NCBI RefSeq assembly: GCF_002305895.1 | Contig: NZ_CP022203.1 | Coordinates: forward strand, 5,620,501 to 5,684,500 | Length of the DNA: 64,000 bases | Direction of reading: 5' to 3' | Origin: Corallococcus macrosporus DSM 14697 | GTDB taxonomy: Bacteria; Myxococcota; Myxococcia; Myxococcales; Myxococcaceae | Shown: piece after piece, positions 1 through 64,000 of the stretch | Position numbering within the stretch: the first letter of the stretch is position 1 | How the letters are laid out: every line of letters begins with the position of its first letter | Made by a program: the position numbers and the translations under genes | The notes under the pieces: model-generated | What the model saw: the letters and a program-made list of their open reading frames with translations, nothing else | Databases searched by the model: none | Told to the model about the DNA's origin: nothing

Positions 1-3000
1 TGCCCTGGCACCGCCATCACCCATAGCTTGCTGACGCCGCTGGGGCAGCGCACCAGGACCTCCAGCTCCCGGCCCGCTTCGATTCGCGCCTTCAACAGCG
101 GCGTGCCACCCGGCAGCAAGGCGCCGCTGACGTGGACCTCACAGCCGGGAGCCGCGCCCGTCACGCTGAGCAGGCCCGTGGTGCCCGGCTCCGGCGAGGC
201 GTCCGCCAGCGTGCGCACGTCGATTCCCTCGCGCTGCTGCGTGGTCCCGAACCGCCGCAGCTTCCCGTCCACCGCCGTGGAGATGAGCAACGGGCCACCC
301 GAAGGGTCATGCACGTCCGTCCCCGGCACGTAGCGCAGGCCGCCGACATAGACATGCTCGCCGGCCCCCACGTTGACGAAGCTGGAGTTCGTGTCGCGCG
401 CCAGCACCACCGCCACCACGGCCAGCACCAGCGCGCCGCCGCCCGCGATGCCCAACCACTTCCACGGTGGCCGCTTGCCCGCGGCGTCGCTGTCGGGGGC
501 GACGGCACGCGCCGCGGGACGCGCTGGAGCGGGCTCGGCGAGCCGCGCGGCGCTGGCCTGAGCGCCGTGGCCCTGCGCCGGTCCGGGAGGACGCGGCGAC
601 GCATGCTGCGGCTGGGAGGCACGCGGCGATGCGGGCATGGCCGGCTGCGACTGGGAGGCACGCGGCGATGCGGGCATGGCCAGGTGCGGCTGGGAGGCGC
701 GCGGCGCGGGAGGGGGCGGCGGCGAGGGCGGCGGCGGCGCTCCCAGGTTGAGCGGCACCACCTCGGTGCGGTCGTTCGCGTCGTCCTCGGAGACGGGGAT
801 GCCCGGGAAGGAGTCATCCGGCGGAGGCGGCGCCGGGGGCCGCGACGCTGGCGCCGCGACACCGACGGGCCGAGGCGGGTGCGCCGTGGGGACCGGAGGC
901 CCCGGACGGGAGAGGCTGCCGCTGCCGCCCGTGCCCGGACGGCTGCCAGCGACGGGCACGCTGCCCCGGCTGGGCGTCCGTCCATCCATGGGCGCGGACA
1001 TCTCCCCACTGCCGATGTTGCCGCTGCCGGTCCCCGAGGGCACGGGCCGCGGGTGGCTGCCCGTGCCGCCCACGGCGGAGGGCGCGAACTCCACCAGCCG
1101 GTCTCCCAGCGTGTCCTTGAAGAACTGGGCCACCGCCGCGGGCGACGAGTTGAGCCGGTGGTGCGCCATCACCGCTTCAATCTCCTCGCGCAGCGCCGCG
1201 GCGGACGGCGTGCGGCGCGCCGGGTCCTTCACCAGCGCGCGGAGGACGAGGTCGGAGACGTCCTGCGGGATGTTCGGCTTGAGCTGCGACGGCACCGGCG
1301 CCGGGTCCCGGACGATGGCCTGCAGCGTCGCCGCGTCGTGGTCCCTGCGGAACGGGAGCGTGCCGGTGAGCAGCTCGAAGAGCACCACGCCCAGCGCGAA
1401 CACGTCGTTGCGCGCGTCCAGCGTGCGCCCGGACGCCGCCTCCGGGGAGATGTACGAAATCTTCCCCTTCAGCACGCCGGCCTGCGTGTGCTCCTCGCCC
1501 GCCACCTTGGCGATGCCGAAGTCGCTCAGCTTGATGGCGCCGTCCAGCGAGATGAGGACGTTGTGCGGGCTGACGTCGCGGTGCACCACCGGGTGCGGCG
1601 TGCCCGCCGGGTCCACGTAGGCATGGGCGTAGTGCAGGCCCGCGGCCACCTCCGCCACGATGCGCAGCGCGTGCTCCAGCGGGAGCGCCAGCCCCTTGCG
1701 CCGCAGCTCGATGACCAGCTTCTTCAGGTCCGGCCCGCGCACGTACTCCATGAGGATGTACGCGACGCCGTCGGACACGCCCACGTCGAAGGTCTGCACG
1801 ACGTTCGGGTGCGTCAGCCGCGCGTTGGCGCGGGCCTCCGCGAAGAGCATGTCGACGAACTCGGGGTTCTCCGCGAACTGCGGGAGAATCTTCTTCATCA
1901 CCACGAACTTCTCGAAGCCCTTCACGCCCACCTGCTTGGCGAGGAAGACCTCCGCCATGCCGCCCTGCCCCAGCCGCCGGATGACGTTCAGCTTGGAGCT
2001 GCCCAGCGAGTTGGAGATGTCGGTGGACGCGCCCTGACGGGCCGCCGGGTCGATGTTCGTGGCGCCGAAGAGGTACTGACTGAGGGCGCGCGTCTCCAGC
2101 GCCTCCAGCTCCTCCAGCGGCCGGTCCGTGAGCTGCATCCGCGCCAGCAGCCCCTGGAGCTGGGGCATGTGCGGGACGCGGGCGTTGCCGCCGCAGATGG
2201 GGCACGGCACGTCCACGCCCGCGTCCTGCGCCCGCAGCTTCGCCAGGTAGTCCATGGCCTGGACGCGCTGGTGGCTCACCTGCCCGCAGTTGCGGCAGTC
2301 ACACGGCAGCCACAGCGTGGCCAACCGCACCGGCAGCACCTTGGCCGAGCGCGCCAGCACCGCCAGCGCCGGCGGCGGCACCCGGCACAGCACCACGTGC
2401 GCGCCCTGGGCCGCCGTCTCCAGCACCTGCTCCAGCTTCGGCAGGGCCTCCGGCTCCACCTTGCTGACGTGGCTGAAGTCGAAGCCGACGCGGCCCTCCA
2501 GGCCCGACGCCAGCCGGCGCACGTTGAGGTCTCCCTTCAACGCGCTGGCCAGGGTGATGTACGTGATGTCGTCCTGGATGATCTTCAGGTGCTGCGCCAG
2601 CTCCGGCTGCTCCGTCGGCATGCTGGCGCGCAGGTAGCGCATGACGACCGGGTCCACCTGGCCGAACTGCTGCCGCCGCGCGTAGTCGAAGAACTCGCCC
2701 GGCAGGTCCGCGAACTCCAGCGGCCCCTGGCACACGGGGCAGGTGTGCTCGGGCGCGCGCTCCTCGGAGATGACCTGCGCCTCGTCCAGCAGGTTCACCA
2801 GCCGCAGCCGGTCCTCGTCGCAGGCGCGGCAGGTGTAGGGCGCGAGCAAGGAGAGGACGCGGGCGACGCCAGCGAAGCCCTCCACCATGTTGAGCTGGTC
2901 CACGATGACGGGCGGCGCGTGGACCACGTAGAGCCCCAGCGCCCCCGGGGGCAGCTTGGCGGCGAACTCAATCCACCGCCGCACCCCGAAGGAGCTGATG

Positions 3001-3173
3001 CGCTCCACCTGCCCCAGGTCGACCACCAGGAGCCCGTTGAGCTCCGGGCTGGTGGACGTCAGGGGGAACGTTTCGTCGATGTAGCCGGAGATCCGGACGT
3101 GGGTGATCGTCCCCACGCGGAGCCGGCTGATGATGGCGTTGGAAACCTGGCTATCCACCGGCCCTGACCTCAT
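1..3173 (-). CDS. Ser/Thr protein kinase with two STAS-like and two Cys-pair segments, 3' end cut by the window
   Basis: The frame is open from ATG at 3173 to base 1, so at least 1057 residues are seen and the C-terminus is missing. Visible order: STAS-like fold about 15-110 (DLGQVERISSFGVRRW), Cys pairs CRAC (115-118) and CPVC (145-148), a second STAS-like stretch about 205-285 (DFSHVSKVEPEAL), Cys cluster CDCRNC (291-296) and CPIC (324-327), then a Hanks-type kinase domain about 395-670 with GQGGMAEV (403-410), Lys 427/428, HRDVSPHN (531-538) and DFG (551-553). A Pro/Ser/Ala-rich linker, a membrane helix near 902-923 and an outer segment follow. The kinase should phosphorylate cytosolic Ser/Thr. 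STAS domains normally bind GHKL anti-sigma-type proteins, and such a gene sits directly upstream with a 4-bp ATGA overlap. Paired Cys motifs suggest zinc ribbons. The domain order was read by eye; the kinase call is certain, the STAS calls are moderately strong. Confidence 0.9.
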   Translation of the reverse strand, partial: MRSGPVDSQVSNAIISRLRVGTITHVRISGYIDETFPLTSTSPELNGLLVVDLGQVERISSFGVRRWIEFAAKLPPGALGLYVVHAPPVIVDQLNMVEGFAGVARVLSLLAPYTCRACDEDRLRLVNLLDEAQVISEERAPEHTCPVCQGPLEFADLPGEFFDYARRQQFGQVDPVVMRYLRASMPTEQPELAQHLKIIQDDITYITLASALKGDLNVRRLASGLEGRVGFDFSHVSKVEPEALPKLEQVLETAAQGAHVVLCRVPPPALAVLARSAKVLPVRLATLWLPCDCRNCGQVSHQRVQAMDYLAKLRAQDAGVDVPCPICGGNARVPHMPQLQGLLARMQLTDRPLEELEALETRALSQYLFGATNIDPAARQGASTDISNSLGSSKLNVIRRLGQGGMAEVFLAKQVGVKGFEKFVVMKKILPQFAENPEFVDMLFAEARANARLTHPNVVQTFDVGVSDGVAYILMEYVRGPDLKKLVIELRRKGLALPLEHALRIVAEVAAGLHYAHAYVDPAGTPHPVVHRDVSPHNVLISLDGAIKLSDFGIAKVAGEEHTQAGVLKGKISYISPEAASGRTLDARNDVFALGVVLFELLTGTLPFRRDHDAATLQAIVRDPAPVPSQLKPNIPQDVSDLVLRALVKDPARRTPSAAALREEIEAVMAHHRLNSSPAAVAQFFKDTLGDRLVEFAPSAVGGTGSHPRPVPSGTGSGNIGSGEMSAPMDGRTPSRGSVPVAGSRPGTGGSGSLSRPGPPVPTAHPPRPVGVAAPASRPPAPPPPDDSFPGIPVSEDDANDRTEVVPLNLGAPPPPSPPPPPAPRASQPHLAMPASPRASQSQPAMPASPRASQPQHASPRPPGPAQGHGAQASAARLAEPAPARPAARAVAPDSDAAGKRPPWKWLGIAGGGALVLAVVAVVLARDTNSSFVNVGAGEHVYVGGLRYVPGTDVHDPSGGPLLISTAVDGKLRRFGTTQQREGIDVRTLADASPEPGTTGLLSVTGAAPGCEVHVSGALLPGGTPLLKARIEAGRELEVLVRCPSGVSKLWVMAVPG
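612..704 (-). repeat. 39-bp tandem repeat in the kinase linker
   Basis: A unit beginning CTGGGAGGCACGCGGCGATG (+ strand) occurs at 612 and 651 with a period of 39 bp, and a decayed third copy starts at 690. The period is a multiple of three, so the repeats stay in frame and encode a repeated Ala/Ser/Pro/Gln-rich stretch of the cytoplasmic linker before the membrane helix. Confidence 0.85.
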
Positions 3174-4012
3174 TGAAGACAGAACAGCAGCGACTTGGGT
3201 TGTGCGGCGCGGCGGCGGGCCTCCCCCAGGTCCACCACGCACAGGACTCGTGACTCTCGGCCAGCCGCCACACGGACCGCCACCGCATCACTGTGCTCCA
3301 GGATGCGCCGCAGCCCCAGCCCCGCCCCTCCTCCGGACGCATCCACCTGGACGCGTCCGCCCCACCCCTCCAGCGCCCGGGCGAAAGGGCCCGGACGCAG
3401 ACCGCCGAAGCGGTCCACGACTTCCAGCCACACGCGGCCCTCCTCCACCACGTAGGACAGCTCGCACGCGTCCTCCGGCGCCACCTCGCGGACCTCGGCG
3501 CGGCGGTGCGCGTAGCGGTGCTGCCCCTGCGCGTCCACGGGCGCGTCCCACAGCGCGTTGGCCGCCAGCTCGTGCACCACGTCGGCCACCAGCGCCGCCG
3601 CCGTGCGCGAGCCCCGCGCCTGCGTCACCGCCCGCGCCGCGGCCTCCCCCGTGGCGTTGATGTCCGCCACGGCCTGGAGCCGGTGCCGCGAGGCCCCCGG
3701 AGGGAGCAGCGCGTCCCCCCGCAGCAAGGCCCCCAGCAGCCGCGTCTCCCACGCGGAGGGATGACCGTCCGCGCCGCGCGTGGCCAGCAGCAACGCGGGG
3801 GGCTCGCGGCGCAGGGACTCCGCGTGCGCGGGTGACAGCTTCCCGTCGAAGAGCACCAGGCGCCGGAGCCCCGAGGGCGACCCCGGCCCCTGACACAGCG
3901 CCACCCCGTCCCGCGCGAGGATGGGCGCCGCCTGCTCCACCAGCGCCGGAGCCAGTGAGTCGTCTGCAATCAACAGGAGGCCACCAGCCTCCAGGTGGGG
4001 GGCGGTACTCAA
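3170..4012 (-). CDS. GHKL-ATPase (RsbW/RsbT-like) protein with an N-terminal receiver-like region
   Basis: 280 residues. The C-terminal half carries ATP-binding motifs of the HATPase_c/GHKL type seen in anti-sigma kinases: N-box DVVHELAANAL (about 160-175), a D-box-like VVDRFGGL, and the G2 box GGGAGLGL near 235-245. The first ~110 residues begin LLLIADDS and look like a degenerate response-regulator or ATP-less fold; I cannot assign them firmly. The start is TTG at 4012, because no ATG is available and the frame begins 4 bp after the TonB-receptor stop. The stop overlaps the start of the STAS-kinase gene (ATGA). Known biology: RsbW-like ATPases bind STAS proteins and sigma factors or anti-sigma partners. 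Inference: its partner is the STAS part of the downstream kinase, and the PP2C phosphatase of the same gene run resets it. Confidence 0.8.
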   Translation of the reverse strand: MSTAPHLEAGGLLLIADDSLAPALVEQAAPILARDGVALCQGPGSPSGLRRLVLFDGKLSPAHAESLRREPPALLLATRGADGHPSAWETRLLGALLRGDALLPPGASRHRLQAVADINATGEAAARAVTQARGSRTAAALVADVVHELAANALWDAPVDAQGQHRYAHRRAEVREVAPEDACELSYVVEEGRVWLEVVDRFGGLRPGPFARALEGWGGRVQVDASGGGAGLGLRRILEHSDAVAVRVAAGRESRVLCVVDLGEARRRAAQPKSLLFCLQ

Positions 4013-4015
4013 GAG

Positions 4016-6619
4016 CTAGTAACGAACCTTGACTTCGCTGAAGAACGACTGGGGCGGCGCGGGGAAGCCGTGGGATTCCTCGTACTGCGCGTTGAAGAGG
4101 TTGGAGCCGAGGAACGACACGGAGATGCCGTCGTAGACGTTGAAGCCCACGCGCGCGCTGGCCGTGACGTAGCTGGGGAGCTGCACGCGGGTGGTGGGCA
4201 GGCCCGTCGTCTCATCCACCTCGAAGCCCGGGTCGTACCGCGAGCCCACCAGCAGCGCGTACAGCTCCACGAAGGCCACCTTGCCGATGTTGGTGCGGCC
4301 ACGCGCGTAGATGCGGTGGGCCGGCGCGTAGTCCAGCGGGGACTGCGGGCCGTCGTCGTACGGCAGCGCCTTGGCGTCCAGGAACTGGTAGGCGATGTCG
4401 AAGGACGAGTTGATGGACGGAATCTGCGCGGCCGCCTCCAGCTCGAAGCCCGCCACCCGCGCGTCGCCCATGTTCTGGAACTGCGACACGGAGCCGAAGA
4501 CGAGCTGCTGGTTGATGAAGTTCTTCGCCAGGTTGTAGAAGCCCGTGCCCGTCAGGCGGACCCTCCGTTCGAAGGGCCAGAAATCCACCGACGCCTCGAT
4601 GGTGTCCAGCGTCTCCGCGCGCAGGTTTCCATTGCCCACCAGTGTGGCCGCGTACATCTGTTGGTTGATGGCCAGCTCCGCCAGGGTGGGCGCGCGGAAG
4701 GCGCGGCCGTAGTTGGTGCGCAGCGTCAGCAGCTCCGGCACCGCGTGGAACACCACGCTGGCGCGCGGCGAAATCTGGTCCGTGCGGTTCCGCCAGACGC
4801 GCTCGGGAATCTGGTAGCGGTCGTAGCGGGCGCCCGCGCCCAGCACCAGGCGGTTGAAGAGCCGGTACTCCGCGTCCACGAAGCCACCGAGGATGGTCTG
4901 CCGCGTGTCGTCCATGCTCAGCTCGGGCAGGACGTTGGGCACGTTGACGGTGTCCGCCTTCAAGTCACCGCCGAAGGTGACGTTGAGGTCGCCCAGGGTC
5001 CACAGCGCGCGCGCCTCGCCGCCCAGCCGGCGCCGCTTGCCCAGCGCGCGGGTGGGGTCGCCACCGAAGGCGTTCTCCATCTGCACGTCGCGGCGCTTGA
5101 AGAAGCCGTACGCCTGGCCGAACAGGCGCAGGTTGTCGGTGACCTGCTGGTCCACCTGCGCGGAGGCGTTGAAGTTCTGCACCGACTCGGAGTCGTTCGG
5201 CGTGTAGTGGCAGCGGCCGCAGTTGCCCACGGTGGAGATGTGCGTGCCACCCGGGCGGCCAATCTCCGCGTCCGTGAAGTCCGCGTCCAGCGCCAGCGGG
5301 CCGATGCGCACCTTGCCGTTGACCTGGTGGACCAGCGAGTCCTGGTTGGTGTCCACGCGGCCCACGCGCGGGTCGTTGAAGAGCTGCGGGCCGTCCGAGC
5401 CGAAGCCGTAGTAGCCCAGCAGGGCCTCCACCGGGCCGCCCCGGCCGGCCACCGTGCCGTGCAGGCGCCACGTCTGGTCCTGGCCCGCCAGCACGCGGGC
5501 CTCGGCGCCCACGTTCTTCCCCTTCTCGATGAGGTCCGACGGCTGGCGCTGGATGACGTTGATGACGCCGCTGAAGGCGTTGGAGCCGTACAGCGAGGAC
5601 CCTGGACCGCGGATGACCTCCACCTGCTTGAGGTTGGTGAGCGGCGTCGTCTCATCCGCGTAGAACTGGCCCGTCCACGGGTCCGTCAGCGGCCGGCCGT
5701 CCTGGAGCAGCAGCAGGCGGTTGGACAGGTAGTTGGAGCCCAGGCCACGCGCGCTCACCGCCGCCTTGCGCATGGAGCCCCGGCGGCACTCCATGCCGGG
5801 GAAGTACTGGATGGCCTCGCACAGCGTGAACTGGCCGGTGCCCTCCAGCTCGTCGGCCGGAATCCAGGACACCGTGAGGGGCACGTCGGAGATGCGCTGC
5901 TTGCGCTTGCCGGCGGTCGTCACCACCGCCTCGCTGAGCACGCGGTTGACGGACTCCTCCAGGGCGTCAGCCCCGCCCAGCGGGTCGTCCCCCAGGCCCG
6001 CGAGCCCGGAGGGCGGCGGCAGGGGCCGGTCCAGGGCCGGCTCCGCGAAGGGCGCGCTGATGGGCACGTTCGACGCGGGCGCGGGCTGGTGCGCGGGCAG
6101 CGTGGCGGTGGCCGGCGGCGGGTTCGTCGGCGCGTCCGGCGGGTTGAAGTCCGTGCCCACCGGCGGCAGGGCCCGCGGCGCGGCGGGCTCGGCCGTCAGC
6201 GGCGTGGCCGGCGTGAGGGGCGCCGCGGCGGGCGTGGTCACCGGCGGGGGCGGCATGGGCGGCATGGCCGGCGGGCTCGAGGAGGAGGAGTCCTCCGAAC
6301 CGGGCCCGCTGCCCAGCACCGGAATCTCCTGCGCGTCCTCGTCCTCGACGGGCGCCGGCTTGACGGCCTTGCGCGGCTTCCTCGCCGTCTTGCTGGAAGT
6401 GGAGCGCGTGGACGCCGCGGGCTTCACCACCCGCCGCCTGCGCTTCACCTTGGAAGGGGCCTCTTTTTCGCCGGTGTCCTGCGCCACCGCGCTTGAAGGA
6501 ACGACGAAGGCCAGGAAGCACAACATGAGGGACAGCGGCAGGCCGGCGCGCATGGCGCGGCGTCCGGCAACCGCCTTCGCCGCGCCTCGCCGCGGCTCAC
6601 CGAACACAGTCGAGTGCAT
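4016..6619 (-). CDS. TonB-dependent outer-membrane receptor
   Basis: A TonB-dependent transporter/receptor. From the start chosen here (ATG at 6619) it has 867 residues; ATG at 6553 is equally possible and gives a cleaner signal peptide (MRAGLPLSLM then VVPSSAVAQD). The open frame itself reaches back to 6793. After the signal comes a Lys/Arg- and Pro-rich periplasmic stretch of ~180 residues, unusually long, then the plug (AVVTTAGKRKQRISDVPLTV, with VEVIRGPGSSLYGSNAFSGV typical of plugs) and a 22-strand type barrel ending in an aromatic residue (SEVKVRY). A CGRCH (CXXCH) motif lies in the first third of the barrel. Such receptors import chelated metals or other scarce ligands, or act as signal transducers. 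The next gene downstream starts 4 bp after its stop, and a PhnD-like binding protein lies upstream. No ligand can be named from sequence. Confidence 0.93.
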   Translation of the reverse strand: MHSTVFGEPRRGAAKAVAGRRAMRAGLPLSLMLCFLAFVVPSSAVAQDTGEKEAPSKVKRRRRVVKPAASTRSTSSKTARKPRKAVKPAPVEDEDAQEIPVLGSGPGSEDSSSSSPPAMPPMPPPPVTTPAAAPLTPATPLTAEPAAPRALPPVGTDFNPPDAPTNPPPATATLPAHQPAPASNVPISAPFAEPALDRPLPPPSGLAGLGDDPLGGADALEESVNRVLSEAVVTTAGKRKQRISDVPLTVSWIPADELEGTGQFTLCEAIQYFPGMECRRGSMRKAAVSARGLGSNYLSNRLLLLQDGRPLTDPWTGQFYADETTPLTNLKQVEVIRGPGSSLYGSNAFSGVINVIQRQPSDLIEKGKNVGAEARVLAGQDQTWRLHGTVAGRGGPVEALLGYYGFGSDGPQLFNDPRVGRVDTNQDSLVHQVNGKVRIGPLALDADFTDAEIGRPGGTHISTVGNCGRCHYTPNDSESVQNFNASAQVDQQVTDNLRLFGQAYGFFKRRDVQMENAFGGDPTRALGKRRRLGGEARALWTLGDLNVTFGGDLKADTVNVPNVLPELSMDDTRQTILGGFVDAEYRLFNRLVLGAGARYDRYQIPERVWRNRTDQISPRASVVFHAVPELLTLRTNYGRAFRAPTLAELAINQQMYAATLVGNGNLRAETLDTIEASVDFWPFERRVRLTGTGFYNLAKNFINQQLVFGSVSQFQNMGDARVAGFELEAAAQIPSINSSFDIAYQFLDAKALPYDDGPQSPLDYAPAHRIYARGRTNIGKVAFVELYALLVGSRYDPGFEVDETTGLPTTRVQLPSYVTASARVGFNVYDGISVSFLGSNLFNAQYEESHGFPAPPQSFFSEVKVRY

Positions 6620-6815
6620 CGTTCTCACATCCAGGGGTGGAGCATGGACACCCGAGGTCCTGTACGTGCGACCCGGAGACGGGGGCGGCGTCAGCGCTTG
6701 CGTCGGGGGGAACGCTTTTTCACGGCTGGACACCAACGCCATCATTTTCAAGCTACCCCAGACCCCACGCCGGGCCAAGTCGTTGGCTCTCATTCTCTAG
6801 AAACTCGGGAAAGTA
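6620..6815 (-). other. 196-bp spacer between the PhnD-like gene and the TonB receptor
   Basis: This is the only large gap in the six-gene run. The receptor frame stays open through most of it (to 6793) but the translated stretch has no signal peptide and unlike composition, so I treat it as leader. It may carry a separate promoter for the receptor. I see no riboswitch-like conserved box. Confidence 0.4.
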
Positions 6816-7730
6816 TCAGTCGTCCGGCTGTTCCGACGACACGGCGAGGTCACCCACGAAGGACGGCAGCGCGGGCCCCAGCTCCTCGGCGCGCACCAGC
6901 ACGCTGGACTCCACGCGGAGGTCGGCGCTGTCGGCGAGCACGGGCTGGCGGCGCGGCGGGCCCCGCGTGACGAGCTTCCGGAAGTCCTCGAAGTCCTTGT
7001 CCTGGAGCCGCGCGAACGCGTCGAACGGCGCCACCGCGCCCACCTTCCCCAGCGCGCTGGTGAGGACGGCCTCGTGGTTGCGCAGGTCCACCAGCAGGGC
7101 GCCCGGCACGCGGCCACTGCGGAAGAGGACGCGCACGTCCCTGGGCACGTGCGCCAGCGGCACGAGCGCCGCATCCGCGCCCTTGGCCTCCAGCATCTTC
7201 AACGCGGACTCCACGTTGGGCACGGGGGCCAGCTTGAAGTGCTTCTGGGCGTCCAGGTCTCCGCCGAGCACCACGTGGGTGACGAACTTCGGGTCGGCCG
7301 GGCCCGCGCCCTTGACGTGCGCCAGGCGCTTGCCGGCGAGGTCCTTCACCGCGCCGCGCTGCAACGCGACGATGGCCCAGCGCTGCTGGGTGTCACCGGC
7401 GCGGGAGGCCCAGGCCACCGGCTTCGCCTTGGCGCCGAGCTGCACGGCGGCCCACGCGTCCACCACCGCGAAGTCCACCAGCCCGCCCGCCACCGCGCGG
7501 GAGAAGTCCTCGTAGCGGCCGAAGCTCTTCGCGGCCACGGGCGCGTCCAGCGTCTCCGACAGCCGCGCGGCCAGGGCCTCCGCGTATTCGAAGCGCTCCT
7601 GTCCATCCGCCAGCGTGGTGGCCAGGAAGACGCCCAGGGTGGCCTTCTTCGGCGCCGCGGCCGCGGCACCCGCGGCCAGGGTGCAGGCCAGCACCAGGCC
7701 AGCCAGGAGGGAACGGGGTGACGTCTTCAT
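6816..7730 (-). CDS. PhnD-like periplasmic substrate-binding protein
   Basis: 304 residues from ATG at 7730. A Sec signal peptide (MKTSPRSLLAGLVLACTLAA, cleavage after AAAAA) precedes a PhnD/SsuA/transferrin-type fold: LGVFLATTLADGQERFEYAEAL at the N-terminus, FAVVDAWAAVQL, and DLAGKRLAHVKG, which matches the hinge region of phosphonate/phosphite binding proteins (family resemblance read by eye). The start ATG overlaps the stop of the upstream TPR gene (ATGA), so the two are translationally coupled. No ABC permease or ATPase gene is nearby, which is unusual for this family. Inference: it acts as a ligand-sensing or ligand-delivering protein for the adjacent TonB receptor or for the phosphatase sensor rather than for an ABC importer. 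Confidence 0.8.
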   Translation of the reverse strand: MKTSPRSLLAGLVLACTLAAGAAAAAPKKATLGVFLATTLADGQERFEYAEALAARLSETLDAPVAAKSFGRYEDFSRAVAGGLVDFAVVDAWAAVQLGAKAKPVAWASRAGDTQQRWAIVALQRGAVKDLAGKRLAHVKGAGPADPKFVTHVVLGGDLDAQKHFKLAPVPNVESALKMLEAKGADAALVPLAHVPRDVRVLFRSGRVPGALLVDLRNHEAVLTSALGKVGAVAPFDAFARLQDKDFEDFRKLVTRGPPRRQPVLADSADLRVESSVLVRAEELGPALPSFVGDLAVSSEQPDD

Positions 7731-10243
7731 GGGGTCTCCTCCACGGTGGCGTCGGCGGGCGAGCCCGCGGCGGGCTCGGCCAGGCCGTGCAGACTCTGCA
7801 GGCGGTCCTTCCACTCGCGCACCTGCGCCATGCGCGGGCCGGTGCCTCCGGCCAGGTAGCGGCGCCACGCGTCCACGGCCTCGCCCGCGTCCTTGCGGCG
7901 CTCCTGCGCGTCGATGCCCAGGTTGAGCGCGGCCACCGGGACGCTCGGCTCCAGCCGCCGCCACGCCTCCACGGCGTCCGACGTGCGGCCCTTGCGCCAG
8001 TCGACGCAGGCCAGGTTGTGTTGAAGCTGCGCGTCATCCGGGCTGCCGGCCAGCGCGGCCTTGAAGGCCTTCTCCGCGACCTTCAGCTTGCCCGCGTTGT
8101 ACGCCAGCGCCGCCTCGCGCCGGTGCAGCGCGCCCGTCATGGCCGTCAGCCACTTGGGCTGGCCGGGCATCGGCTTCTTCGCCGCGGCGGTGAGCTGCCT
8201 GCGCGCGGCCGGCACCTGCCCCTTCTTGTAGAGCACGAAGGCCGTGGCCAGCGCGCGGGTGTTGGGCCAGGCCCAGGGCTGCGCGGGCTTGAGGGACCTG
8301 GCGATGGCGGCGCTCGCCTCCGCGTGGCGCCCCGCCTCCGCGCGCGCCAGGCCGCGCACGAACTGGGCCAGCTTCACCAGCTCCTTGCGGTTGCCCGTGC
8401 CCAGCTTGTCCACCAGGTCCAGGTCGCGCTCGGCGGCCTCGGCGTCCCCGCTCTCCAGCCGCGCCAGCGCCCGGCGCACCAGCACGCGCGGGAGGTTGGC
8501 GCCCGCCACCTGCGCCGCGGCGCGCGACGGCCCCGCCGCGGTGAGCCGCTGCACCGCCGCGTCCACCTGCCCCAGCTCCACCTCGGCCAGGGCGGCGCCG
8601 ACGGAGGTCTCGGCCTGCTCGTCGGGCTCCTCCGTCTGCGTCCCCGCGCGGGTGAAGGCCTCCAGGGCCGCCTGCGCGTCGTGGGTGGCCAGCCGCGCGT
8701 AGCCCAGGAGCAGGCTGTCCCGCCACGTGGCGCCCGGCAGCGTCACGCCCTGCTCCAGCACCTTGCGCGCGTCCGCGTAGGCCTTCGTCTCCAGGAGCGC
8801 GGCGCCCAGCCGGCGGGCCATGGGCGCGGCGCGCTCCAAATCGTAGGCGCGGCGCAGGTCCCGCACGGCGTCCTCCAGCCGCCCCGCCCCCGCCCTGTCC
8901 CGCGCCCGGTGCGCCAGGGCCCGGGCCAGCCACAGCTTCGCCCCGGCGTGCTCCGGCTCCACCTGCAGCGCGTTGGCGTAGTCCTCGATGGCCTGGTCCC
9001 ACTGGCCGGTGGCGAAGTGGTCCGCGCCCAGCAGCACGTAGCCCAGGGCCTGGCGAGGCGCCAGCTCCACCACGCGCCGGTGCACCTCCACCGCGCGCTG
9101 GAAGCGGCCCGCGCGCCGGTTCACCGAGCCCAGGTTGGCCCACAGCTCCAGGCTGTTGGCGCCCGCGCGCACCGCGCCCTCCAGGAACTGGATGGCCTCC
9201 TCGTGCCGGCCCTGCGCCTGCAGCGCCTTGCCCACCGCCATCTGCCCCAGCACCAGGCCCGGCTGGAGCTGGAGCACCTTGCGGTACTCCGCCTCCGCGG
9301 CGGCCGCGTTCTTCTGCGCGAAGCGCACGTCGCCCAGCAGCAGGTGCGCGGCGGGCGAGCTGCCCAGCTTCACCAGCGCCTGCGCCTGCGCGTCCGCCTT
9401 CGCGACGTCACCCGCGCCCAGATACAGGCGCGCCAGCTTCTCCCGCGCGTCGCCCGCTCGCGGGAAGCGCGTGGTGACGCCCTCCAGCAGCTTGCGCGCC
9501 TCCACCAGCTTTCCCTCCAGCTCCAGCACCTGCGCCAGCCCGAACTGCACCGACGGCGACTCCGGCCGCCCCGCCTGCGCCTGCTGGAAGGACGCGCGCG
9601 CCTGCGCGGCGTCCCGGCGCAGGACGTGCGCGCGGCCCAGCAGCTCGTGAATCTGGAAGTCGTTGGGCGCCAGGGCGGGCGGGCGCAGCGCCAGGTAGCG
9701 CTTCAGCCGCGTGGCCGCCGCGTCCCCCTGCTGGACGTAGAGGTAGTAGCTGGCCAGGTAGTAGTGGACGATGAGGTGCTCGGCCTTGTCGGCCGTGGCC
9801 ACCTGCTCCATCAGCGGCACGGCCTCCGGGTAGCGGCGCAGCTTGAAGAGCGCCACGCTCACCGGATAGGCCAGGTTCAGCTCCGCGGGGTTCGCCGTCA
9901 GCACCGGCTGCACGCGGTCCACGGTGCGCTGCCAGTCGTTGAGGGCGTTGGCGCTGGCGCCCAGGCCCGCGGCGGCGGTCACGTTGCCGGGCTCGGCCGT
10001 GAGCGCCTGTTCGAAGAGGGCCAGGGCCTTGCGGTACTTCTCCTCGGCCTCCTTCTTGTCACCCGAGGCGCTGGCGGCGCTGGCGGCCACCTGGGCCGAC
10101 TCTCCGTCGTGCACCAGCCGCTGCGCCTCGGACATGGGCGGCGGGCGGTACTGCGCCAGCGCGGGCGGGCCGCACAGGGTGGTCAACAGCGCCAGGGCCG
10201 GCGTGAGCCGGCGCGACCGAGGATGGCGAGGGGAGCGTCGCAT
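7727..10243 (-). CDS. exported tetratricopeptide-repeat protein
   Basis: 838 residues with a signal peptide (LTPALALLTTLCGPPALAQY) and TPR-like helix pairs along almost the whole length, for example YRKALALFEQALTAEPGNV, YRKVLQLQPGLVLGQMAVGK and IEDYANALQVEPEHAGAKLW. Periplasmic TPR arrays act as protein-interaction scaffolds. It starts 24 bp downstream of the phosphatase gene and its stop overlaps the start of the PhnD-like gene. No enzyme domain is visible. In myxobacteria large exported TPR proteins occur in motility and envelope complexes, but nothing here ties this one to a known complex. Inference: a scaffold linking the phosphatase sensor, the binding protein and the TonB receptor in the periplasm. 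Confidence 0.88.
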   Translation of the reverse strand: MRRSPRHPRSRRLTPALALLTTLCGPPALAQYRPPPMSEAQRLVHDGESAQVAASAASASGDKKEAEEKYRKALALFEQALTAEPGNVTAAAGLGASANALNDWQRTVDRVQPVLTANPAELNLAYPVSVALFKLRRYPEAVPLMEQVATADKAEHLIVHYYLASYYLYVQQGDAAATRLKRYLALRPPALAPNDFQIHELLGRAHVLRRDAAQARASFQQAQAGRPESPSVQFGLAQVLELEGKLVEARKLLEGVTTRFPRAGDAREKLARLYLGAGDVAKADAQAQALVKLGSSPAAHLLLGDVRFAQKNAAAAEAEYRKVLQLQPGLVLGQMAVGKALQAQGRHEEAIQFLEGAVRAGANSLELWANLGSVNRRAGRFQRAVEVHRRVVELAPRQALGYVLLGADHFATGQWDQAIEDYANALQVEPEHAGAKLWLARALAHRARDRAGAGRLEDAVRDLRRAYDLERAAPMARRLGAALLETKAYADARKVLEQGVTLPGATWRDSLLLGYARLATHDAQAALEAFTRAGTQTEEPDEQAETSVGAALAEVELGQVDAAVQRLTAAGPSRAAAQVAGANLPRVLVRRALARLESGDAEAAERDLDLVDKLGTGNRKELVKLAQFVRGLARAEAGRHAEASAAIARSLKPAQPWAWPNTRALATAFVLYKKGQVPAARRQLTAAAKKPMPGQPKWLTAMTGALHRREAALAYNAGKLKVAEKAFKAALAGSPDDAQLQHNLACVDWRKGRTSDAVEAWRRLEPSVPVAALNLGIDAQERRKDAGEAVDAWRRYLAGGTGPRMAQVREWKDRLQSLHGLAEPAAGSPADATVEETP

Positions 10244-10266
10244 GTGTGTGAGGTCCCGGAAGGAGG

Positions 10267-12093
10267 TCAGGCGGCGGGGCTGAACTCGGCCACGACGACG
10301 GTGATGTCGTCCCGCTGCGGCTGGCCGGCGCTGTAGGCCCGCGCGTCCGCGAGCACCGCGTCACGCAGGGCCTCCGCGGACAGGTGGGCGTTGGCCTGCA
10401 CCGCGGCGGCCAGGCGCTGGGTGCCGTAGAGCTTGCCCGCGCCGTCGCGCGCCTCGGTGAGGCCGTCCGTGTACCAGACCACCACGTCGCCGGGACGCAG
10501 CTGCGCCTGGCGCGAGGTGAACTGCGAGTCCACGGACGCGCCCAGCAGGGGGCCGCGCGCGGGCAGCGACGCGAGCTGGCCGCTGCGCTTGTTGAACACC
10601 AGCGGGCTGGGGTGCGCGCCCGCCGCGTAGTCGATGTAGCCGTTGGACACGTCGATGACGGCCAGCGCGCTGGACATCTGGTGTTCACCGCGGCCCACGT
10701 TGGCCAGCGTCACGTTGAGGGCGGTGATGAGCATCTGCGCGTTGACCTGGGAGGGCTCGCGCAGCGTCATGGCCGAGGCGAAGCCGCTGGTGGCGCTGGT
10801 GGCCACCAGCGAGGTGGACAGGCCGTGGCCCGTCACGTCGCCAATTCCGATGACGATGCGCCGGTCATCCAGGGCGGCCCGGAACCACCAGTCGCCGCCA
10901 CACGCGTCGGCGGTGACGACCAGGCCGGCGATGCGCAGCGGCCCCACCTGCACGGCCTCGCGGCCCGGCAGCAGCGTCTCCTGCACGGTGCGCGCGAGCG
11001 ACACCTCGCGCTCGAGCTGCGCCTTGGCGCGCACGTCCTCCAACAGGACCTTGATGCGCTCGGCCATGTGGTTGAACACCACGCCCAGCGTCACCACCTC
11101 ACGGCCCGCGCCCTGGGCGGTGCCCGCGCGCGCGCCCAGGTTGCCGGCGGCGAGCTGCATCACCTTGCTCGTCAGCATGCCCAGCGGCCGGGTGATGCGG
11201 CGGCTCTGATAGGCCACCAGCACGCCCGCCAGCACCACGAAGCCCAGCCCCAGCCCCAGCATGCGCAGCGTGTTGGCGCGCACCGTGGCGCGCTTGTCCT
11301 GCTCCAGCGACTCGAGCTGCTTCTGCAGCCCGCCCAGCGAGTAGCTGATGACGACCAGGCCCTTGCCGCTGCTGGAGCCGTAGTCGATGGGCTCCTGGAT
11401 TTCGGAGATGGGCTGCCCCTGGTAGAAGGCGCTCACCAGGCGGCGCTCGGCGCGGCGGGCGGGCGCGGCCTCCTCCTTGTCCTCGCTGGCGCCCTCGCTG
11501 TCCGCCATCCGCACCCCGTCCGGGTCGAAGATCTGCACCCGGAGGATGTTGGGGTTCGTCTTGACGATGGAGCCCGCCACCTCTTCGAGGAAGGCGTAGT
11601 TGTTGTCGCGCAGGTTGGTGGCGGAGGTGAGCGCGATGGTCTGCCCCACCGTCTGGCCCAGCTCGCGCGCCTGCTCCTGGATGCGCTCCTTGGAGACGAG
11701 CGCCGTCTCCTCGAACTGGGACTGGGTGGAGGCCACCGACAGCGCCGCCAGCAGGCCCACGATGAGCACCACCAGCAGGCCGGTGGTGAGCAGGAGGAGC
11801 TGATCCAGCCGCAGGCCCTTGATCTGGGCCACGTTGGGCAGCTCCCCCGCCTCCAGCGGAGCGATGAGGGTGCGGGTGCCCCCCTCCCCCAGCCCCAGGG
11901 GGCCTGTCAGGTTGGTGGCGGTGGACTCCCGCGCGCCCGTGACTTCCCGGGTGCCCGTCCGCTCGGACGGAGGGAGCGCGTCGTCCTGGAACTCGCCGGA
12001 CGGGGGCGCGGACTTCAGTCGCGTATTCGTACTGGACAAGGGCGGGCCGGGGTGGGGACGCGCGGGGGCGCGCGGGAAACAGGGGTGTCTCAA
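10267..12093 (-). CDS. membrane PP2C-type phosphatase (SpoIIE/RsbU family) with periplasmic sensor and HAMP
   Basis: Up to 608 residues. Order: a polar N-terminal tail of ~95 residues, membrane helix about 98-120, periplasmic sensor-like region about 121-277 (Cache-like length), second helix about 278-296, HAMP about 297-350, then a SpoIIE/PP2C catalytic domain about 385-605 with ACGGDWW, GDVTGHG, YTDGLTEA and RDDITVVV, which hold the expected metal-binding Asp residues. Known members dephosphorylate STAS-domain anti-anti-sigma factors. The start is uncertain: TTG at 12093 or TTG at 12039, neither with a good ribosome-binding site. It is the first gene of the run leading to the GHKL ATPase and the STAS-kinase, which are its expected partners. 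Confidence 0.9.
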   Translation of the reverse strand: MRHPCFPRAPARPHPGPPLSSTNTRLKSAPPSGEFQDDALPPSERTGTREVTGARESTATNLTGPLGLGEGGTRTLIAPLEAGELPNVAQIKGLRLDQLLLLTTGLLVVLIVGLLAALSVASTQSQFEETALVSKERIQEQARELGQTVGQTIALTSATNLRDNNYAFLEEVAGSIVKTNPNILRVQIFDPDGVRMADSEGASEDKEEAAPARRAERRLVSAFYQGQPISEIQEPIDYGSSSGKGLVVISYSLGGLQKQLESLEQDKRATVRANTLRMLGLGLGFVVLAGVLVAYQSRRITRPLGMLTSKVMQLAAGNLGARAGTAQGAGREVVTLGVVFNHMAERIKVLLEDVRAKAQLEREVSLARTVQETLLPGREAVQVGPLRIAGLVVTADACGGDWWFRAALDDRRIVIGIGDVTGHGLSTSLVATSATSGFASAMTLREPSQVNAQMLITALNVTLANVGRGEHQMSSALAVIDVSNGYIDYAAGAHPSPLVFNKRSGQLASLPARGPLLGASVDSQFTSRQAQLRPGDVVVWYTDGLTEARDGAGKLYGTQRLAAAVQANAHLSAEALRDAVLADARAYSAGQPQRDDITVVVAEFSPAA

Positions 12094-12300
12094 GACTCTA
12101 TCTTACTTCTCGTGCTTCGCGAGGCCCTGTCCCCACATCCACGCCGCGCCGGGGAAGCCGCCACGGACGGCATGTCACTGGAGCCATGTCATCCCAATGT
12201 CATGGAGTCGGTTGGGGCCGCGCGTCATTCACCCTGGGTGCGGCGGGCCCCGCCCCTTCCCCGGGCACGGCGCCAGGGTGGCGGTTACAGTCGGAGGTCC
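12094..12300. other. divergent intergenic region
   Basis: 207 bp separating the leftward phosphatase operon from the rightward M50 protease. It must hold promoters for both directions. I cannot mark convincing -35/-10 boxes, and the GC content is as high as in the genes. Confidence 0.4.
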
Positions 12301-13395
12301 ATGCGGCCCCATTTCCACGTGGCCGGCTTCCCGGTCCGGATCCACCCGCTCTTCTTCCTCGTCGCGCTGATGACGGGCTGGACGCTCATCTCCGAGCCCG
12401 CGCGGCTCGCGCTGTGGGTGGGCATCGTCTTCGTGTCGGTGCTGCTCCACGAGCTGGGGCACGCGCTGGCCTTCCGCCGCTACGGCTGCTCCGCGCGAAT
12501 CGAGCTGCACGGGATGGGCGGCACCACGCAGACGCACGAGGCCGCGCACCTCACCCACCGGCAGTCGGCCTGGGTGAGCTTCGCCGGGCCGGGCATCGGC
12601 TTCCTCGCGGGGGGACTGGTCTGGGCCGCGTCACAGCTCGCCCCCATGGGCGCGCCCGGAGGGCTGGCGGACCAGGGCGTGCGGCAGTTCCTCTGGGTGA
12701 ACGTCGGCTGGGGGCTCTTCAACCTGCTGCCCATGCAGCCCCTGGACGGCGGGCACCTGCTGGCGGACCTGGTGCGCGCGCGCAGCGGCTACCGCCATGA
12801 GCGGAAGCTGCTGTGGGTCGGCATCGTCACGGCGGTGGGGGTGCTGGGGCTGGCCATCGGGGCGAAGCAGGTCTGGCTCGGGATGCTCGCGCTGATGCTG
12901 GGGGTGATGAACGTCGAGCAGCTCCGCCGGACGCCGGAGGTCCACCCCGCCGAGCCGCGCTTCGTCTTCCAGCGCCGGAAGGCGTCCGCCCCGGGCGCCG
13001 TCTCCCTCCCCCAACGGATGGACGCGCCGAGGGGCAGCGCCGCCACCGTCCCCCTCGACGAGGAGGACGACCTGGAGGGCCCGCACGACCCGGCCCTGGT
13101 GGGCGAGCTGCTCCTGGACAGCGGGCTGCCGGAGCTGGCCGTGGGCTCGCTCCAGTCCGCCTTCACCCAGGCGCCCCTGCCGCGCACCGGCCACGCGCTG
13201 GTGCGGGCCCTGCTGAGTACCGGCCGGCTCCAGGAGCTGGCGTCGCTGCTGGACAGCTCCCACGCCCGGCAGCTCTCCGAGGACACCCTGGCCCTCATCT
13301 CCCAGCACGCCGGAGCGGCCCACGAGGCCGTCCTCACCGAGCGCCTCACCGCTCTGCGTCATGGCCGGGCTCCTGCCCCCAATGAGCCCCGCTGA
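12301..13395 (+). CDS. M50 (site-2 protease-like) intramembrane metalloprotease
   Basis: 364 residues from ATG at 12301 (MRPHFHVAGF). A multi-pass membrane protein with the zinc motif HELGH near residue 55 and the second conserved motif LLPMQPLDGG near 145, which supplies the third metal ligand Asp; the short-loop architecture resembles the SpoIVFB/Rip3-like M50 group. After the last membrane helix (about 200) there is a ~130-residue soluble tail with an acidic patch (DEEDDLEG) and helical TPR/HEAT-like segments (VGELLLDSGLPELAVGSLQ). Such proteases cut membrane-anchored regulators or signal peptides. The gene stands alone between a divergent operon and a terminator hairpin, and no substrate is obvious. 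Confidence 0.9.
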   Translation: MRPHFHVAGFPVRIHPLFFLVALMTGWTLISEPARLALWVGIVFVSVLLHELGHALAFRRYGCSARIELHGMGGTTQTHEAAHLTHRQSAWVSFAGPGIGFLAGGLVWAASQLAPMGAPGGLADQGVRQFLWVNVGWGLFNLLPMQPLDGGHLLADLVRARSGYRHERKLLWVGIVTAVGVLGLAIGAKQVWLGMLALMLGVMNVEQLRRTPEVHPAEPRFVFQRRKASAPGAVSLPQRMDAPRGSAATVPLDEEDDLEGPHDPALVGELLLDSGLPELAVGSLQSAFTQAPLPRTGHALVRALLSTGRLQELASLLDSSHARQLSEDTLALISQHAGAAHEAVLTERLTALRHGRAPAPNEPR

Positions 13396-13421
13396 TTGCC
13401 GCGCCGCGCCAGAAGGTGCTC

Positions 13422-13446
13422 TCCGCCTGACGTCCCGGCAGGCGGA
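13422..13446. terminator. stem-loop after the M50 gene
   Basis: Perfect 8-bp stem TCCGCCTG (13422-13429) / CAGGCGGA (13439-13446) with a 9-nt loop, 26 bp after the stop. There is no T-run, as is common in this GC-rich genome. Confidence 0.55.
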
Positions 13447-13458
13447 CCATCAACTGCC

Positions 13459-13488
13459 TTGAGCGCCGGGCACGCATCCGGGTTATAG
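13459..13488 (+). promoter_or_regulatory. candidate housekeeping promoter of the E1 alpha/beta operon
   Basis: TTGAGC (13459-13464) and TTATAG (13483-13488) are separated by 18 bp and lie 32 bp before the GTG start of the E1 alpha gene. This is a visual match to a sigma70-type promoter in otherwise GC-rich DNA. Confidence 0.45.
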
Positions 13489-13520
13489 GGGCGTCCCCTC
13501 CAGCCAGAGGAAGGTCGCGC

Positions 13521-14531
13521 GTGTCTCGTCCCCGACTCATCAAAGAATCCTCAGAAGCGTCCGCGCCGCTCGAGCGGGAGCTGCTGGTCCGCATCCATGA
13601 CCTCATGGTGAAGACGCGCGTCCTCGAGGAGCGTCTCATCCAGATGTACAAGCAGGGCCACGGATACTTCTGGATCGGCGGCCCCGGCGAGGAGGCGTTC
13701 AACGTCTCCCTGGGCCTGCTCATGAAGAAGGGCCAGGGCCCCGAGTTCGACTATCTGCATGCCCACTACCGCCAGTCCGGCACGCTGCTCGCGCTGGGCG
13801 AGGAGCCCATCGGTTCGCTGCGGCAGATGAAGAACACGGCCACGGACCCGTACTCCGGCGGCCGCAACTTCGCGGGCCACTACTCCGCCCGGAAGCTCAA
13901 CGTGGCGCCGGTGTCCTCGCCCATCGAGGTGCAGTACGCCATCGCGCCGGGCACGGCCATGGTGCAGAAGCGCCACGGCGGTGACGGCATCACCATCGTC
14001 ACCGGCGGTGACGCGGGCACGGCCGAGGGCGATTTCGCCTCGTGCCTGGTGTGGAGCAGCCGCCCCGCCAACCCGCTGCCCATCCTCATCATCGTCACCA
14101 ACAACAAGTGGGGCATCTCCACGTCGGCGGAGGGCCAGCACGGCGAGCCGCGCGTCAGTGAGCGCGGCAAGGCCTTTGGCATCCGCAGCAAGACCATCAA
14201 CGGCAACGACGCCGTGGAGGCCTACACCGAGCTGCGCGAGGCCATGGCCTATGTGCGCACGGAGCGCAAGCCCTTCCTCCTGGAGGCCAACGTGTCGCGC
14301 CTCTACGGCCACTCCTCCGCCTCCGGCGCCAACTACGTGGGCACCGAGGTGGACTGCCTCAAGGAGTTCGAGGCGAAGCTGGAGAAGGAAGGCATCCTGA
14401 CGCGCGAGCAGATGGACACGCTGCGCAGCAACTACACCGAGGAGATGGCCGCCGCCGCCCGTCAGGTGCGCGACGAGCCACAGCCCGACCCCGAATCCAT
14501 CTGGAAGCACATCTTCGCGGAGGACAAGTAA
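13521..14531 (+). CDS. thiamine-diphosphate-dependent 2-oxoacid dehydrogenase E1, alpha subunit
   Basis: 336 residues. The start is GTG at 13521, preceded by AGAGGAAGG at good spacing. The TPP/Mg motif GGDAGTAEGD (172-181) is followed by NN at 204-205, the standard E1 alpha signature. The active-site loop segment with Tyr and Arg (SRLYGHSSASGANYV) aligns with the phosphorylation-loop region of branched-chain and pyruvate dehydrogenases. With the beta subunit it decarboxylates a 2-oxoacid and transfers the acyl group to lipoyl-E2. Branched-chain oxoacids are likely in myxobacteria, which need iso-branched primers for their fatty acids, but substrate cannot be fixed from sequence. No E2 or E3 gene is in the window. 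The beta gene follows after 3 bp. Confidence 0.93.
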   Translation: MSRPRLIKESSEASAPLERELLVRIHDLMVKTRVLEERLIQMYKQGHGYFWIGGPGEEAFNVSLGLLMKKGQGPEFDYLHAHYRQSGTLLALGEEPIGSLRQMKNTATDPYSGGRNFAGHYSARKLNVAPVSSPIEVQYAIAPGTAMVQKRHGGDGITIVTGGDAGTAEGDFASCLVWSSRPANPLPILIIVTNNKWGISTSAEGQHGEPRVSERGKAFGIRSKTINGNDAVEAYTELREAMAYVRTERKPFLLEANVSRLYGHSSASGANYVGTEVDCLKEFEAKLEKEGILTREQMDTLRSNYTEEMAAAARQVRDEPQPDPESIWKHIFAEDK

Positions 14532-14534
14532 CCC

Positions 14535-15593
14535 ATGGCGAACATGGCACAGGCCATCCGCATGGCCCTGCACTACGCCGAGGAGCACCTGGGCGTCACC
14601 GACATCTTCGGCGAGGACGTGGGCGCCCCCCTGGGCGGCGTCTTCACCTGCACGCAGGGCCTGAAGACGACGTGGAACTCCCCCCTGGACGAGCGCGGCA
14701 TCATCGGCGCGGCCATGGGCATCGCCATGGCCGGCGGCCGGCCGGTGGCGGAGATCCAGTTCTGCGACTACGTCTACAACACCATCGACCTGCTGAAGCT
14801 GGCGGGCAACACGAGCTGGTCCACCAACGGGGACTGGAACCTGCCCATGGTGGTGCGCACGCCGGTGGGCAGCGGCATCCGCGGGTCCATCTACCACTCG
14901 CACTCCTTCGACGCGACGATGACCCACATCGCCGGGTGGAAGGTGGTGATGCCCTCCACGCCGCTGGACGCGTACGGGCTGCTCATCACCGCGTGTCAGG
15001 ACAAGAACCCCGTCATGTTCCTGGAGCCCAAGGCGCTGCTGCGCGTGAAGGGCGAGGAGCGGATTCCGGGCGAGCCGGATGACGACCGCGCGCTGTCGAA
15101 GCTCATCGACGCGCCGCTGGGGGACCGCTCCCAGTGGAAGCCGCAGTGGCCGGCGGGCCTGGAGGCGTACGCGGTGCCCTTCGGCAAGGGCAAGGTGGTC
15201 CGCGAGGGCACGCAGCTCACCGTGGTGAGCTACGGCCGCACGCTGCCCCTGTGCGCCAAGGCCGCGGAGACGCTGGCCGCGGACGGCATCAGCGCGGAGG
15301 TCATCGACCTGCGCTCGCTGTGGCCCTACGACTGGGAGCTCATCAAGGCCTCCGTCCAGAAGACGGGCCGCGTCCTCTTCGTCAACGAGGACACCGAGGT
15401 GACGAACTTCGGCGAGCACCTGGTGCGCCGCACGGTGGAGGAGCTGTTCTATTCGCTGCTGGCGCCGCCTCGCCTGCTCGCCGGCAAGTTCCTGCCCGGC
15501 ATCGGCCTGGCGGACGCGCTGGAGATGGCGTCGGTGCCCCAGTTGGGTGACATCACCACCGCCATCCGCTCGCTGGCGGCGGAGCAGCCGTAA
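14535..15593 (+). CDS. thiamine-diphosphate-dependent 2-oxoacid dehydrogenase E1, beta subunit
   Basis: 352 residues from ATG at 14535, 3 bp after the alpha-subunit stop. Visible family features: DIFGEDVGAPLGGVF near the N-terminus (the Glu that activates the thiazolium), GAAMGIAMAGGRPVAEIQF, the transketolase C-terminal region (LTVVSYGRTLPL, DLRSLWPYD) and GRVLFVNEDTEVTNFGEHL. The protein forms the alpha2beta2 E1 heterotetramer with the upstream product. There is slightly more sequence than usual between the two halves, but all core motifs are present. Confidence 0.93.
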   Translation: MANMAQAIRMALHYAEEHLGVTDIFGEDVGAPLGGVFTCTQGLKTTWNSPLDERGIIGAAMGIAMAGGRPVAEIQFCDYVYNTIDLLKLAGNTSWSTNGDWNLPMVVRTPVGSGIRGSIYHSHSFDATMTHIAGWKVVMPSTPLDAYGLLITACQDKNPVMFLEPKALLRVKGEERIPGEPDDDRALSKLIDAPLGDRSQWKPQWPAGLEAYAVPFGKGKVVREGTQLTVVSYGRTLPLCAKAAETLAADGISAEVIDLRSLWPYDWELIKASVQKTGRVLFVNEDTEVTNFGEHLVRRTVEELFYSLLAPPRLLAGKFLPGIGLADALEMASVPQLGDITTAIRSLAAEQP

Positions 15594-15615
15594 GCAAGGC
15601 ACCCACAATGCCCTG

Positions 15616-15639
15616 CCCGTGAGTCCCTTGTCTCACGGG
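15616..15639. terminator. stem-loop after the E1 operon
   Basis: Perfect 8-bp stem CCCGTGAG (15616-15623) / CTCACGGG (15632-15639) with an 8-nt loop, 22 bp after the E1 beta stop. Confidence 0.6.
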
Positions 15640-15705
15640 AGAAGCGCCCCGGGCCGCCGTTCCTCTTTGGAGGGATGGCGGCCCATTCGTTAGACTCCGG
15701 AGGCT

Positions 15706-16203
15706 TTGTCACAGCCAATCGTCCGGACAGTCACTCCCGTCGCTGGCGCTGATGCGCCGGCCTTTCGTATCCGCCGCGCCCGCCGGGGTGACGCCGAAGC
15801 CATGGCGTCACTCCTGAAAGAGCTGGGCTATCCCCAGGGGACGGACCAGCAGACGGTGCATTGGGTCGTCAGCCACCCGGAGATTGAAATCTTCGTGGCC
15901 GTGGACCCGCAGGACAAGCCCGTGGGCATGGTGTCCTTCTCCCACCGGCCCCAGCTCCGGCTGCGCGGACGCGCGGCCACCATCGACGAGCTGGTGGTGA
16001 CGGAGGCCTGGCGCCGCCGCGGCGTGGGCCGCGCGCTCATCCGGCAGATTCTGGAGCGCTGCAAGGTGCTGAGCGCGAAGCAGCTCCAGCTCGTGTCGCC
16101 CATGGCGACCACGCCGGAGACGCGCAACTTCTATACGGCGTGTGGCTTCTCCGAAATCGACTCGGGCGTGTTCCGCCACGTGGAGACGGAGTCCCCGCGC
16201 TAG
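15706..16203 (+). CDS. GNAT-family N-acetyltransferase
   Basis: 165 residues. The start is TTG at 15706, chosen because CCGGAGG lies immediately upstream at correct spacing and no ATG precedes the domain. A single GNAT fold runs from about residue 20 (FRIRRARRGDAEAMASLL) through DELVVTEAWRRRGVGRAL, which contains the acetyl-CoA pyrophosphate loop (RRGVGRA), to FYTACGF, the usual C-terminal signature. It transfers acetyl from acetyl-CoA to an amine; the acceptor is unknown. It follows the E1 terminator and ends 36 bp before the convergent PilZ gene. Confidence 0.88.
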   Translation: MSQPIVRTVTPVAGADAPAFRIRRARRGDAEAMASLLKELGYPQGTDQQTVHWVVSHPEIEIFVAVDPQDKPVGMVSFSHRPQLRLRGRAATIDELVVTEAWRRRGVGRALIRQILERCKVLSAKQLQLVSPMATTPETRNFYTACGFSEIDSGVFRHVETESPR

Positions 16204-16239
16204 CAGCGCCCGCGCCGGGGCTCCACCGCCCTGGCGCGG

Positions 16240-16605
16240 CTACCGCTTGAAGCTGTCCACCACGCGCTGGAGCCGGGCCCGGTCCTCGTCGCTCATGTCC
16301 GTGAAGCGCACGCCAATGGCCTCGGCCTCGTCGCGCACCCAGGCGATGACGCCGGTGAGGTGGAACTCCTCGCCTTCAATGACCATGGACAGCCGGACGT
16401 GGGAGCCCACGTCGTAGGACTTCCGCGTCAGCAGGCACAGGCCGCCCGCGGAGATGTTGAGGGAGTACGCGCGCAGCGCTCGCGCCGCGTCCTGCGTCTG
16501 GTTGAAGCGGACCTCGAACCGCGCCGCCACGCGCTCATCCGCCCGCCGGTTCGCGTAGGCGGCTGCATCCCCGCTCTCCATGTCATCCGCCGGCTTGGTT
16601 GTCAT
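16240..16605 (-). CDS. PilZ-domain protein
   Basis: 121 residues from ATG at 16605 (MTTKPADDM). PilZ signature: RRADER near residue 22 supplies the RxxxR-type c-di-GMP contacts, and NISAGGLCLL near 53 matches the (D/N)xSxxG box. The rest is a small six-stranded barrel (VGSHVRLSMVIEG, GVIAWVRDEAEAIGVRF). PilZ proteins bind cyclic di-GMP and regulate motility, polysaccharide production or development; single-domain members act as adaptors. It is convergent with the GNAT gene and divergent from the Cys-rich lipoprotein gene. A longer frame upstream to 16737 lacks family resemblance. Confidence 0.9.
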   Translation of the reverse strand: MTTKPADDMESGDAAAYANRRADERVAARFEVRFNQTQDAARALRAYSLNISAGGLCLLTRKSYDVGSHVRLSMVIEGEEFHLTGVIAWVRDEAEAIGVRFTDMSDEDRARLQRVVDSFKR

Positions 16606-16811
16606 ACGCACCCGATAACCCCCACGTTCGACGCTGCTGGCGAACCACGCATCTTCCCACACCCACAGTCTCACAGGGTGACGCGCCGGGCCAACCGCAG
16701 GGCACCGAGCGTCCGCCAAGTGTCCGCTGCTTTCCACGCCCGATTCAAGGGGCCCCCTCTATCGTATTCGAGTGCCTATGTCCTCGGGGACTTGCCCGGG
16801 AGCGCCTTGGA

Positions 16812-17687
16812 ATGCGTGTGGACCGTCTCTGTGTATTGACAGGAACCCTGGCCCTGGCCCTGTGGGCCGCGGGCTGTAGTGGCGGCGGTGGGTCAGGGCC
16901 CACCGGGACGGGGGACGCGGGCGCCGACGGCGGCGGCACGCCCGTCACCGACGGCGGCGGCCCCGACGCGGGCGGCGGCGGCCGGGAGTTCGCCTGCAAC
17001 GTGGCGCGGCAGGAGGGCTGCGCCGAGGGCCAGGGCTGCTACTTCGCGGACCTGGAGGACGGCGGCACGGGCAGCCGCTGCTTCCAGGCGGAGTGCGACG
17101 TGGTGGCGCAGGACTGCGGCCAGGGCCTGCGCTGCACCTACGCCACGGAGAACGGGGTGACGCGGCGGCGCTGCGTGGCGCCGGGCACCGCGGACGAAGG
17201 CGCGCCGTGCACGCTGGCGCCTACGGATGGCGGCGTGGCCCACGACACCTGCAGGCAAGGCTTGTTCTGCCGCGAGGCACCCGAGGGGGAAGGCGGTGGC
17301 TTCACCTGCCAGCGGCTGTGCCATGCCACGACCCAATGTGGGAACCCGAGCGAGTGCAACACCGTGCTCCGCCTGGAAGGGACCGACGAGCTGCCGCTGG
17401 TCTGCGGCCCGCCCTCCACGGCGTGCGACCCCTTCGGTCAGGACTGCGAGGCCCCCCTCGGTTGCTATCCGTCCACCTCCGGCCCCGTCTGCGCGGGCAG
17501 CGGGAATCGGACCGAAGGGCAGTCCTGTGACTTCAGCAATCAATGCGCGCCGGGGAGCGCGTGCGTGAATGCGGGAGGTGGCCTCACCTGCCGCTCGCTG
17601 TGTCGGCCCGGTGGCACGCCCGCCTGCCCCACGGGCAGTTGCCGCGCGCTGGACGGCAACCCGGGCGTGGGGGCTTGCGTCCCCTAG
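16812..17687 (+). CDS. cysteine-rich lipoprotein of unknown function
   Basis: 291 residues from ATG at 16812. A lipoprotein signal (LALALWAAGC) is followed by a Gly/Asp/Thr-rich spacer of ~40 residues and then roughly 30 cysteines in recurring patterns such as CAEGQGC, CGQGLRC, CRQGLFC and CAPGSAC. These resemble the EGF-like, Dickkopf-type Cys modules frequent in myxobacterial surface lipoproteins and should form disulfides outside the cytoplasm. No enzyme motif is present. The next gene on the same strand, an SGNH-hydrolase lipoprotein, starts 123 bp downstream, so the two may be co-expressed at the cell surface. Confidence 0.85.
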   Translation: MRVDRLCVLTGTLALALWAAGCSGGGGSGPTGTGDAGADGGGTPVTDGGGPDAGGGGREFACNVARQEGCAEGQGCYFADLEDGGTGSRCFQAECDVVAQDCGQGLRCTYATENGVTRRRCVAPGTADEGAPCTLAPTDGGVAHDTCRQGLFCREAPEGEGGGFTCQRLCHATTQCGNPSECNTVLRLEGTDELPLVCGPPSTACDPFGQDCEAPLGCYPSTSGPVCAGSGNRTEGQSCDFSNQCAPGSACVNAGGGLTCRSLCRPGGTPACPTGSCRALDGNPGVGACVP

Positions 17688-17810
17688 CCAGCGCGCAAGG
17701 CGCGACGGAGGGCGGCCAGGCAACCGGGGCTTCGGAGCGGGTGGGTTCCCAGACAACCGGCTGGCAGGGCACGGTGCGGTGTGCATCCTGCAAAGCCGGG
17801 AGGGATGGGA

Positions 17811-19082
17811 ATGGGAATGAAGCCGGGTTGGCGGAGGGTGGTCGTGTGCGCGAGCAGCGCGTTGCTGGCCTGTGCGGGCGGCGGCGCGGATTCAACCGGC
17901 TGGGACTTGCCGCCGGACGAGGACCGCACCACCACGCTGGACCAGCGCGCGCCAGAGTCGCCGCTCGAGGTCGCCCCCGTGCTGGTGTTGAACGACGGGC
18001 GGCAGGTGCAGGCCGCGCCGCCCTCGGCGCCCGTCGCGACGTCGTTCCAACCGGGCTTCCATCAAGCGCTCCGCGCGTCTCACAGCGTCGGCGGCACGAC
18101 GACGTTCCGCCTGCGCGTGCCGGTGGCGCGTGAGGGCGGGCGCCTCCGCGTGACGTTCCGCTCGGGCGACGGCGGCATGACGCTGGTGCGCGCCACCGTG
18201 GCCCAGGCGGGCGTCAACGGCGAGCTGGTGTCCACGCCCGTGCCGCTCACCTTCGACGGCGCGGAGGGCTTCACCGTGGCCGCGCGCACGCGGAAGACGT
18301 CCGACGCGGTGGCCTTCCCGGTGGCCTTCCGCGACGAGCTGGCCATCACCTTCGAGGCGCGCGGCGCGCTCGCGGCCAGCACCATCAGCGCCTTCCCGGG
18401 CAGCTTCGCGCGCGCGGGGAACCATGCGCTGGTGACGGACGCGCTGGGCGGAACCGTGTTCGACCGCGCCGTCGGCGTGGCCACCGTGGACGTGGAAGGC
18501 CCCACGGGCCGCGCCTTCGTGGCCCTTGGCGACAGCATCACCGAGGGCTACGTCGACACGAAGAACGACACGCGCGACGCCTGGCCCGCCCGGGTGGAGG
18601 CCGCGCTGGGCGTGCCCGTGGTGAACGCCGGCGTGAGCGGCCAGGGCTTCTACGACGCGCTGGCGCAGCTCGACGGCGAGGTGCTGGCGCTCCAGGGCAT
18701 CACCGACTGCATCGTCCTGCTGGGCACCAACGACCTGGGCGACAAGGACTCCCTGTCGGTCATCCAGGGGAGGATGAACACGCTGTTGAGCCGGCTGGCG
18801 CCCTTCTGCCGCACCTGGGTCAGCACCCTGCTGCCCAAGGAGAAGTCGAACTACGCGCCCTACGAGGCCGTGAAGGCCCAGCGGCTGGAGTTCAACACCT
18901 GGGTCCGCGGGGGCGCCACCGGGCCGGACATCATCGACCTGGAGGCCGTGACGCGGCAGCCAGGTGACGTGCACCTCTTCCTGGACGGGCTGGAGGTGGA
19001 CGGCATCCACCCCAGCGTGGAAGGCCACCGGGTGATGGCCGACGAGGTCATCCGCGTGCTGCGCGAGGAGGCCGGCCTCTAG
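17811..19082 (+). CDS. SGNH/GDSL-type hydrolase lipoprotein
   Basis: About 423 residues. Three in-frame ATGs (17805, 17811, 17817) follow a strong GGGAGGG; 17811 has the best spacing. The lipobox is SALLACAGG. After an N-terminal beta-rich domain comes the SGNH core: ALGDSITEGY (block I, nucleophile Ser near residue 243), VNAGVSGQGF (block II, Gly), LLGTNDLGD (block III, Asn) and DGIHPSVEGH (block V, Asp and His). This arrangement with an N-terminal jelly-roll-like domain matches secreted carbohydrate esterases and lipases. Likely role: deacylation of polysaccharide or lipid outside the cell. It is convergent with the 237-residue gene at 19101 with only 18 bp between them. Confidence 0.9.
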   Translation: MGMKPGWRRVVVCASSALLACAGGGADSTGWDLPPDEDRTTTLDQRAPESPLEVAPVLVLNDGRQVQAAPPSAPVATSFQPGFHQALRASHSVGGTTTFRLRVPVAREGGRLRVTFRSGDGGMTLVRATVAQAGVNGELVSTPVPLTFDGAEGFTVAARTRKTSDAVAFPVAFRDELAITFEARGALAASTISAFPGSFARAGNHALVTDALGGTVFDRAVGVATVDVEGPTGRAFVALGDSITEGYVDTKNDTRDAWPARVEAALGVPVVNAGVSGQGFYDALAQLDGEVLALQGITDCIVLLGTNDLGDKDSLSVIQGRMNTLLSRLAPFCRTWVSTLLPKEKSNYAPYEAVKAQRLEFNTWVRGGATGPDIIDLEAVTRQPGDVHLFLDGLEVDGIHPSVEGHRVMADEVIRVLREEAGL

Positions 19083-19100
19083 CCGGGCCGCCGCCCGCGC

Positions 19101-19814
19101 TCAGCCCCGCCGCGCGCCGAGCACGCCGTGGAGCACCAGCAGCTCCGCGAGCCCCGGCGGCGACAGGATCCAGTCGTCCTCCGTGGGCACCCAGCGCACC
19201 GGGGCCCCGGCCGCCTCCAGCAGGCCATTCACCTGGAGGAGCAGCGGCTCGAAGGTGGCGGCGGGGGCCTCGCGGCTCCCCTCCGGCGCCGGCACGTCGT
19301 GGCCGCCGGGCTCCACCAGGAAGGCCGCGCGGCCCGGCTGGGGCGTCACCGCGAAGCCGGGCAGGTACGGCTGCATGGCGGCCTGGAGCCGCTCCAGGAG
19401 CGCGCCGTCCTCGTAGGGGTGGGACAGCTCCCAGTCGAAGAAGGTGGGGAGCTGCGCCAGCAGCTCCAGGTGCAGCGGGTTGGCGCGGCTGTGCCGCCAG
19501 TGGTGCTCGGCCAGGTCGTAGGCGGTGGTGGGCACGCGCAGCTCGAACTTCTCCAGCTTCGCGAGCAGCTCGCCCATGCGCTCCACCAGGTCCGCGGGGG
19601 GCTCGGCGCGGGACACCCAGCCCCAGTCGGCCACCGACTGGCCGCGGCGCTGGCCCTCCACCCGGTCGCCTTCGCGCAACTGGAGCTGCGGCTCCGGGGA
19701 CTCCTCGTCCGGGTACAGCGACACGTGCACCAGCGGCCCGCCCGCCTCGGGCCGCAGCCGCGCGAAGCGGTGCGCCGGGTTGACCTCCACCACGCTGAAC
19801 GTCTCCCTGGCCAT
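19101..19814 (-). CDS. hypothetical protein next to ppc
   Basis: 237 residues from ATG at 19814 with AGGAGG in front. No signal peptide or membrane segment. The N-terminal ~70 residues look like a small beta barrel resembling a cold-shock/OB fold (FSVVEVNPAHRFARLRPEAG, LREGDRVEGQRRGQSVADWG). The rest is mixed alpha/beta without motifs I recognise. It starts 34 bp downstream of the phosphoenolpyruvate carboxylase stop on the same strand, so it is probably co-transcribed. I do not assign a function. Confidence 0.75.
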   Translation of the reverse strand: MARETFSVVEVNPAHRFARLRPEAGGPLVHVSLYPDEESPEPQLQLREGDRVEGQRRGQSVADWGWVSRAEPPADLVERMGELLAKLEKFELRVPTTAYDLAEHHWRHSRANPLHLELLAQLPTFFDWELSHPYEDGALLERLQAAMQPYLPGFAVTPQPGRAAFLVEPGGHDVPAPEGSREAPAATFEPLLLQVNGLLEAAGAPVRWVPTEDDWILSPPGLAELLVLHGVLGARRG

Positions 19815-19848
19815 CGCCGCCTCCTGAGAATGCCGGACGCCGCGCAGC

Positions 19849-22518
19849 CTACCCGGTGTTGCGCATGCCGGCGGCGATGCCGTTGAGCGTGAGCAACAGT
19901 GGACGATCCACCTCCGCCTGGCCCTCGCGCTTGCGCTTGAGCAGCTCCACCTGGAGGAAGGACATGGGGTCCACGTAGGGGTTGCGCAGGGAAATGCTGC
20001 GCTGGAGCTGCGGGTTGTTGTCGAGCAGCTTGGACTCCCCCGTCAGCCGCTTCACCTGCTTGCGCGTGCGCCGGTGCTCCTGCTGGATGCGCCGCCACAG
20101 CGAACGGGTGGCGGCGGGCGCCAGCGTCGCGTAGCGCCCGGCGATGGCCATGTCCGACTTGGCCAGCACCATGGTGACGTTGTCGATGACGGCGCGGAAG
20201 AAGGGCCACTCCCGGTACATCCGCTTGAGCAGCGCCGCCCCACCCTCCTCCTTCGAGAAGGCCTCCAGCGCCGAGCCCACCCCGTACCAGCCCGGGAGGA
20301 TGGCGCGGTTCTGCGTCCAGGCGAAGACCCACGGAATCGCGCGCAGCGTCTCCAGGCCTCCCGCCTTGCGCTTGCTGGGACGCGAGCCGATGGGCAGCGA
20401 CGCAATCTCCTCCACCGGCGTCGCGGCGGTGAAGAACTCCAGGAACCGCGGGTCCTCCCACACCAGGGCGCGGTACGCCTTGCGCCCCGTCTCCGCCAGC
20501 GTGTCGAACGCGGTGCGGAAGGTGCGCTCGGCCTCGGGCGCCGGGCGGGGCTGCGCGTCCAGCGTGTGCAGCAGCACGCCGCCCAGGATGAGCTCCAGCG
20601 TGCGCCGCGCCAGCTCCGGGCGCGCGTACTTGTGGTCCAGCGCCTCGCCCTGCTCCGTCGCCTTGTAGCCGCCCGCCACCGCGCCGGGCGGCAGCGCGAG
20701 AATGGCCTCCTGCGCGGGCCCGCCGCCGCGCGCCACGGACTCGCCGCGGCCGTGGAACAGGCGCAGCGGGACGCCCGCCTCGCGGGACACCTCCGTGAGC
20801 GCCACCTGCGCGCGGTACAGCGCCGCGCTGGCCGCCAGCAAGCCCACCTCCTTGCCGGAGTCGCTGTAGCCCACCATGACTTCCTGGCCCCCGCGCGCGT
20901 CCAGGTGCTTGCGGTACGCCGCGTCCGCGAAGAGCGTGCGCAGCACGTCCGGGCCCGAGTCCAGCGCGCCGAGCTGCTCGAACAGCGGCACCACGTCCAC
21001 CGTGGCGCAGCCGCGCGCCTCGTCCCACAGGCCCGCGTGCTGGAGGCACCGGAAGGCCGCGAGCACGTCCTCCGCGGTGCTGGCCATGCTGAGGATGAGC
21101 GTGCGGCAGGCCGGCTCACCGGACTCCGACTGCGCCTCCTTGAGCCGCGCCAGCACCTCCAGCAGCCGCGCGCCGCCCTCCGTGGGCGCCGGGCCCCCGT
21201 TGAACGAGCCCGCCGCGCTCACCGCGTCCTCCGCGGGCGCGCGCACCTCCAGCTCCGCCAGCGACAGGCCCAGCGCCAGCACCCGCTCCCGGACCTGCCG
21301 CACGTCGCGCAGGCCCGCGTGCGCGCCCTTGGACGCCTCCAGCGCGCGGCCCAGCACGTCCAGGTCCGCCAGCAGCGCCTCGGGCGTTCGGTAGGCGCCC
21401 GGCGGCATGGGGATGCGCGCCCCGGCGCGCTGCTGCGTCACGTAGTGGAGCGCGCGGTGCAGCCGCTCCTCCATGAAGCGCAGCTTGTGCCGCAGCGGCT
21501 CGCCCGGCGTGCGGGGGCCGTAGCGGCGCTCGGCCTCGGGCAGCGCCTCGGCGTCCCGGGCCACGGACGCCAGCAGCTCCTCGGACGGCTTCGCGTGACG
21601 CTCCGACTGGGACAGCCGCCCGCCCAGGCGCTCCAAATCCAGCAGCAGCCGCCGCAGCCCGCGGGCGCGGTGCGCGCGCAACGTGTCCGCGAACACGTCG
21701 GGCGTCACCAGCGGGTTGCCGTCCATGTCGCCGCCCACCCACGAATGGATGCGCACGGGCGTGTCCACCGGGCCCAGCGGCTCGCCGTAGGCGCGCTCGA
21801 AGGCCCAGTCCAGCAGCTCGGGCAGCAGGGACAGCTCGTCGGCGAGCACCTCCTCCACGTACCAGAGGACGTTCTTCACCTCGTCGCCCACGGTGGGGCG
21901 CTCGCGGCGCAGCTCGTCCGTCTGCCACAGGAGGGTGATCTCCTCGCGCAGCAGCGCCAGGTTCAGCGCGCCCTCGCGCGGCGTCAGCGCGGAGCGGTCC
22001 CGCTGCTCCAGGAGCCCCGCCATGCGGTAGAGCTTCTCCAGCAGCGTGCGGCGCACGGCCTGCGTGGGGTGCGCGGTGAGCGTCAGCGTCACCCGCATCG
22101 CCTTCATGGCCTCGCGCACGCGCTGCGCGGGGACGCCGGCCGCCTTGAGCGCCAGCAGCGTGGACTCCAATGAGCCGCGCTGGGGTCTGGCGGACGCGGC
22201 CTCCGCGTGGGTGCGGGCGCGGCGGATGCGGTGGTGCTGCTCCGCCAGGTTCACCAACTGGAAGTAGACGGAGAAGGCGCGCAGCACCGGCTCGGCCTGC
22301 GCCAGGGGCAGGCGCTGGAGCACCTCCGCCAGCTCGGCCGCCACCGCGCGCCGTCCGGCCATGGGGCCGCGCCGGCGCTGGATGGCGAGGCGGCGCACTT
22401 CCTCTTCCAGGTCGAAGAGCGCCTGCCCTTCCTGTTCGACGAGGACTTCTCCCAGGAGCCGGCCAAGCAGGCGGACATCCCGGCGCAGCGGCTGATCCAC
22501 GGCACGCAGTCGGGCCAT
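19849..22518 (-). CDS. ppc: phosphoenolpyruvate carboxylase
   Basis: 889 residues, the usual length for bacterial PEP carboxylase. It adds bicarbonate to PEP to make oxaloacetate for the TCA cycle. Visible motifs: TLTAHPTQA with catalytic His 150, the second signature VGYSDSGKEVG near residue 546, the glycine-rich FHGRGESVARGGGPA loop, and the C-terminal end NGIAAGMRNTG, which forms part of the active/regulatory site. ATG at 22518 is used (MARLRAV). The enzyme is usually allosterically controlled by acetyl-CoA and aspartate. The upstream 229-bp region shared with a divergent exported protein contains two adjacent palindromes. Confidence 0.97.
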   Translation of the reverse strand: MARLRAVDQPLRRDVRLLGRLLGEVLVEQEGQALFDLEEEVRRLAIQRRRGPMAGRRAVAAELAEVLQRLPLAQAEPVLRAFSVYFQLVNLAEQHHRIRRARTHAEAASARPQRGSLESTLLALKAAGVPAQRVREAMKAMRVTLTLTAHPTQAVRRTLLEKLYRMAGLLEQRDRSALTPREGALNLALLREEITLLWQTDELRRERPTVGDEVKNVLWYVEEVLADELSLLPELLDWAFERAYGEPLGPVDTPVRIHSWVGGDMDGNPLVTPDVFADTLRAHRARGLRRLLLDLERLGGRLSQSERHAKPSEELLASVARDAEALPEAERRYGPRTPGEPLRHKLRFMEERLHRALHYVTQQRAGARIPMPPGAYRTPEALLADLDVLGRALEASKGAHAGLRDVRQVRERVLALGLSLAELEVRAPAEDAVSAAGSFNGGPAPTEGGARLLEVLARLKEAQSESGEPACRTLILSMASTAEDVLAAFRCLQHAGLWDEARGCATVDVVPLFEQLGALDSGPDVLRTLFADAAYRKHLDARGGQEVMVGYSDSGKEVGLLAASAALYRAQVALTEVSREAGVPLRLFHGRGESVARGGGPAQEAILALPPGAVAGGYKATEQGEALDHKYARPELARRTLELILGGVLLHTLDAQPRPAPEAERTFRTAFDTLAETGRKAYRALVWEDPRFLEFFTAATPVEEIASLPIGSRPSKRKAGGLETLRAIPWVFAWTQNRAILPGWYGVGSALEAFSKEEGGAALLKRMYREWPFFRAVIDNVTMVLAKSDMAIAGRYATLAPAATRSLWRRIQQEHRRTRKQVKRLTGESKLLDNNPQLQRSISLRNPYVDPMSFLQVELLKRKREGQAEVDRPLLLTLNGIAAGMRNTG

Positions 22519-22584
22519 ATGGTGCGACGGTAGCCGCTGCGCGTCGCAGGGGCCCGCATTTCCGCGCGAGAAAATGACGTGCGC

Positions 22585-22625
22585 CCGTGATTCACGGCCA
22601 GGTGTCTGTCATTCCCGACAGACAC
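22585..22625. promoter_or_regulatory. two adjacent palindromes between ppc and a divergent gene
   Basis: First palindrome CCGTGA-T-TCACGG (22585-22597). Second, a perfect 9-bp inverted repeat GTGTCTGTC / GACAGACAC with a 6-nt spacer (22602-22625). Both lie 65-110 bp upstream of ppc and 120-160 bp upstream of the exported-protein gene. They could be operators or an mRNA-leader hairpin. Confidence 0.5.
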
Positions 22626-22747
22626 GGCCCTGCAACCCGCCTGCACGCACCGCCGTGGCCGCCGGGCCACACCTGGGCCCGGTCCGCGCCTTGCACAACA
22701 GGCCTCCGTGGGCCGCGAACGACACCGCGGCCGGGGAGCTTGTCGCC

Positions 22748-23242
22748 ATGTGGACGATGCGGGGTTGGAAGGTGACGTTGCTGTGTGGCTGGCTGGCCGC
22801 GCCGGTGGCGGTGGCCGGCTCGGCGCTGGAGGACGCGGTGCCGCTGGAGGCGCGGGCCGCGCGCGGCGGGGAGCTGCTCGCCACCGAGCCGCTGTTCCCG
22901 GACGCGGGCTCCAGCGAATGGGAAGGGCCCATGCTGCGCTACGCGGAGCCGCTGTCCTGCCCCGCGGCGCCGGAGGGCCGGGTGTGGGTGGCGGAGACGC
23001 AGGCGTGCGACGGCGAGGGCTGCGAGGCCGTGACGACGGTGTGGGCGGGCGCGTGGACCGTGGAGGAAGCGGGCCTGGAGGTGCGCTGCGAGACGGACCG
23101 CGTGGTGCTGGCCGCGGGCGCCTGGCGCATGGTCCTCACGCCTGGCGCGGGGGGCGGACTCGAAGTGAGCGAGCTGACGCCGCCGGAGCCCGAGGCGCTG
23201 TCGGCGGCGCGCCCCTCGGAGGCGCCGGCCTCCGAGGGCTGA
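22748..23242 (+). CDS. small exported protein of unknown function
   Basis: 164 residues from ATG at 22748 with GGGGAG upstream. A signal peptide (MWTMRGWKVTLLCGWLAAPV, cleavage near VAGSA) precedes an acidic mature protein with four cysteines, two of them in ACDGEGC, and a beta-rich middle (VWVAETQACDG, TTVWAGAWTVEEAGLEV). The C-terminal tail is Pro/Glu/Ala-rich and disordered in appearance. No recognisable family. It is divergent from ppc and ends 7 bp from the convergent helicase gene. Confidence 0.7.
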   Translation: MWTMRGWKVTLLCGWLAAPVAVAGSALEDAVPLEARAARGGELLATEPLFPDAGSSEWEGPMLRYAEPLSCPAAPEGRVWVAETQACDGEGCEAVTTVWAGAWTVEEAGLEVRCETDRVVLAAGAWRMVLTPGAGGGLEVSELTPPEPEALSAARPSEAPASEG

Positions 23243-23249
23243 GCCCGCG

Positions 23250-25799
23250 CTACACGCTGATGCGGCGGAGCATCAGGATGGGGCCCTCATCCAGGCGCCT
23301 GTCGCGCAGGTCAATCTCGCAGTCGATCATCCAGTCGCCGTGCCCCTCCGGGTCCATGATGCGCTGCTGGGCCTCCCACAGCCGCGTGCCCGACTCCTTC
23401 AGGAAGGTGTTGGCGGGCTTGCGCGCCTGGGGCGTGAGCACCACGACCTTGTGCTCCTCGAAGTACGGCGCCATGGCCTGCTCCAGCTTGGGCGCGGTCC
23501 ATTCGCCCAGCGCGTTGTCCAGCATGGCCAGCGCGTCCAGGTAGCGCTTCTGGCCCAGCGCCTTGAGCAGGCGGTGCAGCTCCTCGCGCACGCGCGCGGC
23601 GAAGGCCTTCGGGTCCTCGGTGAGCTCCTTCGGCTTGAGCTCCACCACCGGCTTGGCCGCGACGACGGCCTCCGGGTTGCGCATGCGCTCCCACTCGTCG
23701 AGCAGGCTGGAGTCCACCTGCCGGAGCGTGGCGCGCAGGTGGTCGATGAAGTCCTCCACCTCCTCCGTGCGGTAGCGCTCCGGCACCGTCTGCATCAGCG
23801 CCTTGTACGTGTCATTCACATACCGCAGCAGCACGCCCTCGCTGCGCTGGAGGCCATACTCGCGGATGTAGTCCGGGAAGGACATGAAGCGCTCGAACAT
23901 GTCGCGGACGATGGACTTGGGCCGGATGTTCTCCTCGCCCACCCACGGGTGCTTCGCCGCGAACTTGTTGAAGGTGCCGTAGATGAAGTCGCGGTTGGGC
24001 TTGGGCCACTCGAGCTTCTCGAGCTCCGCCATGCGGTCGTCGTACTCCACGCCCTGCGCCTTCAGCTCGTTGATCTTCTCGCCCTTGAGCTGGTGCAGTT
24101 GGGCGTAGAGCACCACATCCGGGTTCTCCAGGATGGACTCCACCAGCGTCACCACGTCCAGCGCGTACGAGTCCGTGGTGGGGTCCAGCAGCTCCAGCGT
24201 GTCGAGCAGGTACAGCGACAACGTGTGGTTGAGGCTGAAGTCGTGCTGCATCTCGCCCGCCACCTTCACCGTGGCGCCCGAGCCGCCCTGCCCCTTCACG
24301 ACCTCGATGATTTCCGCCTCGCGCAGCGTGCGGAAGTTGCGCGCGGCTTCCTTGAGGTGCCGGCGCTTGAGGTAGTCCGAGTCATGGCTGCGCTGCACCA
24401 GCGTCACCAGCCGCTTGTACCCGGCGTTGTCCTCCGTCTGGTGGTCGCTCTGGAGCAGGTTGAGGATCATGCCGTGCGACACCGCGAAGCGGGACTCCAG
24501 CGGCTCGGGCATGCCCGTCTGGAGCCGCTCGAAGGTGCCGCGGTCGTACTGGACGAAGTTCTTCTGCGGCGGCTTGGCCTTGGGCGTCTTCTTCTTGCCC
24601 GCGGCCTCCTTGGCGGCCAGCTTGATGTTCTCGATGACGTACTCGGGCGCCTGGGCCACCACGCTGCCCTGCGTGTCGAAGCCCTTGCGGCCCGCGCGGC
24701 CGGCGATCTGCTGGAAGTCACGCACGCTCAGCGTGGCCAGCTTCTCGCCGTTGAACTTGAAGAGCTGCGTGAAGAGCACCGTGCGGATGGGGATGTTGAC
24801 GCCCACGCCCAGCGTGTCCGTGCCGCTGATGACCTTGAGGTGCCCGTGCTGCGCCAGCTTCTCCACCAGCAGGCGGTACTTGGGCAGGAGGCCGGCGTGG
24901 TGCATGCCGATGCCGTGCCGCAGGAAGCGCTGGAACTCCTTGCCGTAGGGCGTGTCGAAGAGCGCGTCCTGGAGCGCCAGCCGGATGGCCTCCTTCTCCT
25001 CCTTGGTGGAGAAGTCCACGCTCATCAGGTTCTGCGCCTGCTCGGCGGCGGCGCGCTGGGTGAAGTTGACCAGGTAGATGGGGTACTTCCCGCGCGCGAT
25101 GAGGTCCTCGATCGTCTCGTGCAGCGGCGTCTCGCGGTAGTCGAAGTCCAGCGGCACCGGACGCTCGGCGCTGCGCACCGTGGCCACCTCGCGGCGGGTG
25201 AGCTTCGCCAGGCTCTCCTCGATGACGTGCGTGGGCCCCAGCGTGGCGGACATCAGCAGGAAGGTGGTGTCCGGCAGCGCGATGAGCGGGAGCTGCCAGG
25301 CCACGCCGCGCTCGCGGTCCGAGTAGTAGTGGAACTCGTCCATGACGACGTAGTCCACGCGGGCGCTCGCGTCGCGCAGGGCCAGGTTGGCGAGGATTTC
25401 AGCGGTGCAGCAGATGATGGGCGCGTCGCGGTTGATGCTCGCGTCGCCGGTGAGCATGCCCACGTTCTCCGCGCCGAAGGCGTCGCAGAGGGCGAAGAAC
25501 TTCTCGTTCACCAGGGCCTTGATGGGGCAGGTGTAGAAGGAGACCTTGCCCTCCGCCATGGCCTTGAAGTGGAGCGCCGTGGCCACCAGCGACTTGCCGG
25601 AGCCGGTGGGCGTCTTGAGGAACAGGTGCTTGCCCGCCAGCAGCTCCAGGATGGCCTCTTCCTGCGCCGAGTAGAGGCTCAGGCCATTGGCCGCCACGTA
25701 GCCGACGAAGCGGTTGAGGATTTCGTCCGCGTCCAGGGGCGGTTCGCCCTTCTTGGGGAGCAGTGCGGCGAGCGGCGCTTGGGATTCAGGGGTGGCCAT
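23250..25799 (-). CDS. Ski2-like DEAD/DEAH helicase
   Basis: 849 residues from ATG at 25799 (MATPESQ). Superfamily 2 motifs: Walker A TPTGSGKS (63-70), motif II in the DEFH form (154-157), SATLG near 185, GTDTLGVGVNIP (motif V) and QIAGRAGRKG (motif VI). This combination is of the Ski2/Mtr4-like group; the long C-terminal half matches the type of extension annotated as DUF3516 in bacteria. These are 3'-5' RNA/DNA unwinding ATPases, probably used in RNA decay or processing. The longer open frame to 25961 is not supported by composition. It stands alone. Confidence 0.92.
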   Translation of the reverse strand: MATPESQAPLAALLPKKGEPPLDADEILNRFVGYVAANGLSLYSAQEEAILELLAGKHLFLKTPTGSGKSLVATALHFKAMAEGKVSFYTCPIKALVNEKFFALCDAFGAENVGMLTGDASINRDAPIICCTAEILANLALRDASARVDYVVMDEFHYYSDRERGVAWQLPLIALPDTTFLLMSATLGPTHVIEESLAKLTRREVATVRSAERPVPLDFDYRETPLHETIEDLIARGKYPIYLVNFTQRAAAEQAQNLMSVDFSTKEEKEAIRLALQDALFDTPYGKEFQRFLRHGIGMHHAGLLPKYRLLVEKLAQHGHLKVISGTDTLGVGVNIPIRTVLFTQLFKFNGEKLATLSVRDFQQIAGRAGRKGFDTQGSVVAQAPEYVIENIKLAAKEAAGKKKTPKAKPPQKNFVQYDRGTFERLQTGMPEPLESRFAVSHGMILNLLQSDHQTEDNAGYKRLVTLVQRSHDSDYLKRRHLKEAARNFRTLREAEIIEVVKGQGGSGATVKVAGEMQHDFSLNHTLSLYLLDTLELLDPTTDSYALDVVTLVESILENPDVVLYAQLHQLKGEKINELKAQGVEYDDRMAELEKLEWPKPNRDFIYGTFNKFAAKHPWVGEENIRPKSIVRDMFERFMSFPDYIREYGLQRSEGVLLRYVNDTYKALMQTVPERYRTEEVEDFIDHLRATLRQVDSSLLDEWERMRNPEAVVAAKPVVELKPKELTEDPKAFAARVREELHRLLKALGQKRYLDALAMLDNALGEWTAPKLEQAMAPYFEEHKVVVLTPQARKPANTFLKESGTRLWEAQQRIMDPEGHGDWMIDCEIDLRDRRLDEGPILMLRRISV

Positions 25800-26022
25800 C
25801 ACTCGCGGACAATAGGCGGCGCGCTCGGCCCCGACCGGGAAAATCGCAACGGGCCATGCTGGGCGTGAGGGCAGGCGCCCCCATTCCGCTCGGGGAAGTG
25901 GCTGGGAGACACACGCCCGGAGGGGTGTCGGCGAGTCTCCGGGCGCAAGGGCCGGGGGCACGATACCCGGGCCGCCCCACCCTCCTCACCGTTGCGTCTG
26001 GACTCGAGGGCAGGGGGTGGGG

Positions 26023-26796
26023 ATGCGGGGAACCGTCAAAAAGAAGATGACGCGCCTCAAGCACGCGGTGCTGCTCGGGGGACTGGCCTCCACGCCGTGG
26101 CTCTGGAGCGGGTGCGAACCCCAGGCAGGCCCCACGGCGGACGCGGTCAGCGGTGCCGAGGCCCCGGGCGCCTCGACGCTGGAGGGCGGCCCACCGGCGG
26201 CGGAGCCTCCGGTGGCGCCCGGAGGCGGACGTGAAGGCGCCGCGACGGGCCCTGCCCCCAGCAGCTCCAGCGCGAGTGACGGGACGGGGGCGCACGCGGG
26301 TCCAACCGGCGGCGGTTCCGCGCACCGCCTGGACGGCGACAGTCCCACCCACGTCCCGGGCGGCGGGGCTGACGCGCGGGGGCTCGGTGGCGCCGCGCGC
26401 GAAGGCAGCGCCGCGCGGGGGCTCGGTGGCGCCGCGCGCGAAGGCGGCGGACGCGGGGGCGGTTTCGGCGGAGGCGGCAGCCTGACGGGAGGCCACAGCG
26501 CCACGGGGGGCAACAGCCTGACGAGCGGCAACAGCGTGACGGGCGGCAACAGCGTGACGGGCGGCATCAGCACCACGGGGGGCGGCACCCGCACCGGGCA
26601 CGGTGGAGCCGGGTCCGGCGCGGCGGGAGGCGCCGCCATCTCCGGGGGTGGCAGCGGCGCGGGGAGCTCCAGGGCCCTGCCCGGCGGTGAAAGCGGCACG
26701 GGCGCCTCATCCCTGGGAGGCGGCAGCGGCGACGGCGCCTTGGGCGGCGGCAACGATTCGGGTGGCGCCAGGCCCGGCGGGCTCATGGGCCTGTGA
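26023..26796 (+). CDS. Gly/Ser/Thr-rich repeat lipoprotein
   Basis: 257 residues from ATG at 26023, with AGGGGG 5 bp upstream; ATG at 26047 is an alternative. The lipobox is WLWSGC. The mature protein is almost all Gly, Ala, Ser and Thr and contains two exact-copy 13-residue blocks (RGLGGAAREG) and six hexapeptides of type GGNSVT. It has no globular core and no enzyme motif. Low-complexity lipoproteins like this are probably surface-anchored, flexible or adhesive chains. The opposite strand also has a long Pro-rich open frame, rejected because only this strand has a ribosome-binding site and lipobox. Convergent with the SulP gene. Confidence 0.75.
   Translation: MRGTVKKKMTRLKHAVLLGGLASTPWLWSGCEPQAGPTADAVSGAEAPGASTLEGGPPAAEPPVAPGGGREGAATGPAPSSSSASDGTGAHAGPTGGGSAHRLDGDSPTHVPGGGADARGLGGAAREGSAARGLGGAAREGGGRGGGFGGGGSLTGGHSATGGNSLTSGNSVTGGNSVTGGISTTGGGTRTGHGGAGSGAAGGAAISGGGSGAGSSRALPGGESGTGASSLGGGSGDGALGGGNDSGGARPGGLMGL
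26374..26445 (+). repeat. 39-bp direct repeat in the Gly-rich lipoprotein gene
   Basis: A 33-bp identical block starting GCGCGGGGGCTCGG occurs at 26374 and 26413, a period of 39 bp, followed by six divergent bases. The copies remain in frame. Confidence 0.9.
26473..26580 (+). repeat. six 18-bp tandem repeats in the Gly-rich lipoprotein gene
   Basis: Six units of 18 bp, most like GGCAACAGCGTGACGGGC. Units at 26527 and 26545 are identical; the others differ by a few bases. They encode GG(N/H/I)S(V/L/A/T)T-type hexapeptides. Confidence 0.9.
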
Positions 26797-26952
26797 CGCG
26801 GTCCGCCCTGGCCGTCCGTGGCTCCGGGCGGCAACCGTGGAGACGGCAGCAGCCCGGGGGCACCATGCCCAGGGACTTCCGCGCGGAGGGCGTCAGCGCG
26901 CCCCGTGGGTGGGCGGGGCCGTCGCCCGCGCCCGAGACGCGGCCCGACGAGA

Positions 26953-26993
26953 ACGCGCGTGAGGAGCGGGCCACCGCCGCTCGTCACGCGCGT
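26953..26993. terminator. bidirectional terminator hairpin
   Basis: Long stem ACGCGCGTGA-g-GAGCGG (26953-26969) pairing with CCGCTC-g-TCACGCGCGT (26977-26993), one mismatch, 7-nt loop. It lies between the convergent lipoprotein (stop 26796) and SulP (stop 27019) genes. Confidence 0.7.
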
Positions 26994-27018
26994 CCGGAAG
27001 GCGCCCCTTCCCTGTCGT

Positions 27019-28743
27019 CTACGTCGGCTGCTGCGACGGCTGGATGGGCAGCTCCCGCGCGCCCTGCTGCCGGAGGTCCTCCAGCACCTCGTCCATCGTG
27101 GACATCAGCGCGTGAGGTCCGGGGCCGGTCCACGTCCCGGCCTGCTGGAGCATCACCTCGACACCGCCGCGAGCCCCCACGACGATGACCCGGCCGCCCC
27201 GGACCGCCAGGACGTCCGACAGCTCGCGCACGGTGCGCAGGCCCGCGCCGTCCATGTACTTCACATCCGACAGGTCGAGCACCAGGTTGCGCGGCCAGGG
27301 AGGCCCCTGAAGCGCCGCGCTCAGGGTGCTGGCGGAGCGGATGTCCAGGTCACCGCGCACGCGCAGCACCTGCATCGGGGGACGCACGTCCAGGTCTCCG
27401 CCGTCGCTGCCCAGGCTGCGGAAGAGCGGGCGCCCGTCGTTGCGCAGCAGGAGGCTGCGCACGTTGGCCTTCGGCGGCGAGAAGAAGCTGCGCGCCAGGG
27501 AGAGCAGCACGCCCGCGCCCAGGCCCGGGAGGAAGCCCAGCCACGCGATGAACAGCGCGGTGGCGACGGCCACGGCGGCCTTGCCCGCGTTGTCCTCCGC
27601 CAGCGCCTTCAGCCCGCGGAAGTCCAGCAGCCGCGTGCCCACGACGACCAGGATGGCGGCGAGCGCCGCCATGGGAATCCGGGCCACCAGCGCGCCGGCC
27701 AGGAGGCAGGCGGCCAGGAGCATCACCGCGTGCAGCACGGAGGCGGCGCGCGTGCGCCCGCCCGCCTGGACCGACACGGAGGAGCGGACGATGGCGCCCA
27801 TCACCGGCATGCCGCCGAACATCGCCGACGCGCTGTTCGCGATGCCCTGGGCCACCAGCTCCTGGTCACTGTCCGTGCGGTGGTCCGTCAGGCCCGGCAA
27901 CTGGTCCAGCGCCCGTGTGGCGAGCAGCGAGCCCAGCGACGCCAGCACCGTGAGCGCGAGCACGTCCGGCAACAGGGCCGCGAGGTCCAGGCCCTCGAAC
28001 GAGGGCAGGACGGGCGCGGGCAGGCCCGTGGGCAGCTCGCCCACGCGCGCCAGCCCCTCGGACAGGACGCCGGTGCTCGACGCCAGCGTGGCCAGCACGA
28101 GCCCCACCAGCACCGCGGGAATGGAGCGGTGGAGCCTGGGCAGCGCGAGCATGCAGGCCACCACCACGGCGCCCACCGCCACCGACGCGGCATGCACGCT
28201 CCAGTCAGGCCAGGTCGCGGGCAGCACCAGCGCGCGCGCCGCGGACGGCCCACCGCTCACGCCGAGGAGCCGGGGAAGCTGGCTGTCCAGCAGCAACAGG
28301 CCGATGCCGGCGGTGAAGCCTCGCGTCACCTCCGCGGGCATCCACTGGGCCAGCCGCCCTGCGCGCGCGAGCCCCAGGACGACCTGGAGCGCGCCGCACA
28401 GCAGCGTGGCCACGACGACGCCCGCCACGCCGTGCTTCGTGGCGATGAGCAGCACGGTGGGAACGAGCGCGGCCTCCGGTCCCGTCACCCCGAGCCGCGC
28501 GCCGCCCAACAAGGCGGCCAGGACGCCGGCGATGGCGCCACTCACCAGTCCGACTTCCGGCGGCAGTCCGGAGGCCACCGCCAACGCCAGATTCAAAGGT
28601 AGCGCGACGCACGCCACCGTCACCGCGGCGCCGGCATCGCCTGGAAGCGTCCGAGCGGACACCATCCCCTTCCACTCGGTCCATAACCGCCGGGGACGGT
28701 CAGCCCATCCCCGGGACGTCTTGAGCGCAGGTGTCTCGACCAT
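27019..28743 (-). CDS. SulP-family anion transporter with C-terminal STAS domain
   Basis: 574 residues. About ten to twelve hydrophobic helices fill residues 35-430, including the SulP-typical VALPLNLALAVASGLPPEVG and GFTAGIGLLLLDSQL. A STAS domain occupies about 465-565 (LDLSDVKYMDGAGLRTVREL). SulP proteins move sulfate, bicarbonate or other anions across the inner membrane; the substrate is not predictable here. Gly replaces the phosphorylatable Ser in the STAS loop (DGAGL instead of DSSG), so regulation by phosphorylation is unlikely. It is convergent with the Gly-rich lipoprotein and divergent from the histidine kinase gene. Confidence 0.92.
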   Translation of the reverse strand: MVETPALKTSRGWADRPRRLWTEWKGMVSARTLPGDAGAAVTVACVALPLNLALAVASGLPPEVGLVSGAIAGVLAALLGGARLGVTGPEAALVPTVLLIATKHGVAGVVVATLLCGALQVVLGLARAGRLAQWMPAEVTRGFTAGIGLLLLDSQLPRLLGVSGGPSAARALVLPATWPDWSVHAASVAVGAVVVACMLALPRLHRSIPAVLVGLVLATLASSTGVLSEGLARVGELPTGLPAPVLPSFEGLDLAALLPDVLALTVLASLGSLLATRALDQLPGLTDHRTDSDQELVAQGIANSASAMFGGMPVMGAIVRSSVSVQAGGRTRAASVLHAVMLLAACLLAGALVARIPMAALAAILVVVGTRLLDFRGLKALAEDNAGKAAVAVATALFIAWLGFLPGLGAGVLLSLARSFFSPPKANVRSLLLRNDGRPLFRSLGSDGGDLDVRPPMQVLRVRGDLDIRSASTLSAALQGPPWPRNLVLDLSDVKYMDGAGLRTVRELSDVLAVRGGRVIVVGARGGVEVMLQQAGTWTGPGPHALMSTMDEVLEDLRQQGARELPIQPSQQPT

Positions 28744-28979
28744 GCCCGGGCCGTTTTCATGGACCGTGCCGAAGCCCTTCTCACTCTGAACCCTGATTCA
28801 TGTGTCGGCTGAGCCAGACGCCCCTTCGCCGCGCCCGGACCGACACCTGTCTGCCCGCGCCGACACGCGAATTTTCACGCGCGAACATTCGCTCGAAAAT
28901 GCTGCGCGCCGCGCGCAACCTCAGTAGAGGTGTATGCCGGACCAAGAGCGCTGCTCAATGCGCGACGTGACTCCGGCCC

Positions 28980-30484
28980 ATGCGACTCGCCCACCGACTG
29001 CTCATCTCCCATGCCCTCCTGACCGCGGCGCTGTTGGGAGCCGCCGCCTTCTCGGTGGTCGCCATCGTGCGCATGACATCGCTGCTCACGGAGGTCCGCG
29101 AGGAACAGCTCGGCGGCGTCATCAAGGAGGAGGCCGTCCATCAAGCCGCCTGGGCCGTCGAGGTGGCCACCCGGCATGGCCTGTTCGCGTGCGAGCACAA
29201 CGCCCAGGGCGTGTCCGCCGCCGCCGACACGCTCAGGCAACGGCTGGCCAACCTGGACGCCCTCCTCACCCTCCACGGAGCGTCCACCCAGCCGCTGCTG
29301 CTGCGCGCCGCCCAGGGCTATCAGACATACGCGCGGCACATCCTCGCGGGGAATACCTGCGAGCGGCTGCAGAACGCGGCCCTGCGCAACGAGCGCCTCT
29401 TCCTGGCCGAGCAACTGACGGACGCGTGGATCAACACCACGCTCGCGCTCCACTCGGCCATCCGCCAGCGCGAGAAGCGGGCGCACGACATCGGCTCGTC
29501 CGCCATCGCGGTGGGCATCACCCTGGGCGGGCTGGCGGTGGTGGCCGCGTGGGCGGTGGCGCGCTGGGTGGCCCAGGGCGTGACGCGCCCCTTGGGCCAA
29601 CTGTCGGCGCTGGCGCACCGGGTGGGTGACGGCAACTTCGCCCCGCTCCCGGAGGTGTCCGGGCCCCGGGAGATTCGCAACCTGTGGGCGGACCTGGACC
29701 GGATGCGGGGCCGCCTGTCCGAGCTGGACCAGCTCAAGGATGCCTTCGTGGCGTCGGCGTCCCACGACCTGCGCACGCCGCTGGCCCGGCTGCGGACGGC
29801 CATTGGCCTGCTGGCGGATGGCACCGCGGGGCCGTTGACGGCGCAGCAGCAGCGCGTGGTGGAGCTGGCGCGCGTGGCCTGCGAGCGGGAGATCCGGCTC
29901 GTCACCGCGCTGCTGGACCTGACGCGCGTGCAGGCGGGCAAGACGGTGCGCCGGGATGAAGGGTGCCGGCTGGATGACCTCATCGAGCGGGCCGTGGAAG
30001 AGGTGTCCGAGCTGGCCGAGGAGAAGGGCACGGAGCTGGTGGTCATCGCCGAGGGTACGACGCCGCCCGCGTCGCTGGACGCCGCGCTGGTGGAGCGCTC
30101 GCTGGTGAGCCTGATGACCAACGCCGTGCGCGTGTCCGCCCCCGGGCAGCGCGTCTACGTCACGCGGACGCTGTCGCCCCAGGGGCCGGATGGGCGGCCC
30201 GGGACGTGGGCCCGGGTGGAGGTGCGGGACGAAGGCCCGGGCGTCCCGGCGGACGCGCGCCCCCGCGTCTTCGAGCCCTTCTTCACCCGGGCGGTGGGCG
30301 CCGCCAACGCGGACGGCCTGGGCCTGGGCCTGCCGCTGGCGCAGCGGATGATGCGGGCGCTCGGAGGTGATGTACTGCTGCTGGAGAACGCGAACCCCGG
30401 CGCGCGCTTCGCGCTGGTGCTGCCGCTGGGCAGGGGCGTCCCGGCCACGACGACCCCGGAGACGACGGCCAGGAGGAGCGACCG

Positions 30485-30488
<4 letters not shown>
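28980..30488 (+). CDS. membrane sensor histidine kinase
   Basis: 502 residues. Membrane helix about 9-32, a periplasmic four-helix-type sensor region about 33-175 with two cysteines, a second helix about 178-200, a HAMP linker (GVTRPLGQLSALAHRV), then HisKA with SHDLRTPLARLR (His near 262) and a HATPase domain with SLMTNAVRVS, DEGPGVP and GLGLGLPLAQR. It autophosphorylates on the His and passes the phosphate to the regulator encoded next, whose start codon overlaps its stop (ATGA). The ligand is unknown. ATG at 28980 begins directly with the membrane-anchor sequence. Confidence 0.95.
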
Positions 30489-31903
<1,415 letters not shown>

Positions 31904-32024
31904 CGGCCGTCCATGCCAGGACGAGGGCTGGAGGCCCCGCCTGGGCGTTGGCGGAAGCGTCGTCGTGCGCACACCTGGCTCGTGCTTCCCGCCCATGGCG
32001 GTGTGCTTTTCAACTGCCCAACCT

Positions 32025-32043
32025 TCATCTGAACATCAGATGA
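32025..32043 (+). promoter_or_regulatory. 19-bp palindrome before the DUF4142 gene
   Basis: TCATCTGA-ACA-TCAGATGA, perfect 8-bp arms with a 3-nt centre. It ends 15 bp before the start codon and runs into the ribosome-binding site. It could be an operator or a translation-controlling hairpin. Confidence 0.55.
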
Positions 32044-32057
32044 GGGGGACGACAGTC

Positions 32058-32654
32058 ATGCGAATCACACGTGCGGTGTTGGGTGCTGCGTTGATGGGGA
32101 CGGCCGTGATGTTCGCCGGCTGCGGTGAGAGCAGCGCCAGTGAGAACCCGGCGGGCCCGCAAGAGGCGGCCGCGGGCCAGGCCGTGACGCTCACCGACGG
32201 CCAGATTCTGGGAGTGCTCCTGGTGGCCAACGCGGGGGAGGTGATGCTGAGCCAGGTGGGCCAGGCGCAGGCCACCGACCCGACGGCGCGCGACTTCAAC
32301 GCGCGCATGGTCACCATGCACACGGAGGTGATTCAGCGCCTGGAGGAGGTGGCCATGGCCCAGGGCATGGCGCCCGCGGAGAGCCCCGTGTCGCAGCACC
32401 TCCAGGAGACGGCGAAGCGGACCGTCGACCTGCTGAACGGCACGCCGCAGGGGGCCATGTTCGACCTGTCGGTGATGGATGCGCAGGTCGCCGCCCATTC
32501 CGGCACCGCCCTGCTGGGTGACTCGCTGCTCGCGCCGCAAGTCCAGAACCCGGCGCTCAGGGAAGAGCTGATGGCCGTCCGCAAGACGGTCCAGGGCCAC
32601 CTGCAGGAGGCCGCGAACATCCAGACCACGCTCTGGAACGCGCAGAGTCCGTAG
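32058..32654 (+). CDS. DUF4142 lipoprotein
   Basis: 198 residues. The start ATG at 32058 is preferred over the in-frame ATG at 32040 because GAGGGGGA lies between them at the right spacing. The signal ends in a lipobox (AVMFAGC). The mature part is a DUF4142, ferritin-like helical bundle: MVTMHTEVIQRLEEVA, VSQHLQETAKRTVDLL and VMDAQVAAHSGTALLGDSLL. Known DUF4142 proteins are periplasmic or outer-membrane-anchored, of unresolved function, with links to stress. The gene follows the two-component pair after 154 bp and ends before a strong hairpin. Confidence 0.88.
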   Translation: MRITRAVLGAALMGTAVMFAGCGESSASENPAGPQEAAAGQAVTLTDGQILGVLLVANAGEVMLSQVGQAQATDPTARDFNARMVTMHTEVIQRLEEVAMAQGMAPAESPVSQHLQETAKRTVDLLNGTPQGAMFDLSVMDAQVAAHSGTALLGDSLLAPQVQNPALREELMAVRKTVQGHLQEAANIQTTLWNAQSP

Positions 32655-32672
32655 CCACGGCGCGGCTCCGTC

Positions 32673-32697
32673 CGCCCGGGCCACTGGAGCCCGGGCG
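32673..32697. terminator. stem-loop after the DUF4142 gene
   Basis: Perfect 9-bp stem CGCCCGGGC (32673-32681) / GCCCGGGCG (32689-32697), 7-nt loop, 18 bp after the stop. Confidence 0.65.
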
Positions 32698-32804
32698 TGA
32701 CGGCGCGCCGCGGCCTCCCGGGCCCGTACCTGCCCTTCCGTGCAGTTGCAGCGTGCGCGGCCGACGCCAGCTTCCGGCCTCCCCTGCAAAGCGAGGAGAG
32801 CGGC

Positions 32805-34562
32805 ATGCGGCTGAGGACGTGGTGGTGCACCTTCGTGACCTGGAGCCTGGTGGGATGTGGCGTGCAGGAGGAGACCGCCGGTTCCGGGCCACCCCTGGAA
32901 GCGGAGGAGTCCCTCTCGCGGGCGTGCGGCCCGGCCCAGGTGAATGAGGTGACCACGCTGCTGCCGCCGGACCGGCAGTGGCAGTCTCCGGTGAGCTTGG
33001 AGCCACGTCCGGAGTCCCTCACCGAGGTCCAGGGCACCCTCTATTTCAGGGTGGAGGAGCACGCTGGCGACGCCACGTTGTGGAAGAGCGACGGCACCGC
33101 GGCGGGCACCGTGGCGCTGGCGAGGCTCCCCGCTCCGGGCGGCGCCGCTCCCGAGCAGCGGCTGACCCACTTCACGCCAGTGGGCGCGAAGTTGTTCCTC
33201 CAGGTCTTCCAACCGGAGACAGGCCGGGAGCTCTGGGCGAGCGACGGCTCTCCTTCGGGGACCCGGCTGCTGGGTGACCTCACGCCGGGCAGCGACGGCT
33301 CGACGCTGTCGGACCTCGGCGCGCTGAATGGCGCCCTGTCCTTCTTCCGCCATGCGCCAGGGGGCATCGAGCTGTGGCGCTCCGACGGAACGCCCTCGGG
33401 CACCGACCGGCTCTTGCGCGTCGCCGCCGCCACCGCGCTCACCCCGGGACAGACGCTCCGGAGCGCAGCCGAGCTGCGCCTGTTCTTCCTTCACGAGGAC
33501 TCGGCGAAGCGCCTGCGACTGTGGCGCACGGATGGGACGGCGCGGGGCACCCGGCCGGTGCAGGCCTTCGCCGCGGACGCCTCGGTCGAACACGCGCATG
33601 AGCAGGGTGGCGCCATGCTGTTCTTCGTCCGCGAGCCAGCGGCGGGCCGCTTCCGCCTGTGGCGCACGGACGGCACGCTGACGGGCACCACGCCGCTGCG
33701 CGAGCTCGGCGCGGGCGCGTCCATCGCCCATGGCCTGCTGCTGAACGACGAGCGCTTCTTCCTCGTCCACGAGCCCGGCCAGAAGGGGCTGCGCCTGTGG
33801 GGCACGGATGGGACGACGCAGGGCACCCGCCTCGTGACGCACCTGGAGGGCACGGGTGGAAGCCACATCGCGGGCCACCACCTTCAGGACGGCACGGCGC
33901 TCCTCCGGGTCGTCGTGCCGGGCGCTGGCACGGAAATCTGGAGGACGGACGGCACCCGGGAAGGGACCCGGCGCGTGGGCGCGATTGATGCCTCCGCCAC
34001 GGTGCTGGGCTTCACGGGCACGGCGGCCGTCTGGCTCCAGCGCCATGCCCATGCGCCACGCCTGGAGGTATGGCGGATGGACCTGGCGACAGGCCTCCAC
34101 GAGCGGCTGGCCGCCCTCACCAACCCCCATGAAGGGCTGGAAGGCGCCTTCCCCTCCATTCAGCGAGTCGCCCAGGCGGGCGGCAGGTTCTACGTGACGC
34201 AATCCATCTACGCGCCCTGGGGGCCCGCCATCATCGACGTGAGGCTGTGGGTGACCGATGGCACCGTGGAAGGTACCCGGGAGCTCTCCACCGAGCTCAG
34301 CATGTCGACCGACCATCACTCGGCCCTCTTCGACACCGGCACCGGCCAGTTGATGTTCGACACCCGCAGCGGCCTCTCCATCACGGATGGCACGGTCGAA
34401 GGCACTGTCCCGCTGACGTCGTCATCGCCGAACGCCCCCAGCTTCCCGGGGCCGTTCCTGCGCCTGGGCGACACCGTCTACTTCAGCGCCCTGGCGGGCA
34501 ATCCCGGCTTCACGCTGTGGAGCTACCCGGTTGGGAGCACCTGCGGGCGCGCTGCGCGGTAG
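32805..34562 (+). CDS. lipoprotein with tandem LWxxDGTxxGT repeats
   Basis: 585 residues from ATG at 32805 with GAGGAGAG upstream; lipobox WSLVGC. The mature protein is built of about nine repeats of ~50 residues, each ending in a motif like LWRTDGTxxGT: LWKSDGTAAGT, LWASDGSPSGT, LWRSDGTPSGT, LWRTDGTARGT, LWRTDGTLTGT, LWGTDGTTQGT, IWRTDGTREGT, LWVTDGTVEGT and SITDGTVEGT. This ELWxSDGTxxGT pattern is the hyalin-like/DGT repeat common in myxobacterial surface lipoproteins and probably folds as a beta-propeller or beta-rod. No catalytic residues are visible. The gene is isolated between two terminator hairpins. Confidence 0.85.
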   Translation: MRLRTWWCTFVTWSLVGCGVQEETAGSGPPLEAEESLSRACGPAQVNEVTTLLPPDRQWQSPVSLEPRPESLTEVQGTLYFRVEEHAGDATLWKSDGTAAGTVALARLPAPGGAAPEQRLTHFTPVGAKLFLQVFQPETGRELWASDGSPSGTRLLGDLTPGSDGSTLSDLGALNGALSFFRHAPGGIELWRSDGTPSGTDRLLRVAAATALTPGQTLRSAAELRLFFLHEDSAKRLRLWRTDGTARGTRPVQAFAADASVEHAHEQGGAMLFFVREPAAGRFRLWRTDGTLTGTTPLRELGAGASIAHGLLLNDERFFLVHEPGQKGLRLWGTDGTTQGTRLVTHLEGTGGSHIAGHHLQDGTALLRVVVPGAGTEIWRTDGTREGTRRVGAIDASATVLGFTGTAAVWLQRHAHAPRLEVWRMDLATGLHERLAALTNPHEGLEGAFPSIQRVAQAGGRFYVTQSIYAPWGPAIIDVRLWVTDGTVEGTRELSTELSMSTDHHSALFDTGTGQLMFDTRSGLSITDGTVEGTVPLTSSSPNAPSFPGPFLRLGDTVYFSALAGNPGFTLWSYPVGSTCGRAAR

Positions 34563-34592
34563 GGCTCCCCGCGGGCCTTCGTGATGCGCGCG

Positions 34593-34627
34593 CCGGGGAC
34601 TGGTGAACGGCCGTCACCAGACCCCGG
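34593..34627. terminator. bidirectional terminator hairpin
   Basis: Stem CCGGGG-a-CTGGTGA (34593-34606) with TCACCAG-a-CCCCGG (34614-34627), one A/A mismatch, 7-nt loop, between the convergent DGT-repeat lipoprotein and acyl-CoA synthetase genes. Confidence 0.75.
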
Positions 34628-34646
34628 CCCGGGCGGCGCGCGCGAG

Positions 34647-37385
34647 TCAGAGCACCTTCACGGCCTTCACCATGTCCGGCGCCAGCTCCTCGTGCTGGAG
34701 GATGGAGAAGCCCAGCTTCCGGCTGATGGACTGCATGGCGCGGTTCCCCGCGAGGATGTCCGCGACGATGCGCGCCATCCCCCAGTCCCGGCCGATGTCC
34801 ACCAGCCGCGTCAGCATCTCCGCGCCCAGGCCCTGCCGCTGCACCGGGTCGCTGATGAGGATGGCGAACTCCGCGTCCTTCGTCCCGCGAAGCCGCGTGA
34901 GCCGGCCCACGCCGAGCAGCTCGCCGTCCTTGCGCTCGGCCACCAGCGCCAGCTCCCGCGCGTAGTCGTTGAAGCAGATGCGCGCCAGCCGCGCGTGCGC
35001 CACCCGCGCGCTGAGCTGCATCAGCCCCGCGTAGCGCAGGAACACCGTCTGCTCCGACAGCGTGCGGTGGAACTCCGCCATCCTCGGCTCGTCCTCCGGG
35101 CGGATGGGCCGCAGCAGGACTTCCTCGCCGCTGCGCAGCCGGAAGGGCGCCATGTACTGCTGGGGGTACGGCTCGATGGCCAGCTTCGGCAGCTCCGCCT
35201 CCGTCACCGAGGCCGGGTGCAGCACCACGCGCGCGTCCAACGCGAGCAGGCGCTCGGGCGAGGCCAGCAGCGGGTTGATGTCCACCTCCTTCACGAAGCG
35301 CTGCTCCACCACCAGTTGGCTGAAGTGCACCAGGAGCTGCTCCAGCGCCTCCAGGTCCACCGGCGGGCGGCCCCGCACGCCCTTCAGCGCCTCGTAGATG
35401 CGCGTCTGCTCCATCAGCCGCCGCGCCAGCGTCGTGTTCAGCGGCGGCAGCCCCAGCGCCCTGTCCCGGAACACCTCCACCAGCGTCCCGCCCGAGCCGA
35501 AGAGCAGCACCGGCCCGAACTGCGCGTCCACGCTGCTGCCGACGATGAGCTCGTACCCGTCCAGCCGCGCCATGGGCTGCACGGTGACGCCGTCGAACGC
35601 GCGCCCCTGCCCCAGCGCCTCCAGCCGCGCCCGGATGTCGCGGAAGGCGTCGCGCACCGCGTCCGCGTCCGGGAGGTCCAGCCGGACGCCGCCCACGTCC
35701 GACTTGTGCGTCACCGTGAGCGAGTGCAGCTTCACCACCACCGGGTAGCCCAGGGCCGCCGCCTCCGCCACCGCGGCGTCCTCCGTCACCGCCAGCCGCG
35801 TCTCCACCGTGGGGATGCCGTACGCGGCGAGCAGCTTCTTGGACTCGAACTCCGTCAGCAACGTCCGGCCCGCCGCGCGCGCCGCGTCCACCCACCGGCG
35901 CGCGTCGTCGCGGGCCAGGCCCACGTCCCCCGCCAGCGCGGGCGTTTCGTACAGCCCGGCCAGGTTGTACGTGTAGCTCCACATGTAATTGAAGATGCGC
36001 GCCGCCGTGTCCGGATAGCCGAAGGTGGGGATGCCCGCGTCGTTCAGGATGCGCTCCCCCGCCGCGACCTCCGAGCCCCCCATCCAGCTCGCCAGCACCG
36101 GCTTGCCGTGCAGCTTCGCGTAGGGCTTGAGGCGGTCCGCCGTCTGGGTGGGCTCCGTCATGTCCTGCGGCGTGAGGATGACCAACAACCCGTCACTGCC
36201 TTCATCCCGGCCGGTGACCTCCAGCGCCTTGGCGAAGCGCTCCGGGTCCGCGTCGCCCAGGATGTCCACCGGGTTGGCGTGGCTCCACTGCGGCGGGAGG
36301 AAGGCGTCCAGCGCCTGGCGCGTGGAGGCGCTGAGCGTGGCCAGCTCCCCGCCGCCCGACACCAGCGCGTCCGTGGCCAGCACGCCGGGGCCGCCCGCGT
36401 TGGTCAGCACCGTGAGGCGCCGGCCCGCCGGGCGCGGCTGGCGGGCCAGCGTCTCCGCCATGTAGAAGAGGTCCGCGATGGAGTCCACGCGCAGCACGCC
36501 GGAGCGGCGGAAGGCGGCGCTGAGCACCTCGTCGCTGCCCGTGAGCGAGCCGGTGTGGGACGCCGCGGCCCGCGCGGCCTGCGCCGTGCGCCCTGCCTTG
36601 ATGACGATGATGGGCTTGGTGAGCGCCACCTCGCGCGCGGCGGAGAGGAAGGCCCGCGCGTCGCCGATGGACTCCATGTACAGCAGGATGGAGCGCGTCA
36701 TCGGGTCGTCCGCCAGGAAGTCGATGACGTCCCCCCAGCCCACGTCCAGCATGGAGCCCACCGACACGAAGGCGCTGAAGCCCACCGCCTCGCGCAGGCT
36801 CCAGTCCAGGATGGCCGTGAGCAGCGCGCCGCTCTGGCTGATGAAGGCCACGTTGCCCGGCCGGGCCATGGCACCGGCGAACGTCGCGTTGAAGCCGCTG
36901 GGCGGGCGCATCACCCCCAGGCAGTTGGGGCCGATGACGCGCACCTGCGCCGCCTGGGCGACGCGGAGGATGTCCTGCTCCAGCCGCTCCCCCTCCGCCC
37001 CACTCTCCTTGAAGCCCGCGGAGAGGATGATGGCGCCCCGGATGCCCAGCGCCGCGCACTCCTGGATGACGCCGGGCACCGCCCGCGCGGGCGTCACGAT
37101 GACGGCCAGGTCCACCCGCTCCGGCAGGGCGCTCAGCGACGGCCACGCCTTGATGCCCAGCACGTTGGGCCGCTTCGGGTTGATGGGGTAGACGGTGCCG
37201 CCGAAGGGGTTGCTGATGAGGTTCCACAGGACGGTGCGCCCCACGCTGCCAGGCCGCTCCGTGGCGCCCACCACCGCCACGCTGCGCGGCGCGAAGAGCA
37301 CGTCCAGCGGCAGCCGGGTCCGCTGCTGGTGGAGCACGTCGTAGGACGGGTCCGTCTTCGAGGAGCCAGGGGCGCGCGTGTCCAT
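34647..37385 (-). CDS. ADP-forming acyl-CoA synthetase fused to a GNAT acetyltransferase
   Basis: 912 residues. Order: CoA-binding domain about 25-150 ([19 protein letters not shown]), succinyl-CoA-synthetase-like ligase domains with [11 protein letters not shown] and the phosphohistidine loop [12 protein letters not shown] near 277, ATP-grasp domain about 490-710 ([40 protein letters not shown]), then a GNAT domain about 740-912 ([31 protein letters not shown]). This is the architecture of the PatZ/Pka-type protein lysine acetyltransferases, in which the synthetase part senses acetyl-CoA. The active-site His is present, so synthetase activity is not excluded. It likely acetylates metabolic enzymes. 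Divergent from the DUF2378 gene. Confidence 0.93.
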
Positions 37386-37690
37386 GGCCTTCGTCTTTGC
37401 GGCCGGCCCCGCCAGGGCGCAATGGCCCTCCCGGGCCTGCCTCCGAGCCGACAGCCCCGACGTCGGCCGCCCCCCCTCCCCTGGCGCCGGCCAGATGGGC
37501 TAGAACAGGATTCACTGGACTCCATGCCTTGAGGGGGCAGGAGGTGCGCCCAGTGCATGCCACCGACATGTCACACCGACAGCCAGTGCGTGACGCAGGC
37601 CATTCTGACGCTCGTGGACAGTTTCACTGAACGAACTTTCACCAGTAGGCAAGCATCCCACGGCCCGCTCGGTGTATACGGGGCGCCTCT
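37386..37690. other. 305-bp divergent intergenic region
   Basis: It separates the acyl-CoA synthetase from the DUF2378 gene and must contain both promoters. A direct repeat CACCGACA occurs at 37561-37568 and 37574-37581, 13 bp apart, a possible regulator site. No coding signal or clear -35/-10 pair was found. Confidence 0.4.
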
Positions 37691-38311
37691 ATGACTCCTT
37701 CCGAGAAGCTTGTTTTCACCCAGACCGTCGAGGCGCTCTTCGTGCGCGCCCTCGAGAACCGCCTCACCCCGGCGTGCCGCGAGCACCTGCGCCGGGCCGG
37801 GCTGGAGCTCGACCAGAAGCTGGAGCGGGCCTACACCCTGGAGCAGTGGAAGGAGTTCCTCCGCATCGCCGCGGGTCACGTCTACGGCGGCGTCCCCGCC
37901 GAGGCGGCCTACTACTCGCTGGGCGAGCGGTTCATGGACGCGTACTTCGGAACCTTCTTCGGCCGGGCCCTGCTGGGCGTGGTCCGGCTGGCCGGTCCGC
38001 GGCGGATGCTGCTGCGCGCGGGCATGGGCTTTCGCGCCGGCAACAACTTCAGTGTGGTCGAAATCGTCGAGCGGGGCCCCACTTCGGTGGAGCTGCGGAT
38101 GAACGACGTGCTGGCGGACCTGCCCACCTTCGCCGCGGGCCTGCTGGCGCGCGCGGTGGAGCTGTGCGGTGGGTGGCGCGTCGTGAGCCTCCCCGAGGAG
38201 TTCGACGGCACCGCGGCCACCTTCCACATCCGCTGGTCGGAGGCCCCCGCCGAGGCGGCGCTCACGGCCTCGGGTGACGACCCGTCCGGCGCGTCCCGGC
38301 CCCGGGCGTAG
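37691..38311 (+). CDS. DUF2378 (TIGR02265) family protein
   Basis: 206 residues from ATG at 37691. It matches the myxobacterial TIGR02265/DUF2378 pattern: an ~180-residue soluble protein starting with KLVFTQTVEALFVRAL, then LEQWKEFLRIAAGHVYGG, the family's ALGERFMDGY-like segment (SLGERFMDAYFGTFFGRAL), GNNFSVVEIVERG and a final beta-strand pair. The family is expanded in Myxococcales and has no established biochemical role. The C-terminal tail is Ser/Pro/Gly-rich. It has its own terminator hairpin, so it is probably monocistronic. Confidence 0.9.
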   Translation: MTPSEKLVFTQTVEALFVRALENRLTPACREHLRRAGLELDQKLERAYTLEQWKEFLRIAAGHVYGGVPAEAAYYSLGERFMDAYFGTFFGRALLGVVRLAGPRRMLLRAGMGFRAGNNFSVVEIVERGPTSVELRMNDVLADLPTFAAGLLARAVELCGGWRVVSLPEEFDGTAATFHIRWSEAPAEAALTASGDDPSGASRPRA

Positions 38312-38361
38312 CCGCGGCCCTCGCGCGCCGTGGCGCTTCGCCATGGGGCGCCCCGCAGCGC

Positions 38362-38390
38362 GCCACGCTCGCGGGGCAGGCGAGCGTGGC
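38362..38390. terminator. stem-loop after the DUF2378 gene
   Basis: Perfect 10-bp stem GCCACGCTCG (38362-38371) / CGAGCGTGGC (38381-38390) with a 9-nt loop. Confidence 0.65.
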
Positions 38391-38504
38391 CCAAGGGCCA
38401 CAGGGCGGCCCCCGCTCCAGAGGGAGACGCGCCGCGTCCTGGCGCCGCGTCGCCCCTGGCATCGCGGCTGCAATCCCATGCGGCATCCCTCGGAGGATGG
38501 ACGC

Positions 38505-39299
38505 ATGAGCAACCCTGACGTGGTGACGAAGCCCCAGCGCCGGATGCACTGGGGTGTGGGCGTGGCGGCGCTGGTGGTGCTGGTCGCGGGCGTGGGCGCC
38601 TGGCTGGTGCCGCGGCGGCCGGCGACGGCGCTCCCGCAGCCGGGCATGGCGGTGATTCCCAAGCCGTCCCACCCCGGGCTGGCGCCGCGCGCGGAGCCGG
38701 CCCTGCCCTCCTCCGCGGAGCTGGACGCGCTGCTCCGGACGAAGCTCGCGCTGGCGTCTCCCCTGCCCGAGTTCGCCGCGTGGCTGCGGGAGCAGGACCT
38801 GCTGCGCCGCGTCGTCGCCGTGGTGGGCAACGTGGCCGCCGGTGACAGTCCCCGCGAGGTGGTCGGCTTCCTCGCCCCGGCCGGCACCTTCGAGGCGCGC
38901 CGCAAGGCCGGCAAGCTCGTCATCGGGAAGAAGAGCTACGCGCGCTACGACGTCATCGGCAAGGTGGTGGGCTCGCTCGACGTGGGCGTGCTGGTGTCCA
39001 CCTACCGCGACGTGCGTCACCTGGCCGAGCGCCTCCACCAGGAGTCCGCCCGCCCCGGCAGCACCTTCGACGCCACGCTGCACCTCGCCTTCGAGCAGGT
39101 GCTCGCCGTGCCCGTCATCGACGGCGACGTGGAGGTGGTCCCCCGGGGCGAGCTGTTCGTCTACGCCGACCCGAACCTGGAGGGGCTGACGGCCGCGCAG
39201 AAGCACCTGCTGCGCATGGGGCCACAGAACCTGCGCCGCATCCAGGCCAAGGTGCGCGAGGCGTCCCAGCAGCTCACCCAGCAGGCGTCCCGCCGCTGA
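38505..39299 (+). CDS. DUF3014 domain membrane-anchored protein
   Basis: 264 residues from ATG at 38505 with CGGAGGATGG upstream. A short cytoplasmic tail, one membrane helix about 15-36 (WGVGVAALVVLVAGVGAWLV), then a Pro-rich linker and a soluble domain. The features VVAVVGNVAAGDSPREVVGFL, YDVIGKVVGSLDVGVLVSTY and LLRMGPQNLRRIQAKVREAS match the DUF3014 family of proteobacteria as I remember it. The family has no proven function; the topology puts the domain in the periplasm. A terminator hairpin follows at once. Confidence 0.85.
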   Translation: MSNPDVVTKPQRRMHWGVGVAALVVLVAGVGAWLVPRRPATALPQPGMAVIPKPSHPGLAPRAEPALPSSAELDALLRTKLALASPLPEFAAWLREQDLLRRVVAVVGNVAAGDSPREVVGFLAPAGTFEARRKAGKLVIGKKSYARYDVIGKVVGSLDVGVLVSTYRDVRHLAERLHQESARPGSTFDATLHLAFEQVLAVPVIDGDVEVVPRGELFVYADPNLEGLTAAQKHLLRMGPQNLRRIQAKVREASQQLTQQASRR

Positions 39300-39600
39300 G
39301 CGGCGCCTCCCCCCGCCGTCCCGCCTCCGCCGGCGCGCGTCACCCGCGCCGGCCCTGGCAGGATGCAACGGCGGCCATGCAGATTGCGGCGGTCCGCCAT
39401 GACGCAGCGCCCTCCTTCAGAGGGAGACGTCGAGGGCACGGGCGTTGCTACCGCGCAGGTCTCCTCCGGGACGACGCGCCGACAGCCGGCGTGGAGGCCC
39501 GGCGGACACCGGGGCCCCCGCGCTCGGTGAAGCCACCGTTTCCCGGGTTCATGCGCCTGCCTGCCCCGCCAGTCCGCGGCGCCCGCCGGCGAGGAGCGAC
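39300..39600. other. 301-bp intergenic region
   Basis: Contains the terminator hairpin of the DUF3014 gene (39329-39353) and presumably the promoter of the NtrC-type regulator. The regulator frame stays open back to 39445, but GAGGAG just before ATG 39601 and the receiver domain start argue for 39601. I found no convincing sigma54 (GG-N10-GC) box. Confidence 0.4.
39329..39353. terminator. stem-loop after the DUF3014 gene
   Basis: Perfect 9-bp stem GCCGGCGCG (39329-39337) / CGCGCCGGC (39345-39353), 7-nt loop. Confidence 0.65.
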
Positions 39601-40974
39601 ATGTCGTCTAGAGCCAGGGTCCTCGTCGTCGACGACCACGTCGAGATGGGGCAGATGTTGAAGGAACCGCTGACGGATGACGGCTACAAGGTCGATATCG
39701 CCACCGGCGGCGCGGACGCCATCGCGCAGCTCCGGCTGCGTGTCTACGACGCGGTGCTGTGTGACTTGCGCATGCAGGACGTGGATGGCTTCGACGTGCT
39801 GGACGCCGCGCGCAAGCTCGACCCGGAGCTGCCCGTGGTGATGATGACGGCCTTCGGCGGCGTGGAGAGCGCCGTGGAAGCCATGAAGCGCGGCGCGTTC
39901 CACTACTTCACCAAGCCCTTCCGGCTGGACGAGGTGCGCCTGTCCCTGGAGCGCGCGCTGGAGCAGCGCCGCCTGCGCACCGAGCACCGCGCGCTCAAGC
40001 AGCAGGCCGCGGACCGCGGGGGCCTGGGCGCCCTGGTGGGCGGCAGCGCCGCGATGAGAGCGCTCTACGCGCTGATTGAGCGGGTGGCCTGGTCCGGCGC
40101 CCCGGTGCTGGTGCGCGGCGAGTCCGGCAGCGGCAAGGAGCTGGTCGCCCGGGCCCTGCACTTCGAGGGCACCCGGCGCGCGGGCCCCTTCGTGGCCGTC
40201 AACTGCACCGCGCTGCCGCACGCGCTGCTGGAGAGCGAGCTGTTCGGCCACGTCAAAGGGGCCTTCACCGGGGCCACCACGGCGCGGCGCGGCCTCTTCG
40301 TGGAGGCGGACGGCGGCACGCTGTTCCTGGATGAGATTGGGGACATGGCCCCCGAGCTCCAGGCCCGGCTGCTCCGGGTGCTGGAGGACGGCGAGGTGCG
40401 GGCGGTCGGCGCGGATGGCTCGCGCACGGTGGACGTGCGGGTGGTGGCCGCGACCCATCAGGACTTGGAGGCGCGCGTCAAGGAAGGCCGCTTCCGCGCG
40501 GACGTCTTCTACCGGCTCAACGTCGTCACGCTGCGGCTGCCGCCCCTGCGCGAGCGCCGCGAGGACATCCCCGCGCTCGTCGAGCACTTCCTCCAGCAGG
40601 CCAAGGCACGCAACCCGCGCTCCGTGGTGCAGCGCTTCTCCCCGGAGACGCTGGCCGCGCTGGGCGCCCTGACCTGGGCGGGCAACGTGCGCGAGCTGGA
40701 GAACCTGGTGCAGCGGCTCGTGGTGCTCGGCTCCACCGAGGTGGTGGACCTGCCCCAGTTGCGTCCGCACCTGCCGTCGGACACGGGCCTGGAGAGCCAC
40801 CCGCTGGCCGCGGCGCAGCGCGCCATCATCCCGCTGCGGCAGTTGGAGACGGAGTACATCGCCTGGGCCGTGGCTCGGTGCGGGGGCAACAAGACGAAGG
40901 CGGCCGAGCTGCTCGGCATCGACGTCTCCACCATCCACCGCCGCGAACGCGCGGAAGGCAATCCGCAACGCTGA
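39601..40974 (+). CDS. orphan NtrC-family sigma54-dependent response regulator
   Basis: 457 residues from ATG at 39601, preceded by GCGAGGAGCGAC. Receiver domain with DDH at 11-13, phospho-acceptor Asp 55 and Lys in FTKPF; AAA+ domain with Walker A GESGSGKE near 173 and intact GAFTGA near 219; Fis-type HTH at the C-terminus (GGNKTKAAELLGIDVSTIHRR). It activates sigma54 transcription when phosphorylated. No histidine kinase is adjacent, so it is an orphan here, in contrast to the regulator at 30485. Domain order and length are canonical. Confidence 0.96.
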   Translation: MSSRARVLVVDDHVEMGQMLKEPLTDDGYKVDIATGGADAIAQLRLRVYDAVLCDLRMQDVDGFDVLDAARKLDPELPVVMMTAFGGVESAVEAMKRGAFHYFTKPFRLDEVRLSLERALEQRRLRTEHRALKQQAADRGGLGALVGGSAAMRALYALIERVAWSGAPVLVRGESGSGKELVARALHFEGTRRAGPFVAVNCTALPHALLESELFGHVKGAFTGATTARRGLFVEADGGTLFLDEIGDMAPELQARLLRVLEDGEVRAVGADGSRTVDVRVVAATHQDLEARVKEGRFRADVFYRLNVVTLRLPPLRERREDIPALVEHFLQQAKARNPRSVVQRFSPETLAALGALTWAGNVRELENLVQRLVVLGSTEVVDLPQLRPHLPSDTGLESHPLAAAQRAIIPLRQLETEYIAWAVARCGGNKTKAAELLGIDVSTIHRRERAEGNPQR

Positions 40975-41050
40975 CCTGGGCACGCTGCAACGGTGGCTGT
41001 GCCACGGCTCCGGTGTCTCAGAGAGGCGGGCGCGCGGCACAGGCCTTGAA

Positions 41051-41605
41051 ATGACAGGAGGCATGAACCGAACCCTCCTGTCTCTTCTCGCCGCGGTCAG
41101 TCTGGTTGGTTGCGCCTCCAAGCAGAAGACGCCCTCCGTGACGGACGAGGCGCCGAACGCGCACCGGAGCCCCACCGCCACGGCGGCCACGCCCACCCGC
41201 AACACCGATGAGGACGAAGAAGCGGCCCGCGGGGCCATGGGCTCGCTGGCGGCGGACCCGGTGTACTTCGAGCTCGACTCGGCCACGCTGCGGCCCGAGT
41301 CCCGCGAGCTGCTCGCGCAGCTCGCCACGGGCCTGCGGGAGCGGCCGCTGACGCGGGTGACGGTGTCGGGCCACACCTGCGAGCTGGGCACCACGGAGTA
41401 CAACATCGCGCTGGGCCACCGCCGCGCGGCCGTGGTGCGCGACTACCTGCGCGACCTGGGCGTGGAGTCGTCGCAGCTCTCCATCGTCTCCTTTGGCGAG
41501 GAGCGGCCGTTGTCTGAATCCCACTCCGAGGAGTCCTTCCGCCAGAACCGCCGCGCGGAGTTCACCTTCTCGTCGCCCGAGCAGGCCACGCGCGGTGCGC
41601 TTTAG
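41051..41605 (+). CDS. OmpA/Pal-like peptidoglycan-binding lipoprotein
   Basis: 184 residues. ATG 41051 or ATG 41063 could start it: AGGAGG sits between them, too close to the second and too late for the first, so the start is uncertain. Lipobox AVSLVGC. The C-terminal OmpA-like domain (about 72-175) has YFELDSATLRPESRELL, VSGHTCELGTTEYNIALGHRRA, VVRDYL and FRQNRRAEFTF, matching the Pal signature, with the Asp and Arg that bind diaminopimelate. It anchors the outer membrane to peptidoglycan. The Cys in GHTCELGT replaces the usual Ala/Asp-Glu, which is unusual. It is not next to tol genes. Confidence 0.9.
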   Translation: MTGGMNRTLLSLLAAVSLVGCASKQKTPSVTDEAPNAHRSPTATAATPTRNTDEDEEAARGAMGSLAADPVYFELDSATLRPESRELLAQLATGLRERPLTRVTVSGHTCELGTTEYNIALGHRRAAVVRDYLRDLGVESSQLSIVSFGEERPLSESHSEESFRQNRRAEFTFSSPEQATRGAL

Positions 41606-41692
41606 CCGCCCGCCGGACTCCTGTCGGGCCTCCCCGGTACGCTGATGCCGGAATGCGCTCCGGGAACGCCGGGCGTTGGGGAGGGATGGGGA

Positions 41693-42454
41693 ATGGGAAG
41701 CAGGATGAGTCGGAGGCCTGGCTACAAGAGCCGGCCTTCCGTGGCCACGCTGGTGGAATCCTTGGGGCTGCTGCGGTCACGAGACCTGGAGGCCCATGGC
41801 GCTCCACGCAGCCAGCTCAACCTGATGTGCAAGGTCGGCATGCTGAGCGAAGTCGCCCCCGGCGTCTGGGCGCGCTCGAACGCGATGGTGACAGCGGCGG
41901 CGATTGCCGCGAAGCGCGTCCCCCGAGGCGTGCTCTGCCTCAAGTCCGCGCTGTGGGTCCATGGAATGCTGCCTGAAGCCCCCGCCGAGGTCTGGATGGC
42001 CATTGGCGAACACGCACGCAAGCCTCAATGGAGCGAGCCGCCGCTCCGCGTGGTCCGCTTCTCCGGGCGTGCTCAGTCCGAAGGCATCGAGCAACGGAAG
42101 CTCTGGGGCATGCCCATTACCGTCTACGGCGTCGCGAAGACAGTCGCCGACCTCTTCAAGTACCGCAACAAGCTGGGCTTCCCCATCGCCGTACGCGCGA
42201 TTCACGACGCCCTCCTCTCCGGGCGCACCACGGCGGACGAGGTCCGCCGCTTCGCGGAGACCTGCCGCGTCACCCGGAGCGTCAGCCCCTACCTCGACGT
42301 CCTCGAAGCCCGGCGAGGCCATGACATCCTGCGTGCGAGGCAGGCCTTTCTCGCGCGCGAGGACGCACGAAAGCGGCGCCTCGAAGCGCCCGCCCTCCAT
42401 CAGGTCGCCGGCGATCCGGATAGTGAATGGCCATTGTTCGGACATGGCTGGTGA
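41693..42454 (+). CDS. AbiEi-type antitoxin/transcriptional regulator without an adjacent toxin
   Basis: 253 residues from ATG at 41693, with GGGAGGG upstream. The N-terminal winged-helix part (SLGLLRSRDLEAHGAPRSQ, LSEVAPGVWAR) and the following domain (PRGVLCLKSALWVHGML, EAPAEVWMAIGEHARKP, LRVVRFSG, MPITVYGVAKTVADLFKYRN) match the type IV antitoxin AbiEi family. In known pairs AbiEi represses its operon and neutralises the AbiEii nucleotidyltransferase toxin. Here the next 540 bp hold only repeats and a palindrome; no nucleotidyltransferase frame follows. It may be a domesticated regulator or the remnant of a lost toxin-antitoxin pair. Confidence 0.85.
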   Translation: MGSRMSRRPGYKSRPSVATLVESLGLLRSRDLEAHGAPRSQLNLMCKVGMLSEVAPGVWARSNAMVTAAAIAAKRVPRGVLCLKSALWVHGMLPEAPAEVWMAIGEHARKPQWSEPPLRVVRFSGRAQSEGIEQRKLWGMPITVYGVAKTVADLFKYRNKLGFPIAVRAIHDALLSGRTTADEVRRFAETCRVTRSVSPYLDVLEARRGHDILRARQAFLAREDARKRRLEAPALHQVAGDPDSEWPLFGHGW

Positions 42455-42542
42455 GCGGCAACAGCCGTGAATGGCCCCAGGGAGCATCGAAGCCAGCGTG
42501 GTGGGTGCCCGGACCCGGGCGCCCTCGGAGCCCTTCCATTCC

Positions 42543-42735
42543 CGGAGGGGCCAGTGAGACAGAACGGTGAGTGCCCAAGCCATGGACGCCGCCGAAGCCG
42601 CTCCATCACCCGGAGGGGCCAGTGCGACAGAATGGTGAGTGCCCAAAAGCCATGGACGCCGCCGAAGCCGCTCCATCCCCCGGAGGGGCCAGTGCGACAG
42701 AATGGTGAGTGCCCGAGCCATGGACGCCCCAATGC
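42543..42735. repeat. three-copy ~69-bp tandem repeat
   Basis: Units begin CGGAGGGGCCAGTG at 42543 (68 bp), 42611 (70 bp) and 42681 (about 50 bp before it diverges). The first two units are near-identical, including GTGAGTGCCC, CCATGGACGCC and GCCGAAGCCGCTCCAT. A decayed tail of a further copy precedes 42543, and CGGAGGGGT recurs at 42811. The unit length is not a multiple of three and no frame has a ribosome-binding site, so it is not coding. Whole units are conserved, which is unlike CRISPR. Confidence 0.85.
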
Positions 42736-42835
42736 CACCATCCCGAAGGAGGAACCGGTCATGGAGCGCTGTGGGTTCCCGAGCTCTGCCTCCGACGCCC
42801 CTCCTTCACCCGGAGGGGTACCGGTCGCGTACACG

Positions 42836-42905
42836 GAGCTCGCTGTTTGGAAATGTCGGGGGTTTTGGCGCCGCAAAAGTCCCGACATTTCCGAACAGCG
42901 ACCTC
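42836..42905. repeat. 70-bp near-perfect palindrome
   Basis: The two 35-bp arms match at 29 of 35 positions. The outer arm core CGCTGTTTGGAAATGTCGGG (42841-42860) pairs with the complement CCCGACATTTCCGAACAGCG (42881-42900) with one mismatch, a possible G-U pair in RNA. The centre is TTTTGGCGCCGCAAAA. It lies between the convergent AbiEi-like gene and the hydrolase gene. It could be a MITE-like element, a recombination site or a very strong terminator. Confidence 0.85.
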
Positions 42906-42997
42906 TCAAGGTCGCTCCGGAGGGGGCTCGTCAGCCCACGACAGGCCGATGTGGGTCGACAGCATCCGCTGGGTGCCGGTGCCTGAATCGCGGAGGT

Positions 42998-43864
42998 TCA
43001 CCGGACGGCCAGCGCCGCGGCGCGGGCCGACTCCAGCCCGTCCAGGAACGCGAGGATGCGCTGCGCGCTGCGCTCCGGCTGCTCCAGCGGGAAGAGGTGT
43101 CCCGCACCCGCGAGCTCCTCCGCCTGGCTCTCGGACAGCGTGTGGTGGGCTCGCGCCAGCGCGTCGGCGGTCAAGGTGTCGGAGTCGCCGCCGCGAATCA
43201 CCAGGGACGGGACGCTCACCGTGCCCAGCTCGCGCCAGACATCCCGGGGAGAGGTCTCGAAGACGCGCGCCTCCCAGGCCTTGGGGATGGTCAACCGGAA
43301 GCCGCCGCCCGGGGCCTCGGTGAGGCCATGGGTGAGGTAGTCCTGGAAGCACTCCGGGTCGAAGCGCGCGAACAGCGGCTTCTTGCCGTAGCTCCGCGCG
43401 GCCTCTTCACGAGCGCCCCATGACTCGCGCCGTCGCCGAGCCAGGCTCGCCGGGGGCACCCGGCTCCGCAGCCCGAGCAGCGTCAGGGCACGCAGCGCCA
43501 GGGCCCGCGCCCCCGTGAACAACACCGGGTCCAACGCCACGACGGCGCGAAAGAGCGCGGGCGCCTTCGCGGAGGCGAGCAAGGTCGCCACGCCGCCCAT
43601 GCTGTGGCCCACGCCCACGATGCCTTGCACGCCCTGGGCACGCAGGGCGTGAATCAGGTCGTCCGCCATGTCATCCCAGGTGCGCAGCTCCCGAGGGTCG
43701 GAGCCCGGCACGAGGCACCGCGTGCGCAGCGTGAAGACGTGGTAGCGCGGCGTCAGGTGCTCGATGAGCTTCCGGTAGCACCCCGGCGGAAAGCCGTTGG
43801 CGTGAGCCAGGTGCAGCACCGGACCGGTGCCGCCCCAGTCCTCCATCTGAAGGGCGTCGCGCAT
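42998..43864 (-). CDS. alpha/beta hydrolase
   Basis: 288 residues from ATG at 43864. An alpha/beta-hydrolase fold with oxyanion-hole region HLAHANGFPPGCY near 18, nucleophile elbow GHSMGG (Ser 88), Asp in IRGGDSDTL near 228 and His in GAGHLFPLEQP near 264. The Ser-Asp-His triad is complete. It most resembles esterase/lipase-type members; the substrate is unknown. It starts 57 bp after the stop of the MnmD-like gene on the same strand, so it may be the last gene of the tgt-mnmD transcript. Confidence 0.9.
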   Translation of the reverse strand: MRDALQMEDWGGTGPVLHLAHANGFPPGCYRKLIEHLTPRYHVFTLRTRCLVPGSDPRELRTWDDMADDLIHALRAQGVQGIVGVGHSMGGVATLLASAKAPALFRAVVALDPVLFTGARALALRALTLLGLRSRVPPASLARRRRESWGAREEAARSYGKKPLFARFDPECFQDYLTHGLTEAPGGGFRLTIPKAWEARVFETSPRDVWRELGTVSVPSLVIRGGDSDTLTADALARAHHTLSESQAEELAGAGHLFPLEQPERSAQRILAFLDGLESARAAALAVR

Positions 43865-43920
43865 GCCCCGCCGATTACCCCGGACCGGGCCGGATGTCTT
43901 CCGTCACGCGCCCTGGCCCG

Positions 43921-44772
43921 TCACCGCCACTGCGGGTGCGCCAGCACGCGCGACTCGACCTCGGGCGTGAGCTGCCCGCCATGCGGCGCCCGGGACGACG
44001 AGCGCTTCCACCGCTCCAGCCACCGCTCACCGAGCGGGGCCTCCAGCGACTCGCGCCGGGTGGCGCCCACCGTCGTCTCACCCTTCGTCCCCGTGGACAC
44101 CCCCGCGCCGACGTAGAACCCGGCCAGCAGCAACGTCACCCGCGTGGGCGTGGCCGCGCTGTACGTGAGCAGCAGGGTCCCCTCCCCGTCCTCGCGGCAG
44201 TGCCGGCGCACCCGGGCCAGCACCGCCTCGGTCCACATGTCCGGGTTGGACGCCGGAGAGAACGGGTCGAAGTAGACGAGGTCCGCCACGGGCAGCGCGC
44301 CGTCCAGGTACGGCACGGCGTCCCCCAGCAGCAGCCGCCAGCGGATGCCCTCCGCCTCCCACACCCCGTCGCGCATCAGCGTCTCCGCCGCGTCGCGGAA
44401 GGGTTGGAGGAAGGGGAAGCCATCCGCGTCCGCCAGCGCCAGCCGAAGTGGCGCCAGGTCCACCTCGAAGCTGACCACCTCCAGCCCCCGGCGCTGCTCC
44501 GAGCCCAGGCTCCGGGCGCAGGTGAGCGCGGCCACCGCGTTGGTGGCGGCGCCCAGGCCCACGTCATGAATCACCAGCGGAGGGCCCGGCTGCCGCAGCC
44601 GGTCCGCCAGCCGCGCCTGCTCCACATAGAGGCGCAGCGCCTCCTGCCAAGGCCCCACGGAGGGGTGCATCACCTCGCCGTGCCCCAGGTGCCGCACGGC
44701 GCGCGCGCCGTTACGCAGGGTGATGAGCTCGAAGTCCCCGTCGCGCGGATTGGACCCGGGCGCGCTGCTCAC
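43921..44772 (-). CDS. MnmD/MnmC-type SAM-dependent tRNA-wobble methyltransferase family protein
   Basis: 283 residues. The start is GTG at 44772, which overlaps the tgt stop (GTGA), so the two are translationally coupled. The N-terminus (GDFELITLRNGARAVRHL) and motif I-like segment (VIHDVGLGAATNAVAAL), VVSFEVDLAPLRLAL and especially VYFDPFSPASNPDMWT match the MnmC1/MnmD methyltransferase, which makes 5-methylaminomethyl-uridine at tRNA position 34 using S-adenosylmethionine. The FAD-dependent oxidase half (MnmC2) is absent. The assignment is by motif; other members of this fold act on other tRNA sites. Confidence 0.75.
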   Translation of the reverse strand: MSSAPGSNPRDGDFELITLRNGARAVRHLGHGEVMHPSVGPWQEALRLYVEQARLADRLRQPGPPLVIHDVGLGAATNAVAALTCARSLGSEQRRGLEVVSFEVDLAPLRLALADADGFPFLQPFRDAAETLMRDGVWEAEGIRWRLLLGDAVPYLDGALPVADLVYFDPFSPASNPDMWTEAVLARVRRHCREDGEGTLLLTYSAATPTRVTLLLAGFYVGAGVSTGTKGETTVGATRRESLEAPLGERWLERWKRSSSRAPHGGQLTPEVESRVLAHPQWR

Positions 44773-45938
44773 CCGACCTCCTTCAGCGTCACCTCGCGCG
44801 CGTTGGCCTCGTCCTTCAAGTCCTTGGGCGTGGCGATGGCGGCCTTCAGCTCCCGGTACACCTGCGCGTAAGTCCCAGTCAGGATGCCGTCGCGGATGCG
44901 GCCCATCAGCTTCTGGTAGTGCCGGACGTTGTGCACCGACAGGAAGCGCGAGCCCAGGTGGTGCTTGCCGCGCATCAGGTGCTGCAGGTAGCCGCGCGTG
45001 TAGCGCTTGCACACGTAGCAGTCACACGCCGCGTCCAGCGGCTCGTCGGACAGGCGGAACACGCTGCGGGAGACGCGGACGAGCCCGCTGAACGTGTACG
45101 CGTAGCCCTGCTGCGCCATCTTGGTGGGGATGATGCAGTCGAACATATCCACGCCGCGCAGCACGGCCTCCACCAGGTCCGTGGGCGTGCCCACGCCCAT
45201 CAGGTAGCGGGGCTTGTCCTGCGGCAGCGACGCGGTGGTGCGCAACGTCATGGACTCGCGCTCCACCTTCGTCTCGCCCACGGCCAGGCCGCCGATGGCG
45301 AAGCCGTCGAAGGGCAGCTTCGTCAGGAACGCCGCGCTCTCGTCGCGCAGGTTCGGGAAGACGCCGCCCTGGACGATGCCGAACATCGCCTGCCCGGTGT
45401 CCCGCGCGGCCTTGGCCTCCAGGCTGCGCACCGCCCAGCGGTGGGTGCGCTCCATGGCCTCGCGGGTGCCCGCCTCGTCCGTGCGCGAGTCGATGCACAC
45501 GTCCAGCACCATCATGATTTCCGAGTTGATGGCCTGCTGCATGGCGATGCTCGACTCGGGGCTGAGGAGCTGCCGGCTGTTGTCGTAGAAGCTGCGGAAG
45601 TGGGCGCCCTTCTCCGTGATGAGCCGGTCCTCCGGCAGGGAGAAGATCTGAAAACCGCCCGAGTCCGTGAGCACGCCCCCGTCCCACTGCATGAAGGGGT
45701 GGATGCCACCAAAGCGCTTGAAGACCTCGGCGCCCGGCCGGAGCATCAGGTGGTAGGTGTTGGCCAGCAGGATGCTGGCGCCCGTCTCCTTCACCTCCTC
45801 CATGGCCAGGTGCCGGAAGCCCGCGTGGGTGGCCACCGGCATGAACATGGGGGTTTTGAAGGAACCCCGGCGTGTGTGCAGGATGCCTGCACGCGCGCCC
45901 GTGGGGTCGGTGGTGAGGAGCTCGAAACGAACGGCCAT
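44769..45938 (-). CDS. tgt: tRNA-guanine(34) transglycosylase
   Basis: 389 residues from ATG at 45938 (MAVRFELL). It exchanges G34 for preQ1 in queuosine-type tRNAs. Motifs: LTDSGGFQIFSL with the catalytic Asp near 93, FGIVQGGVF, GFAIGGLAVGE, nucleophile region GVDMFDCIIPTKMAQQG (Asp 267), and the zinc site CDCYVCKRYTRGYLQHL plus a late His. Length is normal. The segment after the nucleophile is PTKMAQQG, where most bacterial enzymes have PTRNARNG, so two Arg residues that contact the anticodon loop are replaced by Lys and Gln. It overlaps the MnmD-like gene by 4 bp. No queC/D/E/F genes are in the window. Confidence 0.94.
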   Translation of the reverse strand: MAVRFELLTTDPTGARAGILHTRRGSFKTPMFMPVATHAGFRHLAMEEVKETGASILLANTYHLMLRPGAEVFKRFGGIHPFMQWDGGVLTDSGGFQIFSLPEDRLITEKGAHFRSFYDNSRQLLSPESSIAMQQAINSEIMMVLDVCIDSRTDEAGTREAMERTHRWAVRSLEAKAARDTGQAMFGIVQGGVFPNLRDESAAFLTKLPFDGFAIGGLAVGETKVERESMTLRTTASLPQDKPRYLMGVGTPTDLVEAVLRGVDMFDCIIPTKMAQQGYAYTFSGLVRVSRSVFRLSDEPLDAACDCYVCKRYTRGYLQHLMRGKHHLGSRFLSVHNVRHYQKLMGRIRDGILTGTYAQVYRELKAAIATPKDLKDEANAREVTLKEVG

Positions 45939-46227
45939 GGGCCGGCCCTTATACCCGCCACGCCCGGCAGGCACCGCATCCATCTGCCCCGCCCGCTCCC
46001 CTCCTGGACAGCCGTACAGGCATCCCGGGCATTCCGTCCAAGGCGGAACGCCGCCGGGCGCCGGGCATCTGACGCCTTCCACCGCCGCTCCGGGGCTCGA
46101 AGCCAGCACCGGGGCGGCATTCTCCGGCCCTCCCGGCGGTTACAGGGAGTCCTCGCGGTCACCTGTCGAACGCGAAACGCCTCACCGCTTTGGCCCACCG
46201 CACCATTTCCGCTACAACGCCGCCGCC

Positions 46228-47826
46228 ATGTTCAACGTCATCAACGTCTCCAAGGCCTACGGGCCCAAGAAGCTCTTCGAGGACGTCAACGTCACGTTCT
46301 CCCCGGGCCGTCGCTACGGCCTGACCGGTCCGAACGGGGCCGGAAAGTCCACGTTCATGAAGATCCTCGCCGGGGACGAGGAAGCGGACATGGGCAACAT
46401 CGTCCGGCCCCGCAAGCTGGGCATCCTCCGTCAGGACCACTTCCGCTACGAGGACAACCGCGTCCTGGACGTGGTGCTCATGGGCAACGCGCCCCTCTGG
46501 GCGGCCATGTCAGAGAAGAACGACCTGCTGGCCAAGTCGGACATCACCGAGGAGGACGGCAACCGGCTGGGCGAGCTGGAGGGCGTCATCGCCGAGGAGG
46601 ATGGCTACTCGGCGGAGAGCGACGCGTCCACGCTGCTGGCGGGCCTGGGCATCGACCAGTCCTTCCACGAAGAGCCGATGAAGCAGCTCACCGGCGGCCT
46701 CAAGCTCCGCGTGCTGCTCGCGCAGGCGCTCTTCGGCAAGCCGGAAGGGCTGCTGCTCGACGAGCCCACGAACAACCTGGACATCGACTCCATCCGCTGG
46801 CTGGAGAGCTTCCTCCACGAGTACGAGGGCGTGCTCATCACCATCAGCCACGACCGGCACTTCCTCAACGCCATCTGCACGCACATCGCGGACATCGACT
46901 ACGAGACCATCATCCACTACCCCGGTGGATATGACGACATGGTCCGGCAGAAGGCGCAGGTGCGCAGCCGCGTCGAGTCCGAGACGGCGGAGAAGAAGAA
47001 GAAGATCGCCCAGCTCCAGGACTTCGTCGCCCGCTTCCACGCCGGCACGCGCGCCTCGCAGGTGCAGAGCCGCATCAAGCAGATCGACAAGCTGAAGTCG
47101 GACGACCTCAAGCGCTCCAACATCGCGCGGCCGTTCATCCGCTTCGACCAGAAGGTGGTCAGCGGAAGGCAGACGCTGATGATTGAAGGCATCCACAAGT
47201 CCTTCGACGGGCAGGAGGTCATCAAGCCCTTCAACGCCCTGGTCTGCAAGGGCGAGAAGGTCTGCGTCATCGGCCGCAACGGCGTGGGCAAGTCCACGCT
47301 GGTGAAGATGATCGCCGGCCAGTTGGAGCCGGACGGCGGGAAGATTGGCTGGGGCCACCAGGCCTCCGTGGGCTACCTGCCACAGGACCACCACGGCGTC
47401 GTGCGCAAGGGCACCACCTGCTTCGGCTGGCTGCGCGACCTGCACGACAAGCTCACCAACGAGGAGATCTCCGGCGTGCTGGGCCGGATGCTCTTCTCCG
47501 GCGAGGAGCGGATGAAGAACACCGACACCCTCTCCGGTGGTGAGACGGTGCGGCTGCTCCTCTCCAAGCTGATGATCATGCAGGACAACGTGCTGGTGCT
47601 CGACGAGCCCACCAACCACCTGGACCTGGAATCCATCGCCGCGCTGGCGGAGGGCCTCCAGAAGTACGAGGGCACCGTCATCGTCGTCACGCACGACCAG
47701 GAGCTCATCTCCGAGGTGGCCACCCGCATCTGGTCGCTCCAGGCGGGCCAGGAGGTGCTCGACTTCAACGGGCCCTACTCCGAGTTCGTGGAGAAGCACT
47801 CCGACGTCGCCGCGCGCCGCCGGTAG
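46228..47826 (+). CDS. ABC-F family ATPase
   Basis: 532 residues from ATG at 46228. Two ABC domains on one chain with no membrane segment: Walker A GPNGAGKST near 36 and GRNGVGKST near 350; signature motifs LTGGLKLRVLLAQ and LSGGETVRLLL; Walker B LLLDEPTNNLD and LVLDEPTNHLD. The charged linker between domains (AEKKKKIAQLQDFVARF, ASQVQSRIKQIDKL) is the ABC-F P-site tRNA interaction motif region. The closest type is YbiT-like. ABC-F proteins act on ribosomes, in translation regulation or antibiotic resistance; no resistance role is implied by context. The first signature motif (LTGG) deviates from LSGG. Confidence 0.94.
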   Translation: MFNVINVSKAYGPKKLFEDVNVTFSPGRRYGLTGPNGAGKSTFMKILAGDEEADMGNIVRPRKLGILRQDHFRYEDNRVLDVVLMGNAPLWAAMSEKNDLLAKSDITEEDGNRLGELEGVIAEEDGYSAESDASTLLAGLGIDQSFHEEPMKQLTGGLKLRVLLAQALFGKPEGLLLDEPTNNLDIDSIRWLESFLHEYEGVLITISHDRHFLNAICTHIADIDYETIIHYPGGYDDMVRQKAQVRSRVESETAEKKKKIAQLQDFVARFHAGTRASQVQSRIKQIDKLKSDDLKRSNIARPFIRFDQKVVSGRQTLMIEGIHKSFDGQEVIKPFNALVCKGEKVCVIGRNGVGKSTLVKMIAGQLEPDGGKIGWGHQASVGYLPQDHHGVVRKGTTCFGWLRDLHDKLTNEEISGVLGRMLFSGEERMKNTDTLSGGETVRLLLSKLMIMQDNVLVLDEPTNHLDLESIAALAEGLQKYEGTVIVVTHDQELISEVATRIWSLQAGQEVLDFNGPYSEFVEKHSDVAARRR

Positions 47827-47851
47827 GCGGCTGGCGGCACGCTGAGACACG

Positions 47852-47899
47852 AATCGCCGCCCGCCCTGGGGGAAACGCTCCCGGGACGAGGCGGCGATT
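47852..47899. terminator. bidirectional terminator, copy 1 of a duplicated hairpin
   Basis: Stem AATCGCCGCC (47852-47861) / GGCGGCGATT (47890-47899), perfect over 10 bp, around an inner CCCTGGGG...CTCCCGGG hairpin. It lies between the convergent ABC-F and giant lipoprotein genes. A near-identical hairpin follows the paralogous lipoprotein at 52208-52253. Confidence 0.75.
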
Positions 47900-47924
47900 G
47901 TCGTTTCACCACGTCGGGAGCGCG

Positions 47925-50900
47925 CTAGGGATTGGGAACGCCGACGGAGCCCTCGCCAACACCCCACTCCGCCTTCGAGTCGGCTCCGGGCGTGGCGCTC
48001 CGGTGCACCGACCTGTTCCGGCCCTGCGCGGTGAAGATCCACGACCAGTTGACGGAGACATCTTCAGCGCTGGGCACCGAGCGATAGGTACAGGGCCCAC
48101 CGGCACAGTCCGCGGGTCGCCAGTGGCCTTCCGCCTGGAGCGCCTGGAGTTGCGGAAGGAAGGGCGCGTTCTCCGTCCCAGGACTGACGACCGCGAGCGC
48201 GTCCAGGGTCTCTCCATGGACATCCATGAGGCGGAAGGTCCGGCTGCCACTGCCAAGGCTCAAGTCCTGGCCGTGGAAGTCCCAGGCGGTGTCGAAGTTC
48301 CAGGCGTACGTGGTCCGTGGATATTGACTCTTGCTCACCGTCTCCGAGGCAGGTGCATCCGCGCCCGGCCTGGTCCGGTCCGGTCGCAGGTGGATGACAA
48401 TGACATCCCCGGTGGCGACGTCCACGTCCGGGAGCGTCGCCAGTGGCCTGCTGAACGCGTCCGACTCCACCAGCGTGATGCCGCGGGTGGTTCCTGCCGA
48501 GACGACGGACAACTCCACCAACTCCCGGCCTTCGTAGACATTGGGAACGACCTCCGACAGGCGCAGGACGGCACTTCGGAAGTACCCCGTGAATGAGGCC
48601 GTATCCGCATTCGGATCCACGCCCGTGCCGAGCTCATCGCGGACCGAAGGGTCCACCCTCACCTGATACGTGGCGCGAGACTGCTGCTCCGTGGTTTGCA
48701 GCAGGACCTCCCTGCCCCCCAGCGGCGTCGCCGACAGGACCGACAACCCAGGGACTTGGAACTGGCGGCCATCTCCCAGAACCGTCGACGCGTCGACGCG
48801 CCGGTCGAAGCGCACCAGGACGGAGTCCAGGCTCCGCCCCTGAGCCGACAGGACGCGAGGCGCCGGGCACGAATGAACCGTCAACTGCTCTCGGGTCCAC
48901 GCGGAGGGGTGGATGATGGGCCAGCGGTCCGACGGACCTTCGAAGCTCCAAAGCGGTGAGGTAACCGTCACACGGCACCCGACAGACAGGTCCAGGACCT
49001 CATGCAGGGGCTCGACCAGCCGGAGGCGGAGGCGTTGCGCCAGGGACGAATCGGCGGGCACGCCCTCCGTCGCCAACGGCGCCTGGACGTGACTGAGGCC
49101 AGCGCTCACGAAGGTGCTCGAGCCGCTGGAGCCAATCGTCCCGGTGATGGAGAGATACCGCGACAGGAATGGGAAGCTGTCGGAGACCACGTTGAGCGAG
49201 CTCGCATCCAGGACGAGGTCGTCCACGGAGTGTCCCGAACTCAGGACCTCATAGCGAGAGACGCGGAAGGCCGGCTTGCCGTCCAGGTAGAACTTCGCGG
49301 AGATGGTGACATCGACACGGTCCCCCGCCCTCGGCACAGGCGACAGGCTGCCAGGCTCCGCCACCACGAAGATCGCGGGTCCCGCCTGTTCCGCCTGCAG
49401 GAAGAAACCCGCGGGGTCGCGAGAAGGGTCGCCGACCTGCGCCTTGGCATACGAGATGCGCGCCCCTTCGACACGCAGGCTCAGGGCACCAGAGGGCGCA
49501 TAGAGCACCGCTTGAAGCTGCGCTGAGGTTTCCTCATCGGTTATCGGCAGCGTGTAGACCTCCTGTCTCGGAGATTCCAGATTGCCGGCATGGTCCACGG
49601 AGAAGAAGCGAAGCGTCGTGGACTTGAGCAAGGAGATGGGGCCTTCGTAGAGCGGCGAGTCCAGATAAGGCGTGGAGCCGTCCACCGTGTAGCGCGTCTC
49701 CCGACAGCCAGCGCCCGCGTCGCCGCAGGCCAATGTCACGGTGATGGGGGCGGCATACACACCTCCGGCGGGTGTGACTGTCGTGACCGGGGCCACCGAA
49801 TCCACGGTGTACCGCGCGCTCTTCGAAGGCTCGGCATTGCCCACCGCATCCACGGAGAGGAAGCGCAGCGTGGCACCATCGGACATGAGCAACGGGCTCG
49901 AATAGCGAGCGCTCGCGGTCGTCGGCTCGCTGCCGTCGAGCGTGTAGAACGTCGCCGCACAGCCGCTGCCTCCCGCGTCGTCTGAGCACGACAGCGTCAC
50001 CCTGGGCGCGGACTGGTAGGCGCCACCCGGTGGGCTTGCCGTCGTCACGGGCGGCGTCACATCCAGCGAGATGGCGTACACCTCCGACACGGCCGCGCTG
50101 GCGTTCCCCGCTGCGTCCAGCGCCATGAATCGCAGTTGCGTGTCCGCAGACAAGGACAGCGGCGACACGTAGCGAGGTGACTGAGCGTCCGGAGCGCGAC
50201 CGTCCGTCGTGTAGTGGATGGCCACGCAGCCAGACGCCTCATCCACGCACGTCAGCGCCACCGTCTGGACCGTGTGAAACGTCCCGCCCCGGGGACTGGC
50301 GGCGGCGACAGGCGCCGTCCTGTCAATGACGTAGGTCTGCGACTTCCCAGACTCGACGTTGCCCACCGCATCCACGGAGAAGAAGCGCAGCGTACTGGAG
50401 CCGGAGATGGGGACAGGCCCCGTGTAGCGGGCGCTGGCCGTGGTCGGGGGACTGCCATCGAGCGTGAAGTACGTCGCCGAGCACCCACTGCCGCCCAGGT
50501 CATCCTCACACGCCAGCGTCACCGTCTGCTCGCTTCTGTAAGCACCTCCCGAGGGTGAGGCCACTGTTTCGGGCGCCGTGACATCCATGGTGATGACGTA
50601 CGTCTCCTCCCCCACCGGGCTCGCATTCCCCGCGCCGTCCAGGGCCATGAAGCGCAGCGGCGTATCCGAAGAGAGGACGAGCGGCGCGGCGTAGCGGGGT
50701 GAGTGGCTCCCGGGTGTGCTGCCATCCACCGTGTAGTGAATGGCGGAACATCCCGTCCCGACATCCGAGCACGACAGCGTCACGGTCTGCGCGAGATGGA
50801 ACCTGCCACCTCGAGGCCGGGCCTCCACCGCGGGCGCCACCGTGTCGATGACATAAGCCTCCGCTCTCTCAGGCTCAGCGTTGCCCACCGCATCGACAGA

Positions 50901-51995
50901 GAAGAAGCGCAGCGTGCTGTCGGCGGCCACCCGCACCGGCGAAACGTATCGCGTAGAAGCGGTGCTCGGCGCGGAGCCATCCAACGTGTAGTAGGTGGCG
51001 GAACAGCCCGCCCCGCTCCCGTCTTCACACGCCAATGCCACGGCCTGCGCGCTGCCGTAGGTCCCGCCGGGAGGACTGGCCACGGTGGTGGGCGCGGCCG
51101 AGTCCACCACATATCGCTCCGTCACCACCGGGCCCTCGTTGCCCAGCGCATCCACGGAGAAGAAGCGCAACTCCGTGGTGACGGATACCTCGATGGGGCC
51201 GCCGTAGCGCTGAGCAGCACGCGTCGGAGCCTCCCCCTCTGTGGTGAAGTACGTGGCATCACAGCCCGCGCCGGTGCCATCGTCGCAGCTCAAGGTCACC
51301 GGGACAGGCTCGCGGAAGAGGCCTCCTCCTGGCGTCGCAGCGGAGACAGGTCCCGCCCCATCCCAGATGTACTCCTCGACGGTCTCCTCCGACAGGTGGC
51401 CCACCTGGTCCACCGCGATGAAGCGCAGGCGGGTGGTGGCCGTCAACACCAAGGGTTCCTGATAGGCCGGTGAGGACGGGGAGGGAGCGGAACCATCCGT
51501 GGTGTAATGAATGGCGGCACAGCCAGAGCCCTCGCCGTCATCACACGTCAGCATGACGGTACGACGACCGGAGAACAGGCCCCCCAGCGGAGAAGCCGCG
51601 ACGGTGGGACGTGCGGTGTCCACGACAAAGCGCGCCTCGCGCGCCGGCTCGACGTTGCCGGAGGGGTCCACGGAAAAGTAGCGCAACGTGGTGGACGTGG
51701 CGATGGACAGGGGCGACGTGTACCGAGCGGAGTCCTGCGTCGGCACGCTCCCGTCCAACGTGTAGTGCGTCGCCGAGCAACCCTGGCCACCACCACCATC
51801 ATCACAGGCCAGCGTCACCACCACGGCGGTGGCGAAATCCCCTCCCGCGGGCGTGGCCTGCGTCGTGGGCGGCGTGCGGTCCACGGCGGGTGGAGGCCGC
51901 GGCTGAGGCTCACCACTGCCACCACAAGCCAGGACAAGCTGCACGGGGATCGCCAGCGCGGCGCCACGCAGCGGCCAAGGACATTTCAAAGGCAT
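47925..51995 (-). CDS. giant lipoprotein with nine Ig-like repeats and a lamin-tail-like domain
   Basis: 1356 residues from ATG at 51995, with GGAG at spacing 7. Lipobox QLVLACGG. Nine ~75-residue repeats follow, each starting near PxTxASPxGG, with CDD...GC in the middle and LRFFSVDAVGN at the end, like chitobiase/FN3-type (CHB_HEX_C) beta sandwiches; the two Cys of each repeat probably form a disulfide. After about residue 780 there is an OB-like region (VEGARISYAKAQVG), an Ig-like region (VLVRFDRRVDAST) and a lamin-tail-like domain near the C-terminus (LRLSEVVPNVYEGRELVEL). Such proteins are surface-anchored and sometimes bind polysaccharide. The gene at 52280 is its paralogue. Confidence 0.88.
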   Translation of the reverse strand: MPLKCPWPLRGAALAIPVQLVLACGGSGEPQPRPPPAVDRTPPTTQATPAGGDFATAVVVTLACDDGGGGQGCSATHYTLDGSVPTQDSARYTSPLSIATSTTLRYFSVDPSGNVEPAREARFVVDTARPTVAASPLGGLFSGRRTVMLTCDDGEGSGCAAIHYTTDGSAPSPSSPAYQEPLVLTATTRLRFIAVDQVGHLSEETVEEYIWDGAGPVSAATPGGGLFREPVPVTLSCDDGTGAGCDATYFTTEGEAPTRAAQRYGGPIEVSVTTELRFFSVDALGNEGPVVTERYVVDSAAPTTVASPPGGTYGSAQAVALACEDGSGAGCSATYYTLDGSAPSTASTRYVSPVRVAADSTLRFFSVDAVGNAEPERAEAYVIDTVAPAVEARPRGGRFHLAQTVTLSCSDVGTGCSAIHYTVDGSTPGSHSPRYAAPLVLSSDTPLRFMALDGAGNASPVGEETYVITMDVTAPETVASPSGGAYRSEQTVTLACEDDLGGSGCSATYFTLDGSPPTTASARYTGPVPISGSSTLRFFSVDAVGNVESGKSQTYVIDRTAPVAAASPRGGTFHTVQTVALTCVDEASGCVAIHYTTDGRAPDAQSPRYVSPLSLSADTQLRFMALDAAGNASAAVSEVYAISLDVTPPVTTASPPGGAYQSAPRVTLSCSDDAGGSGCAATFYTLDGSEPTTASARYSSPLLMSDGATLRFLSVDAVGNAEPSKSARYTVDSVAPVTTVTPAGGVYAAPITVTLACGDAGAGCRETRYTVDGSTPYLDSPLYEGPISLLKSTTLRFFSVDHAGNLESPRQEVYTLPITDEETSAQLQAVLYAPSGALSLRVEGARISYAKAQVGDPSRDPAGFFLQAEQAGPAIFVVAEPGSLSPVPRAGDRVDVTISAKFYLDGKPAFRVSRYEVLSSGHSVDDLVLDASSLNVVSDSFPFLSRYLSITGTIGSSGSSTFVSAGLSHVQAPLATEGVPADSSLAQRLRLRLVEPLHEVLDLSVGCRVTVTSPLWSFEGPSDRWPIIHPSAWTREQLTVHSCPAPRVLSAQGRSLDSVLVRFDRRVDASTVLGDGRQFQVPGLSVLSATPLGGREVLLQTTEQQSRATYQVRVDPSVRDELGTGVDPNADTASFTGYFRSAVLRLSEVVPNVYEGRELVELSVVSAGTTRGITLVESDAFSRPLATLPDVDVATGDVIVIHLRPDRTRPGADAPASETVSKSQYPRTTYAWNFDTAWDFHGQDLSLGSGSRTFRLMDVHGETLDALAVVSPGTENAPFLPQLQALQAEGHWRPADCAGGPCTYRSVPSAEDVSVNWSWIFTAQGRNRSVHRSATPGADSKAEWGVGEGSVGVPNP

Positions 51996-52207
51996 GACAA
52001 CTCCAGGGCACAAGGCATCCGCCCTGCGCCATGAGGAAAGGGGGTCTGAAGGCGTGCGTCGCGAATCGAAGTCGAGGCCCGGCCCCGCCCCAATCACAAG
52101 CACTTCCACCCTACTGGCTCGGCATGCGTGTCAGTAGACACAGCCACGCAGACGCGCCAGCAGCACAGTTGCGGCGGAGCCCGGGCAAGAACGCCCCCTG
52201 AAAGGCG

Positions 52208-52253
52208 AATCGCCGCCCGCCCCGGGGAAGCCCTCCCGGGACGCGGCGGCGAT
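52208..52253. terminator. terminator, copy 2 of the duplicated hairpin
   Basis: AATCGCCGCC (52208-52217) pairs with GGCGGCGAT (52245-52253) around CCGGGG...CTCCCGGG. It follows the stop of the paralogue at 52280 and is nearly identical to 47852-47899, so it was duplicated with its gene. Confidence 0.75.
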
Positions 52254-52279
52254 GGCCAGGTCACCCTGCCCTGACGGCG

Positions 52280-55200
52280 CTACGGGTTCGGAACGCCGAA
52301 CGTCGAACCGCCGAAGGTCCAGTCCTCCCACGTGTTCGAATCCGCGGTGCCCACGCGCTGCACGGAGTAGGCGCGCCCCTGGCTGACGAAGGCCTGAGAC
52401 CAATCCACGGAGACGTCCCAGGCGCTCGGGAAGGTGGCATACGTGCACAACGCGCCGTTGCAGCTCGCGGGCAGCCACTGCCCTTCGGCCTGCAGTGCCT
52501 GAAGCAGCGCGGGATAGCCGGCGAACGTATTGCCCGACACCGTCACGGCCAGGCCGTCCTGGGTGACGTCGAAGCCATCCCGGATGCGCAGGGTCCGGTT
52601 GCCGGTCCCCACGCCGAGGGTGGTGCCATGGAAGTCCCAGGCGGTGTCGTAGTTCCAGAAGTAGGAGGCGGCGGGGTACTGCGACTTGCTCAGCGTCTCC
52701 GAGGCCGGGGCATCCGCGCCCGGCGTGACACGATCCGGGTTGAGGTGGATGACAATGATGTCCCCCAAGGCCACCTGCACGTCCGGCAGCGTCGCCAGGA
52801 TGGTATTTCCATCCAGGAGCGTGGCCCCCATGACGGTGCCGCTCTCCAGGACGACCAGCTCCACCACGTCCCGCCCCTGGGCCACGTTGGGCGCCACTTC
52901 GGACAGACGCAGCCGAGCCGGTTGCTGGTAGCCAGGGAAGGACGTCGAGCCCCCCTCGGACTCGACGCCGACGCCCCGCATGTCCCGCACCGAGCTCGCC
53001 ACCGTCACCGTGTACTGCTGACGCGGCGTCTGGTTGCCGGTGCGGATCCAGACCTCATGCGCATTCAGCGCCAGCGCCTCCGAGACGCTCAGGCCCGGAA
53101 TGGAGAACTGGCTGCCATCGGGCAGCACGGAGCCCGCGTCGATGGCGCGGCTGAAGCGGATGATGACCGAGTTGCGGCTGTAGGCCTGCGCCTCCGTCAC
53201 GCGAGGCGCCGGGCAGGAATGCACGGTGGCCTGTCCCTGCTCCCAGACGGAGGGCTGGATGGTGTGGGCCGACTGCGTTGCGTTCAAGAAGACCCAGAGC
53301 GGAGACACCACGGTCAGCGAACAGCCTGCCGACAGCGCCAGGGTGTCGTGAAGCGGCTCCACCATGCGCAGCCGCAAGACAGCCGCCCCCGAGGAGCCCG
53401 CTGGAACGCCTGCCGTCGTGAACGGCGCCTGGACGTGGCCAAGGCCAGCGACGGAGAAGCCCGCGCCGCCGATGGTGCCGGTGATGGAGATGTATTCGGA
53501 CTCATGGTCGGGCGGCGTGCCGGTGGTGATGTCCACGTCGCTCACCTGCTGGACCAGGTCCGACAGCGAGTGGCCGGTGCTGAGCACGTTGTACGCGGAG
53601 AGGCGGACCCGCATCTGGCCATTCACGACGAACTTCTCGCTGACGGTGACACGCACCCGGGCGCCCGCCTGGGGCGCGGGTGAGAGCGTGCCGGCGTCCA
53701 TCGCCACGAAGAGCGCTGGCCCGGTCTGCGCGGCCTGGAGGAAGAAGCCCGCCGCGTCATTCACGGCGCTCCCCACGGCCGCCTTGACGTAGGTGATGCG
53801 CGCGCCGTTGATGACCAGGCTCACCGGGCCTGTCGGGGCATCCCGCACGGCCTGGATCTGCTCCGAGGCAAGCTGGTCCAGGTTCGGCAGCACGTAGACC
53901 TCCTGCCTCGCCTGTTCCACGTTCCCCGCATGGTCCACCGAGGCGAAGCGCAGCGTCGTGCTGGTGGAGATGGAGAAGGGCGCCGCGTACACCGGCGAGC
54001 CCTCCTGCGGCGCCGAGCCGTCCAGGGTGTAGCGCGTCTCCTGGCACCCCGAGCCCGAGTCGCTGCACGCCAGCGTCACCGTGACGGCGTCCGAATACGA
54101 CCCTCCCGCGGGTGAGGCCGTCGTCACCGGGGCCGCCGTGTCCAGGGTGTACTGCTCGGACTTCGCCGGCTCGGCGTTGCCCGCGACGTCCACGGAGAAG
54201 AAGCGCAGCGTGGCGCTGGCGGAGATGGTGATGGCCGCCGTGTAGCGGAGACTGGACGTGGTGGGAGTGGTGCCATCCAGCGTGTAGTACGTGGCCGCGC
54301 AGCCGCTGCCCCCGGCGTTGTCCGTGCAAGCCAGCACCACCGACTGCGCGCTCCGGTAGCTGCCGCCCGCGGGCGAGGCCATCGTCGTGGGCGCGGAGTG
54401 GTCCTCCATGGATGTCTCTCGCGTGTACTGCTCCGACACCACGTCCGAGACGTTGCCCGCCCAGTCCACCGCGATGAAGCGCACGCGGGTGGTGGCCGTC
54501 AGCACCAGGGTCTCCTGGTAGACGGGCGACTCCAGCGAGGGAATGGCATCGTTGGTGGTGTAGTGGATGGCCGCGCAGCCACTGCCCTCGCCGTCATCGC
54601 ACGTCAGCGTCACGGTACGCGTTCCGGTGAAGGTGCCGCCTCGCGGCGACGCGGCCACCTGGGGCGCCTCCGTGTCCACGACATAACGCTCCTGCCGCAC
54701 CGCCTCGATGTTGCCCACCCGGTCCACGGAGAAGAAGCGCAGCGTGGTGGACGTGTCGATGGACAGGGGCGCCGTGTAGCGCGCCGAGGCCTGCGTGGGG
54801 ACGCTGCCATCCAGCGTGTAGTGCGTGGCCGCGCAGCCGCTGCCCTCGCCGTCGTCACACGTCAGCGCCACGCTCCGGGGGCTGCTGAACGAGCCGCTCG
54901 CGAGGCTTGCCACCGTGTTGGGCGGCTGCGTGTCCGCCGCGCCCACCAGCGTGTACGTCACCGCGCCCGGGGCCTCCGCGTTCCCCGCCGCGTCCAACGA
55001 ATAGAAGCGCACCGTGGTGGTGCTGCCCAAGGTGAAGGGCTCGCGGTACCGCGGGGAGCCCGTGCCGGGGGTGGTGCCATCCAGCGTGTAGTGCGTGGCC
55101 GCGCAGCCGCTGCCCCCGCCGTCATCGCAGGCCAGCGTCACCACCACGGAGGTCGTGAAGTCCCCGCCCTCGGGTGTGGCGCGCGTCGTGGGCGGCGTGA

Positions 55201-55309
55201 GGTCGGTTGCGGGCGGCGGCTTTGGCTCACCGCCGCCACATGCGAGGACGAGTTGAGCTGTGAGCAGCACCACGCCGTGGCGCAGTGATTGGTGGGGTGT
55301 GAGGGACAT
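52280..55309 (-). CDS. giant lipoprotein with five Ig-like repeats and a lamin-tail-like domain
   Basis: 1009 residues from ATG at 55309. The leader sequence CCCTGGAGTCCCG before the start is nearly the same as that of the downstream paralogue. Lipobox QLVLACGG. Five repeats of the same kind as in the 47925 gene (each with CxD...GC and LRFFSVD-like ends), then the same C-terminal half: INGARITYVKAAVG, SVIIRFSRAIDAGS, LRLSEVAPNVAQGRDVVEL. Both proteins end in GVPNP. The two are tandem paralogues that differ mainly by the number of repeats (five against nine), so repeat copy number changes by recombination. No enzyme motif. Confidence 0.88.
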   Translation of the reverse strand: MSLTPHQSLRHGVVLLTAQLVLACGGGEPKPPPATDLTPPTTRATPEGGDFTTSVVVTLACDDGGGSGCAATHYTLDGTTPGTGSPRYREPFTLGSTTTVRFYSLDAAGNAEAPGAVTYTLVGAADTQPPNTVASLASGSFSSPRSVALTCDDGEGSGCAATHYTLDGSVPTQASARYTAPLSIDTSTTLRFFSVDRVGNIEAVRQERYVVDTEAPQVAASPRGGTFTGTRTVTLTCDDGEGSGCAAIHYTTNDAIPSLESPVYQETLVLTATTRVRFIAVDWAGNVSDVVSEQYTRETSMEDHSAPTTMASPAGGSYRSAQSVVLACTDNAGGSGCAATYYTLDGTTPTTSSLRYTAAITISASATLRFFSVDVAGNAEPAKSEQYTLDTAAPVTTASPAGGSYSDAVTVTLACSDSGSGCQETRYTLDGSAPQEGSPVYAAPFSISTSTTLRFASVDHAGNVEQARQEVYVLPNLDQLASEQIQAVRDAPTGPVSLVINGARITYVKAAVGSAVNDAAGFFLQAAQTGPALFVAMDAGTLSPAPQAGARVRVTVSEKFVVNGQMRVRLSAYNVLSTGHSLSDLVQQVSDVDITTGTPPDHESEYISITGTIGGAGFSVAGLGHVQAPFTTAGVPAGSSGAAVLRLRMVEPLHDTLALSAGCSLTVVSPLWVFLNATQSAHTIQPSVWEQGQATVHSCPAPRVTEAQAYSRNSVIIRFSRAIDAGSVLPDGSQFSIPGLSVSEALALNAHEVWIRTGNQTPRQQYTVTVASSVRDMRGVGVESEGGSTSFPGYQQPARLRLSEVAPNVAQGRDVVELVVLESGTVMGATLLDGNTILATLPDVQVALGDIIVIHLNPDRVTPGADAPASETLSKSQYPAASYFWNYDTAWDFHGTTLGVGTGNRTLRIRDGFDVTQDGLAVTVSGNTFAGYPALLQALQAEGQWLPASCNGALCTYATFPSAWDVSVDWSQAFVSQGRAYSVQRVGTADSNTWEDWTFGGSTFGVPNP

Positions 55310-55523
55310 CGGGACTCCAGGGCACACGTCGGCCGTGCACCGGGGCAATCAGGGGTGCGGGGGAATGTTCGAGGGGGACTGCCAGCGGACGACGACAGCC
55401 CTTGTCGTCCAACCAACATGGCGCGCACGCTCGCACTGGGCGGAGGTGCTCCGCAAGTCCCCGTCCCCGCCCGTCACACTGGACTGAAGTCCCAGGTCAA
55501 GACCACCCCACTATCACACGCGA

Positions 55524-55570
55524 ACGCCCCGCCCCACCCGCGCGCGCTGGCACAGGTGGGAGCGGGGCGT
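55524..55570. terminator. terminator hairpin after the BrkB/YihY gene
   Basis: ACGCCCCGC-c-CCACC (55524-55538) pairs with GGTGG-ga-GCGGGGCGT (55555-55570), 16-nt loop, 29 bp downstream of the leftward gene's stop. Confidence 0.6.
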
Positions 55571-55598
55571 GTCTGCCCATCCTTCAAGGTGAGGCGGG

Positions 55599-56681
55599 CT
55601 ACCGGGGCGCCGACCTGCGCAGCAGGAACAATCCCAGCCCCAGGCCCGCGGCCCACTTGAAGGCCGCCGCGAGCGGCGTGTCCCGCAGCCTGGGCGGCCC
55701 GGGCGGCGGCTGCCCATCCAGCGGCCGTCCCGTCACCGGGTCCACCGTGGGGCGGAAGCCAGAGGCCCCCGGGAGGGCCGCGCCGCCTTCTTCCAGCTCC
55801 GTCTTGGTGGCCGTCACCGCCTTGCCCTGCTCCGGCAGCTTCTGGCCCGGCGCCTTCCCGTCCGGGGAGCGGTGCTCGAGGATGGCGTTGATTTCGGCGC
55901 CCAGCAGGATGACCTGCGCGGAGATCCACATCCAGAGCAGCATGACGATGACACCGCCGATGGCGCCGTAGTTGACGTCGTAGCTGCCGAAGTTGGCCAC
56001 GTACTGGGAGAAGCCCCACGACGCCAGCACCCAGATGAGCACGCCCACCACCGAGCCCGGGGTGATGAAGCGGAACCGCTGCTCCACGTCCGGCAGCACG
56101 TAGTACAGCACCGCCCACAGGAACATCATCATCAGGCCCGCGACCGGGAGCCGCAGCCACATGAGCACGGTGCCCAGGGCGCCGGGGAGCTTGCCGGCGA
56201 CGACGGGCGTGACGACGACCGCGAACGCCGCGACGATGGCCACCACCGCGCCGCCCAGCGTCACCAGCAGCGCGGTGCCGCGCAGTTTCCAGAGGGGCCG
56301 CGACTCCGTCACCCCATAGACCTTGTTGAGCGCGGTCATCAGCGCCACCACGCCCGCCGAAGCCGCCCAGACGGCGCCGACACCACCCACCGTCAGCAGC
56401 CCCACCGGCCGGCTGTTCGCCAGCGCCTCGATGCGCTCGCTCAGGATGGACGTCACTTCCTTGGGCGCCACCCGGGCCAGCTCCTGGATGAGCACCTGCG
56501 CCTGGGCGGGCTCGATGAGCAGGCCGGCCAGCGACACCAGGAAGAGCAGGAACGGGAACAGCGCCAGGATCACCCGGAAGGTCAGCGCGCCCGCGACATC
56601 GCCCACCTCGTCGCGCGTCCACTCGTCCTTCAGCGCCACGAAGAACGTCTTCCAGCTCATTCCCTTGCCAGGGAGCACCAT
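55599..56681 (-). CDS. YihY/BrkB-family inner-membrane protein
   Basis: 360 residues from ATG at 56681, preceded by AGGAGG at good spacing; ATG at 56660 (MSWKTF) is possible. Six membrane helices of the BrkB/YihY/RbgA-like UPF0761 family: GALTFRVILALFPFLLFLVSL, LLTVGGVGAVWAASAGVVAL, VVAIVAAFAVVV, GLMMMFLWAVLYYVLPDV, the glycine-rich RFITPGSVVGVLIWVLASW, and IGGVIVMLLWMWISAQVILLGAEIN, whose end is the family signature. The C-terminal ~90 residues are Pro/Gly-rich and end in another hydrophobic stretch (LAAAFKWAAGLGLGLFLLR). Function of the family is unresolved. Divergent from the PEGA gene. Confidence 0.9.
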   Translation of the reverse strand: MVLPGKGMSWKTFFVALKDEWTRDEVGDVAGALTFRVILALFPFLLFLVSLAGLLIEPAQAQVLIQELARVAPKEVTSILSERIEALANSRPVGLLTVGGVGAVWAASAGVVALMTALNKVYGVTESRPLWKLRGTALLVTLGGAVVAIVAAFAVVVTPVVAGKLPGALGTVLMWLRLPVAGLMMMFLWAVLYYVLPDVEQRFRFITPGSVVGVLIWVLASWGFSQYVANFGSYDVNYGAIGGVIVMLLWMWISAQVILLGAEINAILEHRSPDGKAPGQKLPEQGKAVTATKTELEEGGAALPGASGFRPTVDPVTGRPLDGQPPPGPPRLRDTPLAAAFKWAAGLGLGLFLLRRSAPR

Positions 56682-56926
56682 TCCGCCTCCTCGGAGGTAT
56701 TGCGACCGGGGGAACGATGCGCACTCCCCACACCCCAGGCGACCTCCAGCCCCCGGCTCCCTCGCACGCGGCCGGAGGGCAGGCGGGCAGGAAGGGCGCG
56801 GGAGGTGCATTTCCAGAAAACCCTTCGCTCCCAGCCCTCCCCCCTAGGCAGGAGAGCGTTCATTGGCGTACACCATGGAAGGGGGCTGCCGGTCGGTTCC
56901 GCCGCGGCCCCTCCCCCGAGGACGCC

Positions 56927-58477
56927 ATGTTCGTCTCCTGTCTCCTGAGCGTCAGCCTGGCGCTGAGCGCCGGCGCCGCACCCGGAACGCCCCCGGGCCC
57001 CCAGGCACCCGCTGCCTCGCACACGCTGTGGCTCGTCCAGGCCCTGTACCCCGGGCAGGACGCGTTGCTGCGCCGCACCGAGGAAGGCATCGCCGCGCTG
57101 ATACCCCAGGAGGTCCAGGCGCGGCAGCTCATCGGCCGGTCCGCCCTGGCCGCGCACCTGAAGGGCCGCTCGGGGGACCTGCGCTGCGTAACGGGCGAGA
57201 CCCGCTGCCGTGAGCCGCTGGAGGCGTACCTGGACTCGCTGGGCCTGGAGCGCGTGGTGCTGGTGCAGGCGGGCCAGGACGACGCGGGCTACCGCTTCCG
57301 CGCCGTCAGCGTCCGGCCTGGCACCGGCGCCCGAGGCCAGGCGGAGACGGCGAACCCGTCCTTCGAGAAGGCCCTGGCCGGCGTGCTGGTGAAGTTCCTG
57401 TCGCTCAACGCCACGGTGGACGCGGAGACGACGCCCGCGGGCGCCACCGTCTTCATCGACGGCGTGAAGGTGGGCACCACGCCCTTCTCCACGGAGGTGC
57501 TGCCGGGCGAGCACACCTTCCGCTTCGAGCTGGCCTCGCACCTGCCGAAGGAGGAGACGCGGGTGGTGAGCTCGCGCGAGCAGGTGAAGCTGGCCGCCAC
57601 GCTGGAGAAGGTGCCCGCGCGGCTGGTGGTCAAGGCCCAGCCGGAGGGCGCGGAGATTCGCGTGGACGGCGAGCCGGTGGGCACCACCGCGGTGGACCAG
57701 GGCATCCAGCCCGGCACCCGCGTGGTGTCGCTCTCCCTGGAAGGCTACGAGCCCCACGAGGTGACGGCGGAGATTGCCCCGGGCGGGACGTACACGCTGG
57801 AGCACGCGCTGACGCCCACCTCCCTGCAGTCCTTCAAGCTGGCCATGCGGCGCCGCAAGGAGGCCACCATGGCGCGGCAGAGCTACCTGGAGGCCTCGTT
57901 CGAGCTGCAGCGCCTCACGGGCACGTCGCTGGCGTCCCAGCCGCTGAGCACCTCGGTGGAGCTGGAGGACCTGCGCACCCGTGACATCCGCGCGCCGGGC
58001 TCGCGCAACCTGCGCGGCGTGGGCGTGGAATACGGCCGCTATGGCCAGTTCTTCGGCGTGATGCTGGTGGGCGCCACCTACGCCTCCACCGGCGACACCT
58101 GGACGCTGGGCATCGACGTGCCCCCGGGCGTGGGCGGCGCGGGGCCGGACGGTGTGTCGGCGCTGGACACGCAGGTGCAGGCCGTGTCGGTGCGCGCGCT
58201 CCAGCCGCAGCTTCGCTATGTGCTCGGCCCGGTGTCCTTCGCCCTCCAGGTGGGGCTGGAGGGGCGCGGGCTGCTGGTGAAGGAGCGCGCGGGGGACACG
58301 GCCATCTTCAAGGACGGCCTCTACGCGTTGGATTTGCACGCGTCCGGCCAGGCCACCGCGCGCATCTTCGTCTACGAAGGCCTGTACGCCTCCGTCGCGT
58401 ACCAGCACAGCTTCACGCTGCTGAAGAAGATTGCCGGCACCAGCAACATCCGAGGAGGCCTGGGCTATGCGTTCTGA
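56927..58477 (+). CDS. exported PEGA-domain protein with a beta-barrel-like C-terminus
   Basis: 516 residues from ATG at 56927. Signal peptide (LLSVSLALSAGAAPG). The N-terminal third (about 30-160) is unassigned. Two PEGA domains follow: AGATVFIDGVKVGTTPF (about 175-230) and EGAEIRVDGEPVGTTAV (about 235-290). The rest is rich in amphipathic beta strands (GVGVEYGRYGQFFGVMLVGATY, ALDLHASGQATARIFVYEG) ending with GLGYAF, an aromatic C-terminus like an outer-membrane barrel, though too irregular to be sure. PEGA domains often sit outside the cell on kinases or in wall-associated proteins. It overlaps the TPR gene (58467) by 11 bp and is followed by a kinase. Confidence 0.82.
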   Translation: MFVSCLLSVSLALSAGAAPGTPPGPQAPAASHTLWLVQALYPGQDALLRRTEEGIAALIPQEVQARQLIGRSALAAHLKGRSGDLRCVTGETRCREPLEAYLDSLGLERVVLVQAGQDDAGYRFRAVSVRPGTGARGQAETANPSFEKALAGVLVKFLSLNATVDAETTPAGATVFIDGVKVGTTPFSTEVLPGEHTFRFELASHLPKEETRVVSSREQVKLAATLEKVPARLVVKAQPEGAEIRVDGEPVGTTAVDQGIQPGTRVVSLSLEGYEPHEVTAEIAPGGTYTLEHALTPTSLQSFKLAMRRRKEATMARQSYLEASFELQRLTGTSLASQPLSTSVELEDLRTRDIRAPGSRNLRGVGVEYGRYGQFFGVMLVGATYASTGDTWTLGIDVPPGVGGAGPDGVSALDTQVQAVSVRALQPQLRYVLGPVSFALQVGLEGRGLLVKERAGDTAIFKDGLYALDLHASGQATARIFVYEGLYASVAYQHSFTLLKKIAGTSNIRGGLGYAF

Positions 58478-59459
58478 CCTGCGGCGCCTGACGTGGGCGT
58501 GTGTGCTGCTGACGTGCGGCGTGGCCCTGGCCGAGCCCCTGGTGGGCCCCTCCGTCGGCCGCGGTGACGCCCTGCTGGCCGAGGGCACCCGCCTCTACAA
58601 CAAGCGCAAGCACAAGGACGCGGCGGAGGTGCTGCTCCAGGCCACGCGCGCGAGCCCGTCCCTGCTGCCCGCGTACCTGAACCTGGCCCGCGCGCGCATG
58701 CGGGCGAAGGATGTCTTTGGTGCCTGCGTGGCCTACCGCGCCTATGTGCGCGGCGCACCGGACATCCAGGACCGCACCAAGGCCCGGCGCGAGCTGGCGC
58801 TGTGCGAGCGCAAGCTGAAGGCCGCGCGCCGCAAGAAGCGCAACAAGGTGCCGCCGGACATGACGGCCCGGCACGTGGAGCTGAAGGCGGGCTTCTTCGC
58901 CGCGCTGGAGGAAGGCCGGCTGGTGGGCTCCGGCGCCGCGGGCGAGACGCTGCGCACCCTGGTGACGGAGGGCTACCTGGGGGCGGATCTGGGTGACATG
59001 GCCGCGAAGCTGAGCGCGGCCTCGCGCGCCGCCACCGACGACCTGCACCAGCGGGCCCTGGCCGGCGAGGCGCTGCCCACCGAGCGCCTGCGTGAGTCCG
59101 GGGCGCTCTTCGACCTGGCCCGGGACACCGGCGAGCCCTCCGCCACCGCGGCGGCGCAGGCGCCCTTCCTGGAGGGGCTGGCGGCGCTCCAGGACGGCGA
59201 CGCCGCCGGGGCGCAGCGCCTGTTCGCCCAGGCCTCCGCCGCGGCCCCCGGGCGCACCGAGTACCGCGTGTGGCGCGCCGCCGCGCTCCAGCGCGCGGGC
59301 GACCTGGACGGCGCGCTCACGGTGCTGGAGACGGACCTGCCGCGGGACTCGCGCACGGACGTGCTGCGCGCGGCCTCGGCCCAGCGAAAGTCCTCCGAGG
59401 CGGGGGCGCTCGAGCTGGAGCGCCTCCTCTTCCAGCGCTACGCCCCGGCCACGCGCTGA
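58467..59459 (+). CDS. exported TPR-like helical-repeat protein
   Basis: 330 residues from ATG at 58467 with GAGGAGG upstream; the gene begins 11 bp before the PEGA gene ends. Signal peptide (LTWACVLLTCGVALAEP). Helical-repeat segments resemble TPRs: YNKRKHKDAAEVLLQATRAS, LLPAYLNLARARMRAKD and LAALQDGDAAGAQRLFAQAS. A basic stretch (KAARRKKRNK) lies between repeats. No catalytic motif. Sandwiched between the PEGA gene and the kinase gene, it is probably a periplasmic adaptor for the kinase's outer part. Confidence 0.8.
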   Translation: MRSDLRRLTWACVLLTCGVALAEPLVGPSVGRGDALLAEGTRLYNKRKHKDAAEVLLQATRASPSLLPAYLNLARARMRAKDVFGACVAYRAYVRGAPDIQDRTKARRELALCERKLKAARRKKRNKVPPDMTARHVELKAGFFAALEEGRLVGSGAAGETLRTLVTEGYLGADLGDMAAKLSAASRAATDDLHQRALAGEALPTERLRESGALFDLARDTGEPSATAAAQAPFLEGLAALQDGDAAGAQRLFAQASAAAPGRTEYRVWRAAALQRAGDLDGALTVLETDLPRDSRTDVLRAASAQRKSSEAGALELERLLFQRYAPATR

Positions 59460-59482
59460 CGGCGCCTCTTGCAAGGACACCC

Positions 59483-61249
59483 ATGTCGCTCTTCATCTGC
59501 CAGCGGTGCGAGGCCCAACACGCGAAGTGGGACGGCGCCTGTCCAGCCTGTGGAGGCACCGAGCTGCTGACGGTGGCGCCGGCCGTGGACCGGATGATTG
59601 GCCGCGTCGTGGCCGGCCGCTTCCGCATCCTCCGGCGGCTGGGCCAGGGCGGCATGGGCTCGGTGTACCTGGCGGAGCAGGTGGGCATCGGCCAGCAGGT
59701 GGCGATGAAGTTCCTCAACAGCGGCCTGTCCATGGACCCGGACGTGGCCCGGCGCTTCCTCAACGAGGCCAAGAGCTACGCGCGGGTGGCGCACCCCAAC
59801 GCGGTGACGCTGCACGACTTCGGGCAGGACGAGGAAGGCAGCCTCTACATCTCCATGGAGTACGTGGAGGGAGATGACCTCAAGAGCCTGCTGACCACGT
59901 GCGGCCGGCTCGCGCTCGACGAGGCCGTGGACATCGTCCTCCAGGTGGCGGACGTGCTCGCCTACGCCCACGCGCGCCAGGTCATCCACCGCGACCTCAA
60001 GCCGGAGAACATCATGGTCCGGCAGGGCATGCGCGGCTGGCACGTCAAGGTGCTGGACTTCGGCATCGCCCGCATCACCGACGGCGCCACGCGGCTCACC
60101 GTCCAGGGCTCGGTGGCCGGCACGCCGCGCTACATGTCCCCCGAGCAGGCCATGGGCCTGGACGTGGACGCCCGCGCGGACGTGTACGCCGTGGGCATCG
60201 TCCTCTTCGAGCTGCTCACCGGCCAGCAGCCCTTCGACGGCAACAGCGTCTCCGAAATCATGCAGAAGCAGGTCCACCAGCCCATGCCGCGACTGACGCA
60301 GGTGGTGGCGGAGTTCCAGCACCCGGCCGTGGACGCCGTCATCCAGAAGGCCACCGCGAAGCGCCGCGAGGAGCGCTACGCCACCATGGAGGCCTTCGCG
60401 TCGGACCTGGTCAACGCGCTGCCCACGCTCACCAACCGCCGCGCCGTCAGCGGCCTCAACCCCGCCGTCACCGGTGGCGGCGTCGAGCCCGCGCGCCCGG
60501 CGACGCTCCTCTTCGGCGCCGAGGGCTCCGAGGCCACGCTGGTGCGCACCGCGCCGGCGGAGGCCGCGCCGGCGGCGAGCCCCGCGCCCATTCCGCTGAC
60601 GCAGCCGGCCGCGCCGAGCACCGGGCTCCGCGTGGGGCCCGAGGGATTCAACAAGACGGCGCACGCGGCCTCGCCCTACGTGGAGCCGAGGCGCTCGAAG
60701 GCGGGCGCGGCCATGGGGCTGGGCATCGCGGGCGTGCTGCTCGTGGGCGGCGTGGGCGTCGTGGCCCTGCGCAATGGACGCGGGGACGACGTGAAGTTTG
60801 GAACCCTGGAGGCCGTCCACGCGCCGGCGAAGCCCGCCGCCCCGCCCGCCCTGGAGGCGACAGGCGCGTCACCCCACGGTGCGCGTGGAGCGGCGGAGGC
60901 GGCCCCCGACGACGTGGCGGCCCGGCAGCTCAAGGTGCTCGCGGCGGGACAGGCCATCGACATTGGCAATGACTTCAACGAGGGCCGGCTGGACAGCGCG
61001 ATGAAGCGCCTGGCCCAGGCACGGAGCCTGGGCCTGGAGGCCGTCGAGCCGGAGCTGGCGGCGCTCGCGGGCAAGGTCGAGGACGCCTCGAAGCGCATGA
61101 CCCGTGCCCGCGCCCTGGAGAACGACGGCAACTGCGAGGCCGCCATGGCCCTCTATCGGGCGCTGAAGCGTGACCATCCCCAGCTCGTGGAAGCCCAGCG
61201 GGGCCTCCGGCGCTGCCAGGACATGCTGCCTCCAGAGGTGTCCGACTGA
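59483..61249 (+). CDS. membrane Ser/Thr protein kinase with N-terminal zinc ribbon
   Basis: 588 residues from ATG at 59483, 24 bp after the TPR gene, with AAGGA upstream. CQRC (6-9) and CPAC (20-23) form a zinc-ribbon-like N-terminus. The kinase domain runs about 45-310: GQGGMGSV (54-61), Lys 76, HRDLKPEN (169-176), DFG (192-194) and GTPRYMSPEQAMG in the activation segment. After a Pro/Ala-rich linker there is a membrane helix near 408-430 and a periplasmic helical tail (LKVLAAGQAIDIGND, RALENDGNCEAAMAL) that looks TPR-like. All catalytic residues are present. Likely a sensor kinase whose outer part reads the state of the PEGA/TPR proteins. Confidence 0.95.
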   Translation: MSLFICQRCEAQHAKWDGACPACGGTELLTVAPAVDRMIGRVVAGRFRILRRLGQGGMGSVYLAEQVGIGQQVAMKFLNSGLSMDPDVARRFLNEAKSYARVAHPNAVTLHDFGQDEEGSLYISMEYVEGDDLKSLLTTCGRLALDEAVDIVLQVADVLAYAHARQVIHRDLKPENIMVRQGMRGWHVKVLDFGIARITDGATRLTVQGSVAGTPRYMSPEQAMGLDVDARADVYAVGIVLFELLTGQQPFDGNSVSEIMQKQVHQPMPRLTQVVAEFQHPAVDAVIQKATAKRREERYATMEAFASDLVNALPTLTNRRAVSGLNPAVTGGGVEPARPATLLFGAEGSEATLVRTAPAEAAPAASPAPIPLTQPAAPSTGLRVGPEGFNKTAHAASPYVEPRRSKAGAAMGLGIAGVLLVGGVGVVALRNGRGDDVKFGTLEAVHAPAKPAAPPALEATGASPHGARGAAEAAPDDVAARQLKVLAAGQAIDIGNDFNEGRLDSAMKRLAQARSLGLEAVEPELAALAGKVEDASKRMTRARALENDGNCEAAMALYRALKRDHPQLVEAQRGLRRCQDMLPPEVSD

Positions 61250-61261
61250 GGTGGCGATGGC

Positions 61262-61288
61262 GGGGCAGCGAAGCGTCAGCGCTGCCCC
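61262..61288. terminator. bidirectional terminator hairpin
   Basis: Perfect 9-bp stem GGGGCAGCG (61262-61270) / CGCTGCCCC (61280-61288), 9-nt loop, between the convergent kinase and SRPBCC genes. It overlaps the last codons of the SRPBCC gene. Confidence 0.7.
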
Positions 61289-61725
61289 ACTGCGCGGACC
61301 AGGACGTCGAGCATGGTGCCCCAGCCCTGCTCCGTCCGGCTGGCGTACTCGGCCCACTTCGCGTCCAGTTCGTGCGTCAGCGTCAGCTCACACCCGGTGT
61401 CGCGCGGGGTGATTTCCACCGTCACCCGGCTGAGCGTGTCCTCTTCCTTGTCGACGTGCCAGGTGAAGACGAGCCGGCGCGGCCGGTCAATCTCCAGGTA
61501 CGTGCCCACGTGGTCGAGCTCCTCCGCGCCCCGCCGCACGAAGAACGAGAACGTGCCGCCCACCCGCGCGTCGATGGCGAGCCGCAGCACCTCCTCGTCC
61601 CGGACCGCGGACCCGATCATCCACTGGCCGACCATCTCCGGCTTGAGCCAGGCGTCGAAGACTCGCTCCGGCGACGCGTTGAACCGCCGTGTGACGCCGA
61701 CCTGGACACTCTGCGAAGGCGACAT
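61276..61725 (-). CDS. SRPBCC/AHSA1-family protein
   Basis: 149 residues from ATG at 61725, with AAAGGGAG at good spacing. START-like (Bet v 1) fold of the AHSA1 type: GVTRRFNASPERVFDAWLKP at the start, VGGTFSFFVRRGAEELDHVGTY, RRLVFTWHVDKEEDTLSRVT and GCELTLTHELDAKW. These proteins bind hydrophobic ligands and are commonly controlled by an ArsR-type repressor encoded beside them. None is seen here, but the upstream region carries an ArsR-like palindrome at 61765. Function unknown. Confidence 0.88.
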   Translation of the reverse strand: MSPSQSVQVGVTRRFNASPERVFDAWLKPEMVGQWMIGSAVRDEEVLRLAIDARVGGTFSFFVRRGAEELDHVGTYLEIDRPRRLVFTWHVDKEEDTLSRVTVEITPRDTGCELTLTHELDAKWAEYASRTEQGWGTMLDVLVRAVGQR

Positions 61726-61764
61726 CGCGGGCTCCCTTTCAACGGCAGGTCAACTCCGTTACTA

Positions 61765-61776
61765 AACCACTTGGTT
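61765..61776. promoter_or_regulatory. AACCA-N2-TGGTT palindromic operator
   Basis: AACCACTTGGTT, perfect 5-bp arms, flanked by TA on both sides, 40 bp upstream of the SRPBCC start. The shape is that of ArsR/SmtB-type operators that pair with SRPBCC genes. The cognate repressor is not in the window. Confidence 0.55.
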
Positions 61777-61909
61777 CTAGATAGTCCCGAACGCGGCGAT
61801 ACACAACCATCAGGTTGACCGTTTCCACGGGTGCGGCCGCATGGAGTACGGGCGCGCTGCTGACGAGCCTCCGCGGAGTGGCTCGGCTCTGGCGCCAGAG
61901 CCGCCCGGC

Positions 61910-63343
61910 TCACCCCACCCTGCGGCCGCCGATATGCGCCCCGGCGTTCGGGGACAGCCGGCGGTAGAGCGGCCCCGCCAATGACGAGACGACGCCCACG
62001 GCGATGAACGGCAGCACGAAGCGGTCCGGCGTCAGCGGCGCCTCGCCAGGGCCTCGCGCCAGGTGCAGCATCAACCCGCCGAAGCTGATGCCCAGCCCCA
62101 GCGCCATCTGCATCGTCACCACGGACACCGTGGAGGCGCTGCTCACCGTGTCCCGCGGGATGTCCGCGTACGCCACGGTATTGGTCGCGGTGAACTGCAG
62201 CGAGCGCATGAACCCGCTGACCACGAGCACGCCCACGATGAGCGGTATCGGCGTGCTGCTCCGGAAGAAGGCCGGCAGCGCGGTCATGATGGCGGACGCC
62301 AGGTTGGCGAAGATGAGCGTCTGCCGGAAGCCGAATCGCCGGATGATGAAGGGCGCCACCGACTTGCAGGAGAGGGCGCCCACCCCGCTGCCAATGGTGA
62401 CCAGGCCCGCCTCGACGGGCGTCCAGCCCAGGCCGACCTGGAACAGCAGCGGCAGCAGGAAGGGCGTCGCCCCCAGGCCCATGCGAGTGAGCGTTCCGCC
62501 AATCATGCTGGCGCGGAAGGTGTCGATGCGCAGCAGCCGGAGGTCCAGCACGGGCCGCTCCACGCGCAGCGCGTGCCGCACATAGGCGGCCAACGAGGAG
62601 AGCGCGATGGCCGCGAGCCCCAGTTGCAGGGGCAGCGGCATCAGCCCGATGCCCACCGTCTCCGCCGCGCCAATCAGCGTGGTGATGGCCACGGCCGCGA
62701 GCACGAAGCCGCGCGTGTCGAAGGGCCCCGGGTCCGGCTGGTGCAGCGGCGGGACGAAGCGCGCCACGGCGAGCATGCCCAGCAGGCCCACGGGAACGTT
62801 GATGAAGAAGATCCACGGCCAGTCCGCGACGCCCAGGATGAGCCCCGCCAGCGGGGGCCCCACCAGCGGGCCCACCAGCGCGGGCATCGTGAACCAGCTC
62901 ATGGCGGTCACCAGCCGCTCCCGCGGCGCCGAGCTGACCACGATGATGCGCCCCACCGGGGTCATCAACGCGCCGCCCAGTCCCTGGAGCGTGCGGAAGA
63001 TGACGAGCTGGGTCAGCGACTGCGAGAAGCCGCAGAGCACCGAGCCCAGGAGGAACACGCTCATCGCGAACATGAAGACGCGGCGAGGCCCGAAGCGGTC
63101 GGCGATCCACCCGCTCGCCGGCGCCAGCACGGCCAGCGCGAGGATGTACGACGTCAGCGCCAGCTTCAGGTGGATGGGGTCGGTGCCGAACGCCAGCGAC
63201 AGCCGGGGCAGCGCCGTGGACAGCGCGGTGGAGTCCACGAACTCCATGAACAGCGCGCTGGCCACCGCGATGGAGGCCAGCCGCGAGCCCCGGGGGGAAT
63301 CACCTCCTGGGTCTGCGGTGCGGACAGCTTGTTGCTCGGGCAC
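61910..63343 (-). CDS. MFS transporter, DHA2 (EmrB/QacA-like) family
   Basis: 477 residues. The start is GTG at 63343, three bases after the rfbC stop; no better start exists. About 13-14 hydrophobic helices. Family motifs: DSTALSTALPRLSLAF in helix 1, WIADRFGPRRVFM (motif A, between helices 2 and 3), LQGLGGALMTPVGRIIV, and GPLVGPPLAGLILG (motif C-like). Such exporters use the proton gradient to expel drugs or metabolites. Its position directly behind rfbC suggests co-expression with dTDP-rhamnose synthesis, so the substrate may be linked to glycan precursors, but the family is normally a drug exporter. Confidence 0.92.
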   Translation of the reverse strand: MPEQQAVRTADPGGDSPRGSRLASIAVASALFMEFVDSTALSTALPRLSLAFGTDPIHLKLALTSYILALAVLAPASGWIADRFGPRRVFMFAMSVFLLGSVLCGFSQSLTQLVIFRTLQGLGGALMTPVGRIIVVSSAPRERLVTAMSWFTMPALVGPLVGPPLAGLILGVADWPWIFFINVPVGLLGMLAVARFVPPLHQPDPGPFDTRGFVLAAVAITTLIGAAETVGIGLMPLPLQLGLAAIALSSLAAYVRHALRVERPVLDLRLLRIDTFRASMIGGTLTRMGLGATPFLLPLLFQVGLGWTPVEAGLVTIGSGVGALSCKSVAPFIIRRFGFRQTLIFANLASAIMTALPAFFRSSTPIPLIVGVLVVSGFMRSLQFTATNTVAYADIPRDTVSSASTVSVVTMQMALGLGISFGGLMLHLARGPGEAPLTPDRFVLPFIAVGVVSSLAGPLYRRLSPNAGAHIGGRRVG

Positions 63344-63346
63344 GGT

Positions 63347-63898
63347 TCAGCCCACGTACTCCGGCAGCACGGGCGCGTCGCGGAGTTTCGGGGCCCGAGC
63401 GTCCTTGGGCGAAAGCAGCGGCTCGCTCACCGGCCAGGGAATCGCCAGGTCCGGGTCGTTCCACGCCACGCTCCGCTCCGTCTCCGGCGCGTAGAGCGAG
63501 GTGCACTTGTAGTGGAAGTCCGCGGAGTCGCTCACCACGCAGAACCCATGGGCGAACCCAGGCGGTATCCAGAGCTGACGGCGGTTGTCCGAGGACAGCT
63601 CCTCCGCCACCCACCGGCCGAAGGTCGGCGACCCGCGCCGCACGTCCACCGCGACGTCGTACACCGCGCCCGCCAGCACCTGCACCAGCTTCCCCTGCGC
63701 CTGGGGCTCCTGGAAGTGCAGGCCCCGCAGCGTCCCCTTCGCCGAGCGCGAGTAGTTGTCCTGCACGAAGGGCCCGGGAATGCCCACGGCCGCGTAGCGC
63801 GCCGCGTGGAACATCTCCATGAAGAAGCCCCGGTCATCCCCGAAGACCTTGGGCTCCAGCAGCAGGACGTCCGGAAGCTCCAGCGACGTCACCTTCAC
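63347..63898 (-). CDS. rfbC: dTDP-4-dehydrorhamnose 3,5-epimerase
   Basis: 183 residues, the normal length. The start is GTG at 63898, overlapping the rfbA stop (GTGA). Catalytic and substrate motifs: FFMEMFHAARYAAVGI, DNYSRSAKGTLRGLHFQ with His near 61 (catalytic base), DVAVDVRRGSPTFG, GFAHGFCVVSD and FHYKCTSLYAPE (catalytic Tyr region). It inverts C3 and C5 of dTDP-4-keto-6-deoxyglucose on the way to dTDP-L-rhamnose for lipopolysaccharide or exopolysaccharide. Cytosolic dimer. It is followed by the MFS gene after 3 bp. Confidence 0.96.
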   Translation of the reverse strand: MKVTSLELPDVLLLEPKVFGDDRGFFMEMFHAARYAAVGIPGPFVQDNYSRSAKGTLRGLHFQEPQAQGKLVQVLAGAVYDVAVDVRRGSPTFGRWVAEELSSDNRRQLWIPPGFAHGFCVVSDSADFHYKCTSLYAPETERSVAWNDPDLAIPWPVSEPLLSPKDARAPKLRDAPVLPEYVG

Positions 63899-64000
63899 GA
63901 GACCGCCCCCCGGTTCTCCGCGAGCGCCCGCAGGTACTGGCCGTAGTCGTTCTTGAGCATCGGCTCGGCCAGCGCCAGGAGCTGCTGCGCGCCGATGTAG
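63895..64000 (-). CDS. rfbA: C-terminal end of glucose-1-phosphate thymidylyltransferase, 5' part outside the window
   Basis: Only the last ~34 codons are visible. The tail reads YIGAQQLLALAEPMLKNDYG then QYL, the conserved C-terminal motif of RfbA/RmlA (YIxxxQLxxLAxPLxKxxYGxYL). The TGA overlaps the GTG of rfbC. RfbA makes dTDP-glucose, the first step to dTDP-rhamnose. Confidence 0.85.
   Translation of the reverse strand, partial: YIGAQQLLALAEPMLKNDYGQYLRALAENRGAVS

Follow-up and report, generated by a model that had tools for sequence, protein, structure and literature searches.

A six-gene unit of Corallococcus macrosporus DSM 14697, a soil-predator myxobacterium, probably encodes a partner-switching pathway with outer-membrane and periplasmic input and a Ser/Thr kinase as output. 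In this pathway a GHKL protein and a SpoIIE phosphatase would act on Ser61 of the first STAS domain (STAS1) of the kinase, and a TonB-dependent receptor, a PhnD-like protein, and a TPR protein would bring ligand to the sensor. The model is based on the identity of the genes, on their joint conservation and joint loss, on predicted folds, and on catalytic and acceptor residues that are intact; from these we infer a cycle of phosphorylation, the binding steps, the route of the signal, the kinase target, and a direct transfer of signal by the TonB receptor. PP2C phosphatases, GHKL ATPases, and STAS proteins are known to form partner-switching modules of the RsbU/W/V type, and TonB receptors signal mainly via FecR/FecI.

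Organization of the locus

The window analysed is a stretch of 64,000 nt (assembly GCF_002305895.1, contig NZ_CP022203.1, positions 5,620,501-5,684,500, forward strand). All six ORFs are found on the negative strand, within positions 1-12093 of the window plus the 33 bases beyond its start that carry gene 6 to its stop codon (Table 1). The SpoIIE and TPR genes are separated by 23 bp and the TonB and GHKL genes by 3 bp, and the TPR/PhnD-like and GHKL/STAS-kinase pairs each share a 4-bp ATGA overlap. The largest gap of the unit, 196 bp assuming that the TonB gene starts at 6619, lies between the PhnD-like and TonB genes, and thus the TonB gene may have its own promoter. These coordinates agree with an earlier note on this DNA, which described six same-strand genes with tight junctions and a single 196-bp exception; the six products that it named, in that order, are likewise borne out by Pfam and, for STAS and GHKL, by predicted folds. 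Among the ten genes scanned, Pfam supports HAMP and SpoIIE, TPR, Phosphonate-bd, TonB plug and barrel, and Pkinase domains. The STAS match is weak (PF13466, E 1.4e-4, under the cut-off) and the GHKL protein is not recognized by Pfam, NCBIfam, or PDB sequence searches; both were therefore examined by structure prediction. Rfam gives no RNA in window positions 1-20000.

Table 1. Features of the six-gene unit, in window coordinates
Feature	Position	Strand	Basis or remark
Gene 1, SpoIIE phosphatase	10267..12093	-	ORF, Pfam
Gene 2, exported TPR protein	7727..10243	-	ORF, Pfam
Gene 3, PhnD-like binding protein	6816..7730	-	ORF, Pfam
Gene 4, TonB-dependent receptor	4016..6793 (ORF; likely start 6619 or 6553)	-	ORF, Pfam
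CGRCH (CxxCH) motif of receptor	5207..5221	-	within conserved STVGNCGRCHY
Gene 5, receiver-like and GHKL protein	3170..4012	-	ORF, predicted fold
Gene 6, STAS-STAS-kinase	1..3173, runs past window start	-	ORF, Pfam, predicted fold
STAS domain 1	2850..3149	-	predicted fold
Ser61 codon, candidate phosphoacceptor of STAS1	2991..2993	-	alignment, predicted fold
Zinc-ribbon-like insert 1	2730..2831	-	Cys115/118/145/148 invariant
STAS-like domain 2	2349..2591	-	acceptor place without serine
Zinc-ribbon-like insert 2	2193..2297	-	Cys293/296/324/327
Hanks-type Ser/Thr kinase domain	1191..1988	-	GQGGMAEVF, VVMKK, HRDVSPHN, DFGIAK

The switch core

The phosphatase (gene 1) has two transmembrane helices (aa 100-118 and 276-294) flanking a periplasmic sensor, followed by a HAMP domain (aa 297-347) and a SpoIIE catalytic domain (aa 409-604; PF07228, E 7e-40). 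The metal-site motifs GGDWW, GDVTGHG, YTDGL, and DDITVV are intact here and in most orthologues, so that gene 1 supplies the PP2C/SpoIIE phosphatase expected of a partner switch. Its best NCBIfam match is SiaA (E 1e-19, under the cut-off); at 70 bits against a curated cut-off of 700 bits it falls outside the SiaA equivalog NF038263.

Gene 5 joins a receiver-like N-terminus, which appears degenerate, to a GHKL serine-kinase domain with N-box (E148/N152), G1 (D200/G203), and G2 (GGAGLGL) motifs, the N-box and G-box residues being invariant. Its predicted fold matches SpoIIAB (Z 12.2), RsbW (10.9), SiaB (10.6), and LvrC (9.9), and histidine kinases score 6.6 or less, a clear gap below the serine kinases. 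The second element of a partner switch, a GHKL serine kinase of the SpoIIAB/RsbW class, is thus present. A histidine kinase is disfavoured, since SpoIIAB, RsbW, and SiaB, to which the modelled fold corresponds, are serine kinases.

Gene 6 encodes 1068 aa arranged as STAS, zinc ribbon, STAS, zinc ribbon, Ser/Thr kinase, transmembrane helix, and extracytoplasmic tail; a Pro-rich linker follows the catalytic domain, and the tail beyond the single transmembrane helix has about 140 residues. PDB profile matches for the STAS region are mostly spurious zinc fingers caused by the Cys motifs, and predicted folds were therefore used for this region. The earlier note had read the kinase N-terminus as STAS and named its fold as a check; in the model the fold is present (Z 10.0-10.5 to SpoIIAA and 9.9 to RsbV), with a serine in the phosphoacceptor place. 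Ser61 does not vary across the 28 sequences aligned and begins a helix after a strand in the model, which gives the third element, a STAS antagonist with a phosphorylatable Ser/Thr at a helix start. The preceding residue is S, T, or N, not the Asp that is usual before the acceptor serine in SpoIIAA and RsbV.

In the proposed mechanism the GHKL protein, as a member of the SpoIIAB/RsbW/SiaB class, would phosphorylate Ser61 of STAS1, and the membrane SpoIIE phosphatase would strip this phosphate upon stimulation of its periplasmic sensor. Dephosphorylated STAS1 would then capture the GHKL protein, whose bound or free state would switch the kinase domain behind STAS1. The TonB receptor, PhnD-like protein, and TPR protein would carry or present ligand to the phosphatase sensor.

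The kinase as output, as the earlier note proposed, fits with gene 6 itself, which joins STAS to the kinase, and with other loci where GHKL and STAS are fused or encoded side by side. The GHKL protein could alternatively be a classical anti-sigma factor that STAS frees from a sigma factor encoded at an unlinked site, the kinase domain being only a carrier or a second STAS regulator. The modelled GHKL fold, nearest to SpoIIAB and RsbW, is consistent with this, and linkage of sigma genes is unnecessary. However, the reading is quite improbable: the Pfam scan of ten neighbouring genes gives no sigma-factor domain (an unlinked sigma gene may exist), most loci have STAS joined to a kinase whose motifs are intact, and many TonB-GHKL-kinase sets have no STAS match at all, which ties GHKL to kinases.

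Conservation, loss, and rearrangement

Every fully covered orthologous locus read (17/17, six genera) has these six genes in this order, and in two more genera the loci match until the contigs end; the set is therefore not a chance one. Co-occurrence across genomes, which the earlier note had set as a check, is thus wide. Five genes were probed in two genomes of the same genus (G114 and G129), and the GHKL, STAS-kinase, PhnD, SpoIIE, and TonB orthologues are all missing. Genomes G091-G093 retain the STAS-kinase and lack the GHKL, PhnD, SpoIIE, and TonB orthologues, in a lineage taken to have lost all five partner genes. At the two orphan kinase loci read, L077 and L095, 18 of 197 otherwise invariant kinase-domain sites (9%) are altered, including HRD to HCD, and STAS carries R65S; comparators show 0-1.7% of kinase-domain sites altered (Fisher p 0.0014 against the intact locus L050). 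These alterations count as a single event in evolution, and drift in a gene under decay could account for them.

Rearranged forms are also found. GHKL and STAS are fused in one ORF at L074 and L124. In the distant locus L081, genes for TPR, PhnD, GHKL, a free STAS, SpoIIE (with sCache_3_2 as sensor), and TonB are clustered in a different order and without the kinase, and L082 resembles it from PhnD onward until the contig ends. SpoIIE-GHKL-STAS sets are present in Bdellovibrionota, and in genus g3 second STAS-kinase copies are located apart from the other five genes.

Synteny extends to the E1 alpha/beta genes, neighbours shared by the loci with no evident functional tie, and the six genes could likewise be syntenic yet functionally separate. 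This is highly improbable, given that the genes are missing together from two genomes, overlap at translational junctions, recur in another order in a distant genome, and have domains that are fused at other loci. The earlier note's interpretation is thus borne out in part, in co-occurrence, the STAS fold, and the fit of a kinase output; its signal relay is putative.

The receptor and periplasmic proteins

The TPR-repeat protein (gene 2) has 838 aa and a signal-peptide-like N-terminus, and gene 3 belongs to the Phosphonate-bd family (PF12974) of periplasmic binding proteins. The receptor consists of plug and barrel with a Pro/Lys-rich N-terminal linker of about 180 aa.

The switch core of SpoIIE, GHKL, and STAS-kinase could be real and the TonB, PhnD, and TPR genes a co-regulated nutrient uptake set, acting as an output or lying there as mere neighbours, not as the sensor. 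The core is found without these three genes in reduced loci (e.g. L055-L057 and L059-L065), which makes them dispensable for it; the 196-bp gap precedes the TonB gene; and the receptor, whose highest score is as an importer of haem/haemoglobin type, has no STN signalling domain in the Pfam scan. On the other side, no ABC permease or ATPase partner for the PhnD-like protein, as in PhnCDE, is found among the ten genes scanned, the three genes again lie beside SpoIIE, GHKL, and STAS in reordered L081, and PhnD and TonB were lost along with SpoIIE and GHKL in G091-G093. An uptake set is thus fairly unlikely, and a sensory role in the partner switch is preferred.

The receptor also carries a CxxCH motif, missing from the earlier note, which is invariant across family receptors and present in only one of the 19 receptors of this genome. 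From the strand pattern it is probably placed in an extracellular loop. It is ruled out as a system-wide feature, the distant receptors of L081 and L082 being without it. Speculatively, and with low likelihood, the receptor may bear covalent haem (or a redox or metal site) on a surface loop and sense an external redox- or haem-related cue, with the periplasmic PhnD-like and TPR proteins leading to a PP2C/GHKL/STAS switch that directly gates a transmembrane Ser/Thr kinase, an outer-membrane-to-kinase signalling class distinct from the FecA type.

Comparison with known systems

RsbU/RsbW/RsbV and SpoIIE/SpoIIAB/SpoIIAA likewise comprise a PP2C phosphatase, a GHKL serine kinase, and STAS with an acceptor serine, and the folds match. 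Unlike in these systems, the Ser/Thr kinase here is a transmembrane protein with zinc ribbons that carries two fused STAS domains, the ten genes scanned include no sigma gene, and the input genes reach from the outer membrane through the periplasm to the inner membrane. SiaABCD of Pseudomonas aeruginosa (PMC7647112) also has a membrane HAMP-PP2C phosphatase, a GHKL protein (SiaB) of similar fold, and a non-sigma output; that output is a diguanylate cyclase, whereas here it is a Ser/Thr kinase, and the four-gene siaABCD module lacks TonB, PhnD, and TPR genes. LvrC of Leptospira (PMC13269768) likewise combines a receiver and an RsbW-like domain in one protein, but its receiver is canonical and is phosphorylated by LvrB, whereas the receiver-like part of gene 5 appears degenerate and its unit includes a linked PP2C/STAS pair. 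A Leptospira TonB/SpoIIE paper in the literature is unrelated. As in FecA/FecR/FecI, the unit has a TonB receptor with a presumed inward signal; here partner-switch proteins take the place of FecR and sigma genes. FecA-type cell-surface signalling is ruled out, the receptor being without an STN domain and adjacent FecR/FecI genes being absent from the ten genes scanned. In the open-access literature (subscription papers lie outside that search) no described match is found for partner switches with TonB receptors or for CxxCH TonB receptors. Switches of this kind have been described, but none is known that combines such an input with such an output.

Significance for myxobacteria

Little is known about the control of the many Ser/Thr kinases of myxobacteria. 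In Myxococcus xanthus 96 Ser/Thr kinases are listed, and MXAN_4562 is the sole SpoIIE-like protein and has a HAMP domain (PMC2887360). MXAN_4559, three locus numbers away, is a TonB receptor found in outer-membrane vesicles (PMC4158809). By description and locus numbers these two probably represent this locus in M. xanthus; the papers found describe no function for either. Since M. xanthus is genetically tractable and probably has the orthologous locus, the model is testable through a point mutation of one serine. The unit suggests a second route of TonB-receptor signalling, through partner switching to a eukaryote-like kinase and not to a sigma factor.

Gene layout and domain content

The source genome, that of a myxobacterium, is a single contig of 8.97 Mb, with the window at 5620501-5684500. 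The six minus-strand ORFs claimed in the earlier note were all found, at the coordinates listed in the table. ATGA overlaps join gene 2 to gene 3 and gene 5 to gene 6, genes 1 and 2 are 23 bp apart, genes 4 and 5 are 3 bp apart, and, taking 6619 as the receptor start, 196 bp separate genes 3 and 4. Extending 33 bases beyond the window, the kinase gene encodes 1068 aa; the product has a single transmembrane helix at 907-925, besides a Pro-rich linker and an extracytoplasmic tail. The top NCBIfam match of gene 1 is SiaA, far under the SiaA cut-off, and the GHKL protein has no Pfam match.

The Lant_dehydr_N-like gene begins 52 bp past the kinase gene, and a gene of unknown family comes next. In genera g1 and g3 both lie behind the unit, and at L080, a locus of genome G109, a LanB-like gene also adjoins the TPR-PhnD pair.

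Coordinates of the unit, its neighbours and loci elsewhere (window positions unless a locus is named)
Feature	Position	Strand	Content	Basis
Gene 1, phosphatase	12093-10267	-	HAMP + SpoIIE	Pfam
Gene 2, TPR protein	10243-7727	-	TPR	Pfam
Gene 3, PhnD-like protein	7730-6816	-	Phosphonate-bd	Pfam
Gene 4, TonB-dependent receptor	6793-4016	-	plug + barrel	Pfam
Receptor motif	5207-5221	-	CxxCH	sequence
Gene 5, GHKL protein	4012-3170	-
Gene 6, STAS-STAS-kinase	3173 to past window start	-	Pkinase; STAS_2 sub-threshold	Pfam
Lant_dehydr_N-like protein	L005:13075-15414 (window -86 to -2425, just outside)	-	779 aa
Dehydrogenase E1 alpha + beta	13521-15593	+
Unlinked STAS-kinases, genus g3	L078:9175-10332; L079:9111-10241
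STAS-less sets	L138, L149, L161 and similar, ~5000-12800
Large SpoIIE fusions	L119:9668-15043; L120:3193-8397; L172:589-9624

Predicted folds of the putative switch components

A STAS fold had been proposed for the kinase N-terminus, and structure prediction (pLDDT 89.5) bears this out, giving two STAS-like domains, with a four-Cys zinc-ribbon-like insert behind each. The STAS1 model matches TM1442 (Z 11.0), SpoIIAA from SpoIIAB complexes (10.0-10.5), RsbV (9.9), and RsbS (9.4). Ser61, the candidate phosphoacceptor, is in this model the first residue of the helix behind the central strand, which is the phosphoserine position of SpoIIAA and RsbV. The residue is invariant in 28/28 aligned sequences and is also kept by nearly all stand-alone STAS relatives; STAS-like domain 2 has no serine at the corresponding place.

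By predicted fold, the GHKL protein falls among the anti-sigma-class serine kinases rather than the sensor histidine kinases. Its model (pLDDT 87.9) matches SpoIIAB (12.2), RsbW (10.9), UsfX (10.9), SiaB (10.6), and LvrC (9.9), as against at most 6.6 for histidine kinases. The N-box catalytic Glu and Asn and the G-boxes are invariant in the alignment. In one distant member the N-terminus is receiver-like and HATPase_c_2 is matched weakly.

Proposed mechanism and known systems

All three sequence-testable core features of a partner switch are present in the unit. The GHKL protein would phosphorylate Ser61 of STAS1, SpoIIE would remove the phosphate once its periplasmic sensor, called as a single Cache in the distant locus L081, is stimulated, and STAS-GHKL binding would determine kinase activity. 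Gene content, conservation, co-loss, predicted folds and residues are observed, whereas the phosphorylation and binding steps, the ligand and the switch direction we infer. Presenting the ligand is the probable role of the TPR protein and of the PhnD-like protein, no ABC transporter component being encoded among the ten genes examined. The unit would operate like RsbU/W/V and SiaABCD. It differs from both in its fused kinase output and its outer-membrane/periplasmic input. No description of the unit as such was found in the open-access literature. Fusions of STAS domains to eukaryote-like kinases had already been noted in Sorangium cellulosum, and MXAN_4562, with HAMP, was reported to be the sole SpoIIE-like phosphatase of M. 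xanthus (PMC2887360).

No STN domain was found in the receptor by Pfam; in its place a long Pro-rich linker precedes the plug. The sequence GNCGRCHY is invariant across receptors of the family, including one at 50% identity, and CxxCH occurs in 1/19 plug-containing proteins of the genome (some frames being cut at locus ends). The distant receptors of L081 and L082 lack it. CxxCH serves to attach c-type haem, and judging from sequence the receptor motif is possibly a covalent haem, disulphide or metal site. Vesicles of M. xanthus contain the TonB receptor MXAN_4559 (PMC4158809).

Conservation and co-loss

The GHKL protein was searched in 195 genomes of the phylum, and up to 20 kb was read around matches. 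Co-occurrence of the six genes holds in other genomes, with identical order in 17/17 fully covered loci from six genera, the window's own included. Two more genera are consistent up to contig ends (L046, kinase gene cut; L072, genes 3-6, gene 3 cut). Overlaps between genes 2-3 and 5-6 are again -4 or -1 in most loci, start codons being chosen mechanically. Unlinked second STAS-kinase copies in genus g3 retain Ser61 and R65 and are possibly under trans control by the same GHKL protein. Almost every family locus read has the E1 genes as divergent neighbours of the unit, and these are retained even in loci without five of the six unit genes.

In two genomes of the window's genus (G114, G129), the GHKL, STAS-region and PhnD probes found no match, and the SpoIIE and receptor probes gave nothing beyond weak matches at HAMP or paralogue level; co-loss here refers to these five probed genes. 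Genomes G091-G093 of genus g7 have no orthologues of GHKL, PhnD, SpoIIE or TonB receptor, yet retain the STAS-kinase. At L077 and L095, the two loci read, this orphan occupies the same site next to the E1 genes, with the five upstream genes missing. The orphans are altered at 18/197 elsewhere-invariant kinase-domain sites, HRD to HCD among them, and carry Ser in place of STAS R65; the proportion of altered sites is 0-1.7% in seven comparator groups. Against the intact kinase of the same genus (3/179), Fisher p = 0.0014. The p-value from pooled comparators is no more than a rough guide, since these share sites, and the orphan change is a single event in evolution. On the simplest interpretation, kinase constraint depends on the presence of the switch genes.

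Related systems

In L081, from a distant family, all parts lie together, STAS not being joined to a kinase (TPR, PhnD, GHKL, free STAS, SpoIIE, TonB); L082 follows this order from PhnD until its contig end. A GHKL-STAS fusion follows a receptor in L074, and L124 holds another. Very large SpoIIE fusions with kinase or GHKL domains adjoin STAS genes at three loci (table).

Scanning genomes with a GHKL alignment gave 76 loci, chiefly from Myxococcota and Bdellovibrionota MAGs. SpoIIE, GHKL, and STAS cluster in Bdellovibrionota (L133, L139, L146, L173, L191) and Deltaproteobacteria (L184, L190). At 18 loci, many of which carry Kofleriaceae or Myxococcales labels, GHKL is accompanied by a TonB receptor and a kinase with no STAS detected; gene order, read in L138, L149, and L161, is TonB receptor, GHKL, Ser/Thr kinase, with a PEGA tail in L138. 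These sets are likely a sister system. Linkage of family GHKL proteins to TonB receptors and kinases thus recurs.
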